DNA of 64,000 bases from Lepraria neglecta (taxonomy: Eukaryota > Ascomycota > Lecanoromycetes > Lecanorales > Stereocaulaceae), in contig CM065649.1 in NCBI GenBank assembly GCA_033220425.1, positions 4,340,001 to 4,404,000 on the forward strand. The letters are read 5' to 3'. A program made the translations under genes and the position numbers. This document shows, one piece after another, positions 1 through 64,000 of the stretch; positions within the stretch are counted from its first letter, which is position 1; every line of letters begins with the position of its first letter. The notes below the pieces were generated by a model. That model did no database searches. It had not been told where the DNA came from and saw only the letters and a list, made by a program, of their open reading frames with translations.

Positions 1-415
1 CAAGCATACTGTCGAGTTCCTCCCATTCTCCGGTCTCGGCGCTCTGTTCCAGCAGCCAAGGGTGTCCCTCTTGGATGAGCTTGTTCCTGAATGCTTGGAA
101 AGTGTATGTCTGAGTAATGTGTCCATGGCAGTCCTGTTAAAACCTCGAGGTCCAAGAATAACGGTTTTGGGATACAGGACGACGCGGGGGGTTTGAAAGG
201 ATTTCCTCCAGTAATTGGAATGGTACTACTGACGACTCGGCTAGAAGATTGATAGTGAAGTATCGCCGCTTGTTTGCCCTATGCTGTTCTAAATATGGTC
301 TTGCTAGCCTGTAGAGATCCTTGCACGTCAACGAGAGGCCTTCAATCCCATCTGGAATAGTCTCATCCATGACCTGGTAGAGTAGCTCGTTGGGGAGGAG
401 AAAGAGGGTCCCCAT
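1..415 (-). pseudogene. F-box protein gene, 5' part only, broken; runs off the left edge
   Basis: The reading frame opens at 415 with a hydrophobic-polar start containing LLPNELLYQVMDETIPDG, a fungal F-box (LPxEllxxIld), followed by a Cys-Lys-x-Leu-Tyr helix typical of this family. It is clearly related to the locus at 710-2096: the order F-box, then HRxxKxRYF, then LLxEIL/RNP is the same in both. After the Asn-Pro pair the frame that matches the sister gene changes, at a run of six C (minus strand) near 187-192, and the original frame meets TAA at 137-139. Coding-like sequence resumes further left and leaves the window. F-box proteins usually link substrates to SCF ubiquitin ligases; no substrate can be inferred. 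A homopolymer sequencing error could explain the shift, but the sister locus is also broken. Confidence 0.6.
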
Positions 416-709
416 ACTCGATGAGTTGATATGTCTGGATGAGTTTAGGGAAGTGTGATAGATGAGGTTAAGATGTTGGCAAACTCAAGATATGAAGAAG
501 CTGAGATGTTGATGGGGAAGATTTTGATGAAGGTAAGATGCTGATGATCGCGGAAATTAAGAGTCATCAGGTGAGTTGGGGGGACTGTTTATCGTGTAAC
601 TTGCACAAGCCTGAGCGTGCCATGTTGAACAACTGCGATAATTTCTTCACGGTAAGTCTGAGTTTGGGTAGCACAGATAGACTCAGTACCAGGCAATGCT
701 GTGTCAATA

Positions 710-2096
710 CTAAAAAAACTGTAAACAAGAACGACTTTGTGTCTCGATCTCCACAGCTATTCCCACCTCCTCACAAGCACTCCATATGGCATCGTGATGC
801 CAATGCCCCCTCGCAAACGTAATATTCCTGAGCCTCGACACATACTGCTCTTTCAGGGCTCCCAGCCCAGCAAACAATTTCTCTGCAGTGCGCTCGGGGA
901 TCAAATGGCACGTAAGCTCCAGCTCTTCGACAGACGCCGGTAACATAGTCACCAACTGTTGTGGCTTGGCTTGCGCGCTGTCACCAACTCCCTCACAATG
1001 TATGAACATCGGATGGTCCACCCTGACCTTCTTAAGTACGGAGAAGTGGCGTAGCAGCCCTGTGTACTGGACGTCCTGATCCTCATATATCCAGCATATT
1101 CCTGGTTGGTCCGACATGTATTCTTCGTCATCAATTTCCAGGTACTCGAGGGTATCTCTGGCACTCGTTTCTAGTACGGCAACGATGCGCCCCCAGTGGT
1201 CGACGGGGTTTGAGTTGAATGTGCGGGTTCGATATGTGAATCTCCTGAGTACTTTGGTGCTTTTGATTAGGCTTTCAAGATCACCGTCCGATATCTGACA
1301 GCACACTAGCATAATGTCGGTGACTCCGTAGAAGTTCAAGCGATTCAATCGGGTTTGATTCAGTTTGCCTACTAGGCCTCCGCAGGAGATTTTCTTAATA
1401 GATGGAACTCCGAAGAACAGAGCAAGAAGGTTACACCCCTCATAAGATCCCCTGGCTTCAAGATCATAGCCGGGGACTTCGATATGCTCAAGTCTACTAA
1501 AAGGCACCGCTCCGGGGAGGGCTGGGCCCAGATTTGAACGTGGCGTCCAGAACGTCGTCCATCACTCTTTGGAAGCGCTCTGATTCATAAAATTCTTCCT
1601 CGAATTCCAATCTCTGCACATTCACAAGAAAGATTAGAAACACGGCGACTACAACCTCATGAATTAGATCGGCAAGGCTATTTTCAAGTTGGTAGGAGCC
1701 TGGGGTCTTTTCCAAGAGTCGAAGTACATGTGGATGGTTCTCTTGGATGGTCTTGCTTTTCAGCTCCGCTGCGAAATCTGGGTCCTCGTCTAGGGCGTCG
1801 CAAGTCATAGGGAGTTTCGCAAGAGTCACTATCCTTGGATGAAATGCAACACGGGGATTCCGGAAGATCTCTCTCAAAAAGCTAAATAGATTAGCGTTCG
1901 CTGATTTGTCTCGGTCGATAATGAGATTGAAGTATCGCGATTTGTCAATCCTGTGCTATTTCAACTTTGTTTCCGCTAGGTTATAGATGGGTCTGCAGCT
2001 TCGCGAAGAGTGCTCGATGCCGTCAGGCACAGTTTCATCGAGGATCTGATCCAGGATCTCGTTGGGGAGACGGAGGAGGGTTACCATGTTTGACAT
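710..2096 (-). pseudogene. F-box/leucine-rich-type protein gene, broken by an internal stop and a frame change
   Basis: A start at 2096 gives an F-box (LLRLPNEILDQILDETVPDG) very like that of the neighbouring gene. The frame is interrupted by TAG at 1956-1958, where the sister gene has a Gln codon in the same context (before His-Arg). It then stays open from 1955 to 1497 (acidic, helical region) and continues in another frame from about 1507 to 710, starting near RLEHIEVPGYDLEARG; that switch lies in a GGGCCC-rich stretch at about 1500-1535. The C-terminal part resembles the irregular leucine-rich tail of fungal F-box proteins. No GT-AG intron of workable length explains either break. Both tandem copies are therefore probably decaying duplicates. 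Confidence 0.6.
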
Positions 2097-2803
2097 TTTG
2101 AATGGCACTCAAACAATGGGAGAGGGGAGTGAGAGACGAGTGTGGTTTGATGATGGGAAGGACTTGCTGATGAAAATGGGGAGGTTAAAAGATTAGAAGT
2201 TAAGAGTGTTCAGTGAATTTAGCAGGGTTTCTTGTTGTACGACCTGCAAAAGCCCGAGACTTGCCTCGGCAAGAATGTTATGGTGACTCTTCCATTATGT
2301 ATCATTTGCTTGAATTTGAGGGGGACGAACAGTCTAGATGCCGGAAAAGCTAATTAGTAATTGAGAGCAAGAGCGATGTGGCCATGATTTTGTTGGCTTG
2401 TGCTATCAAAGTGCAGATATAGCTTTCGAGATGACGTATCATACCCATCGAGGTCTTATCCTGCTCTCGAATGGCGAAATTCTGATTTGCTCATCTACAT
2501 TAACAATAAGGCAGTGGTTCCATAAGGTGCTCCGAGAATGGGGATCCCGTTACTCACAAGAAGCACCTAAACTCGGCGAGATATTTCCATGAACGGGCGA
2601 AGATTAGACATCCTCCATTCCCCCAGAACAGGAAGAAACCCTTCTCTGCTCGAGATCCAATGAAAATTGTAAATGCAGAAGGCGATAGATCCCGAGAACA
2701 TCTGAGTCAAGTAGATTCGTCATCAATCCCGCTGAGGAGGTTAATATTGCGGCTATACGCCTATGCTGTAGCGGTATATGTACAATGCCTAGGGGAAACT
2801 CTA
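2097..2803. other. intergenic, no gene seen
   Basis: This contains the 5' flank of the second F-box locus and the 3' flank of ILV3. The short open frames here have no recognisable domain. I see no repeat or RNA gene. Confidence 0.5.
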
Positions 2804-4746
2804 TCATGAGTCCGTAATGCAGCCATGGCTGGCATCCGTGACGATGCTATGATTCAAGTCAGTACTTCATTCATAGCCCCGTACTCAGTACGTAGCGAAG
2901 ACCCGGATATAAAGTCATAACGTACCTAGCGTACTTCTTCAACGTTCCCTTCTGATACTTCAACGCCGGCTGCTTCCACTCCCCTCTCCTCCTCCCCACC
3001 TCCTTCTCATCAACCATCAAATCCAACCTCTTACTCTCAGCATCGATAACGATCTCATCCCCGTCCCTCACCAGCCCAATCGGCCCGCCCTCTTGCGCTT
3101 CAGGCACGATGTGTCCAATCAAGAACCCGTGACTTCCTCCGCTGAATCTACCGTCAGTGATTAGTGCAACATCCTTTCCTAGACCTGCGCCCATGATAGC
3201 GGAGCTAGGCTTCAGCATCTCGGGCATGCCTGGACCACCTTTAGGTCCTTCGTAGCGGATTACAACGACTGTCTTTTCGCCTCTCTTGATAGAGCCTTGC
3301 TCAAGAGCGGTAACCATTTCATCTTCGCAGTCGAAGACTCTGGCTTTGCCTGCGAAGCGCATGCCTTCTTTACCTGTGATCTTGCCTACGCAGCCACCTG
3401 GTGCGAGGCTACCGCGGAGTATTTGGATGTGTCCTGTCTTCTTGATAGGATTGCTGAATGGCCGAATAATTGTTTGATCTGAAGGAAAGTCCGCAGCATT
3501 CTCAAGATTCTTAGCTAGTGTTTGGCCTGTAACTGTCATACCATTTCCAGAAATGACACCTTCTTTGAGCAGGAACTTGAGCAAAGCGGGTGTGCCGCCG
3601 ATGTTGTGCATATCAGCCATTACGTATTTGCCCGATGGTTTGAGATCTGCGAGGAAGGGTGTGCGGTCGCTGACTTTTTGGAAGTCGTCGATAGTAAGTT
3701 CAATGCCAACTGAGTGGGCAACGGCTATCAAGTGGAGCACGGCATTTGTAGAGCCGCCAGTGATATTAACGAGGATCATGGCGTTCTCGAAAGCTTCTCG
3801 TGTCAGGATGTCAGATGGACGGATATCTTCGGCCAGCAGCTTCTTGATGGCACCGCCAGCGGCGAGGCACTCGAGTTGTTTTGCTTTTGATTCGGCAGGG
3901 TTGGATGATGAGCCGGGTAGGGTCATGCCCATAACTTCGATGGCTGTAGCCATCGTGTTCGCAGTATACATCCCTCCGCAGGCACCCCCACCGGGACATG
4001 CATGCCTTATAATATCGAATCTTTGTTCCTCGTTTATCTCCCCAGTAATGAACTGTCCATAAGCCTGGAAGGCAGACACGATGTCAATGTCCGCATTATC
4101 CTGCGTAGTCGCACACCCAGGTTTTATAGTCCCACCATAAACCATCAACGAAGGCCGATTGACTCTCCCCATAGCCATAATCACACCAGGCATATTCTTA
4201 TCACAGCCAGGTATCGAGATATTCGCATCATACCACTGCCCACCCATAACCGTCTCAATTGAGTCCGCAATCAAATCTCTCGACTGCAGCGAATATCTCA
4301 TACCCTTCGTACCCATCGATATTGCATCACTGACACCGATGGTATTGAATTGATATCCTATGAGCCCCTGGCGCTCAACGCCCTCTTTCACCCTGTGGTT
4401 GAGGTCCAGGAGGTGCATGTTGCATGGATTGCCGGAGTACCAGACTGATGATATCCCGACCTGCGCTTTTGACATGTCTGAGAGTTCGAGACCGGTGGCG
4501 TAAAGCATTGCCTGCGAGGCGCCTTGCGATTTTGGTTGCGTGACATGTTGGCTCACTTTGTTTAGATTGGGGTTGGAGGAGTCTGCTTTTCGTTTGGCGG
4601 TGGTGGAGAAGCTTTGTGTCCTAACAATGAATTAGTTAGGGCTACGAGGACGCTCAGAGGTTTGCCAATGCTTACGACCTAGCTATACATCTGAATCGAA
4701 TGGGATTTGACAGAGCCCCTCGGGCTCGGAGGGTATGGAGAAGCAT
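2804..4746 (-). CDS. ILV3: dihydroxy-acid dehydratase, mitochondrial
   Basis: Exons: complement(2804..2846, 2926..4620, 4676..4746); 602 residues, the usual fungal length. The enzyme dehydrates 2,3-dihydroxy-acids to 2-keto-acids, the third common step of valine, isoleucine and leucine synthesis, using an Fe-S cluster and Mg2+. Seen: an N-terminal presequence rich in Arg, Ser and Thr with no acids ([20 protein letters not shown]), as expected for import into mitochondria; the cluster-binding motifs CDKNMPG and CPGGGACGG; and GRFSGGSHG near the C-terminus. The first intron (55 nt) has CTAAC near its 3' end and the second (79 nt) has TACTGAC. Splicing to the short last exon restores the conserved tail [10 protein letters not shown]; reading through the donor would give an unrelated end. 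The gene is intact. Confidence 0.96.
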
Positions 4747-5392
4747 TGGGAAAGGTTGAGCGTCTTCCTACCACATCATCCTAATACAGGCCGCAGAGTA
4801 AAATAGTCCCGCTCTGAAAAATGCCTCTGATTACAGCACCCGTGTATACCGAGCTCTGTGAAGTTGTGTTTGGGCCGTCTTCGCAAACGCGAGCCGGAAA
4901 GGTTCCGCACTCAAAATTAGCGTGGATTTCAAATCGTGCATTTGTTTCGTTGATGCTTGAACTCACTGCTACAGCCTTGACTACCGAATGGAATAGTCGA
5001 CCTATCTGCAGCAGAAAGATCATCATTTGTGGTACATGCTAAGCAGTGAATTAAGTGGGCGAGGGGACTTTCCCATTGTTGAGCAAGAAAGTCTTGGCCA
5101 TTGAGAACAATGTGGGGAAACAGCTCTCAACTTTTATTTCAAGGGTTCGCTCTTCTAGATTTCTAGTGAAAGGGCTGAAAACGAAATCAGCAAGTATAGA
5201 AGTACAGGACATTCCCTGAGGATACCGATCGCGTAATGAAACCATGCGAGAGTCTCCTCTGTAGTGCTCGCTCAGTCTTCCAGCGAAGAACTTACTTATA
5301 TATGTTGTACAGTCGTTCGAAAAGTCGAAAATGGTATTACTGCCGTCATGCGTGTCTCGTTAATCTTGGCTCTCATCATATATCTCGTGACG
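4747..5392. other. intergenic between ILV3 start and kinase stop
   Basis: This must hold the ILV3 promoter and the kinase 3' end. I looked for a TGA(C/G)TCA Gcn4/Cpc1 site and did not find one. Open frames here (up to 81 codons) show no domain and were not called. Confidence 0.5.
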
Positions 5393-7442
<2,050 letters not shown>

Positions 7443-8249
7443 CTGCGAAGGAGCTGGTGAGGACAACCGCTCCTAGCGATGCTACTGGCATAAGAACTCA
7501 AGGACGGACCATCCGAGCAAGGAATGGAAGGTGTTTAGTGGCCCAGGCGCGTATGATTCGAAATGAGGGTAACATAATATGTCCTGTTTTCAAGTGTCTT
7601 GGCCTTGATTCGGACCGGACGGAGGACCTAAGGCGTTCAAATCCTCTCCCAAGACATCTTTGGACAAATTCATCTTATCTACAAATTTGGAATGACAAAT
7701 GATACCTCAGAACATTCGATTGACTCGAAATATTGTTTTGGATAGTCGTGGCTCCCCAAACCGCAGGTCCAGAGCTGTGGGACACGACTGGTATTGAGCC
7801 CATTGCAGTGCAAAGTATGCTCAACTGTATGGATTGACTATAAAAGCAGGAATCCAAATGACTATCATACATAATCAGGATAAGGGGCCTTCTGTCAATT
7901 CGCTAACAAATCTGTCCAGAGCAGGCGAAGATGACATTAGAACGAATTCAATCTCATTTCCAACGTCTCATAGATCCAGCTCATAACATGACAAAGCTAT
8001 TCATTGCTCAGCTCCTCGATCCATTAGTATCGCAGATACCCTCCTCACATTTTCAAATAGACGGATATCACGAGTCTCAGTGATCAGGTCAAAGAAACTT
8101 CAGTTTATGGACTAAAGCAAAGAATCGAGGAAATCAGCGCAGTACATTCTAAAAAATGCCACCAGCGACAAAGTGTAATCCAGCAAGTGCCACATTCTAA
8201 TCCTTAACCGATCCTCAGACTTGGAACGTTGGCAAGCCAGATTATCGCT
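7443..8249. other. intergenic, kinase 5' flank and MFS gene 3' flank
   Basis: No open frame with a recognisable domain and no repeat was seen. It should contain the kinase promoter. Confidence 0.5.
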
Positions 8250-10020
8250 TTACCGTCTAGTAAGGTTCGTATGTAACTTGTGTTGCCTCATGAAAACGCT
8301 AATGAGAGCCGAAAGAACGCTAAAAGCACAAGTAATCAAGAAGACGCCCCTAATTGCTTCCATATAGCTCTCCCGCACACTCCCCCGGATCGCACTGTCA
8401 AGATGGTTCACCTCATCGAAGTTATCACGAATCCGGTCAATGATCTCGTCCGCTTCCGTAATGCCACCTATGCTTCCTTGAAGCCTCACTCTCAGCAAGT
8501 TTTGGAAAGCAGCCGAAGCAATCGTCAAGCCAATAGCAGACCCAGTCGATCTGAACGCAAAGCCGGCCGATATAACAACAGCTTGGTACTCCTGCTCGAC
8601 AGCGCTTACTAGCGCGATCAGGGTCGTGACGAGTATACCGCCGAGGCCGAGACCAAAGATTGCGAGGTATACGAAGGGACACAAGGCTGGAGTATCGAAT
8701 TTTAGGGACGCCATGAGGCCCGAGCCAAGCACCAGCAATACATGAGTGAGTTTGTTGAGGTATGAATAGTTGCCCGTGGCTCGCATGATTATTCCTGCGC
8801 CAAAAGCACCGAAGGCGGTTCCTGCGCTCGAGGAGATAAAACGCAGACCTGCTTCTGTTGGTGAGTTGCCGAGCAATTGCAGGTAGACTGGCATATAGAA
8901 CGTGATGCCATAGAATGACATGAATGTGAACCAATAGCTGAGACATGCGGCTGCTACGGTGCGGTTGAGTAGTAGTCGCATAGGTATGATCGGCTCACTT
9001 GCAATCCTCTCTTCAACATATACGAAGATAAGCAGAAACAGTCCAGCTAACGGCAGCGACGTCGACACCAGAGGGTGTGACCAGGGGAGAACATTGCCCC
9101 CCGTATTGACTCCGAGTAAGAACAGAACCAAGGCAATGGACAGAGCAAGAGAGCCAAGATAGTCCACTCTTTTGAGTGCCGATTTCTCCGATTCTTCGAC
9201 AGGGACTCTGACGGTGAAATAGACCATAATCGCACCAACCACCAAGAACGGAATCTGAATCAGGAAAGCCATTCTCCATCCCCAAATGCTATTAAGCCAA
9301 CCGCCGAGCAAGCCACCAAGACCAGAACCGGCTCCCATGGCAATATTGGCAATCCCTTGAATGACACCTCGTTTCCTCAAAGGCACGAGATCCCCGGTTA
9401 CGAACATGCATATGGTCAACATTGCTCCGCCTCCAAGACCTGCAATTGCTCGACCCAGGATCAATACCCATTCTTCGGTAGCTAGTCCGCAGAGAAGAGT
9501 GCCAACGCCAAAGGCTACATTGCAGAAAAGCAGGCCCTCACGCCGCCCGAAGATGTCCGTGAGTCTGCCACTGAGTGGTTGGGTGGTAGATTGGCCTATA
9601 AGGTAGGCTGAGCCGATCCATGATAGGGTTTTGAGAGATGAGAAGGATATTGAGATTGGGACGAGAAGCGTTGCTACTATTGTCGAGTCTGAAAATGCTT
9701 CGAGTCAATTACTGCGTGTTGCTGTAGCGATGACGGATCTATGCAGGTGCGGAAAAAGAAAGCAATCAAATTTCTTACCAATAGCTGTCAAAACCACACC
9801 TATCTGAAGGTATTTAGTATGCATAGATTGAAATGGCCAATCCCCTTACCCAGATACTACCCATAATCAATGCTAATCTTGCATTAGATGGCTCTTTGAT
9901 CGAAGGAACTATGGAAACAGCGTCTCCATTCTGAACAAGGCCTTGGGCCTGCTCGATGCCGGATTCATCTTCCGAATGTCCGAGGAGTGGGCTCCTCTCA
10001 CTCGATGTCGAGTCTGCCAT
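8250..10020 (-). CDS. MFS transporter, drug:H+ antiporter-2 / vacuolar amino acid permease type
   Basis: Exons: complement(8250..9688, 9779..9803, 9850..10020); 544 residues. The tiny middle exon (25 nt) carries the first membrane segment start and is supported by frame on both sides and by clean GT-AG ends. The conserved motifs LTAIDSTIVATLLVPIS (TM1) and GRLTDIFGRR (loop 2-3, motif A) place it in the 14-TM DHA2 group. The N-terminal tail holds SERSPLLG, an acidic-dileucine-like vacuolar sorting motif seen in Vba/Fnx1-type basic amino acid transporters, so a vacuolar location is plausible. Further hydrophobic segments run to residue about 530. Substrate (amino acid or toxic compound) cannot be told from sequence. 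The gene is intact. Confidence 0.88.
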
Positions 10021-10355
10021 CGGTCATCCTGCAAGACTACACATCGGCCATGGCGAGTGATCTGGTAGGTCGACCATGCTTGCCCCTCATAATCATGGTG
10101 GGAAGCTGGAGTCATTGGCTTTAAACGCTCGATCAAGCTCGGCAAAGTTGTCGCGGGAGAGCTAAACGTCATTATTTGGTACAAAGTAGACATTGACGCT
10201 TTGAGTTCGGCCCAACCTCGGTGAACGCGTTTAGGACGGAAATGGCGCTTACAATCCTGAAACATCCAACATCTTTGGATATTGATGAAATATGAGATTG
10301 GTATTTGATATTTGAAATTAATAAAGCACGCACTTGCACCGTGCGAAAGCGTATT
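10021..10355. other. intergenic, MFS gene 5' flank
   Basis: This is the upstream region of the minus-strand MFS gene and the 3' flank of the broken secreted-protein gene. Nothing else is seen. Confidence 0.4.
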
Positions 10356-12100
10356 TCAAGCTATGTTTTCGTACGACAATCTAGCCCTCGAAGCCAGTCG
10401 ACCCTCCTGCCGCTCCTCCCCAACCATCCCATCATTAACCGTACAGCAGGCAGGAAAAGCATACATCGAATCGCAAACGCATCTCTACTGCTCACTGTCC
10501 GCATCCAGAGGAATATTACTCGGGGACAAATCCCTTTCCCCCCAGTTTTCGATGTATATACCGAGAACATAGCAATCGTCAGGCACAGCGAAGGAGGAAA
10601 GATAGGATCCACGCCATACTCCTGCGCCGTCTTAGAATCCGGGATAACGCATTTGCAGGTATCGTCGTCGGGATTGCAGCCACTGGAATCAGAGCACGTC
10701 TTTGAGACCCCGCAGTGGCCTACGTCCGCGTTGCTGGCGTTATATTGCAAGGCCGGCATGAGCGGAGGTGCTGTGGGAGGGGGTCTTGCGATGTCGGAGG
10801 ACCAGGTTGCATTGTAGAATTGTCTGCCGTCTGAGCCGCGGGAGCCGGCGGGCGGGTTGGAACCGGATTGGTCAGGGAGGACTTGTGTGAATGAGGATTT
10901 GCCGTTTGGTCCTGTTGCTGTTGCTTGGAATTGGACGGAGCCGTTGGAGGTGCTGTAGATGCCTACGTGCGCGGCTGCTGTGTCTAGGAGGTCCCAGGTT
11001 TGGTACAGCGAGTATGGACGGACGTTTGGTCCGTTGGTTAAGGTGCCGTTTTGGGGGGTCGAGCATAGGCAGTATTTCCAGCAGTGGTAGCGGATTGCTT
11101 GCTGAATAGAGGAGGTTGCCGCCCCAGCTCCAGTCTAGGCGGGGCGTCATTTCGTCGGAGAAGGCTACTTCTGTGCCGCGTGCTCCGTGGTAGCGGTAGC
11201 CGCCGGCGTTGGCTGAGCTGTAGAATACATGTTAGGTTGTCAGCATGGGCCCTAGTGCAAGCGCTGAAGATGGTGTGTGGGGAATCAGGAAAACTTACCG
11301 ATAGCCACCAGAATGGTACACAGCACATGTTGCCGTTAATTGGCCATTAGGAGCGTTGAAGCCGAATTCTCCAGCCGTCCAAGGTGCAGGCAAAGGCCAG
11401 GCTGGCATGGGCCCATTACACATGATGTAATTGCATTGGTCCACACTGAAGCTAATAATCGGCCACGGATCCCCAAAATTCCCCTCCTCTGTCATCTCCG
11501 AAGAATTGGCTATTAGCTGTTTGCAAGTCACCGTAGGTGCCCATGTGCTGGGCTGCAGGGACATTTTAATCTGTGTTGGCGTCTATGGTAACCTGGTAGG
11601 TCTGGGAGGACGCCTTTTTGGGAACCTGTAGTAAATATTCCCCGGGGCAGGGTTTGGGGCTATGTATTTTGGTTGCTGCACGAGGTTTCGGGGTGCGTAA
11701 GCCAGGCCTGCGGATGCTGCTGTAGAGGCGTTGGCAAACCAGCAGCAGCTCAGGCATTCGGAAAAGAGACACTGATTGGCTAGTTGCTGGTTGGTTTCGT
11801 ATTGGTCAAAGGCTACTTCCCCAGTGACGTCTGTCCATATGTCAAGAGGGGCTCTCGCGCAGTAGCCACCAATATGCTGGCCAGCTGAGCCGCCGCCGTA
11901 GTCAGTCTTCGCGCATAGTTGTTGCATTGTTTTGGTGTTAGGGTCGAAATGCGCCTGGACTGGCAGTTGTTGGTTAGAGTTGCCAACGCAGCTAATCCAG
12001 CCCGAATCTGTAGCGGCGCAAGCGGGAGTAAGAAGATTAGAAAGGATAGCAAAGAGCCCACATAGCTTGATTGAGGTGGAAGCCTTGGCTGAAGGTAAAA
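10356..12100 (-). pseudogene. cysteine-rich secreted protein gene, heavily broken
   Basis: On the minus strand a secretion-signal-like start (residues LCGLFAILSNLLTPACAA around 12060-12010) leads into a protein rich in Cys, Trp and Tyr. Homogeneous, clearly coding stretches follow in changing frames: about 12040-11600, 11600-11566, 11575-11295, then after a normal 65-nt intron (donor 11298, branch CTAAC) 11232-11095, 11120-10590, and finally a tail ending at 10356 with the Cys-x-Cys pattern CVCDSMYAFPACC. I count about four frame changes and one TAG in the last frame. None except the one intron has usable splice signals. I do not recognise the family. The start codon is not visible in frame; an upstream short exon is possible. 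The gene is probably a fossil of an apoplastic or cell-wall protein. Confidence 0.55.
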
Positions 12101-13852
12101 CTAGGAATTGTGCAGCTCTAAACAGAAGTATACAGGAAGGACGATCTATTATATTCCACGAAATGCTTCAGTGGATCCAATCCCGTTACTAGAAAATATC
12201 ATAATGCCCGTTTCGCGCATAGAGGATAGTGCCGTTTCAGCTCTGTTTACCGCGGCATAGCACACCACATTTCATCAAGGATCTTGTTCAAGAATATGGC
12301 CGCAAATAATAAAAGCTAGGTGGACAAGCAGTTGTGCTGTTTAGAGATTCGACAGTGCTCAAACCTTGTATCCACGCTGGTGAACAATTTTCAATAGAAA
12401 GAGTAAGAGAAGATGAGAATAGATCGAAACCGACGATCGGAGAATCCACAGAGTCACTAAATATAGCTAATATCAAAAACTTGGAAAAATATCAAGGAAG
12501 GTCATCAAAGAGTGGTTTCAGAGATAATCTTTAAGGTTGAAAGACGGGCGAGATGGAATTTTGATGTTCCACGCTCAAGTATATCTGATGTGGCGGCTGT
12601 ACAAATCAGATATGAAACAAGGTACAAAGACCGCTCTCGAGCCGCTCAGATAAGTTTAGACATGTATAAGCGCATAGCTTGCACCGTCTGAGGCTGCACT
12701 GCAATGGCTTTCACATGCAAATCAACACGCGTTAAAAATCTCCGAAGCCGGATATGAAACGTAAGGTTGTGTTCCAGCCTCATGGCAGGTGAGGAGCCTC
12801 ATGGCAGGTGAGGTGTGCCGGTCCTCGCAGGTCGAATAGGCAGAGCAAACAGAGCAAATGCATGCACGGGACCCAATTGGCATTAATCGCGGTGTCAGCG
12901 AGCCAAATCAACCATTGGAGGAAGGGCGAGATGGCCAAGAACCGATATGTCCTGCAGACGACTCCATCATAAGCAGACATACGACTTCCTAGGCACTTGG
13001 TCATTCGTCGTTTAGCGACAGTGTAAAAGAGCCCAACGAAGATAGCTTCGCTTAGTGAGTGCTGTAGGAGCTGTGTACATCGAGCGTTGACGACCTGCTT
13101 TTCTGGGACTGGTTCGGGCATCTTTGCGTTTTAGGCATAAATGGTGAGTCCTCCTCGGTCTTCAGCCACTAGTCGAGAAGGCGACATGCTGCCATCACTG
13201 TCGATTTGTTGATATCTCGACGACAAGAGAGCCAGCGCTGGAGTATGTTCGTTGCTCCAAGGGTTTCATGTTATTGGGAGGCAGAGGACACTGTGAGAAC
13301 AAAGGAAGCAGAACCAATGAACGACAGCTGCAGAGCGGCCTCTGGATATTCCTTTTGGAAGTCACATGCCTTCCTGGACAGCATTACACTCGGCAAATAT
13401 TGCAAGACATCGGAGGTGCGTGCAATATGCTGGTTTGACGATGCCGTTCGCGAGTTATATGTGTGAGTAAGGTATTGTTGGCGCCAGGGGTGGCGTGGTG
13501 CGAGGGGTCGAAATTCTTGGCGCGCACCACTAAAAGTCCAACATTTGCAACAGGACTGAGCACAATTGAATTTCTGTCATATTCGAGGTGAAACTTGGCG
13601 TGAAGATTTAGGAGAGGCTTATTTACAATTATGGCAATTTGGTCCGCCAAAGTTAAAGCCTGTGTACTCAAAGACTTTTGGAAATGATATGACGACGCAC
13701 AAGGGTGGTGATGAAGCAAACACTGTTATATACTCTAATGATAGCGAAGGATTGTAATTCAGCTACGTTACATTCCTCGGCTCCTTATTCGACTTCTCGT
13801 TATCCTTTAAGAGTAACAGCGGCCCAAGTCGACAGAGAATTGAGGATACGCA
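12101..13852. other. long intergenic stretch, no gene seen
   Basis: Open frames of 60-115 codons on both strands lack domains, codon bias or splice support. A 13-base direct duplication (catggcaggtgag) occurs at about 12781-12810. No RNA gene was recognised. Confidence 0.45.
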
Positions 13853-16003
13853 ATGCCCTTCTTCCCCCCCTCCAAAAACGTCGACTTCGAATCACTGGTC
13901 GCTCAACCCCCACTCGGACCCCTAGCCCCCACATTCCCAAAATCGCCCACTACATCTACAGCAAAGTGCAAAACCTAATTTGCATCGACCACGTGGTCGT
14001 GCGCTCAACTTTCGTCTACGTCGGCGTCGAAAAAGTGAAGATCTGGGTTCCGGAAGATGCCGATTTGCCGGGTGAGATATGGGGACGGTTGCAGCGGATG
14101 GAAAATGTGGAGGTGGTGAGGATTGTCATGCCGGAAATTGTGTGTGGGACGAAGGTACAGGCGATTCAACATTGGTCGGATTTGGCGCGGATTAAGATAT
14201 TGTGGGAGGAAGGAGGTGGGCTATTAACTTTTTTTTCTGGGGGGGGGTGTGTGTGTGTTTTTGTGAGAAAAGCCTTTGAATGGTAGGTCAGGCGTATTGA
14301 AGAAGCTGCTCTCATCATAGCAGCGCATAGACGAGAAATTCAGACGATGGTTATAAAAACGGCCACTTCATAATCTAACAATTGACCAGGTATCTGCTTC
14401 GACAACGAGTTCTAGCCCTAAAGTCCTCAGACGACATCATCTACAGCAACAAAACCCGCTCCACCGTAATGCCCCGCCAGCACGTCTCAGCAAACACAGC
14501 CGCAAACGGAGTAATCATGTCAAAGCCGCACTCCCCATTCCTCCGCCGGTGGATAGAAAAATACAAAGACTTCAAACCCACAGAATGGGACCACACATCC
14601 TGCACCGTCCTCGTCGAAATGTGGGATGCCGGCGAGCCCGACTTGACGCTTTTAGAGGAACATGCGTGGATGTATCCTATGGTGCGACATGGCGGGGGGA
14701 GAGAGAGTCTTACTGATCCTATGCTTGCGACTATGTGGATTGGGAAGAGCTGGTGGGATATTGAGAGGAGCTATGGCACGTATATGTGGAAATGGGGGGT
14801 ATTCGAAATTGCCGAGGCAGATTGATGTTGTGGCTGAGCTTGTGATGGACGTCGATACGCCAATTTTTTGCAGGATTAGGAGCTTGTTTGACGATTTGGA
14901 TGGGGATGGGTATTATTCTGTACCGCCGGAACAGAATCCGAATTGTACTGCAACATGGACGAAAGAAGTCCGGGCTGGAGAGCCCTTTTCGGACTACCAG
15001 ATCGTGCGGGATACGACAGATGTGAGATGGGTTGATTCTTCTGGATATCGGCTTCATGGGTATGCGAGGCAGGGGACGTCGATACTTCGCAACAGCAGTA
15101 CAGCAGCCGTTACACGCGAATTCACGCCTGAATCTCATGCCTGGCTACCAGTCCCGGCTGACTGGGATCCCCGAGTTGGTACCGCTCGAATGGTCTTCCA
15201 ACTTGATTCTGCTAGTTGGACGGGGAAGCAAGAAATCCGGCTTTTTAAAATCCGGCTGAACTATGCCGGCGAGCTGCTCATCAGCTTGAAAGCCGACAAT
15301 ACGTTCTTTGCGCCCTCATTGCGGTTCCAGTGGCTTAGCACATATTTGGTCGAGCCACAATACTCCAAAGTAGAGGACGCGGAATGGACATCGGATGTGG
15401 GGTATGATTCCTCAACGATTTTGCAAAGCTTTGCTAGGTATCTAACGCTTGTGATAGTCTCCCAATATCAAACTCAAGGCCCAATGAACTGGTCCTCTCG
15501 TATGATCGAAAAATATCTGGCGAAGCATGTGTCTTCGTCGACGGTCAGCCAATCACAAATGGCACCTTGCCATTGGTGTCTTCCGCCAAGACCGGGCAAG
15601 AAATATGGTTCAATGCACGGACATGGAAAGAGAAGGATACAGGATTCCGCGGCTCATTAAATCGCTTTTCCATCTATCCAGAGGTGGTACCAACACACAT
15701 GGCGCAAACTCGTAAGTGTACAACTCCGCTTCAAGGTCCGATTTTATTAGGAACTTTACAGCTCCTAATAGTACTGAATTGCTAGTCTCGAATTTCACAG
15801 CTGCGAATCGCGGCACATTATCACTCACACTTCTCCCCTTTACATCCATAATAATACTGGCGCTCTTTGTCTGGCGGGCGAGGGCGCAGAGGTATTACAA
15901 GTTAGTAAGGATAGAAGGGGAGTATAAGAAAATTGGCATAGCTGTGGCTTTCGGTGGTGCTACGCTGCTCTTACTGCGTGCATCTTTGGCATGGGAAACA
16001 TAA
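13853..16003 (+). pseudogene. GT32-like glycosyltransferase gene with membrane-anchored C-terminal half, broken
   Basis: The first half reads KIAHYIYSKVQNL, KVKIWVPEDADLP, IQHWSDLARIKILWEEGG, then the sugar-nucleotide site FDN(D), and later IGKSWWDIERSYGTYMWKW: the layout of fungal DXD-sugar-binding (GT32/Och1-like) transferases. The second half (about 14830-16003) has a domain with DDLDGDGYYSVPP and ends in two hydrophobic segments. Three normal introns are clear: 14216-14389, 15402-15457 and 15712-15761. The frame changes at an A4 run (13939-13942), inside the DXD region (about 14407, where one base is missing and TAG follows) and at a G6 run (14794-14799). The DXD break would destroy the active site. 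Whether the two halves were one protein or two is not certain. Confidence 0.6.
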
Positions 16004-18219
16004 TAGAAAGTAGTCGGTTTGAGACAGTTACTTTAAGCGCTATTATGATGTAGGATGGTGGGGAAAGGATGTTGGTGCAGGTCCTGTGTTACAGACAGTC
16101 GTGTGGACATGCAGAAAATCATAACGAATTCTCGAGTCCCTTCGAGGGTCCGCAAAGCCAGGCGTCCGAAGCCCATGATGGGCACATGGTCGCCAGCGAT
16201 GTGAAATTGCTAGCTCGGGTCGAGCTGGCAAGGTAGGTTTTCCAACCCACGGAATCGAGAGTCCAAGTAGGACGTCTATCTTTAAAATCTCGGCTCCTAA
16301 TCCCACGACTGCCTCTTCTCCACCAAGGCTCGGCTATTCCTTACCTGGTGCTTTAGGCTCTTGCCAAGTATTGCATTAAGCTCCACATCACTATTGATGA
16401 TCGAGCTTCCCTTACGCGCTCACAAAATCTCTTCCACCTTCATGGTACTGCCTCTATTCATGTTTCGATGGAAGAATGGCTTTCTCCTGGAGAAGTGAGC
16501 ATAAGGTAGCGACACATGATGCCGTCTCTGACTGAGCTTCTTGAGTCGCACTTTGGTCTCACCCGTCTGGCATCGGGCCTCGTCTACGGCCTAGTCTCCA
16601 ATATGCCATTTGTCTTTGCTGCTCACATCTTACGTACATCCAGAAGTCTGTCGGCGGCATTGCAGGTCTTGACCCAGGCCAAGGTTGTTGATCGCCGTCG
16701 CGCAAGCTAGGACTTTTGTAGTGGCATTTTCTGGTATGGCCGGCACATCTGGTCTTGAAGCGATTCTTTGGGCTGAGAGATGATGAGCAGACTGGAGCGT
16801 TGCGGGCACTACTGCAGAAAGGCCTAAAGATGCCTGGATGGCGTGGGGAGTCTGGGGAGGATGTTGAGCAGCTGCAGATACATGAAGATGCTCGTGTGAT
16901 TGTTTGGGTTGCGCCAAACACTGAAAGTGTTGATCATCAAACTCTCCGGTAGTGCTTGCTGATTGATGGTGCTGGCGAGAGGGGCGAGGATGCTGGTTGC
17001 TCTACCATTGAATGTAACGCCGGGTGCTTTTAATCAGGAGGCTGTCGAAACTTCAGTGGTGGGAGCAATGACTTTCGATCTTGGCAAGGGTCTTGGTGTC
17101 GGCGCTATATTGAAAAAGCTGCTGTTGCAAGAAGGCGAATCAAATAGTTGCTCGCCTCGTACATACTCAAATATCGTAGACTGGAGTTTGGGGGATAGAT
17201 GTAGCCCACCTCTTCACCATTGGCGTTTGTGTGTATCACTATGTCAAAAGGGGCAAGGGGTCGATCTGATGTCCTCAAAACAATAGGCACGAATTTATGC
17301 TGTGTACCTGCCTGACCTCGGTTCGCGACGAGCACATATGCGTCTTAGATCCGTTCGAAATGTAAAATATATGGACTCGACCTAATTTCTCCTACCTCTC
17401 TATGGTCGCCTCACTCCCCGTGGTTGGCATGCCAGTCCTTCAAATGGCATAGCAGCAACGTAAGAATTTCTGAACGTATCAAGTTCGTTGAAAACTCCCC
17501 CAAGTGGTCCACCTGCATTGTCAATATGTTTATGAGAGGTCATCTTTAATGTGTTATATTCTACAACATTGGTCTTGAGCGTCGGCCGAGTTGGTTCCTG
17601 CAAGCATGCCCGATCAGATACTGGAGAAACCCTGCAAGACTTGTCGAAAGCACGAGCCGATAGCGCGGGATGGAGACTTCGATTATGCACGTCTGTGAAT
17701 GATACATTGGTACTTACAATTTCAGCCTATATGGAAGAAGACGCAGGTCCCCGTACCGTTGTCAAAGCGCGGGGGTCATAAAAGACCCAGAATAGCGCAG
17801 CCAGCGAAGCACGTCTAAAATGAGAGATATATCGAATAGCGATCGTCAGAAAATCCCAGCATCCGCAGTGTTCCTGGAGAAGAAGTCGATGTCTGGGATG
17901 ACTCTGTCTTATAGGAGGAGATCCATAACCCTCATGTAGGTGTTCGATAGTGTTTGACAATCTGGGCGGGATCCACTGTTAGTCTTGACGAATGGCGAGC
18001 AAGAAGTGGCATCCGTGAATAGCGCCCTGGGAGAGAGGCTGTGTTCCAGACTCTCGCCTTGCATACATATTGCATTGCATTGCTTCGGTGAGCTCGCCTC
18101 GGTCGGAAGGGGTCAAAAGGGTCCTAAACTCTGATGAAGCAGCTGTCCCCTGAATATTGTTCTCTGACATCTGAAGTGAACAAACGGCGAAAAGATAAGA
18201 GAATAGAAGAGCTTGCGCA
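16004..18219. other. intergenic, several short open frames not called
   Basis: Plus-strand frames at 16516-16710, 16755-16952 and 16963-17286 look partly protein-like but do not join through splice sites or show a known domain. They may be remains of a gene. The right end is the lipase 5' flank. Confidence 0.4.
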
Positions 18220-20019
18220 ATGTTCAGCGGACGGAGGCGCAAGGTTCGCGCCAAGACCACCTCGACGCCGGCCCCACCAACAACATCATCTCTTGTCTCT
18301 GCTGACTACCCCCGCAATGTATCAGCGGCGGCACAGTCCGAGCTCAATCTGACCCAGCCGCCTCCATACTCGCTCATATGCCCTCCTCAGCACAGTAGTG
18401 TAGCGCGCTCGAATCAGCGACAGCCCAGACCCCCTGCAGCTGCCTCCACGACAAGCAGAAGCTCGCCCCCATCGACCTTCGCAGTATGGACCCAACCTCG
18501 TCACGCACGGACAAGCCTAGATGTCACAAGGGCATCTGAAGTTGCGCGTCAAGGCGCCAAGAACTTTAATAAACAATGGCAAGCACTCAGTATGGAGGAG
18601 AATGCCCAAGAAACTCTCCAGGCACTCATATCTACAAAACTCGACTCCGTGATCACGTCGATTGATGGCGAGGAATTTGGAGGAAAGGAGCAAGACTTGG
18701 TAATAAAGGAAGACCCACTGGTGGGGCTGCGTGGAGGAGGTGACTCTGCAGGCAGGGAGGTTGCTCGAGGTGCCAACAGAGCTATCTCTACTGCCGTCAT
18801 CAGTACAAATTATTTTGCCAAAGTCCATCTATACGCGAACTCCAAATTGCCGCCAAACCTCCCCCCTTTGCAGCTGTAAGTGTTATTGCCTTCACTTACC
18901 ACAGACAGCGCTGACCTTCGCCTTTTCAGCTACCTTCCAACTTATCCACTGCTATGTCTCGCCGCCAATTACTCTCAGCGAGCCTACACAAAACCGACTG
19001 GCGAAGAACGAGAAGCGTTCGTAAATGCTGATTGGCGAATGGGTACAAAAGCTATGGTCATCAAGTCCGTCCCAATAGATGACATGAACTGTGTGGTGTT
19101 TGCCATTCGAGGGAGCCAAACATTCATGGACTGGGCTGTGAATCTCAATTCTGCTCCAGTGTCTCCCACAGACTTCCTAGTGCGTCGATATCAACTCTGA
19201 CAACACCCGATGCTAATGTCTTATAGGATGACGCCGGTAATCTCTGCCACTCTGGCTTTCTATCAGTCGCCCGCAAGATGGTTAAACCGGTAGCTACACG
19301 TCTTCGATCACTCCTTGAAGAAAACCCTTCACGCAGTACATGCTCTTTGCTATTAACAGGCCACTCCGCCGGCGGAGCTGTCGCGAGCTTGTTGTATGCT
19401 CACATGCTTGCTGAGGTAGCAAGCTCAGAGCTTAGCATCTTGACTGGCTGTAAGGCATTGACCCACTCAAAAACCCGGCGCCACCGCTAATATGGCCGTA
19501 GGCTTCAAGCGCATCCATTGTATTACATTTGGCACCCCACCCATATCGCTACTCCCTCTCAACAAACCAGCTACCCATCGCTACAAGAAGTCACTCTTCA
19601 TGTCCTTCATCAATGAGGGAGATCCCGTCCCCCGGGCAGACAAAGCCTACGTCCGCTCCCTCCTCAGCCTCTATGCTTCCCCTGCGCCTGGGACCAAATG
19701 TATCGCATCAGTGCCCGCGTTGAAGTCTTGCAAACGACCGAAAGCCAAGAGAGCAAATAGCGCGCCTGCTGCGCCTACAAAAGCTACTACGTGGAAGGTT
19801 CCACCTGGTGAACTGTCCAATGCTGGACGCTTGGTCGTGCTGAGAGAACCTCGCAATGCTGGCGCAGAGGCACAGGATGATGTCAAAGCCGAGATTACAT
19901 CTGATCAGGAATTGCGGACTGTGGTATTCGGTGACCCAGTCATGCATATGATGAAAGTCTACGCAAGAAGAATAGAGGTTCTAGCAACCAAAGCAGTGAC
20001 GGCGAGGATATGGGCCTAG
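18220..20019 (+). CDS. class 3 (fungal triacylglycerol-type) lipase
   Basis: Exons: 18220..18875, 18930..19179, 19227..19449, 19502..20019; 548 residues. All three introns (54, 47 and 52 nt) have GT-AG ends and keep the frame. The catalytic serine lies in LLTGHSAGGAVASLLYAHML; the aspartate is probably in FINEGDPVPRAD and the histidine in DPVMHMMKVY, the order expected for Lipase_3 alpha/beta hydrolases. FAIRGSQTFMDWAVNL precedes the nucleophile as in the family. The first 190 residues are Ser/Pro-rich with no signal peptide, so it is likely intracellular. Such proteins hydrolyse acylglycerols or act on membrane lipids; the substrate is unknown. The gene is intact and lies next to a decayed LINE. 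Confidence 0.9.
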
Positions 20020-20317
20020 ATTTGGGGCTATATAATTGGGGCGCTAGAAACATGGAGACTTCGGGCAACATGTGAAATGAAGATCACGATGAGACTCCGC
20101 AATGGGCCTGACGAGTATACGAGGATAGGGAACGACGAGGGATCATACGGCCAAGGGTGGTACTTTGGGAAACATGGGATTTTCATCGAACTTCAAACAT
20201 TGTCTTTATTCAAGAGACGAGGTCACGATTCATGATATATAGGGAGGTCGTCGTCAATACAAACATTTATACCATACCAGACCCTAGCAAGGTCAAGTAT
20301 CTATCCACTCCTGCTTG

Positions 20318-22440
20318 ATTGATTGATTGATTTATTCATAAGACCCCGGTTCACCCTCCTAGGGGCGAACTATGCGCTCATTATGTAATCTATCTAACTA
20401 CGACTCGGCCAATCAGACCTCGCCGCCGTCTCAATCATCGTGTTGCTTCCCTGTGGCCCAGTAGCATAGCTTGTTCTACGCTCCAGTCCCTTTTTGGTGC
20501 TCGTATCGTTCTTATTAATATCTGCCCCCGCGATCCAGTCGTTTTGATCCTCGTCTAGGGTCTTATACTGCCCTAAAAGCCCTGTTTGCCTTATGAAAAT
20601 AGCTGCTTTTGCTGCATAGTCGGTTAGTAAGACCTTGTGGCTGAGGTATACTTTCTGCAGCTCCTCCCGCTCCTTTTTCTAGAACTTCCTCCTCTTACTA
20701 TTATATAGTCTATACGTGGTAAGTATATAATTGGCTGTCTGGAGTCCGTTTTTGCAATCGTATTGCTCCTCCCCTACCCCCGGTACCTATCTACTATATA
20801 GAAATCTTCTGAGCCCTATCTTTTCTGTTCTTATTTAAATAATCAATAAGCTTATTAACTTTTTGAGGCCTTTATATATCCTAATAATCCTAGGGGTCGG
20901 TACTAGTTAGATAATCCTGAGTAACCCTCCTTTGGTCTCCTTGGCCCAGTCCGTTGCCTATTTATTTTGTGTATCTTTTTTGATTTCTTTCTTTATAGCT
21001 GCTGTCAATCTCTTAGAATAAATTAATAGCTTTACTATATAGTCTATATCTTCTTTAATAATCCTTGCTCGGTATTTACGTTATCTCTATCCTGTAGCGT
21101 ACTTTGTAGCTTTATTAGCTGCTTCATTCCCTATAAGACCCCGATATACTAGTATCTAGTATATTACTGGCTCGTATCCTTCCGCTCGGACGTAGTTAAT
21201 AAGTTTTACTATATCTCTGATTATTATTTGGCCTGATATATATCCTAGTTTCTAGATTATAGTAATCGCAGCCTGGTTATCGACGAAGATGTATACTTCC
21301 TAGCTCGCTGTTCTTTTAAGTACTATTATCGATAGGGCGAGAAAAATCCCGTATAGCTCTACTAAATAGACCGTATACCAGCTGTCTTTCCCTATATACG
21401 CCTCAGCTCTGCCCAGCTGCGGTGAGACCGTAGCCGAGCCTATTTTCTTATTAATCCTACTCCCGTCTATAAATATAGTTATATATCCCTTTTTCTCTAT
21501 ATTTCGTACCTGATTTATGGCTTTGTCCCTTGAGAGTATACTAGTTCTAGGGGGTTCCTAATCTGGTAGTGCGCTATAAGGGTAGATAGTCTCTATTTCT
21601 TTTACTGGTCTGTACCTGGATTCGAATATTCGAGTTAGTATTTCTAAAGGGCTGATTTTCCTTGTTTTAGAGGTTCTTTTCCTCTTACTAAGTATCTATC
21701 TTAGGTAGATTATATCTTCGTACGCCGGGCCTATAGCTATCCTTAGGGTTAATTCTATCGCTAGTTTCTCTAGGGTAAACTTTATAGCTAGTAGGTACGC
21801 TTTAATATTTAACGCTGCCTGTGACGTAGCTCTAAAGGCCTCTGTAATATATCGTACCACTCTTATTTGTATATTTTCCAGCGTACTTAGTATACTCCTA
21901 TTATAGCCTTTATATCCTTCTAGAGTATACTATACTAATAATCTATATATAATTTGTGGAAGTACTATCGCCTTGTAGATTTTTCTTAAACTGATATAAT
22001 TACCCCCCTAGATCGATCCTGAAATCCTTGCTAAAGCCCCTATACTCTTTACTGCTCTGGCTTTAAGGCCTTCTACTTGTTCCTTCTAGCGGAGCTTTTC
22101 GTCTATTATAAGACCTAGATATTTAGCTATTAATTTAGGACTGATTATCTAGCCTGGTAGATGTATCTATTGTGTCTTATCGAATTTATTCTTCCTTGTA
22201 AGATGAATAAGCTAATATTTAGCCGGGGCGAACTCTGATCCGTGAGTACGGGCCTAAGGTATATAGATTTCTTTATGAACTCTCTCCAGGTTATTGCAGT
22301 TAATGGCTATATTACTACCCGTAGTAAGTAGTCCTACGTCGTCTATAAAACCTGTGCTAACGATTGATATAGAAGGTCAGGATCCTGCTCTTTAGGCCCT
22401 CTACCTAATTTGTACCCTGTAGTTACTTCGAGGTTACCGT
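20318..22440 (-). mobile_element. LINE (non-LTR retrotransposon, Tad/I-like), 5' truncated, RIP-mutated
   Basis: Read on the minus strand, the element keeps the reverse-transcriptase core GFIDDVGLLTTG near 22370-22330, a downstream segment beginning LGLIIDEKLR and continuing through a part resembling LRKIYKAIVLPQI, and a ribonuclease H domain with DSWYTVYLVELYGIF and YIFVDNQAA near 21360-21260. The 3' end is a TCAA/ATCA simple-repeat tail at about 20315-20332, as many LINEs have. The frame is closed many times, repeatedly by TAG where Trp is expected (for example before LIHLTRK and after AITII), and the whole stretch is AT-rich with few CpA/TpG. This is the footprint of repeat-induced point mutation. 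The 5' limit is uncertain because the RT motif upstream of the DD site is not readable. Confidence 0.82.
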
Positions 22441-23847
22441 TCGCTCTTTGGCTTTTAGGACTCTTCCTCTAGGCCAGGGTTTCACGCAGTTAGTGGACGA
22501 GGCTAACTATCGCCTGAGTCAATCGCTGTTTACTCCTTAAGTATACCTCCTAAGCAGATCTAGGTGTAACACCGCTTTAGCTTTGCTTACTACTCCGCCG
22601 CAGGCCCTCGTGAGGTAGATATTCCCTTAGCTCTTAGTATACCGATATGCGTATACTGTCCTCTCGGGCTATATAGATAGTCTTATTCAGCCTTGCTGAT
22701 AGTGGCTACTATTATATACCACGCCCCACAGGGTTCGCCTGCTTCGCGTTACCATTAGAGGTCTCCCTTATTCAGGCCGACCATGTCTCGCAGGGACTGC
22801 TACAACGTTGCCCTAGCCATCAACAACGCCATAGTGTTTCTACCCTACTAACCAAAGTACGCGGTATACTGTATCTAGTTACCGCTCCCAGCTGATGACT
22901 GCAGGGGAAGACTTGAACTTCCAGGAGGATAGACGTAGTAACCGATCGTACCCCAAGGGTGTCCTGTTTAAAAGCTAGCAGACTAATACGTCTACTGGTG
23001 GAGACTAGCTTCGGGCCACGTCGCCGACACGTGGTAGCCTTTAATCGGATGGTTTTCATAAGCCAATTCCCTTGTATCTATCGGGCGCGACCCGACGCGT
23101 TTCAGTGTAGATAGGCCTATTTCCTAGCTCTTCTAAATGGCTTGTTCCAGCTGGTGACTACGTGGATAGACTTGAACCATCAGAACGGTGTATACGCTCC
23201 TAGCCTCCAGCTAATGACTGCAAGGGGAGACTTGAACCCCTAAAGGTGTAGAACGCGTACAACTGCATCGGTCGCGAGCTTGTAACCCTCAGCTAATGAC
23301 TGTGTAGGGAGACTTGAACTCTCAAGGGTATGAAACAGGCTTGCAGCGCCATCTGCCTCCTTCTCTTTCCCCTGGTACGCGTCAGCGATGGCGAGATGGG
23401 AATACTTAACGACGCCTCCTCCCAGTCCACGAGTGGTCTCCTTCCTTCCACTCCTTACTTGACTTCGTAGTTGATATTCGGTGGACAGGGTTAACTCTGT
23501 ACATGGCCATAACAAATCATCCTACCGCTCTACTGCTACTCGTACTCATCGCTTCGTAGTTGATACCCTATCCACTCCTGCTCAGCAGAAGTCACCGATC
23601 TTAGACATTTCTGCCCTAACGCTAACCCACATCCGTCACATGCAACCTCGCCGCAACGCCAAGTCCTCCATAACAGCTCCACGAATCAACCAATATGGTT
23701 CACAGCGCTGAGGCACAGCACTCCTCGTCATGGCGCGCATACAACAACCATGCATGAGACCCTCCCCGACAATTGGCCCACCAAGCCACTCTACGCCCCT
23801 GACCCTCCCCTCTCCACACCTTCATGACATCCTAGGCGGCCTGCAGG
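22441..23847. other. AT-mutated and repeat-bearing flank of the LINE, no intact gene
   Basis: The left part (to about 22750) still looks RIP-mutated. The right part has normal composition and carries the degenerate repeats listed separately. The two open frames on the minus strand (22820-23059, 23240-23515) consist largely of those repeats and were not called as genes. Confidence 0.45.
22887..23335. repeat. four degenerate copies of a tRNA-B-box-like motif
   Basis: A unit of about 35-45 bases occurs at 22887-22925, 23146-23190, 23206-23245 and 23290-23330. Its core on the plus strand is CAGCTRRTGACT, then 6-8 variable bases, then GGAGACTTGAAC. On the minus strand the core reads GTTCAAGTCTCC, which resembles the internal B box of RNA polymerase III genes (GGTTCRANTCC). 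Spacing is irregular (about 260, 60 and 80 bases), so it is not a CRISPR or simple tandem array. It could be the remains of SINE copies or of a structured RNA; no complete tRNA fold was found. Confidence 0.5.
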
Positions 23848-24836
23848 ATGACCTTCACGATCGCCCCCGCGTTGCCGAATGACATCCCCTACCTCTCAAC
23901 AATCCAATGGGCCGCCCTCCTCTCAAACCCCCTAACCCAAACCCTCTACCCCCAAGGCCCCACCCCCACCCTGACAGCATTCACACGTGAATCCTACAAC
24001 AAAGCCATCCAATACCCCTCCGTGCGCCTCATCAAAGCCACAGATACGGAGCGTGGAGAAATTGTCGCCTTCGCGAAATGGATCGTTTACCCCGAAGAGG
24101 ATATAGATGAATGGGATGGGGCAGATACAGGGCAAACACAGCGCAGTGGCAGCTGGGCGAATGTGGAGGAGCCGCAGCGGCCACAGGAGGCCAATGAGAG
24201 GGCGCTGAGGGCGTGGAATGAGGTTATTAGTCGGACGAGGAGGGGGATAATGGGGAATAGACAGCATGCTTGTCAGCAGGCTGTGGCGGAGTGCAGTTTG
24301 GAGTGCTATTTTGCGTGTTTTGCGCCGAGGTTGTGGGGTAAGTCACATTGTCTCTAGAAATGGGGTACTGTATATCGCTGATCAAATAATTCCCAGTCCT
24401 CGACATAATACACACCCACCCCTCCCACCAAGGCCGCGGCGCGGGAGCCCAACTAGTAAAATGGGGCACCGACCTCGCCGACAAGCAGCGCCTGCAATGC
24501 TACCTCGAAGCCTCGCCCTACGGCTACCCCCTCTTCCGGCAATGCGATTTCCAAGAAGTCACGGAGATGGAAATTGATTTGAATAGGTATCGGGAGGGGT
24601 TTAAGGGGAAGTATTTGTATAAGCATGTTATTATGGTTAGGCCGCCGGATGTGCCGCCCAAGGTGCCACCGAAGGATCCTATGAGGGTGGGGTTGACGGA
24701 GGAGAGGTTGGTGGAGAGGGCGAAGAGTTTGGGCACGCCGGATAGTGGGGTTGTTGGGGGGTGGGATTTTGGGTTGTTGGATACGAGTCATTTAACTAGG
24801 AGGGGGGAGGTGGAGGACGGGGGAGAGGAGGGCTAG
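23848..24836 (+). CDS. GNAT-family N-acetyltransferase
   Basis: Exons: 23848..24337, 24397..24836; 309 residues. Residues about 1-60 (MTFTIAPALPNDIPYLSTIQ) form the start typical of fungal GNAT proteins of unknown substrate. The acetyl-CoA loop is HTHPSHQGRGAGAQLV just after the splice site (R/QxxGxG/A), followed by YLEASPYGYPLFRQCDF, the usual beta-bulge and C-terminal strand region. The 59-nt intron divides a Val codon and joins LW to VLDIIHTHP in frame. The C-terminus has an unusual Pro/Lys-rich linker (VPPKVPPKDP) and an acidic end. The gene is intact. The substrate may be a small molecule or a protein; nothing in the sequence decides. Confidence 0.87.
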
Positions 24837-25264
24837 TTCCTTGATCTAGACAGTGCGTTTGGTGGACTTACTGATGGGCGACGTGGTGGGTGAGAGATAT
24901 GTTTTTTATGGGCAGTGGAGTCACCGGTGTTGATTTAGTGGTTGATGAGTAGGTTTTGGCATATTTACGCTGGTTGAAAGCAGAGAGTCTTGCGCAACAT
25001 GGCCATGCTGAGTCTCCTTGGGTGCTGTCGTGTTTAGATGGGAGCGAAGAGTCATCCTTCTCGGCTTTGGGCTGAGTGCCCATTTGCATTAATAAGACCG
25101 AAAGAGAGCTGAGGATCTTGCCTGGTGCTGGTGGGCGCAGTAGGCGAGTGTGTCCTTGATGTGGTTTGGTGCTGAGATGGGTGGCAATGATCACCATAAC
25201 GTTCATTGCAAGGGAAAGTAAGGGTTCAGGTATTATAGATTCTCGTTCCAAAATATTATCAACA
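24837..25264. other. intergenic, convergent 3' ends
   Basis: This lies between the GNAT stop and the stop of the first small membrane protein, which point towards each other. No signal beyond that was seen. Confidence 0.4.
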
Positions 25265-25820
25265 TTACTCTTCATTGTCTTTTTGCTTTCCCTCGTCCTC
25301 CTCATCACCCACAAGTGTCCAATCTGTGTCCGTTCTCATGTCCTGCCCTGTCTTTGGTACAAAAGCTTGATCCGTCTCGTTCTCATCGCCTTGGTGTTTG
25401 TTTTTTTGCGGCTCATCGCCTTGTCGTTCATTGCTTACCAGCTCGTTACCGCTCGCAGCGACTATCGCCACGGGTATGCCTTGAGAAAGGTCTGCCATGG
25501 GGATGGGGTCCGTTGCGTTCGCCGTTCGCTGGCTCTGGTCATTGCGGCTGCCTTGTTCTGCGTCTGTCACCATTCAGTCAACCGTCACGTAACAACCTCA
25601 TAGAATAATACGTACCATTGTCGCGCTGTTTTGCTCGTTGTCTACCTTGCCAAAGAGCCACGCTGGCCATGAAGAACATCAGAATGCCGAAGAAGATGGT
25701 ACCGATGGAGTCTGGGCCCCACTGAGTTTGGTTGCCTGCTTGGAAAGGCGTGGCAGGCGTCATGCTGTAGGGAGGCATAGGTGAGGAGGTGTTGGTCAGT
25801 GGGTGAGTCAAGGGCGCCAT
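25265..25820 (-). CDS. small single-pass membrane protein, module copy A
   Basis: Exons: complement(25265..25563, 25616..25820); 167 residues, 52-nt intron. Unknown family. Residues 1-37 are Pro/Thr/Ser rich with FQAGNQTQWGPDS before one hydrophobic segment (about 38-57, GTIFFGILMFFMASVALW). This is followed by a basic stretch (QGRQRAKQRD), so by the positive-inside rule the N-terminus is outside or lumenal. The tail is long, polar and acidic, with a conserved block TDTDWTLVGD near the end. The start was chosen at the ATG that matches the start of the copy B protein; an upstream GTG frame is ignored. It lies 624 bases downstream of the NLR stop on the same strand. Function is unknown; it may be a membrane effector or anchor for the NLR system. 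Confidence 0.75.
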
Positions 25821-26074
25821 GATGCCTTTCGAAGGATTTGGGGTGTATTCTGGATGCCTGTGAAGGTAGGAAGCCACGAAGGCAAGGCTTCCATTTTGTA
25901 GACAGGTTCACAAGCGGAGAGTAGCCAATTTCGCCGCAGACTGATCATGAAGCGGGTCTCGCAATGTGATGAGTAGCATATACTTTCCGCCATTGGTCTC
26001 TATCCGCTAATTCTATGTACTTCTACGTTAAGTGATGGTATCTGCTTAGCATGCGTGTACTTCCACTCGCCGTC

Positions 26075-26093
26075 GGCTCGCTTCGCCCGCTTG
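26075..26093. promoter_or_regulatory. AAGCG-type element upstream of membrane protein A
   Basis: The plus strand holds CGCTTCGC flanked by CTCG and CCGCTTG, so the minus strand reads two imperfect AAGCG(A/G)-type sites back to back, about 255-275 bases upstream of the start at 25820. It is a weaker match than the other module promoters. The role is inferred from its recurrence only. Confidence 0.3.
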
Positions 26094-26444
26094 TTAGGAT
26101 AGGCTTTTCGCTATATCCGCGTGTTGGATCTATCTGTTTCCAGAGTGATTTCATACTTCATTATATATGCGATCAAGATCTAGAGCGATTGTAACAACGG
26201 GAAATCGGAGCATCATACTTGGCATAGACTGCCACACTATGCACAGGATGACGTAGCGAAAGGTGGAAATGCTTTGAAATATCGAAAGAACTCCGAAAGC
26301 CAATTCTTCCATCGTGTCCAATTCTCAAAGACAAACCGTGCTGCAGCATTCGCACATACTTTCTGCAACTAAGACGGCCCAACTCAATTCCCAAATATTC
26401 TGGAAGCGAACCAGCTGACGACTATCCTGCAACGCTTCAGAGTA

Positions 26445-29400
26445 TTAGGAGTTGCGACTGCGTACTGACAGTCGTGTGGAAGTGCCTCTTCTTGTTTTCC
26501 CGCTTTGGTCGCGTCTTCTTCCTAGAACACTCTGAATCACATTTTGCTTGCCTCTCAACGGGAGGAGGAGCTCTGGCCATTGACTCCGCGCGCCCGAAAT
26601 TTCTTCGCGGAAAGTCTGCCATATGATGAGATTCGCAACTGGATCGTGCCCATTTTCCGCCGCTTGTTCAAGAGCTGGACCCCAGCACTTTGCACCTATA
26701 TTAATGCGAACTCCTGCCATCACAAGTAATCTAACAATTGCCAAATGTCCATTCTTAACGGCCAATTGTAGCGCTGTGAAGCCATAATTATCTTGCGCTT
26801 CATGCGAAGCCCCAACTTCAATCAGTAGTCGCGTCACGGCCTCATGGCCATTTTGAGCAGCCTGGTGGAGCGGCGTCCGGCCGTGACAGTCTCGTGCATT
26901 GATATCAGCATACTTCATTGACCAAGCAAGCAGCCTTTCCATATCTTGCTCAGCGGAGCATCTTGCATCGTACTCCCATATAAAGGCGCCATTCTTGCAA
27001 CGATCACCGAAAATGTCCTCCGACCAGGTCTGGTAGTATGATTGCTGCACAATCTTATCGTATATATCTACAGCTTTTGCTGAAATATCCCGCTCATCCA
27101 CGAGGTGCTTGACTATATGGAAATGCCCACGGGCAGATGCTAGATGCAATGGTGTTTCGTTGGTGGTCTTCAAAACCGCATTCACATCTGCACCAGAAGA
27201 CATCAACAGCTTTGTGACTTCGAGGTGTCCTAAGGATGCAGTAACATGTATCAGCGTCATACCCGAATTTGACCAACATGCGCTGGTTAGGGCGCCATGC
27301 TGGAGGTCTTCGATATTGTCAACAGTGCTTGTTGCTGCGACGGGGCAAATGGGTGTTCCGCCATTGGAATAATTACGAGTGTTCACATCAGCGCCTTTCC
27401 TAAGCAAGAGCGCTACCGTTTCAGAATGACCCCCGGCTGCTGCGAGATAAATCGGGGGTGCGCAGTACGTGCACGATTCGCAGTCTGGCGACACGCCCAT
27501 CTCTAAATACATTTGCACCATAGCCCGGAACCCATACAAGGAGCAGATTCGGAGAACGGTCTGCATTATCTTGGTAGATCGGCCGTGTGGCCCCAGCCAG
27601 AGTTTCTCACAAGCATAATTGAGTTTTTTGCTCAAAATTCGTTGGAGAGTCGCAGGTAGTAGCTTGCTAAAGGGTTCAGCTAGACCATAATGGGACGCCC
27701 AGCTCTCAACTGCATAATTGACGAGAGCTGGAGTTGAGTCATCGAAACCGCCGGGAGCCCGCTGCGAAAATATACCGAGCAGGTATTGCTGCTCAACGTG
27801 GCCAGAGTCCAGTACCGTCAAACAAGTCTTGGCCAATAGCTCGTGAGCATGCCGCACTAAATGCCATGGCTGGGTTTGCGCATGAGTCGACAAAAGATAC
27901 CCTCGTATACTTGGATGCGCAAACTTGACGATGTTGTCATTTGTAATGGAGACAAGTGAACCGCAGAGGCTAGGGAGATCTCTTTCAGGATGCTGCATGT
28001 CGAGACTGCTTTCAGTCGCTGAATGGCTGGATCCACTCTCGATCCGGAGGGCTTCAACAAGCTCTGAGAGCTTCAGTGGTCGACGACTTGCCAACAACCA
28101 AGAGAAGACCTTGATGGCAACATCGACGTTCCGGTGTGGGATGCCTTCCAACGCCTTGCGATAAAGCCCATTCAGGCCCAATGGCAATAAGTTGACGTTA
28201 GTAAAGATGTCAGGAAGGGGTTGTGAGCGACATAGGTCTTCTGTGGCTAGAGTCATCCATAAGAATACCCCCTCAGCACGCGAGCAGAGTCGTTGAGCCG
28301 GTGCCAGAGACGAGACCCCCTTAAACCCGCTTGGGCGCAATGTGGAAAGCCTGTGTTTAGCAAAGCTCATCAGGTCGCGGTGGATGCCATCCTCCCTACT
28401 GAGTTTAATCTCTGTGACATGGTTCTGAAAACATGTGCTATTGTAGGGGGTCCGACTCGAAAAGCTACATCTGAGAAAATCGGTTTTGCGTCGCGCAGCG
28501 TTTGCCTCCACAACCTGGCGCGTGATAAGATCTTTCATCCATCCATCGCTGTCCAATCCGTCGAACACAAGAAAAATGCGAGCATCCGTTTGAACATCTG
28601 CGAAAATGATGCGTAAATGATGTTGAAAGATCGTGGTTGGTATTGGAAGAATCGATGTCTCGATGTCGGTGAGCATTGAACGCACCCTCGGCGTCATGAT
28701 CTTGATCCGATCGTGTAACTCAAGCTGAGAAATGAGGGTCTGCAGTATGAATTGCGCTGTGTCACTCCAGGAAAAGCTTTCGTCCAAGAAGCAGGAAATG
28801 ATTACGTTCTTAGACCGCTCTCGTCTCAAAAGGTCATCAACGATGGCGGAAGAAAGTACAGATTTGCCGGTACCGGCTACACCATGAATCCACAAGCAGG
28901 CCGGACCGTCTGCATTAAGCCACTTTTTGTATTGTCCGTGCCTCAACAGCCATGTGCATGTATTGGGTAATCGTTCTTCGGTGTATCTTGCCTTGAGGGC
29001 TTTCTGGTATTTCAGAGAAGTGTGACAGTTGTCATCTCTTCTTGTTGCAGCTGGAAATTATGAGAGATTGACTAAACTACGGAAAAGTCTGCTTACTCCT
29101 AATGATGCAGCCCACAGCGCCTTTCACACCTGTCTCGAATGCCGTTTGAGACAGCGATTGCGGCATTAGGTAATGTTGTGCAACCGAATCCAGCACATGG
29201 GATTGGGAGATGGTCGCCCACAAGCAATCTCCGTGGAGTAACTAATTCGTCAGCGGTGTTGAGCTATTAAGCTGGGCAGGGTACATACACTCGCATCGGA
29301 ACATTCCAACCAACTTTCTTGGCAGAAATGCACACTCATATAGAGTGAGGAGATTTTATCGAATGCAGAGGAAATATCCGCGAACGGTTTGAGCATCTCA

Positions 29401-30138
29401 GACGGTTCCCTGTATTCCCTCTCAGGATCACAGTTTTTCTGGAATTTGTGTGCCCAGCTTTCCACGTTGCCTGCGTGTGGGGTGCCCACAAATATCTGGA
29501 AGTGAAAGTTAGTACCTTAACAATCAGATTCTCTGCTGCTATAGATGGATCCACACAATTCCACATGTCCGGCGAGCTGTCGAAGTCAATTCTTCTAAGT
29601 TCTCTGCCAAAATCAAAGCCTGATTGAGTAGCAAGACTAGTCAGTATAGGCTTGGCACTGGGAAATAGGAGAAACTGCGTACCTCTTTCACAACCAATCC
29701 GCCAAGGCCTTCACAGACAAAAACCATTGAACGAGGCTCTCTTCCAATGTGCAACGTCGAGAGGTCAGATGAGATATGCGAATAACAAGATCTTCTATCT
29801 GGCTCAATCCGTAGGCATTCCGAAAGCAGAAGCACTGCTGCATTGCTAATCCTTTCGGGCTCGATGGCGCATAAATCAGAGGACTGGGCAATGTGTGGCA
29901 GGTAGTCATAGATATGGACTCGCGCTTCCGGAAAGGACTCTGTGAGCTGATCTTGGAACCGCTTTGGGTCCTTAGATGGTTGCCAGTTACCCTCTCGACA
30001 AGGGGTAAAGCCAGGGACGTAGATGAGCCTGTCTGAGTGCTTAGTGGTAATCACAGGTGCAAACAGCAAGTCATACTCAACGGCGGCATCTTCGTCATCT
30101 CGACCCTTCACCGAACTTCTGATGGCCTGCAATGCCAT
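26445..30138 (-). CDS. NLR: degenerate alpha/beta-hydrolase + NACHT + ankyrin repeats, module copy A
   Basis: Exons: complement(26445..29050, 29097..29241, 29289..29495, 29557..29619, 29683..30138); 1158 residues. Residues 1 to about 240 form a SesB-like (DUF676/lipase-type) alpha/beta-hydrolase domain: RLIYVPGF, then VCEGLGGLVVKEALILAE, then IFVGTPHAG. The usual nucleophile motif (G/C)HSLGG reads CEGLGG (C142-E-G144), so Ser and His are gone. The NACHT domain has Walker A GVAGTGKS (347-354) and Walker B IFLVFDGLD (449-457). Ankyrin repeats fill about 820-1090 (for example PPIYLAAAGGHSETVALLLRKGAD). Intron 29496-29556 has TACTAAC at its 3' end. NACHT NLRs are ATP-driven sensors; ankyrins are likely the ligand-reading part. 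The gene is intact by frame and divergent from the Zn2Cys6-ankyrin gene. Confidence 0.88.
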
Positions 30139-31074
30139 TGACACTTGGAGGTGAAAAAGAAAAGGTCAAACGCTTAACAAGGTAAGATTGGGGGAAGGAC
30201 TCCAAATCTTATAGCAAAGAGGAGTCAGGATTGTGTCCAATGGGACATGCCGCAAGCATAAAACCAAAACTAGAGTAAGGATGGGGACGTAATCTCGCTT
30301 TCTGACCGAGATATATGTGACTAGGCGCATGACGGACATCGGCTCGTGAACCTTTGTCTAAGTCGAGCTGCAGGGTGATTCACAGACGGGAAAATGTCTC
30401 TCTTAGGTCTAGCGGAGCCCACTCGAGTGGTCAGCCCCTGGTACGCGTTGTACGCCCCATTTGTATGAGGATGGGATCATTGCTTGATCATGCAATCCAA
30501 GGATAAAGCTGGCGAAGCGAATAAGCGAACAAGCGAACAAGCGAACTTTTCTGCGCTAGGAGATAATGGTAATATTACATTCGTAACATACGTATTCAGG
30601 CAGTAAATCGGGTCAAGCTCTTGAAACAAAAGGCACGTACCCGCTCAGCTCCTTTGAAAATTGGATAGGCTAAGTTAGTGGATTCTTGATTTCTGTAACT
30701 AACTCTCGCATACTTTAGCGTCGAAAAAAACCAGTACGACTTATTTAGCCGGCGTATGCGAAGCAAGCGTTGTGAAGAGATGTTTTGCGGATGCTTTAGC
30801 TCGCAAACATTATAAGACTGAGGTATTAGAAGATGTGATGCCGTCCCTGCGAAACTCAAAGGGGTAAGAGTATTGTACCCGGCTGGGGGCAGTGCGATGC
30901 GAAAAAACATGAAGTCGCCACACCACACTGTCCATTAGAATAGGCGTTCTCGCATGCTCTTTGCGAAGAGACCATAGACTCGCGCAATGACAGACCCAGC
31001 GCGAGAAGGACGTCGAAATTAATCAGGCTATCAGGCTTTCTGTTTCTTCAACTCCTCTATAACACAATCTTGCA
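30139..31074. promoter_or_regulatory. divergent promoter between NLR A and Zn2Cys6-ankyrin A
   Basis: These 936 bases separate two start codons pointing away from each other, so both promoters must lie here. The repeat cluster at 30511-30546 is the clearest signal; a further GCGAAGCAAGCG lies at about 30758-30769. No open reading frame was called. Confidence 0.6.
30511..30546 (+). promoter_or_regulatory. cluster of four AAGCGAA repeats
   Basis: Within 36 bases AAGCGAA occurs four times in direct orientation, three of them as regular units of eight bases (AAGCGAAC). It lies about 370 bases upstream of the NLR start and 530 upstream of the zinc-cluster gene. The same heptamer is clustered in the corresponding copy B promoter, so it is a candidate binding site, possibly for the Zn2Cys6 protein encoded beside it. 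Confidence 0.5.
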
Positions 31075-32878
31075 ATGCCTGAGGAGGGTAGGTCGGACAA
31101 GAAGACTCGCGCGTGGTCGAAATGTAGCAAGTGCCGCGAAAAAAAGCTAAAGGTAAGCACCCGGCGTAAGGCTGAGCCACGTAATTAATTGACTTTCGTC
31201 TGATTGCTTTGTCTTATAAAGTGTGAACCCGAAAACCGCAATTGGGAGGCAGACAAGCAGAAGTGCCTATATTGTCAGATTCACAATCTTCCTTGTGGTC
31301 CGGATTACACGAAAGATCAGGATCCAGGCGTAGGGTCGTCAACAAGAGGCGATGGAGGCCAAGATGCCACATCCCCTGAAGTTGGCGGAAGCCAGCAAGA
31401 TTCACAGCAGTCGATGGCAGTGACACCAATTCTACACACAGTCCAAGATGCCTCTCCTTTCATCCTCAATGTCACGACAGGGCCTACCCAGCAAGCCAGC
31501 GAGTTGTCACCAGCCACTACCACCTCTCCAAGGGACCGACGGGCGCGCATCCTGGCCCTGTCTGATGACGATCTGAGGGCCAAAGCTCTGTCAAAGTAAG
31601 CCATCATGTGGACATCGAAGACTCATAGCTGACTGCGATTCGGAAAACAGGTTAGAAAGGCTCAATGTTCTCGGAACCGCCCTGCTGTATGAACACGGTC
31701 TAGCTCCTGTGTCTTGCCATGGTTTCGGCGGGCACGAGGAATATAATAACATGGCAAACACTATATCCACTATCATCCGAGAAGAGATTCACTGCCTCTT
31801 CATATATATATACGATCTAGCATCCCAAGCCGATACCCGGACCCACGCTGGTCTAGCCCAGGAGATAATGTTGAAACTTCTTCTTGCGCTTGAGAGATAC
31901 CCCGGGCTATGCGACGGCAAAAAGCGGGGCGCACTGCTGAAGATCGCCTTCTTTTTCCAGAGAAACAATGACCTATATGAATTCGAACACATCCTGGGCA
32001 AGGTCGCCGATCTCTATGAAACCCCGATGCTTCCTCTTCACCCAAATCCCTACCCTTTGTTGGCCGAATCATTCTCGAAGACTTCGGAGAAAGCCCGCGA
32101 AGTCCTCGCAAGCCTCTGGCATGAGAAATTCGGCGTCGACGCATCAGTGAACTTAGCCATACCACCCCTACAACGCGCTGCGCAAAGATCTAATGTGGAT
32201 GTGACCCTTGCTGTATTACAACGTCCGGAAACCCACCATTCTGCCCCGGCAATGCTCGACCAGCAAGCATTACATATTGCTGCGGCCTCCGGCTATTTTC
32301 AGACACTCCACCAGCTCATCAATATCGGGGCCATTCTCGATGCTCGAGACCTCCACAGTCGCACTGCACTATTCTTGGCAGCAGCGAACGGACATGAACA
32401 ATGCTGCGAGATACTCTTGACACGTGGGGCCGACCCTAATGCCCGTAATGCGCATGGCCATTCTATTATGGAGGTCGCAGCCCAAGGTGGCTTTCTCAGC
32501 GTCATACGGCAGCTCATCGCATGGGGCGGCAATGTTAACCCACTATTGGGAGCTTGTTCATCAACGCCACTACAAGCGGCCGTGGAAAGCAGCAATTTCA
32601 CCTATGACCTTGTTCAGTATCTCGTTGACGCCAATGCCGACGTGAGCAGCCAGCGACTGGACGGCAAGAACGCGATAGAACTGGCTGAAGGGCGCGGTTT
32701 GACGATGTTGGCAGATAGTCTGCGCCAGAAGAAGAGGGAACAGGAGACTCAATCCTCACAAAACCATCTTTCCCCTCAGGACCACCTATCCCCACAAACA
32801 CATCTGTCTCCATTCGGTCAGGACTTTTCTGTGCCATTCGACTTTGGAAGCCCGAGCTATGTTCAAGGCTTCACCTAG
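31075..32878 (+). CDS. Zn2Cys6 cluster-ankyrin repeat protein, module copy A
   Basis: Exons: 31075..31152, 31222..31595, 31651..32878; 559 residues. Cysteines 17, 20, 27, 41, 44 and 51 form CX2CX6CX13CX2CX6C with a basic CREKKLKC, the Gal4-type binuclear zinc cluster, though the middle loop of 13 is slightly longer than usual. A Ser/Thr-rich linker follows, then a helical region with EEIHCLFIYIYDLASQAD (about 195-320), and then ankyrin repeats (about 320-500, ALHIAAASGYFQTLHQLI and following). The C-terminus has three NHLSPQ-like units (HLSPQ). The first intron falls exactly between Lys26 and Cys27. It is expected to bind DNA in the nucleus; the ankyrins may contact the NLR partner. It lacks the usual fungal_trans middle homology domain. 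The gene is intact. Confidence 0.85.
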
Positions 32879-34220
32879 GGCTGCATTCAGTGGTACCAAA
32901 GTGTGTTCATAATCAGGATGGACATATGGTCGGCGTTCTTACGAAGCTCATGAGCGGTATTCTTGTCAAAAATTACGGATGCATCCGCTGGCCTTGCAGG
33001 TAGAAAACCTCGGTCATGCATAAGTCAACATAACCCATGCATGCTTTTGGATAAAAGACTTGCAACCCTATCGCTCTACAATCAGTGACCACTATCTTCT
33101 TGTAATCACAAATGATTCCGTAGGAATCATTGCGCCTTACTGTCTTCCGAATGGACGCTTGAGCCTTACCGAGTGGGCACCGGGAGATTCTGTCGGTGAA
33201 TGGAGAAAGCTTCGCAGGCTGGAAGCACATAGCCATTCGCCGAAACCGAAGCAGAAGCAGAGTACAATCGGCTGATGGTGTGTTACTACTTCAAGGAGCC
33301 ACTGTGAGCTTTTGTCCTATCCTCGATTCAAGGAAACCAAATGTGCCTTGCTCTCGCAGTGTACCGCACTAAGCAGGGGTATAAAGATGCCTGGATGTTG
33401 ATTGGTTCTTGCGCCCACGCCTCGGCCGCATATCAGCCTCCACGGAATCACAGAGTCACAAAGTCCTTACAATTAGCTCTCTCCTTCTAGCAAAATGACG
33501 TATACTAGGAACCTTAGCATATTGAAGACGACTTGATTGATTCTCTATGGGAGATGCTTGCTATTTATGCGTACTAGGCAGTAGGGCTGAGTAGGGCTGA
33601 GAGGTGATTTATGCTAACGAGGAAAGACCACTTTCAGCATCCTGAGTAGAATGCACCATCGTCTGTGCGAAGCATGAGCCCCTGACTTAGGCGATATATA
33701 AATTAGGACATCGCCAATCTCAGGCAATTCTTCTACGAAAGTGTGTCAGATTCAAGACTGTCCTGGTATTTTGAGATTTCTCTCGATTGCTTCTCTCCAA
33801 TTTTACACCCTGAAAAGCATTTATAAATTTTGGAAGCTTCAACCTTCCTACACCCCATCTAGACACCGAGTTGATGCTGGTACATGACCTTGTTAGCGCG
33901 AAGGGCTGACAGCTAAGCCATACAGCTTGGAATTTTGCTCGTTCCTACATAAATTTCCAGATTCTCATCATGTTGATCCCTTCTAGCTTTTCAACTTGGT
34001 AATTTGCGTTACCACTGGACACCGATATCATCGTACCAGCTACCAAGATCCACAGTAGCCTTTGCTAGTTCTTTGAGCACTTCCTTCTCACGAATACTCC
34101 TTTGCACAAATTCTGGTGGGCTGAGTGACATTGATGAGCTAGAGGCTGTTCAGGATGGTGACAATCAATATTGGAAAGCTTCTATCATAACCTATAGATT
34201 CTTGTTGCGAAACATGAGCA
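32879..34220. other. spacer between module copies A and B
   Basis: No gene was recognised. A 12-base direct repeat (gtagggctgagtagggctgag) lies near 33581-33602. The stretch holds the 3' ends of the copy A zinc-cluster gene and the copy B membrane protein gene, which converge. Confidence 0.45.
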
Positions 34221-34845
34221 TCAGTCATCCTCATCCTTTTCTTTTCCCTCTTCCTTGGCCTCATCATCATCGCCTACAAGCGTCCAATCTGTGTCCGCTC
34301 TCAACAAGGCCTGCCCAATCCTTGGTACAAAAGAAAGATCGATCTCGTTCTCGCTACCTTGCGTCTCACTGCCTTCTTGCCCGCTGACTCGAACGTCTAC
34401 TGCCGACCAATCTCCAATTCCTCGAAGAATTTCGGCCATTGGGATGCTGTCCATGACGCCCGCCGTTCGAGCTTCATGGCTGTTGCCGCTGCCGTGCTCT
34501 GCGCCTATAACCGTTTAGTCGATTCTACTAAGACCTGTAAGATCACTTACCCCGTTTGGGGCGAATCACTAGCTGTTCACCATGCTCCGCGTCTAATACC
34601 ATTTAGCTAATGCCTTAGAAGGCTCACAGAAACGACGTACCATGCTCGCGCTGTCTTAGTCGTTGTCTGCGTTGCCAAAGAGCTATAGTGGCCATGAAGA
34701 ACATTAGAACGCCGAATACGATGGTGCCGATGGAATCTGGGTCCCATTGGGTCTGGTTGCCCGACTGGAAAGGGGTCTGCTGCGTCACAGTAAAAGGTAC
34801 ATCATGGGACGAGGCATTGATGGATGGTGCGGAGAAGGCTGCCAT
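34221..34845 (-). CDS. small single-pass membrane protein, module copy B
   Basis: Exons: complement(34221..34504, 34641..34845); 162 residues, 136-nt intron at the same codon and phase as in copy A. The block QTPFQSGNQTQWDPDS at about 22-38, the hydrophobic segment 38-57 (GTIVFGVLMFFMATIALW), the following basic QRRQRLRQRE and the late TDTDWTLVGD are shared with copy A at almost identical positions. The rest has diverged, which points to selection on those blocks. An acidic Lys/Glu/Asp-rich end closes the protein. No known family is recognised. It lies downstream of the copy B NLR on the same strand, with the MITE between. Confidence 0.75.
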
Positions 34846-34982
34846 TATGCCTTGTATTAGGTGTTTTGTGATACTAGAATTATTTGTTGCCCGACTGTGG
34901 AGTGAGTTTGAGGTTGTAGCAAAGAAGGTATGTCTGGGGGGCTAGGCAACATTTTTGTAGGTAGATTGCACTGGGGCGTCCA

Positions 34983-35136
34983 CTTCGCTCCAATTATCAC
35001 GAATCAAGCGCGAGCTTCGCAAGCTTTGAGAAATCTTAATAGAGCTAAAGATGCGTTGAAGCTAGGAATACGGCCGTTGATAAGTCACTCGCATAGCACG
35101 CTTCGAGTCTCGCCCATCCATCTTCGCTTCGCTTAT
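34983..35136. promoter_or_regulatory. AAGCGAA elements upstream of membrane protein B
   Basis: The plus strand reads TTCGCTTCGCTT at 35123-35134, giving two overlapping AAGCGAA sites on the minus strand, about 280 bases upstream of the start at 34845. Related CTTCGCTC and GAGCTTCGCAAGC lie at 34983-34990 and 35012-35024. The similarity to the other module promoters is direct; the function is inferred. Confidence 0.42.
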
Positions 35137-35673
35137 AGTCTACGCGCCTAACTACGGACAGATCGAGCGAACAACAACCCAACAAGAAGCGACTATTGCG
35201 ATTCTAGCCATTCGTGCCAATTTACTACTCCAGCATCAGTCTGTGTGCACAGTTTTGTCTCGCTCGACACGGTGCTTTACGGGTGTAGAGAGGGACGTTC
35301 GGGGACTCTTAGGGGTTCGCACTGGGAGAGAGTCTTTAGCGATCTGCACTGCCATTCTCCAAACATACATGTGCTTAGTATTAGGATCATGTGAGATATT
35401 AAAGCAAACAAACTCCAGTACAAACATATTGCGCCTTCGATATACATACTCTATCCTATCAATAATCCAAATGACGAATAGGCGAGATAATCTTATCCGA
35501 CATGCTCATATCCGCCAATCAAGGTTGTTACTACTTCAATCTGAGAAAAAATCAAGGTCCAAAGTACGAGCACATGAAAGATTTAAGGCCAGTATCTCAG
35601 CCAGCAAATGTTCACGGGGATAGAATCCTTACCTGCCGCCAGATCACATCCCAGAGTTTCCTGGCAGGAAGTA

Positions 35674-35925
35674 GAAGGGTTCACCCCCTGAGTTGTCAAA
35701 CCCGCTGAGTTGTCAGTTGGGTCCTAAAAGGTTCCTCCGGGGAACCGAATTGAGCCCCGAGACGGACTAAATCCGAAATCTCTGGGGGCTCTCGCTATCC
35801 CCCAGACGACCAGCTTTAGGCCCTGTTCAGGGGCGGCCCGGGGCTCAATTCGGTTCCCCGGAGGAACCTTTTTAGGACCCAACTGACAACTCAGCGGGTT
35901 TGACAACTCAGGGGGTGAACCCTTC
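35674..35925. mobile_element. MITE with about 86-base terminal inverted repeats and TA target duplication
   Basis: The left arm starts GAAGGGTTCACCCCCTGAG at 35674 and the right arm is its reverse complement ending at 35925. The arms match over about 86 bases with a single A insertion/deletion in an A run. TA flanks both ends (35672-35673 and 35926-35927). The 252-base element has no coding capacity. TA duplication suggests mobilisation by a Tc1/mariner-like transposase (PIF/Harbinger prefers TNA targets). Each arm contains an inner duplication of the word TGAGTTGTCA. Near-identical arms indicate a recent insertion. The right junction lies in the stop codon of the NLR gene. Confidence 0.85.
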
Positions 35926-38900
35926 TAAGTCTGCGCGTCGTAATTAGTGAGTGCGGACCTGCTATGGGTCCCTCGTGCGGACCTCCGTAGTCTCTTTCTG
36001 TGCATAGCTTCTTGAATGACGTCTTGTTTCCCCTTGATCGCTAAGCGAAGCACTGGCCGCCGACAACCCTGATCTGTAACTCCGGTACTGAATCGTTGCC
36101 ACATAATCATGTTCGCTATCTCATGTTGCCCAGTTTTGCTGGCGTTCTTAAGTATCCTTCCGATCTGCTCTGCTCCTGCATCCACATCTGCTCCTGCTTC
36201 TAGGAGAAGCTTAACCACTTCGCGATGCCCATTTTCGGCTGCCACTTGAAGTACTGGGAATTTATCTTCTCCATCTCTTTGGACAATAGCTCGCCTTTCT
36301 AGCAGAAAACGCACTATGGCTTTGTGGCCTCTAGCCGCTGCGAGATATAGCGCTGTCCATCCTTCGCAAGTCCGCATGTTAATGTCGGCGTATTTGCTCG
36401 AATACGATAGTAACTTTTTGAAATGGCTTCGGGCGGGATAATCCTCATCTAAACCCCATATGTTTTCAGTATGAGCATCAGCTGCGAGCAAATTTTTGAT
36501 CAATGATTGATAGTACGGCTGCTGCACTATCGCATTGTAAAGCTCAATTTCTTTCGCTGATGGATCGCCACCAAAAACCAAGTACTCGACGACTTCTAGA
36601 TGTCCATGCATGGCAGCTAAATGTAAAGGTGTTTCTTGACTCGTTGGGACCACTGCGTTTACATCAACGTCGTAGTCCATTAAGAGCTTTACAACATCCA
36701 AATGTCCAGAAGCAGCAGCAACGTGCAGTAGTGCTCTCCTAGAACCGGAATCGACTGCGTCCACTCGAGCGCCGTAGGTTAGAAGTAGCTGAACCATAGG
36801 CAGTGAACCTTGAGCCACGGCAAGATGCAGAACGTCCTGGCTGCTGCTGCGGATATGTGAGATGATGGAAGCTCCTTTCTGGAGTAGAAGGGCTGCCACA
36901 TCCTTGTGACCCCCAGCGGCCGCAATGGCGAGCGGACTCTCGCAGAAGCAGCAACGATTTGGCGTGGGTGGAGCTCCTGTCTCTAGGCACAATTTTGTAA
37001 GAGTGAAGAAGCCATAGCGCGCAGAAAATCTTAGCGTGGCGTTTGAAATTTGGATCGAGCGTCGACTGAGGCTTACGGGCAAAGACTCGCAAGCATATTC
37101 CAGGGTGGTGACGAGGCATCGCTGTAGCGTCCCCGCAAGAATCATGCTCGACGTTTCCGCATGGCGATAGTGGACTGACCAGTTGGCGATGGCGTAATTC
37201 GTCAGATTCGAAGCCAAACCCCTGCTTGTATCCTGGGAGTCCGAGATGTTGGTACAAAGCCAGGAGGTGTTCTTCCTATCCCCCGTTTCCAGTAGTCTTA
37301 AACAAGTTCTTGCCAGGAACTCGTGTGCCTCAAGTAAGAGGTACCCAGACAGCCTGGAATTTTTCTTGGATATTAAATGTGTCCGTACGCTTTGGTGTCT
37401 GAATTTGACCACGCCATCGCCTGTGATAAGGATGAGCCATCCACAGATACTGCAAATCTCTTCTTCGGGGGGTTGTGCCGTGAGCTTGGCGCGTGGCGAA
37501 GCTTCACGGACGTATGTTTGTGGGGAGTCAAGCTTGATAGACAAAGCTTCAAGAAGCTCGGAGAAATATAGAGGGCGGTTAGCCGCCATCAGCCAGTAAA
37601 AAACACTTCGAGCAATTTCAAGGCTCTGAGACGGCACAGCCTGTAAATTTTGATGATAAATCCCATCGACAGTAGCAGGTATCAACTCAATCTGATTTGG
37701 CAAGTCAACAACTGACTTCATGCGATCAATCTTCTCCATAGCCAATGCTACCCATAGAAAGATCCCGTTAGCACGAGAACAAAGGCGCTCCACAAGAGAA
37801 GTGACCGATAGGGATTCGTGATACGAGGCCCAAGACGTATGAGCAAGCCGTACCGAAGCAAACTCTTGCAAATCTCGTTGGAGTCCAGGCTCGACATCCA
37901 AGTTGATCTCAGCCACGTAATTTCGCAAAGCAGCGTCGAATGTAGCCTGAGTCGAGATAGTACATCTAAAGACGTTTGATCTTTGCCGGGGCAGGTTTGC
38001 CCAAATTATCTCGTTCATGATGACCGTCCTGATCCAGTCGTTGCTGTCCAAGCCATCGAGGATTAAGACAATGCGGGCCTGATCACTAACACCTGCAAGC
38101 ATCGTCCTCAGACAACGCTGGAAAGCTTCCAGTGAAACGGGAACTTCAAGCCTTTCGATTTCTTTTAGTGTCGATCGCAGCAAAAGGTCGGACACAATGG
38201 GATTGCGACAACCTCTCAGCTGGTAGACGAAGGCTTTCAATATGTATTGGGCACAGTCTAGTTGGCCTAATCCTTCTTCAACGAAACAGGAGATGGTGAC
38301 GTCCGGGTATTGCTCGCAGCGTCGAAGGTCGGCGATCATTGCTGAGCACAATGTTGACTTGCCAGTACCAGGCTGGCCATGAAGCCACAGAAATGGGGGG
38401 CCCACCGCGTTAGCCCACGCGTTATAGTCCTGGTGAGCAAATAGCCAATTGCAGGTATTCGACATTCGCTCTTTGGTGTACATATCCAAAACATCCTGCT
38501 CCCGCTGGAGATACGTGGCGTAGCTCACATGATTGCTCGCTGCTGCTACGCAAGATCTCAGAAAAAGAATATTGGGGTTCCGAACATGATGTTTGGTTAC
38601 ATACCTTCAACCATGCAGCCGATAGAGTGCACAACGCTGCTCCTGACAACATCCTGGGGTAGAGAATTTGGAACAATATAGTGTGTTTCCTCATTTTTGG
38701 GGGCTTGAGACTGTGAAATCACTGACCACAGGCAGTCTGGATGGACAATCTATTGACAGAGTAAGATCTTGAGTCAGAAATCAAGTCCTATAGAAACACA
38801 AAAAATTACTCCGAAGGTAAGGGGGAACTTTACACTATTGCCGGAGCACGAACTGACATCTTCGTAGCAAAAATTGACACTCAAGTACGAACAAGCTACC

Positions 38901-39659
38901 CGATGGAAAGCGTTTGTAATTGAAGAAAACTGTCCGGAAAGCTCTGGGGAGTGCAATTTCCACCAATCGAGAGTGTTGCCACCAGCATGCCCCAAGGTTA
39001 CGTTTTCTGCCCATGTTCGTGCTTCACTTGGATGTGGAGTCCCGAGGAATATCTGTGACAGAAATAAGTTTCTCTGCTTGATCAGAGTATATGGATCATT
39101 TCTTAGAACTCTCTCACAATTCCGAACGTCTGATAGAGCAGAGCACACGGACCGCTTAGCATCTCTCCCAAAAGCAAGGCCTGTTAATCGTCAACAACGC
39201 CAATACGGGGAGTGATATTCATTGTGCCTTTTTCACAACCAGACCGCCAAGACTATGGCATACGAAGAGGACAGGCCTTGATTGTCTACTTTGAAAGCTT
39301 GACTTTCTGGACATCGCACTGTCCGCTGGATGAGAATCGAGCTGCTCCCACTCGGACAACAAGTTCTCAGCGGCGTCGTGAATCTCACTGCCTAGAGCCA
39401 TGTTGGCGACGTGGCTTTGGTAGTTGTAGAGAAATGTTCGAGCTGCTGGAAACTGCTTTGGTAGCCATTCTTCAAACCAATTTGGATCCCCAAGGATTTC
39501 CGAATTGTTCGAATGCTGGCTAAGGAGGCCATGTACGAAGATAATGCTGTTTTGACTGTGAGCAATCGAGAGTACAGCTGATTATGCGCAGATCTTGTAC
39601 TCAATCATCGGATCAGGGTGATTCTGAATTTCAACGAGACCTTTCTGTTGGGTCACCAT
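35925..39659 (-). CDS. NLR: alpha/beta-hydrolase + NACHT + ankyrin repeats, module copy B
   Basis: Exons: complement(35925..38545, 38605..38749, 38834..39052, 39118..39180, 39228..39555, 39601..39659); 1144 residues. The N-terminal SesB-like hydrolase keeps IIFVHGLLSQ and an intact nucleophile VCHSLGGLVVKK (Ser121), then IFLGTPHPSEARTW. NACHT Walker A is GQPGTGKS (328-335) and Walker B VLILDGLD (431-438). Ankyrin repeats occupy roughly 800-1080 (PLAIAAAGGHKDVAALLLQKGA and following). The intron after Lys129 would use a GC donor (39227-39226); an in-frame GT donor nine bases earlier is an alternative. The stop TAG at 35925-35927 overlaps the MITE junction, so the original end may have been different. 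The extra first exon relative to copy A restores the frame through a 45-nt intron. Confidence 0.85.
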
Positions 39660-40712
39660 CTTGTGCTCGGGTGCAGAATTTCGACTATAACGACGATACG
39701 ATCTCTCCTATAAGAAATGCGCATCAGTCGTACTGGTCCAAGCGATGCTCCGAATCAACGTACATAATCAAGCGCACTGGTATGTGACATCCTCAAGCAA
39801 TGTAGACTGTCTTTCACGATTTACTGCGGCCGGCGTATTAAACTCGAATCTCTCACTAAAACGCTATTTAGGATGAGGGCGACAGTAAATTGTTCAATCT
39901 CAGCTCGAGCATGCACAAAGGAGAAATCATTCCTCAGCCTGATGCTAGTCAATATTGACGAAAATGGGGCGCCGCTGAAGGACATACCTTAGATAACGCG
40001 CGGGGTCCACCTCGACTACGGCTACTCGCTCTTCAGTGTGCATGAAACGATATGCGTTGCACATGTACACTCAGCCTTTGTCTCTTCCGCAACCAGAATA
40101 GTACCCGGCAAGAGGTACCTAGCACTAATTTCGAATGACGTGTAACCATGTCGGCGTTCCTGAATCCATGATCCCACGATGAGATTGCCCACTAGGCAGC
40201 CGTGAACAGCTGATCACCTATTAAAGTAGAGCCATATTGAGTCTCTGCTAAAGAGTTGGCCGCCTTGACTGATTGGTAGGCTAATGGAAATGCGCAACGC
40301 GAAGCGACCAAGCGAAGTAGAAGTTCTATGCTAATTTCAAGCGAAAGCGGAGGCGAAGTACAACATATAAGCGAAGTGGACTTCAGGATTTTCTCGCTCC
40401 GCAAACGCGTCGAAATGCAACAAATGACACAGGTCAATGTGTTCCCTACAGATAGAATGCACGTGGAATACCATAAACCATTCGGGCAGCTTTGCAGAAC
40501 TGTGAATTGACTACACCCTATTCGTTGACGTTCGCTAGTTCTTTTTGCGAACGCTGCGAACGCCTGCAAATGCCTGCGCTTCGCCACAAGTAGTTCGCAA
40601 CATGGCAAATATGGAGATGAGCCTCAAGACAGTTGCTACACAAGAGCTTTTCGTCTGTCTTCTTCGGTCTTTTCTTCAACGGTCTCTTCATCCCATCCAC
40701 AGACATGTGGCC
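39660..40712. promoter_or_regulatory. divergent promoter between NLR B and Zn2Cys6-ankyrin B
   Basis: These 1053 bases lie between the two start codons of copy B. They contain the AAGCGAA cluster at 40299-40376 and further GCGAACG-type words near 40545-40585. The 138-codon minus-strand frame here has no domain and crosses the cluster, so it was not called. Confidence 0.55.
40299..40376 (+). promoter_or_regulatory. cluster of three AAGCGAA elements with variants
   Basis: Exact AAGCGAA at 40310-40316, 40339-40345 and 40369-40375, all in the same orientation, with the variants AAGCGAC at 40302-40308 and GGCGAAG at about 40352-40358. The cluster sits about 340-415 bases upstream of the zinc-cluster gene start. 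Position and word match the copy A cluster although the surrounding sequence has diverged. Confidence 0.5.
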
Positions 40713-42413
40713 ATGGTGGACAAATCGAGTCATAATGCGGACAAGGCACCGTCAGGACCACGAGACTCGGCTAAATGCAGTGAGTGTCGGAAACGGAAAA
40801 TTAAGGTCAGCAAGTAGCGTGGCAAACTCCACCATGCTCGCAGTTCGTTATTAACCTCTTTATACATTATTGCAGTGCAAGCCGCACGATCGAGACTGGG
40901 ATAATGGACAGCAGAGATGTGATCATTGTGAAGACAAAGGCCTAGACTGCGGACCCAACTTCACCAACAAGGAGGACCCCGGCGTGGTCCTGCAGGGTCG
41001 GGGAAATTCTGTTGCAGGCAGCAGTCCAGAAGCATCACAACGTCCAGCACCCGAACCATCGTCAAGACGCTCTCGCTCACCACGTAAAACTGTGACTTCT
41101 GCTTTGCGTAGTAGGACAGCACATGGTCAAAGAAGACGCGCGCGGTCAACAGAAGGCGGCGGCGGTAAGGGCAAGGACCCTATAAAGCATGTGGGCGCCT
41201 TATCCAGCCACCAGCTCACGGAGGAAGCGCTCTCCAAGTAAGTGAACATCCTAAGCTCTAGTGAGGTCCCCTTTCTAATGGCGATGCTCCTGCTTCTAGG
41301 CTCAACGACTTTAATGCGTTGGTAACCATATTGATATCCGCATCCCAGCTCCCGCCTGTCCCTTGCGGACATCCTCGCGACCCACAAGGATACCTCTCCA
41401 CCGTCAAAGACCACCTACATTGCTTATTCATTTATATATTTCGGCTGGGAACCCAGGCCAATGAAAGGGCTCAGCATGACCAAGTCCGATGGATTCTTTC
41501 GGAACTCGTCCGTGCGTTGGACAAGCACCCAACACTCTACGATGGTCGGAAGCAAGACGCGTTGTTGGAAATGGCCTTGATATTTCAAAACTTGAAATTG
41601 CCATGGGGCAGTGAACATATATTATGGAAAATCTGCTGTGCAAACGACACCTCACTCCCCGAACTGCTCCAGAAGGCATGCTATCTACTGGCCGAGTCTC
41701 TATGGAGCACCTCTGAGACGATTCGTCAGCTTTTCGAGAAAATTTGGCAGATGACATCCGTCTTTGAAAGGCCATCGAACATGGACGTTCCACCATTGCA
41801 GCGTGCCGCCCAAAACCCAAACCCTGGTGTCGTTACGGCTGTTTTGTCACAAGCCCACAGAACCAGCTCACCGCCAACCATGTATACTGAGCAGGTTACG
41901 GATGATATGACAGCCCTGGAACAGCGCGAGTGGGACCAAGTGAGGACGGTCACTGACACCAGAGACTGTCTCGGCCGCACTTCCCTATACTTGGCCGCTG
42001 CCGATGGCCATGAACACTGCTGCTTTGCTCTACTTCGGGCCAATGCTGATCCTAATAGCCGCGATTCCCATAAGCATACTGTATTAGAGGTTGCGGCCCG
42101 AGGAGGTCATCTAAGAGTCGTTACACAGCTTCTCACCGCCGGGATTGACGTCAATCCGCAAATGGCTGGCTGTGCTTCTTCACCTCTACAAGCAGCCATC
42201 GAGAGCGACAACTTCCAATTTGACCTTGTGGATTCTTTACTCAAGCGAGGGGCAGACGTGGAAGTCCGCAGGCTCTGTGACGACAAGAACGCGATAGACC
42301 TTGCGCAAGAAAAAGGATTACTCGACCTAGCACGCCACATGCAGGAGCATTACTCTAACCCGCATGATCATTTCCCACTACGTCACCAGAGTGCCGGTCA
42401 AGCTTCCGCTTAA
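40713..42413 (+). CDS. Zn2Cys6 cluster-ankyrin repeat protein, module copy B
   Basis: Exons: 40713..40805, 40876..41237, 41300..42413; 522 residues. Cysteines 22, 25, 32, 46, 49 and 56 reproduce CX2CX6CX13CX2CX6C, with the basic CRKRKIKC. The first intron again precedes the third Cys and the second again splits a Lys codon at the end of the linker (EEALSK), as in copy A. The linker is Arg/Ser-rich and may carry nuclear import signals. The helical block DHLHCLFIYIFRLGTQA corresponds to the one in copy A. Ankyrin repeats follow (about 360-500, SLYLAAADGHEHCCFALL and following). The start at 40713 was chosen because it gives a start context like copy A; an upstream in-frame ATG would add an unlikely leader. 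The gene is intact. Confidence 0.84.
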
Positions 42414-43480
42414 GGTGGTTAATAAAGTTATTTTTAACGAAGTCCATGAGCACATGTGGCGCTTATGGATGATAGAGCTGGGACGATTGAACGACTGGCT
42501 CACGATTTCCTATGTCTTTGGGTGGTAATCTGATTTACAGAGCCATCCATTCTGTATAATGTTTGTTGTCTAAATGGCGCCAAAAAGTCGAGTAGCCCGT
42601 TAGGTGGTCTGCTTGTATTACATTTTTCGAGCCATCATTCTTGTTTGTTCACTCACAAAAGGTGGTTTGTCGTGCGTCATTCAGAAAGACACTGGTATTG
42701 TTTCAGCATGTACGACTTAGCGATTTAGCAAGCGAGGTCTTGATGGTGCATCAACGCAGACAGCTTGAAATGGAATAAAAGGCACAGTACACTATTAAAG
42801 CCCATTAAACTTGCCCGTTTGATACACATAGTTTGAACATGGACAGTCAATAAATGTATGTGGAAGGCAATCTGCTGGTGCACGCAATACAAAGAATATT
42901 TTCATACACCCCATTGATTCTCCGGAATCATAAGATCCGGCCTTAAACGAATGGAGCCCGGGCGCCGCTTGAACCCCGGAGCGCCCTGGAGGACGTCCCA
43001 AGTTTTTTCCCTCGCTCGAGACTCATGTTTCGCCCCCAATGCTCGCTTCTGGCAACTCCTAGCCCAATTAGTTGCCGTCTTCTCCGTCCTTCATCTATCT
43101 TCTAGCATCTATGCGAGAAGTCGTGTGCCTTTGTCATCTCCTGCAAACTACCTCTACATGATATCCACTGAACCCCTCTCTTTGCACATACTGCCAGTGT
43201 GGTAGTACTTCTTCCAGCGCTACCCATGCTTTGACTCTGCCACAGTCCTAGCCAACCCTACTACGATGAGCTCTAAGAACGCGAAGCTGTGCTGACCATA
43301 GAATATCATTCCGTCTGTGAGTCTTCTATTCCTGGGCAGACATTAGGACATTTAGTGTTCTATTCCTGAGAAAGAAAGGTTGATGCCTAATAGCTTCAGC
43401 CTTACTGTTTCCAACCTGTTTACAGAACTTTCAGTTCATCGTCGCTTCAAGGTGTTCGCCGAAGCGGCTTCGTTAAATCC
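42414..43480. other. intergenic, right flank of the duplicated module
   Basis: No gene was recognised. Short frames near 42800-43205 lack any domain. No duplicate of the MITE or of the AAGCGAA cluster was noticed here. Confidence 0.4.
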
Positions 43481-44823
43481 ATGGCCATGAATCAGACTAC
43501 ACTAATTCATGGCGTCACGCCGACAGTAGACGAGCTTACTGGATATATCAACGCCCGAGGACGGGCATGTAGTTTACCACAGCCAAAGACACATAGCACT
43601 GAGCTCTCATATTACCATATCGAAGTCGAGGACTTTATCCGAGGAGTAAAGAAATCCGCAGAAAAGTTCTTCCCGCATGATACCTACCGGTACAAGGAAG
43701 TCCATGCATTACTCTTAAGTTGGATGGACGATGATTTGGGGGTCATTCACGAGGTCCAAGAGCTTGAAAAAGTGTTTGGGGATGACTACTACTTTACATT
43801 TATACGGACATGGGAGATCCCGTCCCTCAAGCCGTACTCAAAGCTGGAGGATGAGCTGTATGGTTTTAAGAAAAGTTATTCTACCGACGAGAACCTCTTG
43901 GTGATCTACTAAGGCGGTCATGGTTATCTGGACAACAGTCGCCTTTGCAAATGGGTTGCAATTCGGTGAGCGTCGAGATCCAGCACTAAGTGTTATAGTA
44001 TTGAAGATGCTGACGGTTTCCGTAGCAATATCTCGGCCCCTACCCTTGACTGGCATGCTCTCCAAATTGGATTGGAGCACGCAGATTCTGATGTACTAAT
44101 AATTCTTGACTCTTACGCATCCGCCGGGGCTTCTGGAAGCTCTAAGAGTACGAGGTGCAAGAAGGCGGCACGACAGAACCGATTACGGCTTGTAGCTTTG
44201 AGACCGTAGCGCCTGGACCTGGTCCGCATTCATTTACGAACGCTCTGATCAGAGAGCTGCGGGAGATGTGCAGCTCAAAACCCTCATTTGCAGTCAACAT
44301 GTTACATCAGAGACTTGTTGCCCGATTAGTGCATTACAGCCCTCAATATTCTACCCACACGATCCATGCATGTCCAGCAGGAACTGGCCAAGAACATCGT
44401 GCAACACCAGTGTACATCTTCTTGGGCAGAGATATCCGGCTAAAAAGTATTCCTTTGAGGTCTATGCACACGCGGCAGGGACAGGCACAACGCTCCCCAA
44501 ATCCTGTGTCTATCTCGAGCGGAAGTGTCAGCCTCCCAATGGGAGTATTACTCAATCATCTTGAACCAGCTGTCCGGCGCCCTTTAAGCGCAGACACGTG
44601 GGCCCAAGTCTTCCTGGCAATTTCATTACGCGGCGATAGTTGGCAACAGCACAGCCGTCTGTTGTCTGACTGGCTGCGAGGTATGCCATTGCTAGCTGTA
44701 AGTATCAACATCGAAGCTATCTTTCGAGGCTCATCAAGCTGCATCCAGGTTAATCTGAACTCTATTGTTGACAATCCACGCTATCAAGCAGAAAAGCCTT
44801 TCGTCATCTTCCGACATATGTAG
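43481..44823 (+). pseudogene. caspase-like (peptidase C14 type) domain gene, fossil
   Basis: The start MAMNQTTLIHGVTPTVDELT is followed by a p20-like fold: YYHIEVEDFIRGVKKSA, a later GGHGYLDNSR (the His motif), VLIILDS (the strand before the nucleophile) and ETVAPGPGPHSFTNALIRELREM. This is the layout of fungal caspase-domain proteins that accompany NLR and HET genes. The C-terminal part (to 44823) has no recognised domain. The copy is broken by a few interruptions and the usual catalytic Cys pair is not recognisable, so it is treated as a fossil. It sits about 1 kb beyond the NLR module and may once have belonged to the same cell-death repertoire; that link is inference. Confidence 0.6.
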
Positions 44824-46788
44824 CAGCGAAAGAATCATTCAATCTCTCAATGGACTAAACTCGTATGGGAGCCCAATCCGTTCAGGTCAATAACATGATG
44901 TCTAAGATGTAAGACCTTGCAGTCGAGACTGCTGGCTTTCAGATGATCGATCATATTTCTCTCAACCTCGAAATTTGCTGATCTAGCTTCTTTAAGGCGA
45001 TACTAGCAAGTATGCTCAGATTGGAACCGATGCAGCTGACAGTAACAACCCTTGGGTATTCGAGACTCCACTGAAAGTTGTACATGGTCAGTACAGCTCT
45101 ATGGGCAACGAACATATACTGATTTACGCAGTTGATCAGCGTGCACCGTCGTCCAGAGAGTGGAAAAAGTTCGTCAATGCTGATAGGCCGAAGGCAGTAA
45201 ATTCGATAGTTCGCCGATGCTTATTGAAGACCGTTTTAGCGAGGAAGAGAAAGAGCGATTCTTGAAGCCTGGTCGTCGTATCCGCATTGTGAAATAAGAG
45301 AATGAGAGCCAAATTCAATCGAGGCCACGTTTGCTAATCTATATTCAGTACCTGAGGGCCTCTTATGACGGCAGTGGGCGACCAAGCTTTAGGTTTTTGT
45401 GATTTCCAAACTGTAGCGACGGAGGACCTGATCTCAATTGACCAAGTCTTGCCACACGAGGCGACCGAGAGCTATTGCCTTCGATATAACCGAGGGCAGC
45501 ACTTCTATTGGATCCCTAACCAAACACCAAAGAAATTGATTGTTTCGGTCCAGTATGATACTAAAGCGGGCGATTATGCTAAGTGTAAGTTTCTTGAAAA
45601 GTGTCGATGGCGTGAAAATTAATCGTACGCTAGTCTGTCCTCTTGTCTCATTTCACAATCCACAAGTCGCGGCAAAGCCATCTCCTCTACAAAGTGTAGA
45701 GACCAGGTCAATCATAATCAATGTGGCCAAAGACCAAGTGCCCGCTCCCTTGTATCTGGTGAATTTGTAGATTCGCACCTGACAGTCGTCACAATTCTTA
45801 GAATAGAACAGCAGCAGAACTCCTTTCACGGCTAGTGACTTAGTCTTGGCTGCCCTTATAACATACGTGCTTCTGGATGGGTTGAGGTGTTGTGCATGAT
45901 CCTCAGACAGGGTCGTGCGGCCCTACTCTTGCATTTTGAATGGCATAGCAGCGAGATTGAAGGGAGGTTTTCACAATTCTTTTTTGGACGTGGAATAGCA
46001 CTGGTGCCTATGGAGGATGAGTTTGGATCGAACATTGGCTTTGATCGCCGCTTACTTTCCGTTCATGGCCTTCATAAATTTCCGTAATGAAAAGGCACCT
46101 TCGTTATCTTTCCGCGAAGTGTTTGCGAACTTGGCCCGGTCCTCTTAAAAAAACAATCTCCTTGTCAAACAGATAGTGTAGCTGTTATCACTAAGGTGGC
46201 TTCAAAGTCTTCTAAGATTCCACAAATGCCTTGATTAAGATGATCCTTGAGCTTGTTGTCAGCCTAGGAGATATGTCAAGCTATGACAATAGTCTTCCAG
46301 TCTGGGCTACTAACTAAAATACAAGATGTATGCAGAGTAGCTTGAATGAGTAGTGGAGGATGTTGTGTCTCGCAACATAGCTTTCGAAGTGCAATAATAT
46401 CGGCCACTAGAATGGCAATTTGAGATCTTGGTTTAATTCGCAGGCTCCGCTCGCAATGGTTCATTCATCGCCTCGATCAGAGAATGGAGCTTCCCCCGCT
46501 ACTTTCTATATGGCGGCTCGATTGCCTCTTCGGAGCAAATAGCGGGCAATCAGAACATCATACTACAACAAACAATCAGCTATGACTCCAATAACTCGGA
46601 ACTATGTGATAGGCAGCGCCGGAAGTGAACAGAATGAGGTGCTGATTAAGTGTCGTTGTTTCGTTCTTTGAATGTAATCCTCCATCAACTCGTGTCATTA
46701 GTGTTTGGTACCTCTCGTACTTTCGAGGTCTCCCCTAAAGATCTAATCCATCATTCTCTATGTGGACTACGGATATTTCGCAATAAAA
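44824..46788. other. long intergenic stretch with isolated open frames
   Basis: Frames at 45365-45622 and 45887-46087 (plus) are somewhat protein-like but have no recognised domain and do not join neighbours by splice sites. They may be remains of the genes on either side. Nothing else is seen. Confidence 0.4.
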
Positions 46789-47659
46789 ATGAAGGATTTC
46801 ATAAAGTTATTGCAAACCACGGAGGAGATCGACTACTACACTTCTCCACTTGAACAACACATGAGAAGTTTCGAAATTCACAAAAGGGCACTCGACAATC
46901 CAAACTCCGGCCCTAAAATAGACTCCTGCGCTATCTTGGTCAACATATACTATGATATTGGCCCAGAATTGTGTGTAGTCGTCATGTTGGGCACCAACAG
47001 GCCAAATCTAGAAGAACTCAAGTTGGATCTCGATCAGCTGGAGTTATGGTGGGAAATAGAAGAGCATTCTGAGAAGTTGCGCCGGCTAGTCGATGAACAT
47101 ATGATTCGCGAAATGCTCGGTTTGCACCCAAACCCTCATTCACCAAGCGGTAGCATCGACGTTTCCCAAAACGCACCAGGTATACTGTCCTTAATACCCG
47201 CTCTTGTATTGAGGCTGACAATGAACAGCGCGCAAGGGCATGGGTATGACATATTTCCTGAGGCGACTGGAATCCGCAGAAGCATTCATGAAGAAACTCA
47301 ACACTATCATGCCCTCCCAGGAAGCATACGTGAACTCTCACAAATGGCTGGATGCAAAGAAACACCCTGAATTGAGGAGAAAATCCCGCGCTATGTTAGT
47401 GGGTGCTTTCTCCCATCTAGGTCCAGGCCTGTGTATACTTTGTATGTCGACCGTTCCTTCTACTATGTTGGCAGGTTTCAAGCTGGACATGCGCAAGCTG
47501 GAGGAATGGTGGAGAGGAAGGACCGTTCCTGAGTGCTTGTTTCGCTTAGTAGAAGAATATTCAATTTGTGAAACAACTGAACAAATGCGGATACTGGATG
47601 CACTCAGTGTCACGTCTAGCCTGAGGAACCTGCGGCCTCGAAATAACAGCACAGCATAA
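46789..47659 (+). CDS. hypothetical protein with two copies of one unknown domain
   Basis: Exons: 46789..47179, 47229..47659; 273 residues, 49-nt intron with CTGAC branch point. I do not recognise the family. The protein is an internal duplication. Copy 1 (about 1-115): DFIKLLQTTEE, then IGPELCVVVMLG, then LKLDLDQLELWWEIEEH, then LRRLVDEHMIREM. Copy 2 (about 138-250): YFLRRLESAEA, then LGPGLCILCMST, then FKLDMRKLEEWWRGRTV, then LFRLVEEYSICE. The shared pattern is F-xx-LLE, GP-x-LC, K-LD-xx-L-WW and L-RLV-E. No signal peptide or membrane segment is clear. The start ATG is the first in the open frame, and an upstream exon is possible. It is flanked by non-coding sequence on both sides. Confidence 0.6.
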
Positions 47660-48278
47660 GCGCCTTCCACCATTGAACCTCAGCATGCAATTCTCGCTGA
47701 GCACGTTCAGCCAGATCTTGAAATTCGTGCGAAGAGATCCGGAACGCAGGGTGTATTTTCGAGATACGGATGAATGGATTGCTGTCACAGAGCTTCTTGA
47801 CTTCATCCAGGCTTGTATGTATCATTCGGCAACCCGTCTCGATCTTTGCACCCAAGAAAGGAACCGGAGGGAATCAGTGGACTGTGCTCGCAGGTCGTTC
47901 CGGCGAGAAGCTGATCACATTCTTCCATATGTCGCTCTCGGTCCTCTCGACTGTCAAGGCGCAGTGCGAGTCTAGCAGTATGAGCTTGGCGTAAGAGCAA
48001 GCCGCCGTGGCTATGCAATGATACAGTCTAGAGAATGGTTGGAACAAGGGCATGCAGGGTATCGGCGAGCGCAGCGGTGGGTTATTAGCTCACCTCTAAT
48101 CATTGTGATGGAAATTAGTTTACACTGAGAGTAGAGAGTCTGGCGCAGAAGGAGAGGAGGCAGGGTATTTAGAAGTCCTGGTTAGACCTCATCGAAGGGG
48201 AAGACATGAATGAAATAGGTCTTCAGAAGCCATTGATGTATGATTGAGAGACTCTAGATTTCAAAGGAAATTCAATTA
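47660..48278. other. intergenic
   Basis: This holds the 3' flank of the two-domain gene and of FHIP, which converge. Short frames were not called. Nothing else is seen. Confidence 0.4.
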
Positions 48279-51200
48279 TCATATGAATTTGACCTCTCCA
48301 AACAAGCTTGCTCTGACCTGTACGATAGCCGCCAGTTCCAGAATAAATTCTTGCAATATGATAACATTCGTCAAAAGATGGCTGAGGGTTACCTCTCTTA
48401 TTTCGTCGACATTCTTCGCATCAGGCGTCACGGACTCGCTCCGTATACTATTAGTCTCACTACTTCCAATGTCCGGCGTATCAATTCTATCATTAATACT
48501 TGATCGCGTCTTGACCTTGATATTCTGATGTAGAGCATCAGCTGGACCCATGGGCGTGATGGCACGTTTGAGTGGTGAGGATGGGATAGAGTCTGACGGT
48601 ACAGAGTCTTTCTGAAGCGGAGACGGAGAGAATGTCCGTGATCCAGGCTTTGAAGGACTAGGCGAGGGTGATATTCGAAGATGGTTCAAGCGTCCGACGA
48701 GGGTGGATGTCGATGAGTCGTTCAGCTGCCTGCCTCTTGGAGAGCTTGATCGAGAAACAGTAGCTGAAGAAGCGTCGGACCTCAGCCGTTGCGAGATAGA
48801 GCCAATCTGTGGGACGCCTCGGACTTGGGAGTGAGATGGCCTCGATGACTCCTGGGACCGCCGCGATGGAGGCAGGTCGTTCGCTACGGCCTTGTCTATA
48901 TCCTCGCCAACTCTGAAGACATGCCGGCGCTCTGCTAAGTATGTGTCAAATTCTTGGATGTCGTGACGGAACCTTTCGACTTGTTGCACAAGGCTATCGA
49001 GGGCGGTGAACACTGGTGAGGTAGAATGAGTGGGTCTATCCAGCTCTTGGTTAGATGCTTTGAAGTCACGGGGTTTCAATGTGATTTCGGAAGCGGTTAA
49101 TTTGCTGTCACTGTCCTTATTGATTGTAATGGTGTCGCCGTGGTCGGAGTCGTCGACATCGTCGTCCGAAGCGACACCTTGGTCGAGGGCGTCCTCGCGC
49201 TGAACGGGATCTCCCAGAAGCCAGAAATCAAGAAGTGTATTGCCGCAGGATGCCAATGTCGAAAATGCCTGGGTGAGGCTCAGATTGGTGCCAATATCAT
49301 TCACTAAGAAGTCTTCGAGTAAAGAGACAAAGGATTTGATTAGCGGATCATCCAGCCGGATCACATGTGGCTGTACCAGTCTGGAATGCTCCTTGATGCT
49401 CGATAGATCTGCCACAGCCGATCCTGGGAGAGCAAGAAGTCTTGCAGAGCAACAATGGGATTCGAGTAGTGTTCGCGCATCTTGCAAATGTGTCTCATAT
49501 AACTCTCCTAGATCATCATGCTCGATCAGATCTTCGGCGAAGGAGAAAAGCATTGCAGTGTCCCTGTTGTGGGCGTCTATAGTTCGGGCTGGGAGTGCAT
49601 CACTGGAGGGTCGGCTTTTGATGATAGAAGACACTGCATACTGATGTTGACTGCGTAGAAGCACGGAGACAAGGCGAAGCGTGGCTGTTACTGTCTGTTG
49701 GTTACGAGATTGTAGACTCGTAAGCACCAGGTCAACAAGCGTGAAGAGGTCAGGCATGGGCTTTTCTTGACCTTGAGCTAGGTTCGAGATGAGTGTCTGT
49801 GACTTTCGACGTCTTGCCAGGGTTGTTGGTCGAGCTGGTGTTGACGACTCCTCGGTCTCATCAGGAAGAGCTAACAGGTATTGCAATGTGACGTGCAGGA
49901 GCTCAGCATGATCAATAGATTCGATGATACATCGCAGATAGGTGAGGACGGCTACAGAAGAGCCTCCATCGACGTCGGATGATTCAATTAGCGAAGGGTA
50001 CCTGTGAGCTTCTCTTAGCTTGATTGGTCCGTTTCAGGGGCGAGGAACCCGCGCACAGTAGCTGCTGTAGGAACAGAAATTTGAAGTGGTCAAGTAGAGA
50101 TTGTTTGACGTCCTCAGAACTACAATGCTCTAGAACATCCTGCCAAAAGACCAAATGTGAGAGGAAGGTGGCTAGGTGTGCTTGAAAATCTGGCGAGGTT
50201 GTCTTCTCCGCGTCCGGTGGAGTCCGTGGCCGAGAAGCTTCGGAGAAGGATACGATTGCAGGTATCGAGTCCCTGGTGAATGACAGGACGAGCTTTCTAG
50301 TTCGGTCAGCCGGAGTTGATGAATGAAGTTGGATGAGGGGGTAAAGATAGAGTACCTGCTGAGCTGGCTGTACAACGCTCCTAGACCGCTTGCCATCAAA
50401 GTAGCCAGATCACTCTCGACAATCCACTTCTCCAATGCTTCAGAATGCGTGGCTGACTCGATGATGTAAAGCAATCCAGTCCTGGCGAAGTCTCCAACTC
50501 TACCATCGTGGTGGACGTAGTCCAGCGTCAGGTAGAACAAGGGGAAAACATCCTTCTCCGCTTTAGTGTTGATGCCAGCCTCGGCCCGGATTGTTGGTCT
50601 GAACCACGTCGGCAGCAGCTTAGGCTGAAGCCGTAACTTCGCCGCGACTCCAAAAAGCACCTCCACAATCTTTCCTTCTGTATCAACGCTGACCATGATT
50701 GGTCCCGTGGTCGATATCTTGCTTATGAATCCAATCAAAGCATCCGCAAAGCCTTTCTCTTCCAAGAATTCCACCTCTTCACTCTCGATGAGAACCTTGA
50801 ATATGTCCAGTGTCTCATAGATGAGAGCCTCATCGTAATATCCGGAAGCCACCTGCGCTAGAGTGGTATAGACCTTGAACGCGGAGACATGTCGAGCGCA
50901 TAAGTGGGGCGCAGGTGTCTGTACTTCATCCTGGAGTATCTTCTTTATGCTCTCGAAGCAGACCAGGACGGCGTCGGCCGGGGCATCTTGCTTGCTTGAG
51001 TTTTGGCGGCGCCATATTTGCTACTATGCAGATAAGCAAAGAGATCAGCTAGTGTAGTATGACTTCCATACCTGCAGCTGGTCGTGGACCTTCTTGAAGC
51101 GGATTGAGCGCTGCTGGGGAGTATTTGCTTGCTTGGAGGGAGATGCACTGGGGCTTCCTACGAGTTTGGAGAGCTGCGGGATGCGTTAGCATGACGAAGA

Positions 51201-51289
51201 GCCTTTTAGAACGTGGAGGCATACTATATCCATGAGGCTCGCTGCATCGTCCAACAAGTGCGTTAAATGTTCCACCCAAAGGTATTCTA
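48279..51289 (-). CDS. FHIP/RAI16-like subunit of the FTS-Hook-FHIP complex
   Basis: Exons found: complement(48279..50001, 50057..50296, 50356..51020, 51072..51173, 51225..about 51289); the 5' end is unresolved and may lie near 51460. Over 930 residues are covered. The N-terminal block EYLWVEHLTHLLDDAASLMD, the middle GLLYIIESATHSEALEKWIVESDLA (quoted in part), WQDVLEHCSSEDV, LTYLRCIIESIDHAELL and the C-terminal LSHLLTNVIILQEFILELAA are typical of fungal RAI16/FHIP proteins. The region between (about 650-850) is Ser-rich and disordered. FHIP links early endosomes, through Hook and FTS, to dynein for long-range transport in hyphae. All introns are 50-60 nt with GT-AG ends. No break was seen in the covered part. 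Confidence 0.82.
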
Positions 51290-52234
51290 CTTAATGGAGA
51301 AGCTTCTTCGCGTTCGCGTCCGCGTCCAGATATTTCCCCGAGGTTTTGCCGAAGGATTCTTGGCATGCGAAAGCAATTCAAAGTCTTCCTCGTCACATTA
51401 GTTGTGGTAGGCTAGGCAGCCAAGGCTGGACCTATACAAGAAGGTGATGAAATCATCCGCCATGTCCGCTTACGTCGTTGGTGGCTACATGCTGAATGAT
51501 GGTGGTCTAGACGTCTAAACCCGCAGGAACTTTATGCACTATCGACATGCCACAATTGGGCATGTTGGGCGCGATAGATCGCCATCATTGATGCGCTTAT
51601 AGCTCTCGAGGCACAGTCCGCAGTGGGCCCTTCACCTAATCTACAGATCCTCCAATGCCGGACGGACTGTGGGTCCGATTCCGTCATCTGTGCATCCCTA
51701 GATATGTTCCATAGAAGTCGGACTGCAGCTTCCCTGGATTAAGGTGTCCGTACACCATGGATGATTCGCTGGTAAAAGAACCAGCATGTCGTTACGTTAT
51801 AGAAAGCAATGTATGTAGCAGACGATGTAGGTTTGTTATGCGACTGCCATCGACATGTCCGAGGAACATTACGTCCCACCCACCTTGCACGCCACTTTCC
51901 CCCCTTCCATATGCAAGGGCGGGACAAAAGATCGAATTGTGGGCGATTGACAGTATGTTTCATACGTGCGATCCACCCCCTGCTATGATCTGGCAATGCC
52001 AAATCATTCGATGAACATGATCCAAAGTTCGTGAAGTCCTATTTGGGTATCCTTCCCCACACATACTTTCTGCATCTCGCTTGCCTGGACGTTTATCGCT
52101 GTGCTGTGTTTTTGTAACTGCAAGAAAATGTTGGAGTTTCCTTTGACAATGAAACGCTTTGATGGGAGCCTTTCTCGCATCTTGCGTAGTAGCCGCTCAA
52201 TGACTGTACAACTTTTGTACCACTCCATTTGAAG
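51290..52234. other. FHIP 5' region and intergenic
   Basis: The unresolved first exon(s) of FHIP should lie in about 51290-51460; an ATG at about 51463 opens a short frame (MADDFITFLY) that may or may not belong to it. From 51500 to 52234 no gene was recognised. Confidence 0.4.
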
Positions 52235-53580
52235 ATGTCCCAATCACAGCCTACATCTCCAGACCTGACAAGTCCATACACATTGCAGCCATACCAAGCC
52301 CTCACGGTAGTGGCATGCATCATTGTGACGACTCTGGCTGTAGCTGCACGGATGTATACGAAGCTACGAATAATGAAGAAGCGGACATGGAAAGACTGTA
52401 ATTTTAGCCCTTATTTTCGGGCTCAAGCTCTTTGCTAATTCAAGTGGCCCTCAGATAGTTGCGCTCTTGGATGGGTGAGAATTCTCCCTGACAATTTAAC
52501 AATGCCGACTGGCAATGGATTGTTCTTGAGGCTAGGTCGCTGACTTCTCCGTTTCCAGGCAAGCTTCATGACCTTTCTTGGGAGTGAATACTCTATTGGT
52601 AGACACGGCGGTGGCACTCACCAGTGGGATGTCTTGTATGAGGACGTTCAATGCAGTTGGAGAGTACGTCTCTTGGGATACCAGACTTTCAAGTTCCAAT
52701 ATCCAGGACTGCTGACAAATACCTAGTACTCTAACCATGGAGACATCGTCTACAGCTTAGCTCTACTATTCATCAAACTTTCGATCCTGCTCTTGATACT
52801 CCGAGTCTTCTGCTCGGTCGGTCGAGACCGCTTCTACTGGATTACCCAAGCCATTATGTGGGCACACAAAATCTTCTATACCGTTTATTTCTTCGTACCA
52901 ATCTTTCTGTGCTCTCCTCGGAGCAAAATTTGGACGCCCGAAGAACCCGGACGATGCTTAAAAGCAAACGACCTGTACTACGCTTCGGCCATCTTCAACA
53001 TGGTATCAGATATTGCAATGTTGAGTGTACCAGTCTACCTGATTTGGAGTCTGCAGATGTCTGTGAGGCGCAAAGTTGGAGTCTCAGCTATTTTCCTTTA
53101 CAGGAGCTTTGTGAGTACAAGTTCGGTCTTATCAGTCGTGGCTAATCATTAATAGGGCCTGTATCTCGAGTGTGCTGCGATTGGTGTTCATAGACCGCCT
53201 CGCCCGAACACAGGACTACACATATACTAAAGTACAATCTGTCATGTGGTCATGAGTTGCTCCTCTCCTTCCTCTTCCCTCCTCTACCCACTCTCTTTTC
53301 CTCAAATAATAGTCTCTACTAACGCTTTCTAAGCATGCCCGAGCTAGCTTTCGGCCTCCTTTGCGGCTGCGTCCCCATAACCCTCCACCTCTATCAGCAT
53401 CTCACCGCTGTCACTCCCAAACAGCAGCGGCAACACTCCAACGACCTATGGCGGTTCAGGCCAACCCGTCAAGCGCTCGTTCCCAATGGAAGATCTGAAC
53501 TGAGATTGGACACTATTGGACAGACAGAGCAGGCCTTCCATGCCATCTCAAGCTTACATCACAGATCGAAGCGCAAGTGA
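52235..53580 (+). pseudogene. SAT4/rhodopsin-like integral membrane protein gene, apparently broken
   Basis: The first segment starts at 52235 with a hydrophobic helix (YQALTVVACIIVTTLAVAARMY) and KKRTWKD. Later pieces carry GRHGGGTHQWDV, the family signature before TM3, then DIVYSLALLFIKLSILLLIL, CLKANDLYYASAIFNMVSDI, SVLRLVFIDRLART and ELAFGLLCGCVPI, in the order expected for fungal SAT4-type (PTH11-related) seven-helix proteins. Some junctions are good introns, for example GTGAGT at about 53116. However, the frame after KKRTWKD, where VILALIFGL continues in another frame, and the join before ACISSVLRL do not close with any splice pair I can find. It is therefore probably decayed, but a wrong exon model is possible. 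Confidence 0.5.
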
Positions 53581-53767
53581 CGATCACGCACTTGAAAGTG
53601 CCATCAAGGTTAAAACTGGAGATGAGGAGACTGGCCATTTCTCTGGCCAATGATTGACTGCGTTCGAAGAGGTAAAGGCCATGTGTTAGGCTCTCATATT
53701 TGATTTGAGCTGTATATGATAAAGTAATGACTCTGTTCCATTCGGTTCTATCCACTCAATGTAGGAT

Positions 53768-54778
53768 TTACAAAGCAACAACAACCTTCCTCGCACTAAC
53801 CCCCCTCTTCTGCTTCTCAAATCCATCCTGAACAGCCTCAAGCCCCCTCCCAGCAACCCAAGGCTCAGGCGCAACCAAATACCTCCCCTCTACGAGCGCC
53901 TTCGGCAAAAAGTCAGCAAAAACAGCCGGACCAACCTTATTATCTTTAATCGTGGCTGCAAAGACCATTTTCGAATCGACACCGCTAGGTTTATTTTCCG
54001 GAACAGCCATGGCTGTAGAAACGAACTTATTCCCACTGATTTTATCGACAACCTCGAAGCAGGGTTCCGAGGGCCCAGCCGCGTGGAACAGACCGGCGAA
54101 TTGTTTGTACTTTAACGTGAGAACGAGGTCTTCGACGATCGTATTGCTATTGTAATCGAACACCTCGCTAGCACCGAGTTCCTTAACATACTCGAAATTC
54201 TTAGGTGATGCCGTGGTAATGACTTCATAACCAGCAGCAACAGCGAGCTGAATACCATTCGAACCAACAGCAGAAGCACCGCCCTAAACAACGATAGCCT
54301 TTCCAGTCTGCTTCGGAGGCACAGTAGGGTGCTGAAGAGCCAGGTGATCTTGTTGGAATAGGCCGCAGGCGGCTGTGGACAGACACAAAGGGAAGACGGT
54401 AGCTTCGGCGTAGGGCATGCTGTTTGGAATCGGTGCAGCTAAGACCGCTTGAACAACGGTGTATTCCTGAAATCCGCCTTCGGAGGGCTTGTTGATGGCG
54501 GAACCAATCGGCATACCGAGGACACGATCGCCTTTCTTGAAGCGGGTGACTCCACTACCTACTTCGGCTACTTCGCCGGCGATGTCGTTGCCTAAAATTA
54601 CGGGGTACTTGAGCCAATCGAAGTGTGCGGTCTCTTGCAGAATCCAGTCGACGTGGTTAATAGCCCAGGCGTGGTTTTTGATGACGATTTCGTTTTCCAC
54701 GGGAGAGGTGTATGGAGCGGGTTGGACGGAGAGTTTCTCTCCTACGGCATTTTGCCATGCAGCTCTGTTGGACGACAT
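53768..54778 (-). pseudogene. zinc-type alcohol dehydrogenase/enoyl reductase-like (MDR) gene with one in-frame stop
   Basis: A single frame of 337 codons runs from 54778 to 53768 with one interruption, TAG at 54284-54286. Before it: MSSNRAAWQNAVGEKL, AINHVDWILQ, LGNDIAGEVAEVGSGV and GDRVLGM, the catalytic N-half of the trans-enoyl-reductase-like MDR group. After it: GGASAVGSNGIQLAVAAGY, the NADPH-binding Rossmann turn, where the family has (V/I)WGGAS, so the stop replaces a Trp. The tail ends ARKVVVAL. No zinc-binding Cys cluster is seen, as in quinone reductase-like members. One base change (or a sequencing error, or stop read-through) separates this from an intact 336-residue enzyme, so it is a very young pseudogene or not one at all. 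Confidence 0.75.
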
Positions 54779-55452
54779 TCTCGGGGAAATAAGGCGGATC
54801 TTGCCGCGAGTAAAGAGGCGTCAACAGGCTGGAGCGGAGTTAAACCTTGACTCCGAACACTTTAAGCTTTGCATTTTTGGTTCGTTTGGATGGTTGGAAG
54901 CGCTGTCACCATTGGCTTGTTCGCTGGTGAGCTGTGAATTTAGTCTTAACGAGCAGGGGTGTGGTTGGGGTACTCTAGCAGGTCACCCGGATTTCTAAGC
55001 ACCGTTGTTGGCGACCACCCCACGGTTGAGAGATGTATTCTCATTTCAATCGAACAAACGTAACTTCGAAGTCCTTAGCAATGTCCACTTATCATCATAC
55101 ACGTGTGCTGTTAATGAGAGGTATTTGCATAGCATATATCGTAAGCCATAAAGAAAATGTTGCTCTTCTCAATCTGCTACTTCGCTTCAGAGGAGGTATT
55201 GTATACTATAGCTACAGTCAGAGAATCACTCAATAAGCAATGAGTCCTTATAGCACAACTCTCACGTCATCTGAGCACCGAAGACCAGTCGCAGTACAGC
55301 ATTGGTGAGTAATAAAAATCCCCATGTCACTCCTGTTAAGATCACACCGCTAGGGCAGTAAGTTGGGCCGGCATAACCGATGAGAGCTGTCATGAATTAG
55401 CTCTGATAGGCCGGTTAGAAGTTGCTTGACTTGACCTACTTCCCCAGATGGT
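54779..55452. other. intergenic
   Basis: This is the upstream flank of the reductase and the 3' flank of the membrane-protein locus. No gene was recognised. Confidence 0.4.
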
Positions 55453-56596
55453 CTAGTTGCATATAAAGACTCCGATGACATTGAGGGTGGTAACATACTT
55501 GAAGATGCCTACAAAAAGAGTACCCGCACTTCCCCCATGGTTAGCCCACATCCTGCCATCCTCATTCTCCTCCCTTGTCAAGTGGTACAGGATTTTCAAG
55601 ACCAGCAAGAAGGCCGAAACGGTTCCAGCAAAGATCAGGTAGCCGATTCCTCCGTAGAACCAGTGGACCGTAACATTGAAGAATGGCGTGGTGCACGTCT
55701 GTGCGTTGGCGCTCTGACCGTTGTAGAAATGGACGGCGAAGACCAGACTGAGGACGTTGAGCAGATTTTCCGCCAGGAAGACGTCTTTGATAGTCCAGTA
55801 ATACCAGTAAAGCACTTCGGTTTTCGTGTACGACAACTCCAATGTTGTCCAGATTATTGACGCTATAGCACTACGAGGCCTCACAGTCCAAAGTCCGAAC
55901 AGCGCTTCGAATTCCTGCCCTGAAGTTATCGCCCGTCGAAAGGGCGGTGGAAATGAGCATCCCTGTGACTTGGAGGACTACAGATAGAATTCCCGACGTC
56001 ATAGACCACTTGTCGTGCTCTAGGCATCTAGGGAGGCAGGCTGTAATCCTGTCTCGAACCGCCTGGTGACCTGTTGCCTTTCAGGTTAATCATGTCTGCC
56101 ACAGCGCAGTCTGCTGTTTGCATACCCATGAGAAGTGAGAAGGCTGCGCCGAAGACAAAGTAGAGAGCCAATGAAATAAGCAAGCTTTGGCCCGAAGGGC
56201 ATGAAGTTGAGTCCTGCTTAGCCCCATCTGTAAGGCTGGGCGGCAGATAGCATGCGGTCGCAGAGGGGTAGTCATAGAACATCACTGTATGAGAGGCATT
56301 TGATGCGGTGTCGCTACTGGATGTAGTACCGCAAGTCGTATGGCCGGTTTTCATAATAGGGTAATGGCGTTTCTGGATTTGGCATGTTCCCAGGTCCTGA
56401 TAAGAGTAAACACCATTCTCGTTGAGGTTCGAAAAACATAATGAGGCACTGCCATCCGCGAGAAAGCCGCTATCGTATCCTTCAAACGTTGAAAGGTCGT
56501 GTGAAGTGGTATTTACAACGAGTTCGCAGTCGATGGCACATGTCGAGATGGCAATGATTGATGAGAGGAGGGATAGAACCAAATTAAAAGAGCGCA
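55453..56596 (-). pseudogene. polytopic membrane protein of unknown family, broken
   Basis: The start at 56596 gives a signal-like sequence (FNLVLSLLSSIIAISTCA) and a Cys-containing extracellular domain of about 130 residues, then a first helix (LLISLALYFVFGAAFSLLMGM) with the loop MQTADCAVADMINLKGNR. Coding-like sequence then moves to another frame (ITACLPRCLEHDKWSMTSG, then GILSVVLQVTGMLISTAL) and again to a third, EALFGLWTVRPRSAIASIIW, ending at 55453 after two more helices. Neither change lies at a usable intron, so at least two shifts are likely, near 56070 and 55920. The architecture resembles fungal proteins of unknown function with about seven helices. An upstream GTG in frame is ignored. 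Confidence 0.5.
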
Positions 56597-57443
56597 TAAC
56601 TGGACAGAGGGAGTTAGACAACGTGACTGTCGTGGTAAAAGAGAGAAGGATAGGAATTGGGTTCCACAAGTTGAGGAGGGTTGAATCTTTCAGGAGTAAA
56701 GAACTGTGCCAAGGCAGAGGTGGGATTGTGATTGTGGAAACTTAACCTGCCAGAATGTTTCAAACACGAAAAGGCTAGCGTTAAAAATGGGTATAAACAC
56801 CGGAACGAATCAACATCGAAAAGCACCCACACACTCAATTCTCCCTTTAATCATTAATAGGTCTTGTAATAATAAACAGAGCAATGACTTCTCATTTTGT
56901 TGTATCAGGCTTACAAGAGGTAGGCGCTTCGCTTCTTCGATTCAGTGCTATTGCATAGCACCACTGAGGGCAGAGCAGTCGTCAGCCCACTCAAGAGACT
57001 TTGCAATCTTTGAGTGAGCCTTAGCGACGGCAGGTCTACTCATCCGGAGAGCAATCAAGCTTGATTGGTCTTATCAAGGGCAATGTCAGCTCGTCAGGCA
57101 GGTGCCAGGACTAGCTCAAAAAATTTCAGGATAGGAAGCTTTTTTCTGTCGCAGTCGAAGTCAGTTGTTGACGGCCGCAGCAGCGAAGTCGAGACCGCAG
57201 TTCCTTCCAATCTAAAATCTTCGATCAGCGTCGCCTTCGTCTGTACCTATCAACCAAGCACTCAGAGTCAGCATTCTCAACAAGAGCGGGATATATGAAA
57301 AGATTAATCGCTGCAAGCTAATGCTCATCGTGTATCGCTCATGAAAATGCCGCCATGCAAGATATCAGAAGCTCGAAGCGCATATCAAAACACCGCCGCG
57401 GCTCCAGGCCCACCTCTCAACCCGCCCATCACTACCCTCCACC
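56597..57443. other. intergenic
   Basis: This holds the upstream flank of the membrane-protein locus and the 3' flank of NC2-alpha. The short frames have no domain. The plus-strand Pro/His-rich frames near 57341-57822 are antisense to the low-complexity NC2-alpha tail. Confidence 0.4.
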
Positions 57444-58318
57444 TCAGAAATCATCATCATCCTTCCTCCTCCTCTTACCACCCCCACCACCCCCCGCCGC
57501 ACCCTTCTTCTTCCTCCTCCCACCCTCTGCACCCTCCTCACTATCCTCCTTCTCCTCCTTCTTACTAGCCGTCGGCGCATCAGGAACCTTAGCAATAATT
57601 TCCGCCAAGAAATCCAACTGCTCGTCTTTCTCGACCGCCGCTTTCAAATGCGCGGCTGTTACTCGTTTTGAGGATTTGATGCGGGCTTCGGTGGCGGCTT
57701 TGGTGACGACGGAGATCATGAAGAGTTCGAGTGCTTTTGCTGGAGTGAGTGTCAGCGATTACTCTTACTGGAAATTAGGCAGGATGAGATTGGGGGAAGG
57801 GGTGACGTACAAACTGCTGTAGGAGTTACCTGAGCGACTTTCCCCACGTCCTCATCGGCTTGCATAATCCGCTTTATCCTTGCAACGGGAAACTTCGTCT
57901 TCACCTCAATTCCCTCCTCCACGCCCGGCGCTGGCTTCGCGCAGTACTCCTCTTCAACCTTCATTTTCTTACTCTTCCTCCCTGCCCCCCCACCCCCTTT
58001 CCCTGTCGTTGAAGCTTCAGGCATATACTCGTCATCAGCATGCAACGCCTTGGCCTTCCCATTGTGCGTAGGCATGCTCCCCGAGTGTATTATTTGTTGG
58101 TAAGGATTCTGTGATACTTGTTGTTGTGGTTGGCCGAAACCGAATAGATCGTGATTACTCGGCTGTTGATGTAGGTATGAGGAGGCGGAGGTATTGTAGG
58201 TGGTCTGCTGGGGCTGAGGCGCGTAGTACGAGTTCTGGAAGGGGTCTGGTTCGTCGTATGATTGGAAGCCAGAGAGGTCGGGCGATTGAGGCGCATAGGA
58301 GCCTTCGAAGTTATCCAT
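57444..58318 (-). CDS. NC2-alpha (Bur6/DRAP1-like) histone-fold transcription regulator
   Basis: Exons: complement(57444..57739, 57811..58318); 267 residues. A Gln/Pro/Tyr-rich N-terminus (1 to about 135) precedes the histone fold: [20 protein letters not shown], then after the splice site [19 protein letters not shown] and [20 protein letters not shown], the CBF/NF-Y-type fold of NC2-alpha. The 71-nt intron splits a Ser codon inside the fold, and the two halves join to an unbroken helix. The C-terminal tail is strongly charged with a Gly run. NC2-alpha pairs with NC2-beta (Dr1) and binds TBP on DNA, repressing or adjusting RNA polymerase II initiation in the nucleus. The start at 58318 is the first in-frame ATG; an upstream GTG is ignored. 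The gene is intact. Pol epsilon/CHRAC-type subunits are a less likely alternative. Confidence 0.88.
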
Positions 58319-59077
58319 TTTCACGAAGCAACCGGGCAAATCCTAAGCGACACTAATTCTTCACTCCGCGGGGTTGCGCTCCTTTCAGCGAATAGTGAAC
58401 AGGGTACGGCGTAACGAGGGCTGTGTCGCTCTCCTTCACATTCCTTGGCGTACGCAAAGCCCTAAAAGGGTGCCCTAACGTGATCCTCTCCCGCGTCAAG
58501 GTTGGTGGAGTTCGCGTTATGAAAATTTATGCAGAGTTTCACAAAGCGAGCATAAATTGGTACCGAAAAATCGTCGCTCGAAAGCGGGGGATTTGAACCC
58601 TTTATCTTCGGCAGCGCAACTGCAAATCATCGCGCTAGCTCAGCCCTGGAGAGGCGCGCTAGCGGCATAAAAACTGTCGATCCCTGTTCGCCCCTGATAT
58701 GTGCAAATGTTGAGTGATGATAGAGCTACGCTTGATGACTGCTTTTCAGGTAGAGATTCCTGGGCGTATTCGATGGAGTTGACTATGTATCTGCTGCTTG
58801 AAACCCTATCTGTTCTAGGATGCGTGGTTTCATCGGTGGACTAGGCAGCGAAGTTGGGTGCCTGGAATGGGCAGTCGATGATGGCGATTTACTTGATCTA
58901 ATCTGACAACACGTTTCGGAGGAGGGATAGATCGGAGGGATCGATCTCTGCTTGCTCAGGCAATCAAGCTTGAAACTTAGATTGAGCCAAGCAGATACAA
59001 GTGGCTGAGGAGATTATGATTGCTTCGCTTTGCACAGCAGTCGCTACGGAGGCTGCCTCAATCATAGTCCCAACACT
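58319..59077. other. NC2-alpha 5' flank and intergenic
   Basis: This contains the NC2-alpha promoter and the tRNA-like sequence listed separately. No protein gene was recognised. Confidence 0.4.
58587..58660 (-). other. tRNA-like sequence, probably not a functional tRNA
   Basis: On the minus strand there is a good B-box-like GGGTTCAAATCCC with a short T-stem, preceded by GGGCTGAGCTAGCG, loosely like an A box, and followed about 10 bases later by T5, which could end Pol III transcription. A possible anticodon arm (GCGAT pairing with GTTGC) encloses eight rather than seven bases and no acceptor stem forms. It is therefore best read as a tRNA relic or a tRNA-derived short element. Confidence 0.3.
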
Positions 59078-60900
59078 TTAAACAAGGGTAATGGTTTTAT
59101 ACCCGGCATGTTGAATCAGGTTCTCCCGTTCGTCAATCTTTGACCATTCTCTCATTAACCCCGGGGTCTCATACTCCCAGTAGCCGACCCTTCGATATTG
59201 ATTCCCCGCTTCGACGGATGAGGTAAGCAGCAGACCAACGCTCCAGCAGTACAATTCGTTGTCCCCAGTCTTCCAGGTCTCCTTTTCGCCATCCAGAATC
59301 AGCAAAGCCACTACATCTACGTGCTGAGGCAAGATGGTATCGAACAGTATTTTCACAAACTTGTCAGTCTGCGTCATCTCATCGTATATTAATCCTGCAC
59401 TATCAAGGTGACCTTGCACAGTAAGGAATTCTTTCGATTGTGGAGGTGCAACTTTTGCTTTTAATTCATGCTCGTAGAGGCTGGTATTGATCCGGTATGG
59501 AATGTGTAGAGACCCACCCATTACGCTTGCCCAGGACCAACTCGGAAAGAGCTCTAATTCTGGCCTAGCCATGGGCGTCTTACATGCCCATAGTAATTCG
59601 AGAGGGAGGAAATCCTCCCACAAGCCGCAGTTGATTTTGAATCCCGTAGTCTGTTCAATATTGTCCGCGATGCCTGAAATCGCAATGAGTTCGCTCAGGT
59701 ATGGGAGTCTCGAATACCAGTATTGTCCAAGAAACTCGTGCCAAAGCTGTCGATGGGGTTCGAGGCGTTCTGGCGTCTGGGTACCACCATTCTTATCCGT
59801 TCCATTGGCTCATGGGTCATTATTGGTGAGTTCTCCTCCGCAAATCCCTCACAATATTGCCAATACAACTGTTTGGGCCCGTAGTAAAGGATCCTGGAAG
59901 ACAGGAACCGTCCTGCAAAAGCCAACACCGCATTAAAAGCGGCGTTTGGGTCGACATTTTTTGAAATTCCAAGCCAATACCACCGCATTGGTAAGGTGAC
60001 CACTCTACGGGATATGTCTGCCATCTTCCTGACCATATCCCGTATCCGGACAACTCCCCTAGTTTGCATCGTTCCGTAAGAAGCGGATTTCATTCAAACA
60101 AAACAACCTCCGTGATTGTCTTGGGCCCACACCGCGGCTACTGTGACAGCTGAATTACTGTATACTTTACTCATTGTAGCAGCCTCCCTTATCCAGTCCT
60201 CAGATGAGTCTTGGAAGATGCATAGAGAATCAGTCTATATGTATTTGTAGCCCAATCTCCTTGTAATGGTAATCGTGTCTCGATAGGTGCTTGGCAAATC
60301 GTCCATGGCAATGCCGTTCTCCAACAGTGTGTAATTAGATTTGACAAGTCTCAGTGTTTTTGCATTACCCCAACAGTGACTCAGCGTTATGTACTTCAGA
60401 GCTCCTTCGCTCGGTGACGTTGTGTGAAGGCTAGGATGCTGAGACTTGACCTTCGATCCGACGTCGATAAGTCGAGTAGGTGTATAAGATTCTGTGGACA
60501 AGTGACAATAACGGCATGAATGCATGTTGAGGCATTAATTGATCCAAAGCGATGGCTGATGGAATACGTCATCAGATGCTGTGGATATGATCTCGAATGT
60601 TCGTAGAGACCTGCGGGAAGAAAAGCTCGAGGTCCCCCATATCAGTGTGCATAGATGACATCCGCCATCAGCCGATACTTGAGGTCCGGTGCTGTCTAAA
60701 TGATGTTCAAGGACTGTAGAGTATCGGGCCCAACCACCGCCTCCTTTTAGCTTATAGCGAACGACGAGATCGACGATAGTGCTTGCAACTGGTTTGCATT
60801 GGTCACAGAGGACGTGCAACTTGACTTCGGCATTCACGTCCGTCCCAGGATCGAGTGGAATACGATGCATATATTCATGATCCATATCGGTCCACGGCAC
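59078..60900 (-). pseudogene. HET-domain (heterokaryon incompatibility) gene, fossil
   Basis: An N-terminal Cys-bearing part (CDQCKPVA, HLCTLIWG) leads to the HET core: KYITLSHCWGNAKTL, then DLPSTYRDTITITRRLGYKY, then DSLCIFQDSSEDW, MSKVYSNSAVTVAA and the later SSRILYYGPKQLYWQ. The C-terminal region has the usual PSWSWASV. In this family the HET domain triggers cell death on non-self recognition. This copy is broken in at least three places and is treated as a fossil. The order and spacing of all motifs are kept, so decay is moderate rather than ancient. Confidence 0.75.
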
Positions 60901-61277
60901 AAGAAAGCTACCTAGAGCAGTGAGATATTAGATCCAAAGCACCTGCCGTCTAGGCGGCAGCTCTTTAGACGCCTCCAGAACCACTTGGCACCTCCACTTT
61001 TCAAGACGGCATATTCAAGTAGCTATTCAGTGCTTTCAAAAACAGACATATAAGGTAGGCACGTCTGGTAATTAAAAGGGGGTGTAGATAGGTGGCCGAA
61101 GCCTGAGCTACCTGCTGACCAAGCTAAATGAGGTTTGCTATGACTTCACATAATTCCGAGCAAGCCATGATTTGACATCTCTTGGTCTTACGGCTTCTTC
61201 AATCATCTGCTTTGATATGGAGGACTAGGAAGGCGTAGCGGATAGGTCCGTGCCATTCACGGTCACTTCTACCATTC
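60901..61277. other. intergenic
   Basis: This holds the upstream flank of the HET fossil and the 3' flank of the next gene. Nothing was recognised. Confidence 0.4.
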
Positions 61278-62406
61278 TCAACCATCAACATCCATCGTCC
61301 CCTCGTACTTCTTGTTGTACGCCTTATAGACCCTTGACCAGTCCTCCTCAATCACCGGAACGAAGTACGGATTTCCATCTTCGTCTAGTGGTTCGGGGTA
61401 AGTACCATCGTCTGTGTCCTCCGCTTCTTTGCTCTCTTCGTGATCGTTGTTCCCACTCGCGGCACCTTCTGGCTTCGCCTTGTCATCTTTTGAATCACTG
61501 ACTGTGCTTTCGGTTGTAGGTCTGGTCGCTGTTTCCTGACGCAAGTATTAACATGTGTAGCTTAACAAGAGGTCAGTCCGACAATGGCGGACTTACATGC
61601 GTAAGTACGGCAAGTGGTGACTGAGATCCCTCCTTGGTAATAAGCTCGATCATCCTGCGGTAATCGCTGTTGGTCTCCAGCCGGGTCGACTTCTTGTTGA
61701 TGAGGCGCGTAAAGCCCCATACCACCAGCTGATACTTCCACACTCCGCCTTCATCTTCCACCTCCATCTTTGGCTGGAAAGGATCTCTGAGGCAGCTTTC
61801 TATTTTCATCGCCCCTTCCAACAACTTGTAGGCATCGGCTACTGATGTCTTGAGAGGTAGATTGACCTATTAAATGAGTCAGTGAACTTTAGACTAAGAA
61901 AGGGTTGTATTGATGAGGGACTGTACATGCACAAGATCGCTACCCATAGCAGGCCTTGGCTTGACCAAAACATCAACGTAATTTGGTCGTGGCGGCGGGT
62001 ACTCAAGCTCGTAGAGCTCCACCACCCTTGCTCGTAAACGGCGATAGTCTTTCTCCCGCCTTCGCCTTCCAGCAGCGAGAAGCTTGTCGTCTACCCAGTC
62101 GTACGCATTTATCAGTAAAGTTGGGTTGGAATCCACCGTTGCTTTGCGCTGCTTCATTTTGGAGATTTTGTTATGAAGGGTTTGAGCGGCTTTTACAACA
62201 GCTGACTCATCTTCTGCAGGCTCTAGTTGGGCATTGAGATCAATATTGCGTGGCCTAAAAATGTCGGATGTATTAGGGAAGTTGGTTGTGAAGCCGATCT
62301 CGCCCATTCGATAGGCCTCCTCACGTGCCCAATCTACAACACTGTGATGGTCGATGGATTTGATGCGGCACATGAATTTCATCGCTGGTGACGAACTTGG
62401 ATCCAT
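61278..62406 (-). CDS. hypothetical protein with acidic C-terminus
   Basis: Exons: complement(61278..61535, 61597..61866, 61927..62406); 335 residues; both introns (60 and 61 nt) fall between codons with GT-AG ends. I do not recognise the family. Residues 1-160 are mostly helical and charged (KFMCRIKSIDHHSVVDWARE, then AAQTLHNKISKMKQRKA). The middle (160-250) has alternating hydrophobic strands (VWKYQLVVWGFTRLIN) and the end is strongly acidic (EESKEAEDTDDGTYPEPLDE) before EEDWSRVYKAYNKKYEG. No signal peptide or membrane segment was seen. The consistent frame over three exons and clean splice sites argue for a real gene. Confidence 0.7.
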
Positions 62407-63071
62407 AGTGATTAATCAAGAGGTGTGGTCTTTGTTGGGTCTGACGTCCAATAAGTAGAGGGTTGCGAATTTGTTTTGTGTTTATCTTGTTTGGTGGCAA
62501 AGACGCGAAGGGCATCATCACAACGCTATGACGGGCAAACTTCAATCTTTGTGTCACATCCGAGGAGCTTCTTCCGCCACCGCCTTCTATTGGTTGCTGT
62601 TTCCTTCGCTCTAGAGTGGGATGAAACGGGGTATCGCAATCACGCCTTGCAGCGTTCTTTTTCTAGCTAGCAGGAGCCATCAACCCATACACAATGTTCA
62701 TGGCCTCCGATGACGGAGTAACTGCCTCCAGCCTCGAATATCCGGCGTTCCTCGGAGTCTCCTGCCATACGAATGTTTGGGCGTCTTGCATCATTCCGTC
62801 CAATCATCTTAGAGGGCAACACGAAGTGCCCTCATCGGTGCACTCTGATCCTGCCTCATATCGTAAAAGGCTCGAGTGCTTTCTCCCAGTCCTTTCTCCA
62901 TCCCTGGGGCCTTAATCCTGTTCGAGGTATCAAGACGCTGGCTCTAAACTGGAAGAGGTACTCTCTCTCCTTCGAACGTACTCTTTGAAGGCTCATAAGA
63001 GATGGCAATGCTGAAAGATTGAAAAGGCATGAGACAGTAAATGATAAATATACTATGATAAATCCCTGATC
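62407..63071. other. intergenic
   Basis: This is the promoter side of the hypothetical gene and the 3' side of the acyltransferase gene. Two short plus-strand frames (62694-62915, 62773-62988) were not called. Confidence 0.4.
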
Positions 63072-64000
63072 TCAGCGCCGTCGCTGTTTTGACCATGCCT
63101 TGACAAACCCTTCTTTGTCTCGGACTCCAAGACCAACTCGTTTCACTCTTCCCAACCTTGCCAAGGCCTCGGCGACTTTATCCAATACTCGCTTTTCCGT
63201 AGCGCTCATACCTTCAGCTTCCTCAGAACCTAATAGCGTGTCGCTGCTGCTGGTCCTATCATCGGACATCAACTGTCCGGGGCTTGTAGTGCTTCTTGTT
63301 GCTGGTGAGTGAGATGTGTTGTAGACACTCTCAGCGATTCTCACGCGAATGCAATGCGTAGGCTTGCTGAGAAGATTCCATAGAAACGTAATGTATGCTC
63401 CTGGAATAGGTGTGGTGATATCTGCCGCGGTGTAGCGGAGACTGATAGGGAATATCTTGGCCGTTGAGGGAGCTGTGAAAAGCGATGTGCTGAAAGGGAG
63501 GATGCCTCGGCCGTTTGTCGTTGTACATTCTGGAAACACTACAATCGCTTGATGTGGATGTTGGCGGATGAGAGTTGCGAGGTCTGTGAGTCTGGTAATC
63601 GGAGGAGGGTCATACTGAGGATACTGGAAGGCCCTTAGGATTGAGTGAAAGAGTGAGATGCGTTGGACAAGGTGCGTGGTAGGGTATGAGACGGTAAAAA
63701 CCGGGTCAAAGATGACTGCAAGGTAGAGAGATTCGATGGGGGAGGTATATGAGGACGCAATTATTGAGCCAGGCTGCGGTAGCCGGGCCTTATGATGTTT
63801 GGCGAGGGACCTATGTGAAGACGAATCAGCAGTGCCCTTGGACTAGGCGAGGTCACCAGATAGCACATACCCCTTCTTGACCCCGTCAATCTGGAGATCG
63901 ATCCACCAGACCCCTGGCACACCGAGCATGAGCCATAAAAAGGCCTTTTTGCCCAAAGATCCAATAGGTAGCCATTGTAGAACGAAGAAATAGCTCAATG
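63072..64000 (-). CDS. PlsC-type acyltransferase (Vps66-like), N-terminus beyond the right edge
   Basis: Exons seen: complement(63072..63810, 63871..>64000); the first part is cut by the window edge. A hydrophobic region (FLWLMLGVPGVWWIDLQIDGVKK) leads into SIIASSYTSPIESLYLAVIF, the place of motif I, and FPECTTTNGRGILPFS, motif III (FPEGTxSNG-like) of lysophospholipid acyltransferases. Motif I lacks the usual His of HX4D; a His-less version would be unusual for an active enzyme. The C-terminal 100 residues are Ser-rich and then basic. Such enzymes add acyl chains to lysophospholipids at the ER or lipid droplets. The intron (60 nt) joins in frame inside the Gly codon after KK. Confidence 0.75.

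Follow-up and report, generated by a model that had tools for sequence, protein, structure and literature searches.

The NLR proteins reported here most closely resemble the SesB-like/ankyrin NLRs of fungi (PMC9815663; PMC4986451; PMC12881547), with which they share an NPHP3_N/NACHT domain, a winged helix, ankyrin repeats and, putatively, a hydrolase-type N-terminus. In NLR-effector clusters of two or three genes, nwd2/het-S among them, the NLR is likewise clustered with a small partner and retained as a unit (PMC12881547). The PLP-1/SEC-9 guard pair has the logic proposed here, that of an NLR watching a small endogenous protein, and the same two papers provide the precedents for NLR clusters and guards (PMC10197012; PMC12881547). 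A further point of comparison is AlcR, the Zn2Cys6 regulator of Aspergillus nidulans, whose half-site is given as TGCGG in PMC12941744.

Within the 64,000-nucleotide stretch of Lepraria neglecta DNA analyzed (the window), two modules, A (25265-32878) and B (34221-42413), were found to carry the same three genes in the same order, orientation and exon pattern: a single-pass membrane protein, an NLR with a hydrolase-like, NACHT and ankyrin layout, and a divergently transcribed Zn2Cys6-like ankyrin protein (TF). The region 25265-42413 runs exactly from the stop of small A to the stop of TF B. All six genes were modeled by hand, with GT-AG introns in all but one case (GC-AG).

25265-25820, minus strand: small A, single-pass membrane protein; exons 25616-25820 (205 nt) and 25265-25563; 167 aa
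26445-30138, minus strand: NLR A, with hydrolase-type N-terminus, NPHP3_N/NACHT, winged helix and ankyrin; exons 29683-30138, 29557-29619 (63 nt), 29289-29495, 29097-29241 (145 nt) and 26445-29050; 1158 aa
31075-32878, plus strand: TF A, with Zn2Cys6-like cluster, a middle region without a Pfam name and ankyrin repeats; exons 31075-31152, 31222-31595 and 31651-32878; 559 aa
34221-34845, minus strand: small B, single-pass membrane protein; exons 34641-34845 (205 nt) and 34221-34504; 162 aa
35925-39659, minus strand: NLR B, with hydrolase-type N-terminus containing CHSLGG, NPHP3_N/NACHT and ankyrin; exons 39601-39659 (uncertain), 39228-39555, 39118-39180 (63 nt), 38834-39052, 38605-38749 (145 nt) and 35925-38545; 1144 aa
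40713-42413, plus strand: TF B, Zn2Cys6-like ankyrin protein; exons 40713-40805, 40876-41237 and 41300-42413; 522 aa

These models bear out the preliminary description, which had reported tandem copies of three genes with matching exons and intron positions. The 205-nt match is the first exon of small A and small B, and the 63-nt and 145-nt matches are exact, both exons being part of NLR A and NLR B. Small B has been deposited as OEA41_008372, in a model 14 residues longer than ours. It should be noted that the NLR B model requires two unusual introns, one of 45 nt (39600-39556), without which there is an in-frame TAA, and the GC-AG intron (39227-39181); the 5' end of this gene may be damaged or mis-modeled. 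Between the modules, the last exons of the NLRs share 38% identity over 857 aa (blastp, E 0.0) and those of the TFs 40% over 362 aa (blastp, E 6e-81), while the whole proteins are 56% identical for the small genes and 38% for the TFs. By these alignments the resemblance between A and B is not due to chance, and the tandem duplication is judged to be old because the NLR and TF copies are only 38-40% identical. A tentative caspase-like reading of 43394-44820 was kept out of the module due to a broken frame and the lack of a Pfam match.

The NTPase core of both receptors scores well above the Pfam cut-off of 24.8 bits for NPHP3_N (80.2 in A, 78.5 in B), with the NACHT profile itself falling under its cut-off of 26.7 (20.7 and 17.1), and the C-terminal repeats score 123.8 and 148.5 bits against Ank_2. 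With an NTPase core and C-terminal superstructure-forming repeats, both proteins are assigned by their sequences to the fungal NLRs. The N-terminal hydrolase assignment is weak: profile scores are low (DUF676, E 0.13 in NLR B; PGAP1, E 0.0023 and under cut-off in the relative P0071) and the best match to a solved structure has an E of 1.2, which is at chance level. Hydrolases carry a serine nucleophile-elbow motif, and at the position expected to hold this serine NLR A has glycine, as do P0080 and P0068, while serine is found in NLR B, P0071 and P0070 (three of six). NPHP3_N begins at residue 320 in A and 301 in B; judged from the approximately 300 residues ahead of it, no short N-terminal amyloid motif takes the place of an effector domain, in contrast to nwd2/het-S, where such a motif is present; the locus also differs from that kind of cluster in its transmembrane partner and its third, transcription factor-like gene. 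Allorecognition NLRs are defined in PMC4986451 by internal repeats more than 85% alike for at least 100 aa. No highly conserved internal DNA repeats were seen here, as a listing of repeats of at least 40 nt across 20000-48000 gave between-module direct repeats only; the best likeness between two ankyrin repeats was 0.42, in NLR B, with the crude pattern used having caught just one repeat in NLR A. The locus differs from the SesB-like/ankyrin NLRs in its fixed small-membrane and zinc cluster-ankyrin neighbors, in the glycine at the expected serine of NLR A and, as far as this listing goes, in its internal repeats.

The small protein has one clear transmembrane helix (at about residues 38-56 in small A) with no second strong transmembrane stretch, followed by an acidic tail, which in small A holds the sequence TDTDWTLVG. 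A reading of this sequence as an Atg8-binding motif was dropped as the tryptophan is replaced by glycine in two of the 18 tail-bearing sequences. The protein is not found only in this genome, an outcome that the preliminary description had named as refuting: there were 18 matches, including Stereocaulon virgatum and Alectoria fallacina, a number which takes in the window's own gene (P0005). Two further relatives sharing the transmembrane motif (C8:3688624 and C5:2569844) were excluded from the module, none of 55 NACHT places lying within 500 kb of them. The small protein could be the downstream killer or membrane-acting effector of an NLR-executor cluster, with the TF merely setting the dose. 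Sensor-executioner clustering is a known fungal pattern (PMC12881547), and the exon with the transmembrane helix is the best-conserved portion of the protein between A and B; however, the NLR has an N-terminal region of its own, and the acidic tail and single helix also speak against this explanation, which is considered unlikely. For the small protein, a role as membrane guardee rather than executor is preferred tentatively, at somewhat short of even confidence. Such guarding, itself inferred, would recall PLP-1/SEC-9, from which the locus differs in having hydrolase-type and ankyrin domains instead of patatin and TPR, with no sign of a SNARE in the small protein.

Both introns of TF A and TF B correspond, with exon sums of 452 and 455 nt ahead of intron 2 and the same phase. 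The spacing C-x2-C-x6-C-x13-C-x2-C-x6-C, with all six cysteines in place, is present in both proteins and in P0042. The term Zn2Cys6-like is used because the Zn_clus scores (12.5 and 16.0 bits) are under the Pfam gathering score of 21. Among proteins of solved structure, the zinc cluster matches AlcR best, if weakly (PDB 1f4s, E 0.0037), and resembles it in a long Cys3-Cys4 loop, as aligned, and in the GCG core of the candidate site. It differs from AlcR in its ankyrin repeats and in the candidate word, which is WGCGA here, WGCGG showing no enrichment.

In genome searches of L. neglecta, each family yielded two good copies, none of them away from this locus. The next-best place had an E of 2.5e-4 for the small protein, and 26% identity with an E of 1.3e-19 for the NLR, against 39% and 1.7e-111; no third place was found for the TF at E<=1. 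For other assemblies, linkage was read from contigs of equal size, which is a proxy and not adjacency of genes, long contigs in particular not proving closeness. By this proxy, 10 of 65 distinct contig sizes are shared by two or three family searches, giving 12 coincidences against a null mean of 0.013 and a null maximum of 2 in 20,000 draws. Above 100 kb, five of 15 sizes recur across families and the other ten carry a single family. In Stereocaulon virgatum, a small protein nearer to B (N7G274_001294) and an NLR nearer to A (N7G274_001296) fit the window order NLR A - TF A - small B, and a 1,891,075-long contig holds one NLR A, one NLR B and one TF A relative. None of the ten NLR clade-C rows and neither of the two Xylographa TFs had a partner match, and no complete small-NLR-TF set of one type was found in any other assembly searched. 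Mostly unlinked homologues, the other refuting outcome named in the preliminary description, were not what these searches gave, both good copies of each family lying here and 10 sizes recurring elsewhere. The earlier proposal that the three genes operate together has good support within limits: linkage here and the recurrence elsewhere favor it, while the equal-size proxy and the missing full set hold it back.

The named relatives lying above the score gaps all count as Lecanoromycetes, and the genera concerned (Lepraria, Stereocaulon, Alectoria and two Xylographa) are presumably all lichen-forming. This would suit a role in signaling instead of immunity: the NLR switch would hold or release the TF, and a stable cue, for example the algal partner, would be received at the membrane by the small protein. 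In the four clade-A relatives compared from beyond the nearest group, ankyrin is conserved above NACHT (53-58% versus 45-49%), and on the 1,891,075-long contig the TF is 68% conserved versus 52% for the NLR, both of which are in keeping with this role. The conserved ankyrin also counts in favor of the guard module proposed below. The search was word-limited, so that restriction to lichens is not established, and the ligand is purely hypothetical; signaling is regarded as a rather improbable alternative.

The words shared by the promoter intervals were located as follows.

25821-26444, upstream of small A: four WGCGAA, one AAGCGAA
30139-31074, divergent interval of NLR A and TF A: eight WGCGAA, four AAGCGAA clustered at 30515-30545
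34846-35671, upstream of small B: six WGCGAA, two AAGCGAA
39660-40712, divergent interval of NLR B and TF B: seven WGCGAA, three AAGCGAA at 40310-40375

In total, 25 WGCGAA were seen against 3.5 expected, the level of each interval being matched by one or two of 384 genome windows and by none of 42 ORF-poor windows. The top 5-, 6- and 7-mer of one module, which are nested words, rank first in the other. These common words lend support to the transcriptional-control role suggested for the TF. Descent from a common ancestor, instead of retention through use, could also account for them. Pairs of AAGCGAA no more than 30 apart occur at 87 genome places, a count whose pattern control is empty as the word reads the same backwards. 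The 15-mer AAGCGAA[CT]AAGCGAA was counted by eye at 36 places outside the window, and all 20 of those fetched were copies of one repeat, for which reason a wide AAGCGAA regulon was dropped. At least three copies of AAGCGAA are found at four places (list read by eye), namely both NLR-TF intervals, C1:4872811 and C7:2932893, the ORFs beside the latter two not being NLR-like by eye. Incidental linkage, in which an old segmental duplication holds unrelated neighbors together and descent accounts for the promoter word, would suit tandem copies that begin linked by descent from a single ancestor of both modules, but is very unlikely given the co-occurrence in several assemblies despite divergence to 38-40%, the identical 7-mer topping both promoter sets and the lack of any further ORF pair of at least 40 aa between A and B at E<=1e-5.

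We propose that the locus is an NLR guard module which is inherited together and regulates itself, present as an old A-B pair; the chances for and against this appear about even. That the three genes form a functional module is held with high confidence, and their roles as sensor, membrane part and transcriptional control are suggested by domain content. The Zn2Cys6-like ankyrin protein would bind WGCGAA and drive all three genes, its own included, such autoregulation through these candidate sites being probable. The small protein would lie in the membrane as the guarded partner, its N-terminus, open to glycosylation, on the outer side and the acidic tail facing the cytosol. The stable ankyrin domain of the NLR would watch a conserved partner, most simply the small-protein tail or the ankyrin repeats of the TF, and on disturbance of this partner the NLR would oligomerize and then act, with cell death as the supposed outcome. 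NLR B, which retains the putative hydrolase serine, may execute, and NLR A, which has lost it, would serve as a sensor or regulatory partner.

Among the literature matches listed, neither a Zn2Cys6-ankyrin/NLR/transmembrane cluster (in titles and abstract openings, with subscription journals thinly covered) nor a lichen-fungus NLR locus was found to be described. In its furthest form, which is speculative and less likely than the module itself, this would be an immune circuit that regulates itself and is of a kind new to fungi, in which an AlcR-like zinc cluster-ankyrin protein controls itself, the NLR and a membrane guardee via WGCGAA, and an ancient pair of hydrolase executor and dead-hydrolase sensor NLRs parallels the sensor-helper NLR pairs of plants, the circuit sensing partner or pathogen in the lichen thallus. 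Fungal NLRs are abundant, with their triggers and control mostly obscure. Where a receptor comes with a candidate membrane partner, a candidate regulator and a word visible in the promoters, NLR trigger and control become directly testable, and lichen fungi gain a concrete candidate for the sensing of self, partner or pathogen.

Two copies of a three-gene module were modelled in the genome of Lepraria neglecta (Lecanoromycetes, Stereocaulaceae), which comprises 42,023,604 bases in 11 contigs, with the window lying on a contig of 5,201,525 bases (C4). The six gene models were built by hand and confirmed the preliminary description of the same three genes in the same order: a small single-pass membrane protein (−), an NLR (−) and a zinc-cluster ankyrin protein, here named TF (+), with an interval of approximately 1 kb separating the divergent NLR and TF in each module. 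The reported matching exon lengths were likewise found, with a 205-nt exon in both small genes and exons of 63 and 145 nt in both NLRs. Deposited OEA41_008372 corresponds to small B with an extra 14-residue stretch (92.05% over 176 columns). Two unusual introns are required by the NLR B model, given which its 5' end is possibly damaged:

39556-39600, 45-nt intron of NLR B, without which an in-frame TAA is read
39181-39227, GC-AG intron of NLR B

Identity between A and B was 38% for the NLR last exons, 40% for the TF last exons, 38% for the whole TF and 56% for the small protein, and these low values indicate that the module duplication is old. Genome copy number was searched exon by exon, with only the best candidates scored. 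The TF (query A residues 1-329) gave two copies at E<=1, both at the locus. The NLR (query B, 516 residues) also gave two, both at the locus, with NLR A matching at E 1.7e-111 and the match after it at E 1.3e-19 and 26% (83 of 106 candidates scored). The small protein (copy B as query) gave two good copies, both at the locus, and two weak relatives elsewhere in its transmembrane motif:

C8:3688423-3688872, L026, open frame with QWxPxxxxTIVFG
C5:2569775-2569963, L027, QWxPxxxxTIVFG with a stop within the match

These two relatives are distant from the NACHT places found in the genome, and perhaps form a wider fungal transmembrane family with the small protein.

The small protein begins with 37 residues, which carry two N-glycosylation sequons in each copy of the window; a single hydrophobic helix (38-56) leads into a basic stretch and then an acidic tail. 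The juxtamembrane motif Q[TS]QWxPDSIGT was present in all seven sequences covering exon 1, and [DE][WG]TLV in all 18 covering the tail, with Trp in 16 (the window's own P0005 counted in both; three tails with Ala scored by eye). The NLR consists of a hydrolase-type N-terminus, NPHP3_N/NACHT, a winged helix and ankyrin repeats. At the hydrolase serine position, Ser was found in NLR B and the search matches P0071 and P0070, and Gly in NLR A, the Stereocaulon relative P0080 and P0068 (three of six each). The TF has six cysteines, the third and fourth of them separated by a 13-residue loop; a middle part with no Pfam name follows, and then ankyrin repeats. Its zinc cluster scores under the Pfam cut-off, with AlcR being the best solved relative (E 0.0037).

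In the NLR tree, NLR A of the window falls in a clade of 14 rows (99/100) and NLR B in one of 10 rows (98/99), beside which stands a third clade, C, of 10 rows (100/100). Clade C is related to A and B and holds P0066, P0067, P0069, P0073, P0075-P0079 and P0081. As P0053 (A) and P0074 (B) lie on the same contig size of 1,891,075, the pair probably predates the split of the Lepraria/Stereocaulon group from that lineage. The A part of the TF tree showed two matching groups (5 and 16 rows), with TF B on a long branch and its placement unsure. All 26 TF matches were closer to A, with no close TF B relative among the approximately 8000 candidates scored.

Linkage in other assemblies was approximated by taking matches on contigs of exactly equal size as sharing one contig. 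Protein searches gave 18 small, at least 26 TF and at least 41 NLR matches (approximately 8000 candidates scored for TF and NLR; NLR threshold 1e-40). With the window's own small match and seven NLR matches from P0083 on, under a clear score gap, left out, 65 distinct contig sizes were retained (17 small, 26 TF, 33 NLR). The expectation that the families co-locate elsewhere held in part. Ten of the 65 sizes recur in two families, one of them (61,077) in all three, and another of the ten is just 12,339 bases; however, of 15 distinct sizes over 100 kb (counted by eye), five recur and ten carry one family only, and no complete one-type small-NLR-TF set was present in other assemblies among the matches. 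Pairwise coincidences numbered three for small-TF, six for small-NLR and three for TF-NLR, against a mean of 0.013 and a maximum of 2 over 20,000 draws with sizes jittered up to 20%.

At contig sizes 61,077; 1,505,976; 1,709,365 and 4,983,072, an A member is paired with a B member from a different family, which is consistent with a linked A-B pair, and the size 1,891,075 has one NLR A, one NLR B and one TF A. Stereocaulon virgatum N7G274_001294 is a small protein closer to B (48.7 vs 40.6%) and N7G274_001296, two locus tags away, an NLR closer to A (63.8%), which fits the order NLR A, TF A, small B of the window. None of the ten clade C rows lay on the contig size of any small or TF match, and two Xylographa TFs (Ostropomycetidae) had no partner match. 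Since many matches come from short contigs or cover a single exon and the search requires shared 5-residue words, absent partners mean little; unlinked family members elsewhere are possible.

Within the four upstream intervals (5' of each small gene and between each NLR and TF; 3,439 bases), WGCGAA occurred 25 times against 3.5 expected, with WGCGG near background (14 vs 10.9) and CGG under it (58 vs 77). AAGCGAA was found ten times, compared with 0.42 predicted from background and 0.7 from dinucleotide shuffling; none of 1000 shuffles reached ten. The WGCGAA count of each single interval was matched by one or two of 384 half-overlapping genome windows and none of 42 ORF-poor windows; some control windows came from loci picked for motif density, making the control harder. 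Because the word was originally spotted in these same intervals, a hold-out was done: the top 5-, 6- and 7-mer of module A ranked first among the 495, 1192 and 1613 words of module B, and those of B first among the 480, 1047 and 1370 of A, which amounts to one test, the words being nested. The shared word could be a legacy of common descent of the intervals; no repeats of 40 nt or more were found between the modules outside the small genes. The AlcR half-site, TGCGG (PMC12941744), has the GCG core in common with WGCGAA. A high-copy repeat (L030-L049), 85-95% alike over approximately 1.8-3 kb, carries AAGCGAA[CT]AAGCGAA at all 20 sampled places.

Other elements around the modules were as follows:

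24393-24833 (+), left flanking gene with a GNAT match under cut-off
35672-35927, MITE-like inverted-repeat element with 71-nt arms, 92% complementary
43394-44820 (+), broken open frames directly downstream of TF B
48282-51020 (−), RAI16-like right flanking gene

The MITE-like element has at least 100 genome matches, many of them arm fragments, and its boundary runs into the stop codon of NLR B. The broken frames presumably resemble a decayed caspase-like (C14) gene, with an in-frame stop ahead of GGHG and Ser where Cys is expected; a Pfam search of them gave no match. No second copy of either flanking gene was found within the window.

Clusters of a fungal NLR and one or two partners have been described, as have guard pairs such as PLP-1/SEC-9 (PMC12881547, PMC10197012). 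Among the papers listed by a literature search, none had a zinc-cluster ankyrin protein and a single-pass transmembrane protein as constant NLR neighbours. In the proposed mechanism the TF would autoregulate the module. NLR B could act via a hydrolase; for NLR A the usual chemistry would not allow this. Among seven clade-A relatives compared, ankyrin was more conserved than NACHT in four (53-58 vs 45-49%), with the near relatives P0049 and P0050 at 95/95 and 92/90 and P0080 having no ankyrin part. The four suggest that the NLR may monitor a conserved partner, the simplest candidate for which would be the small membrane protein.
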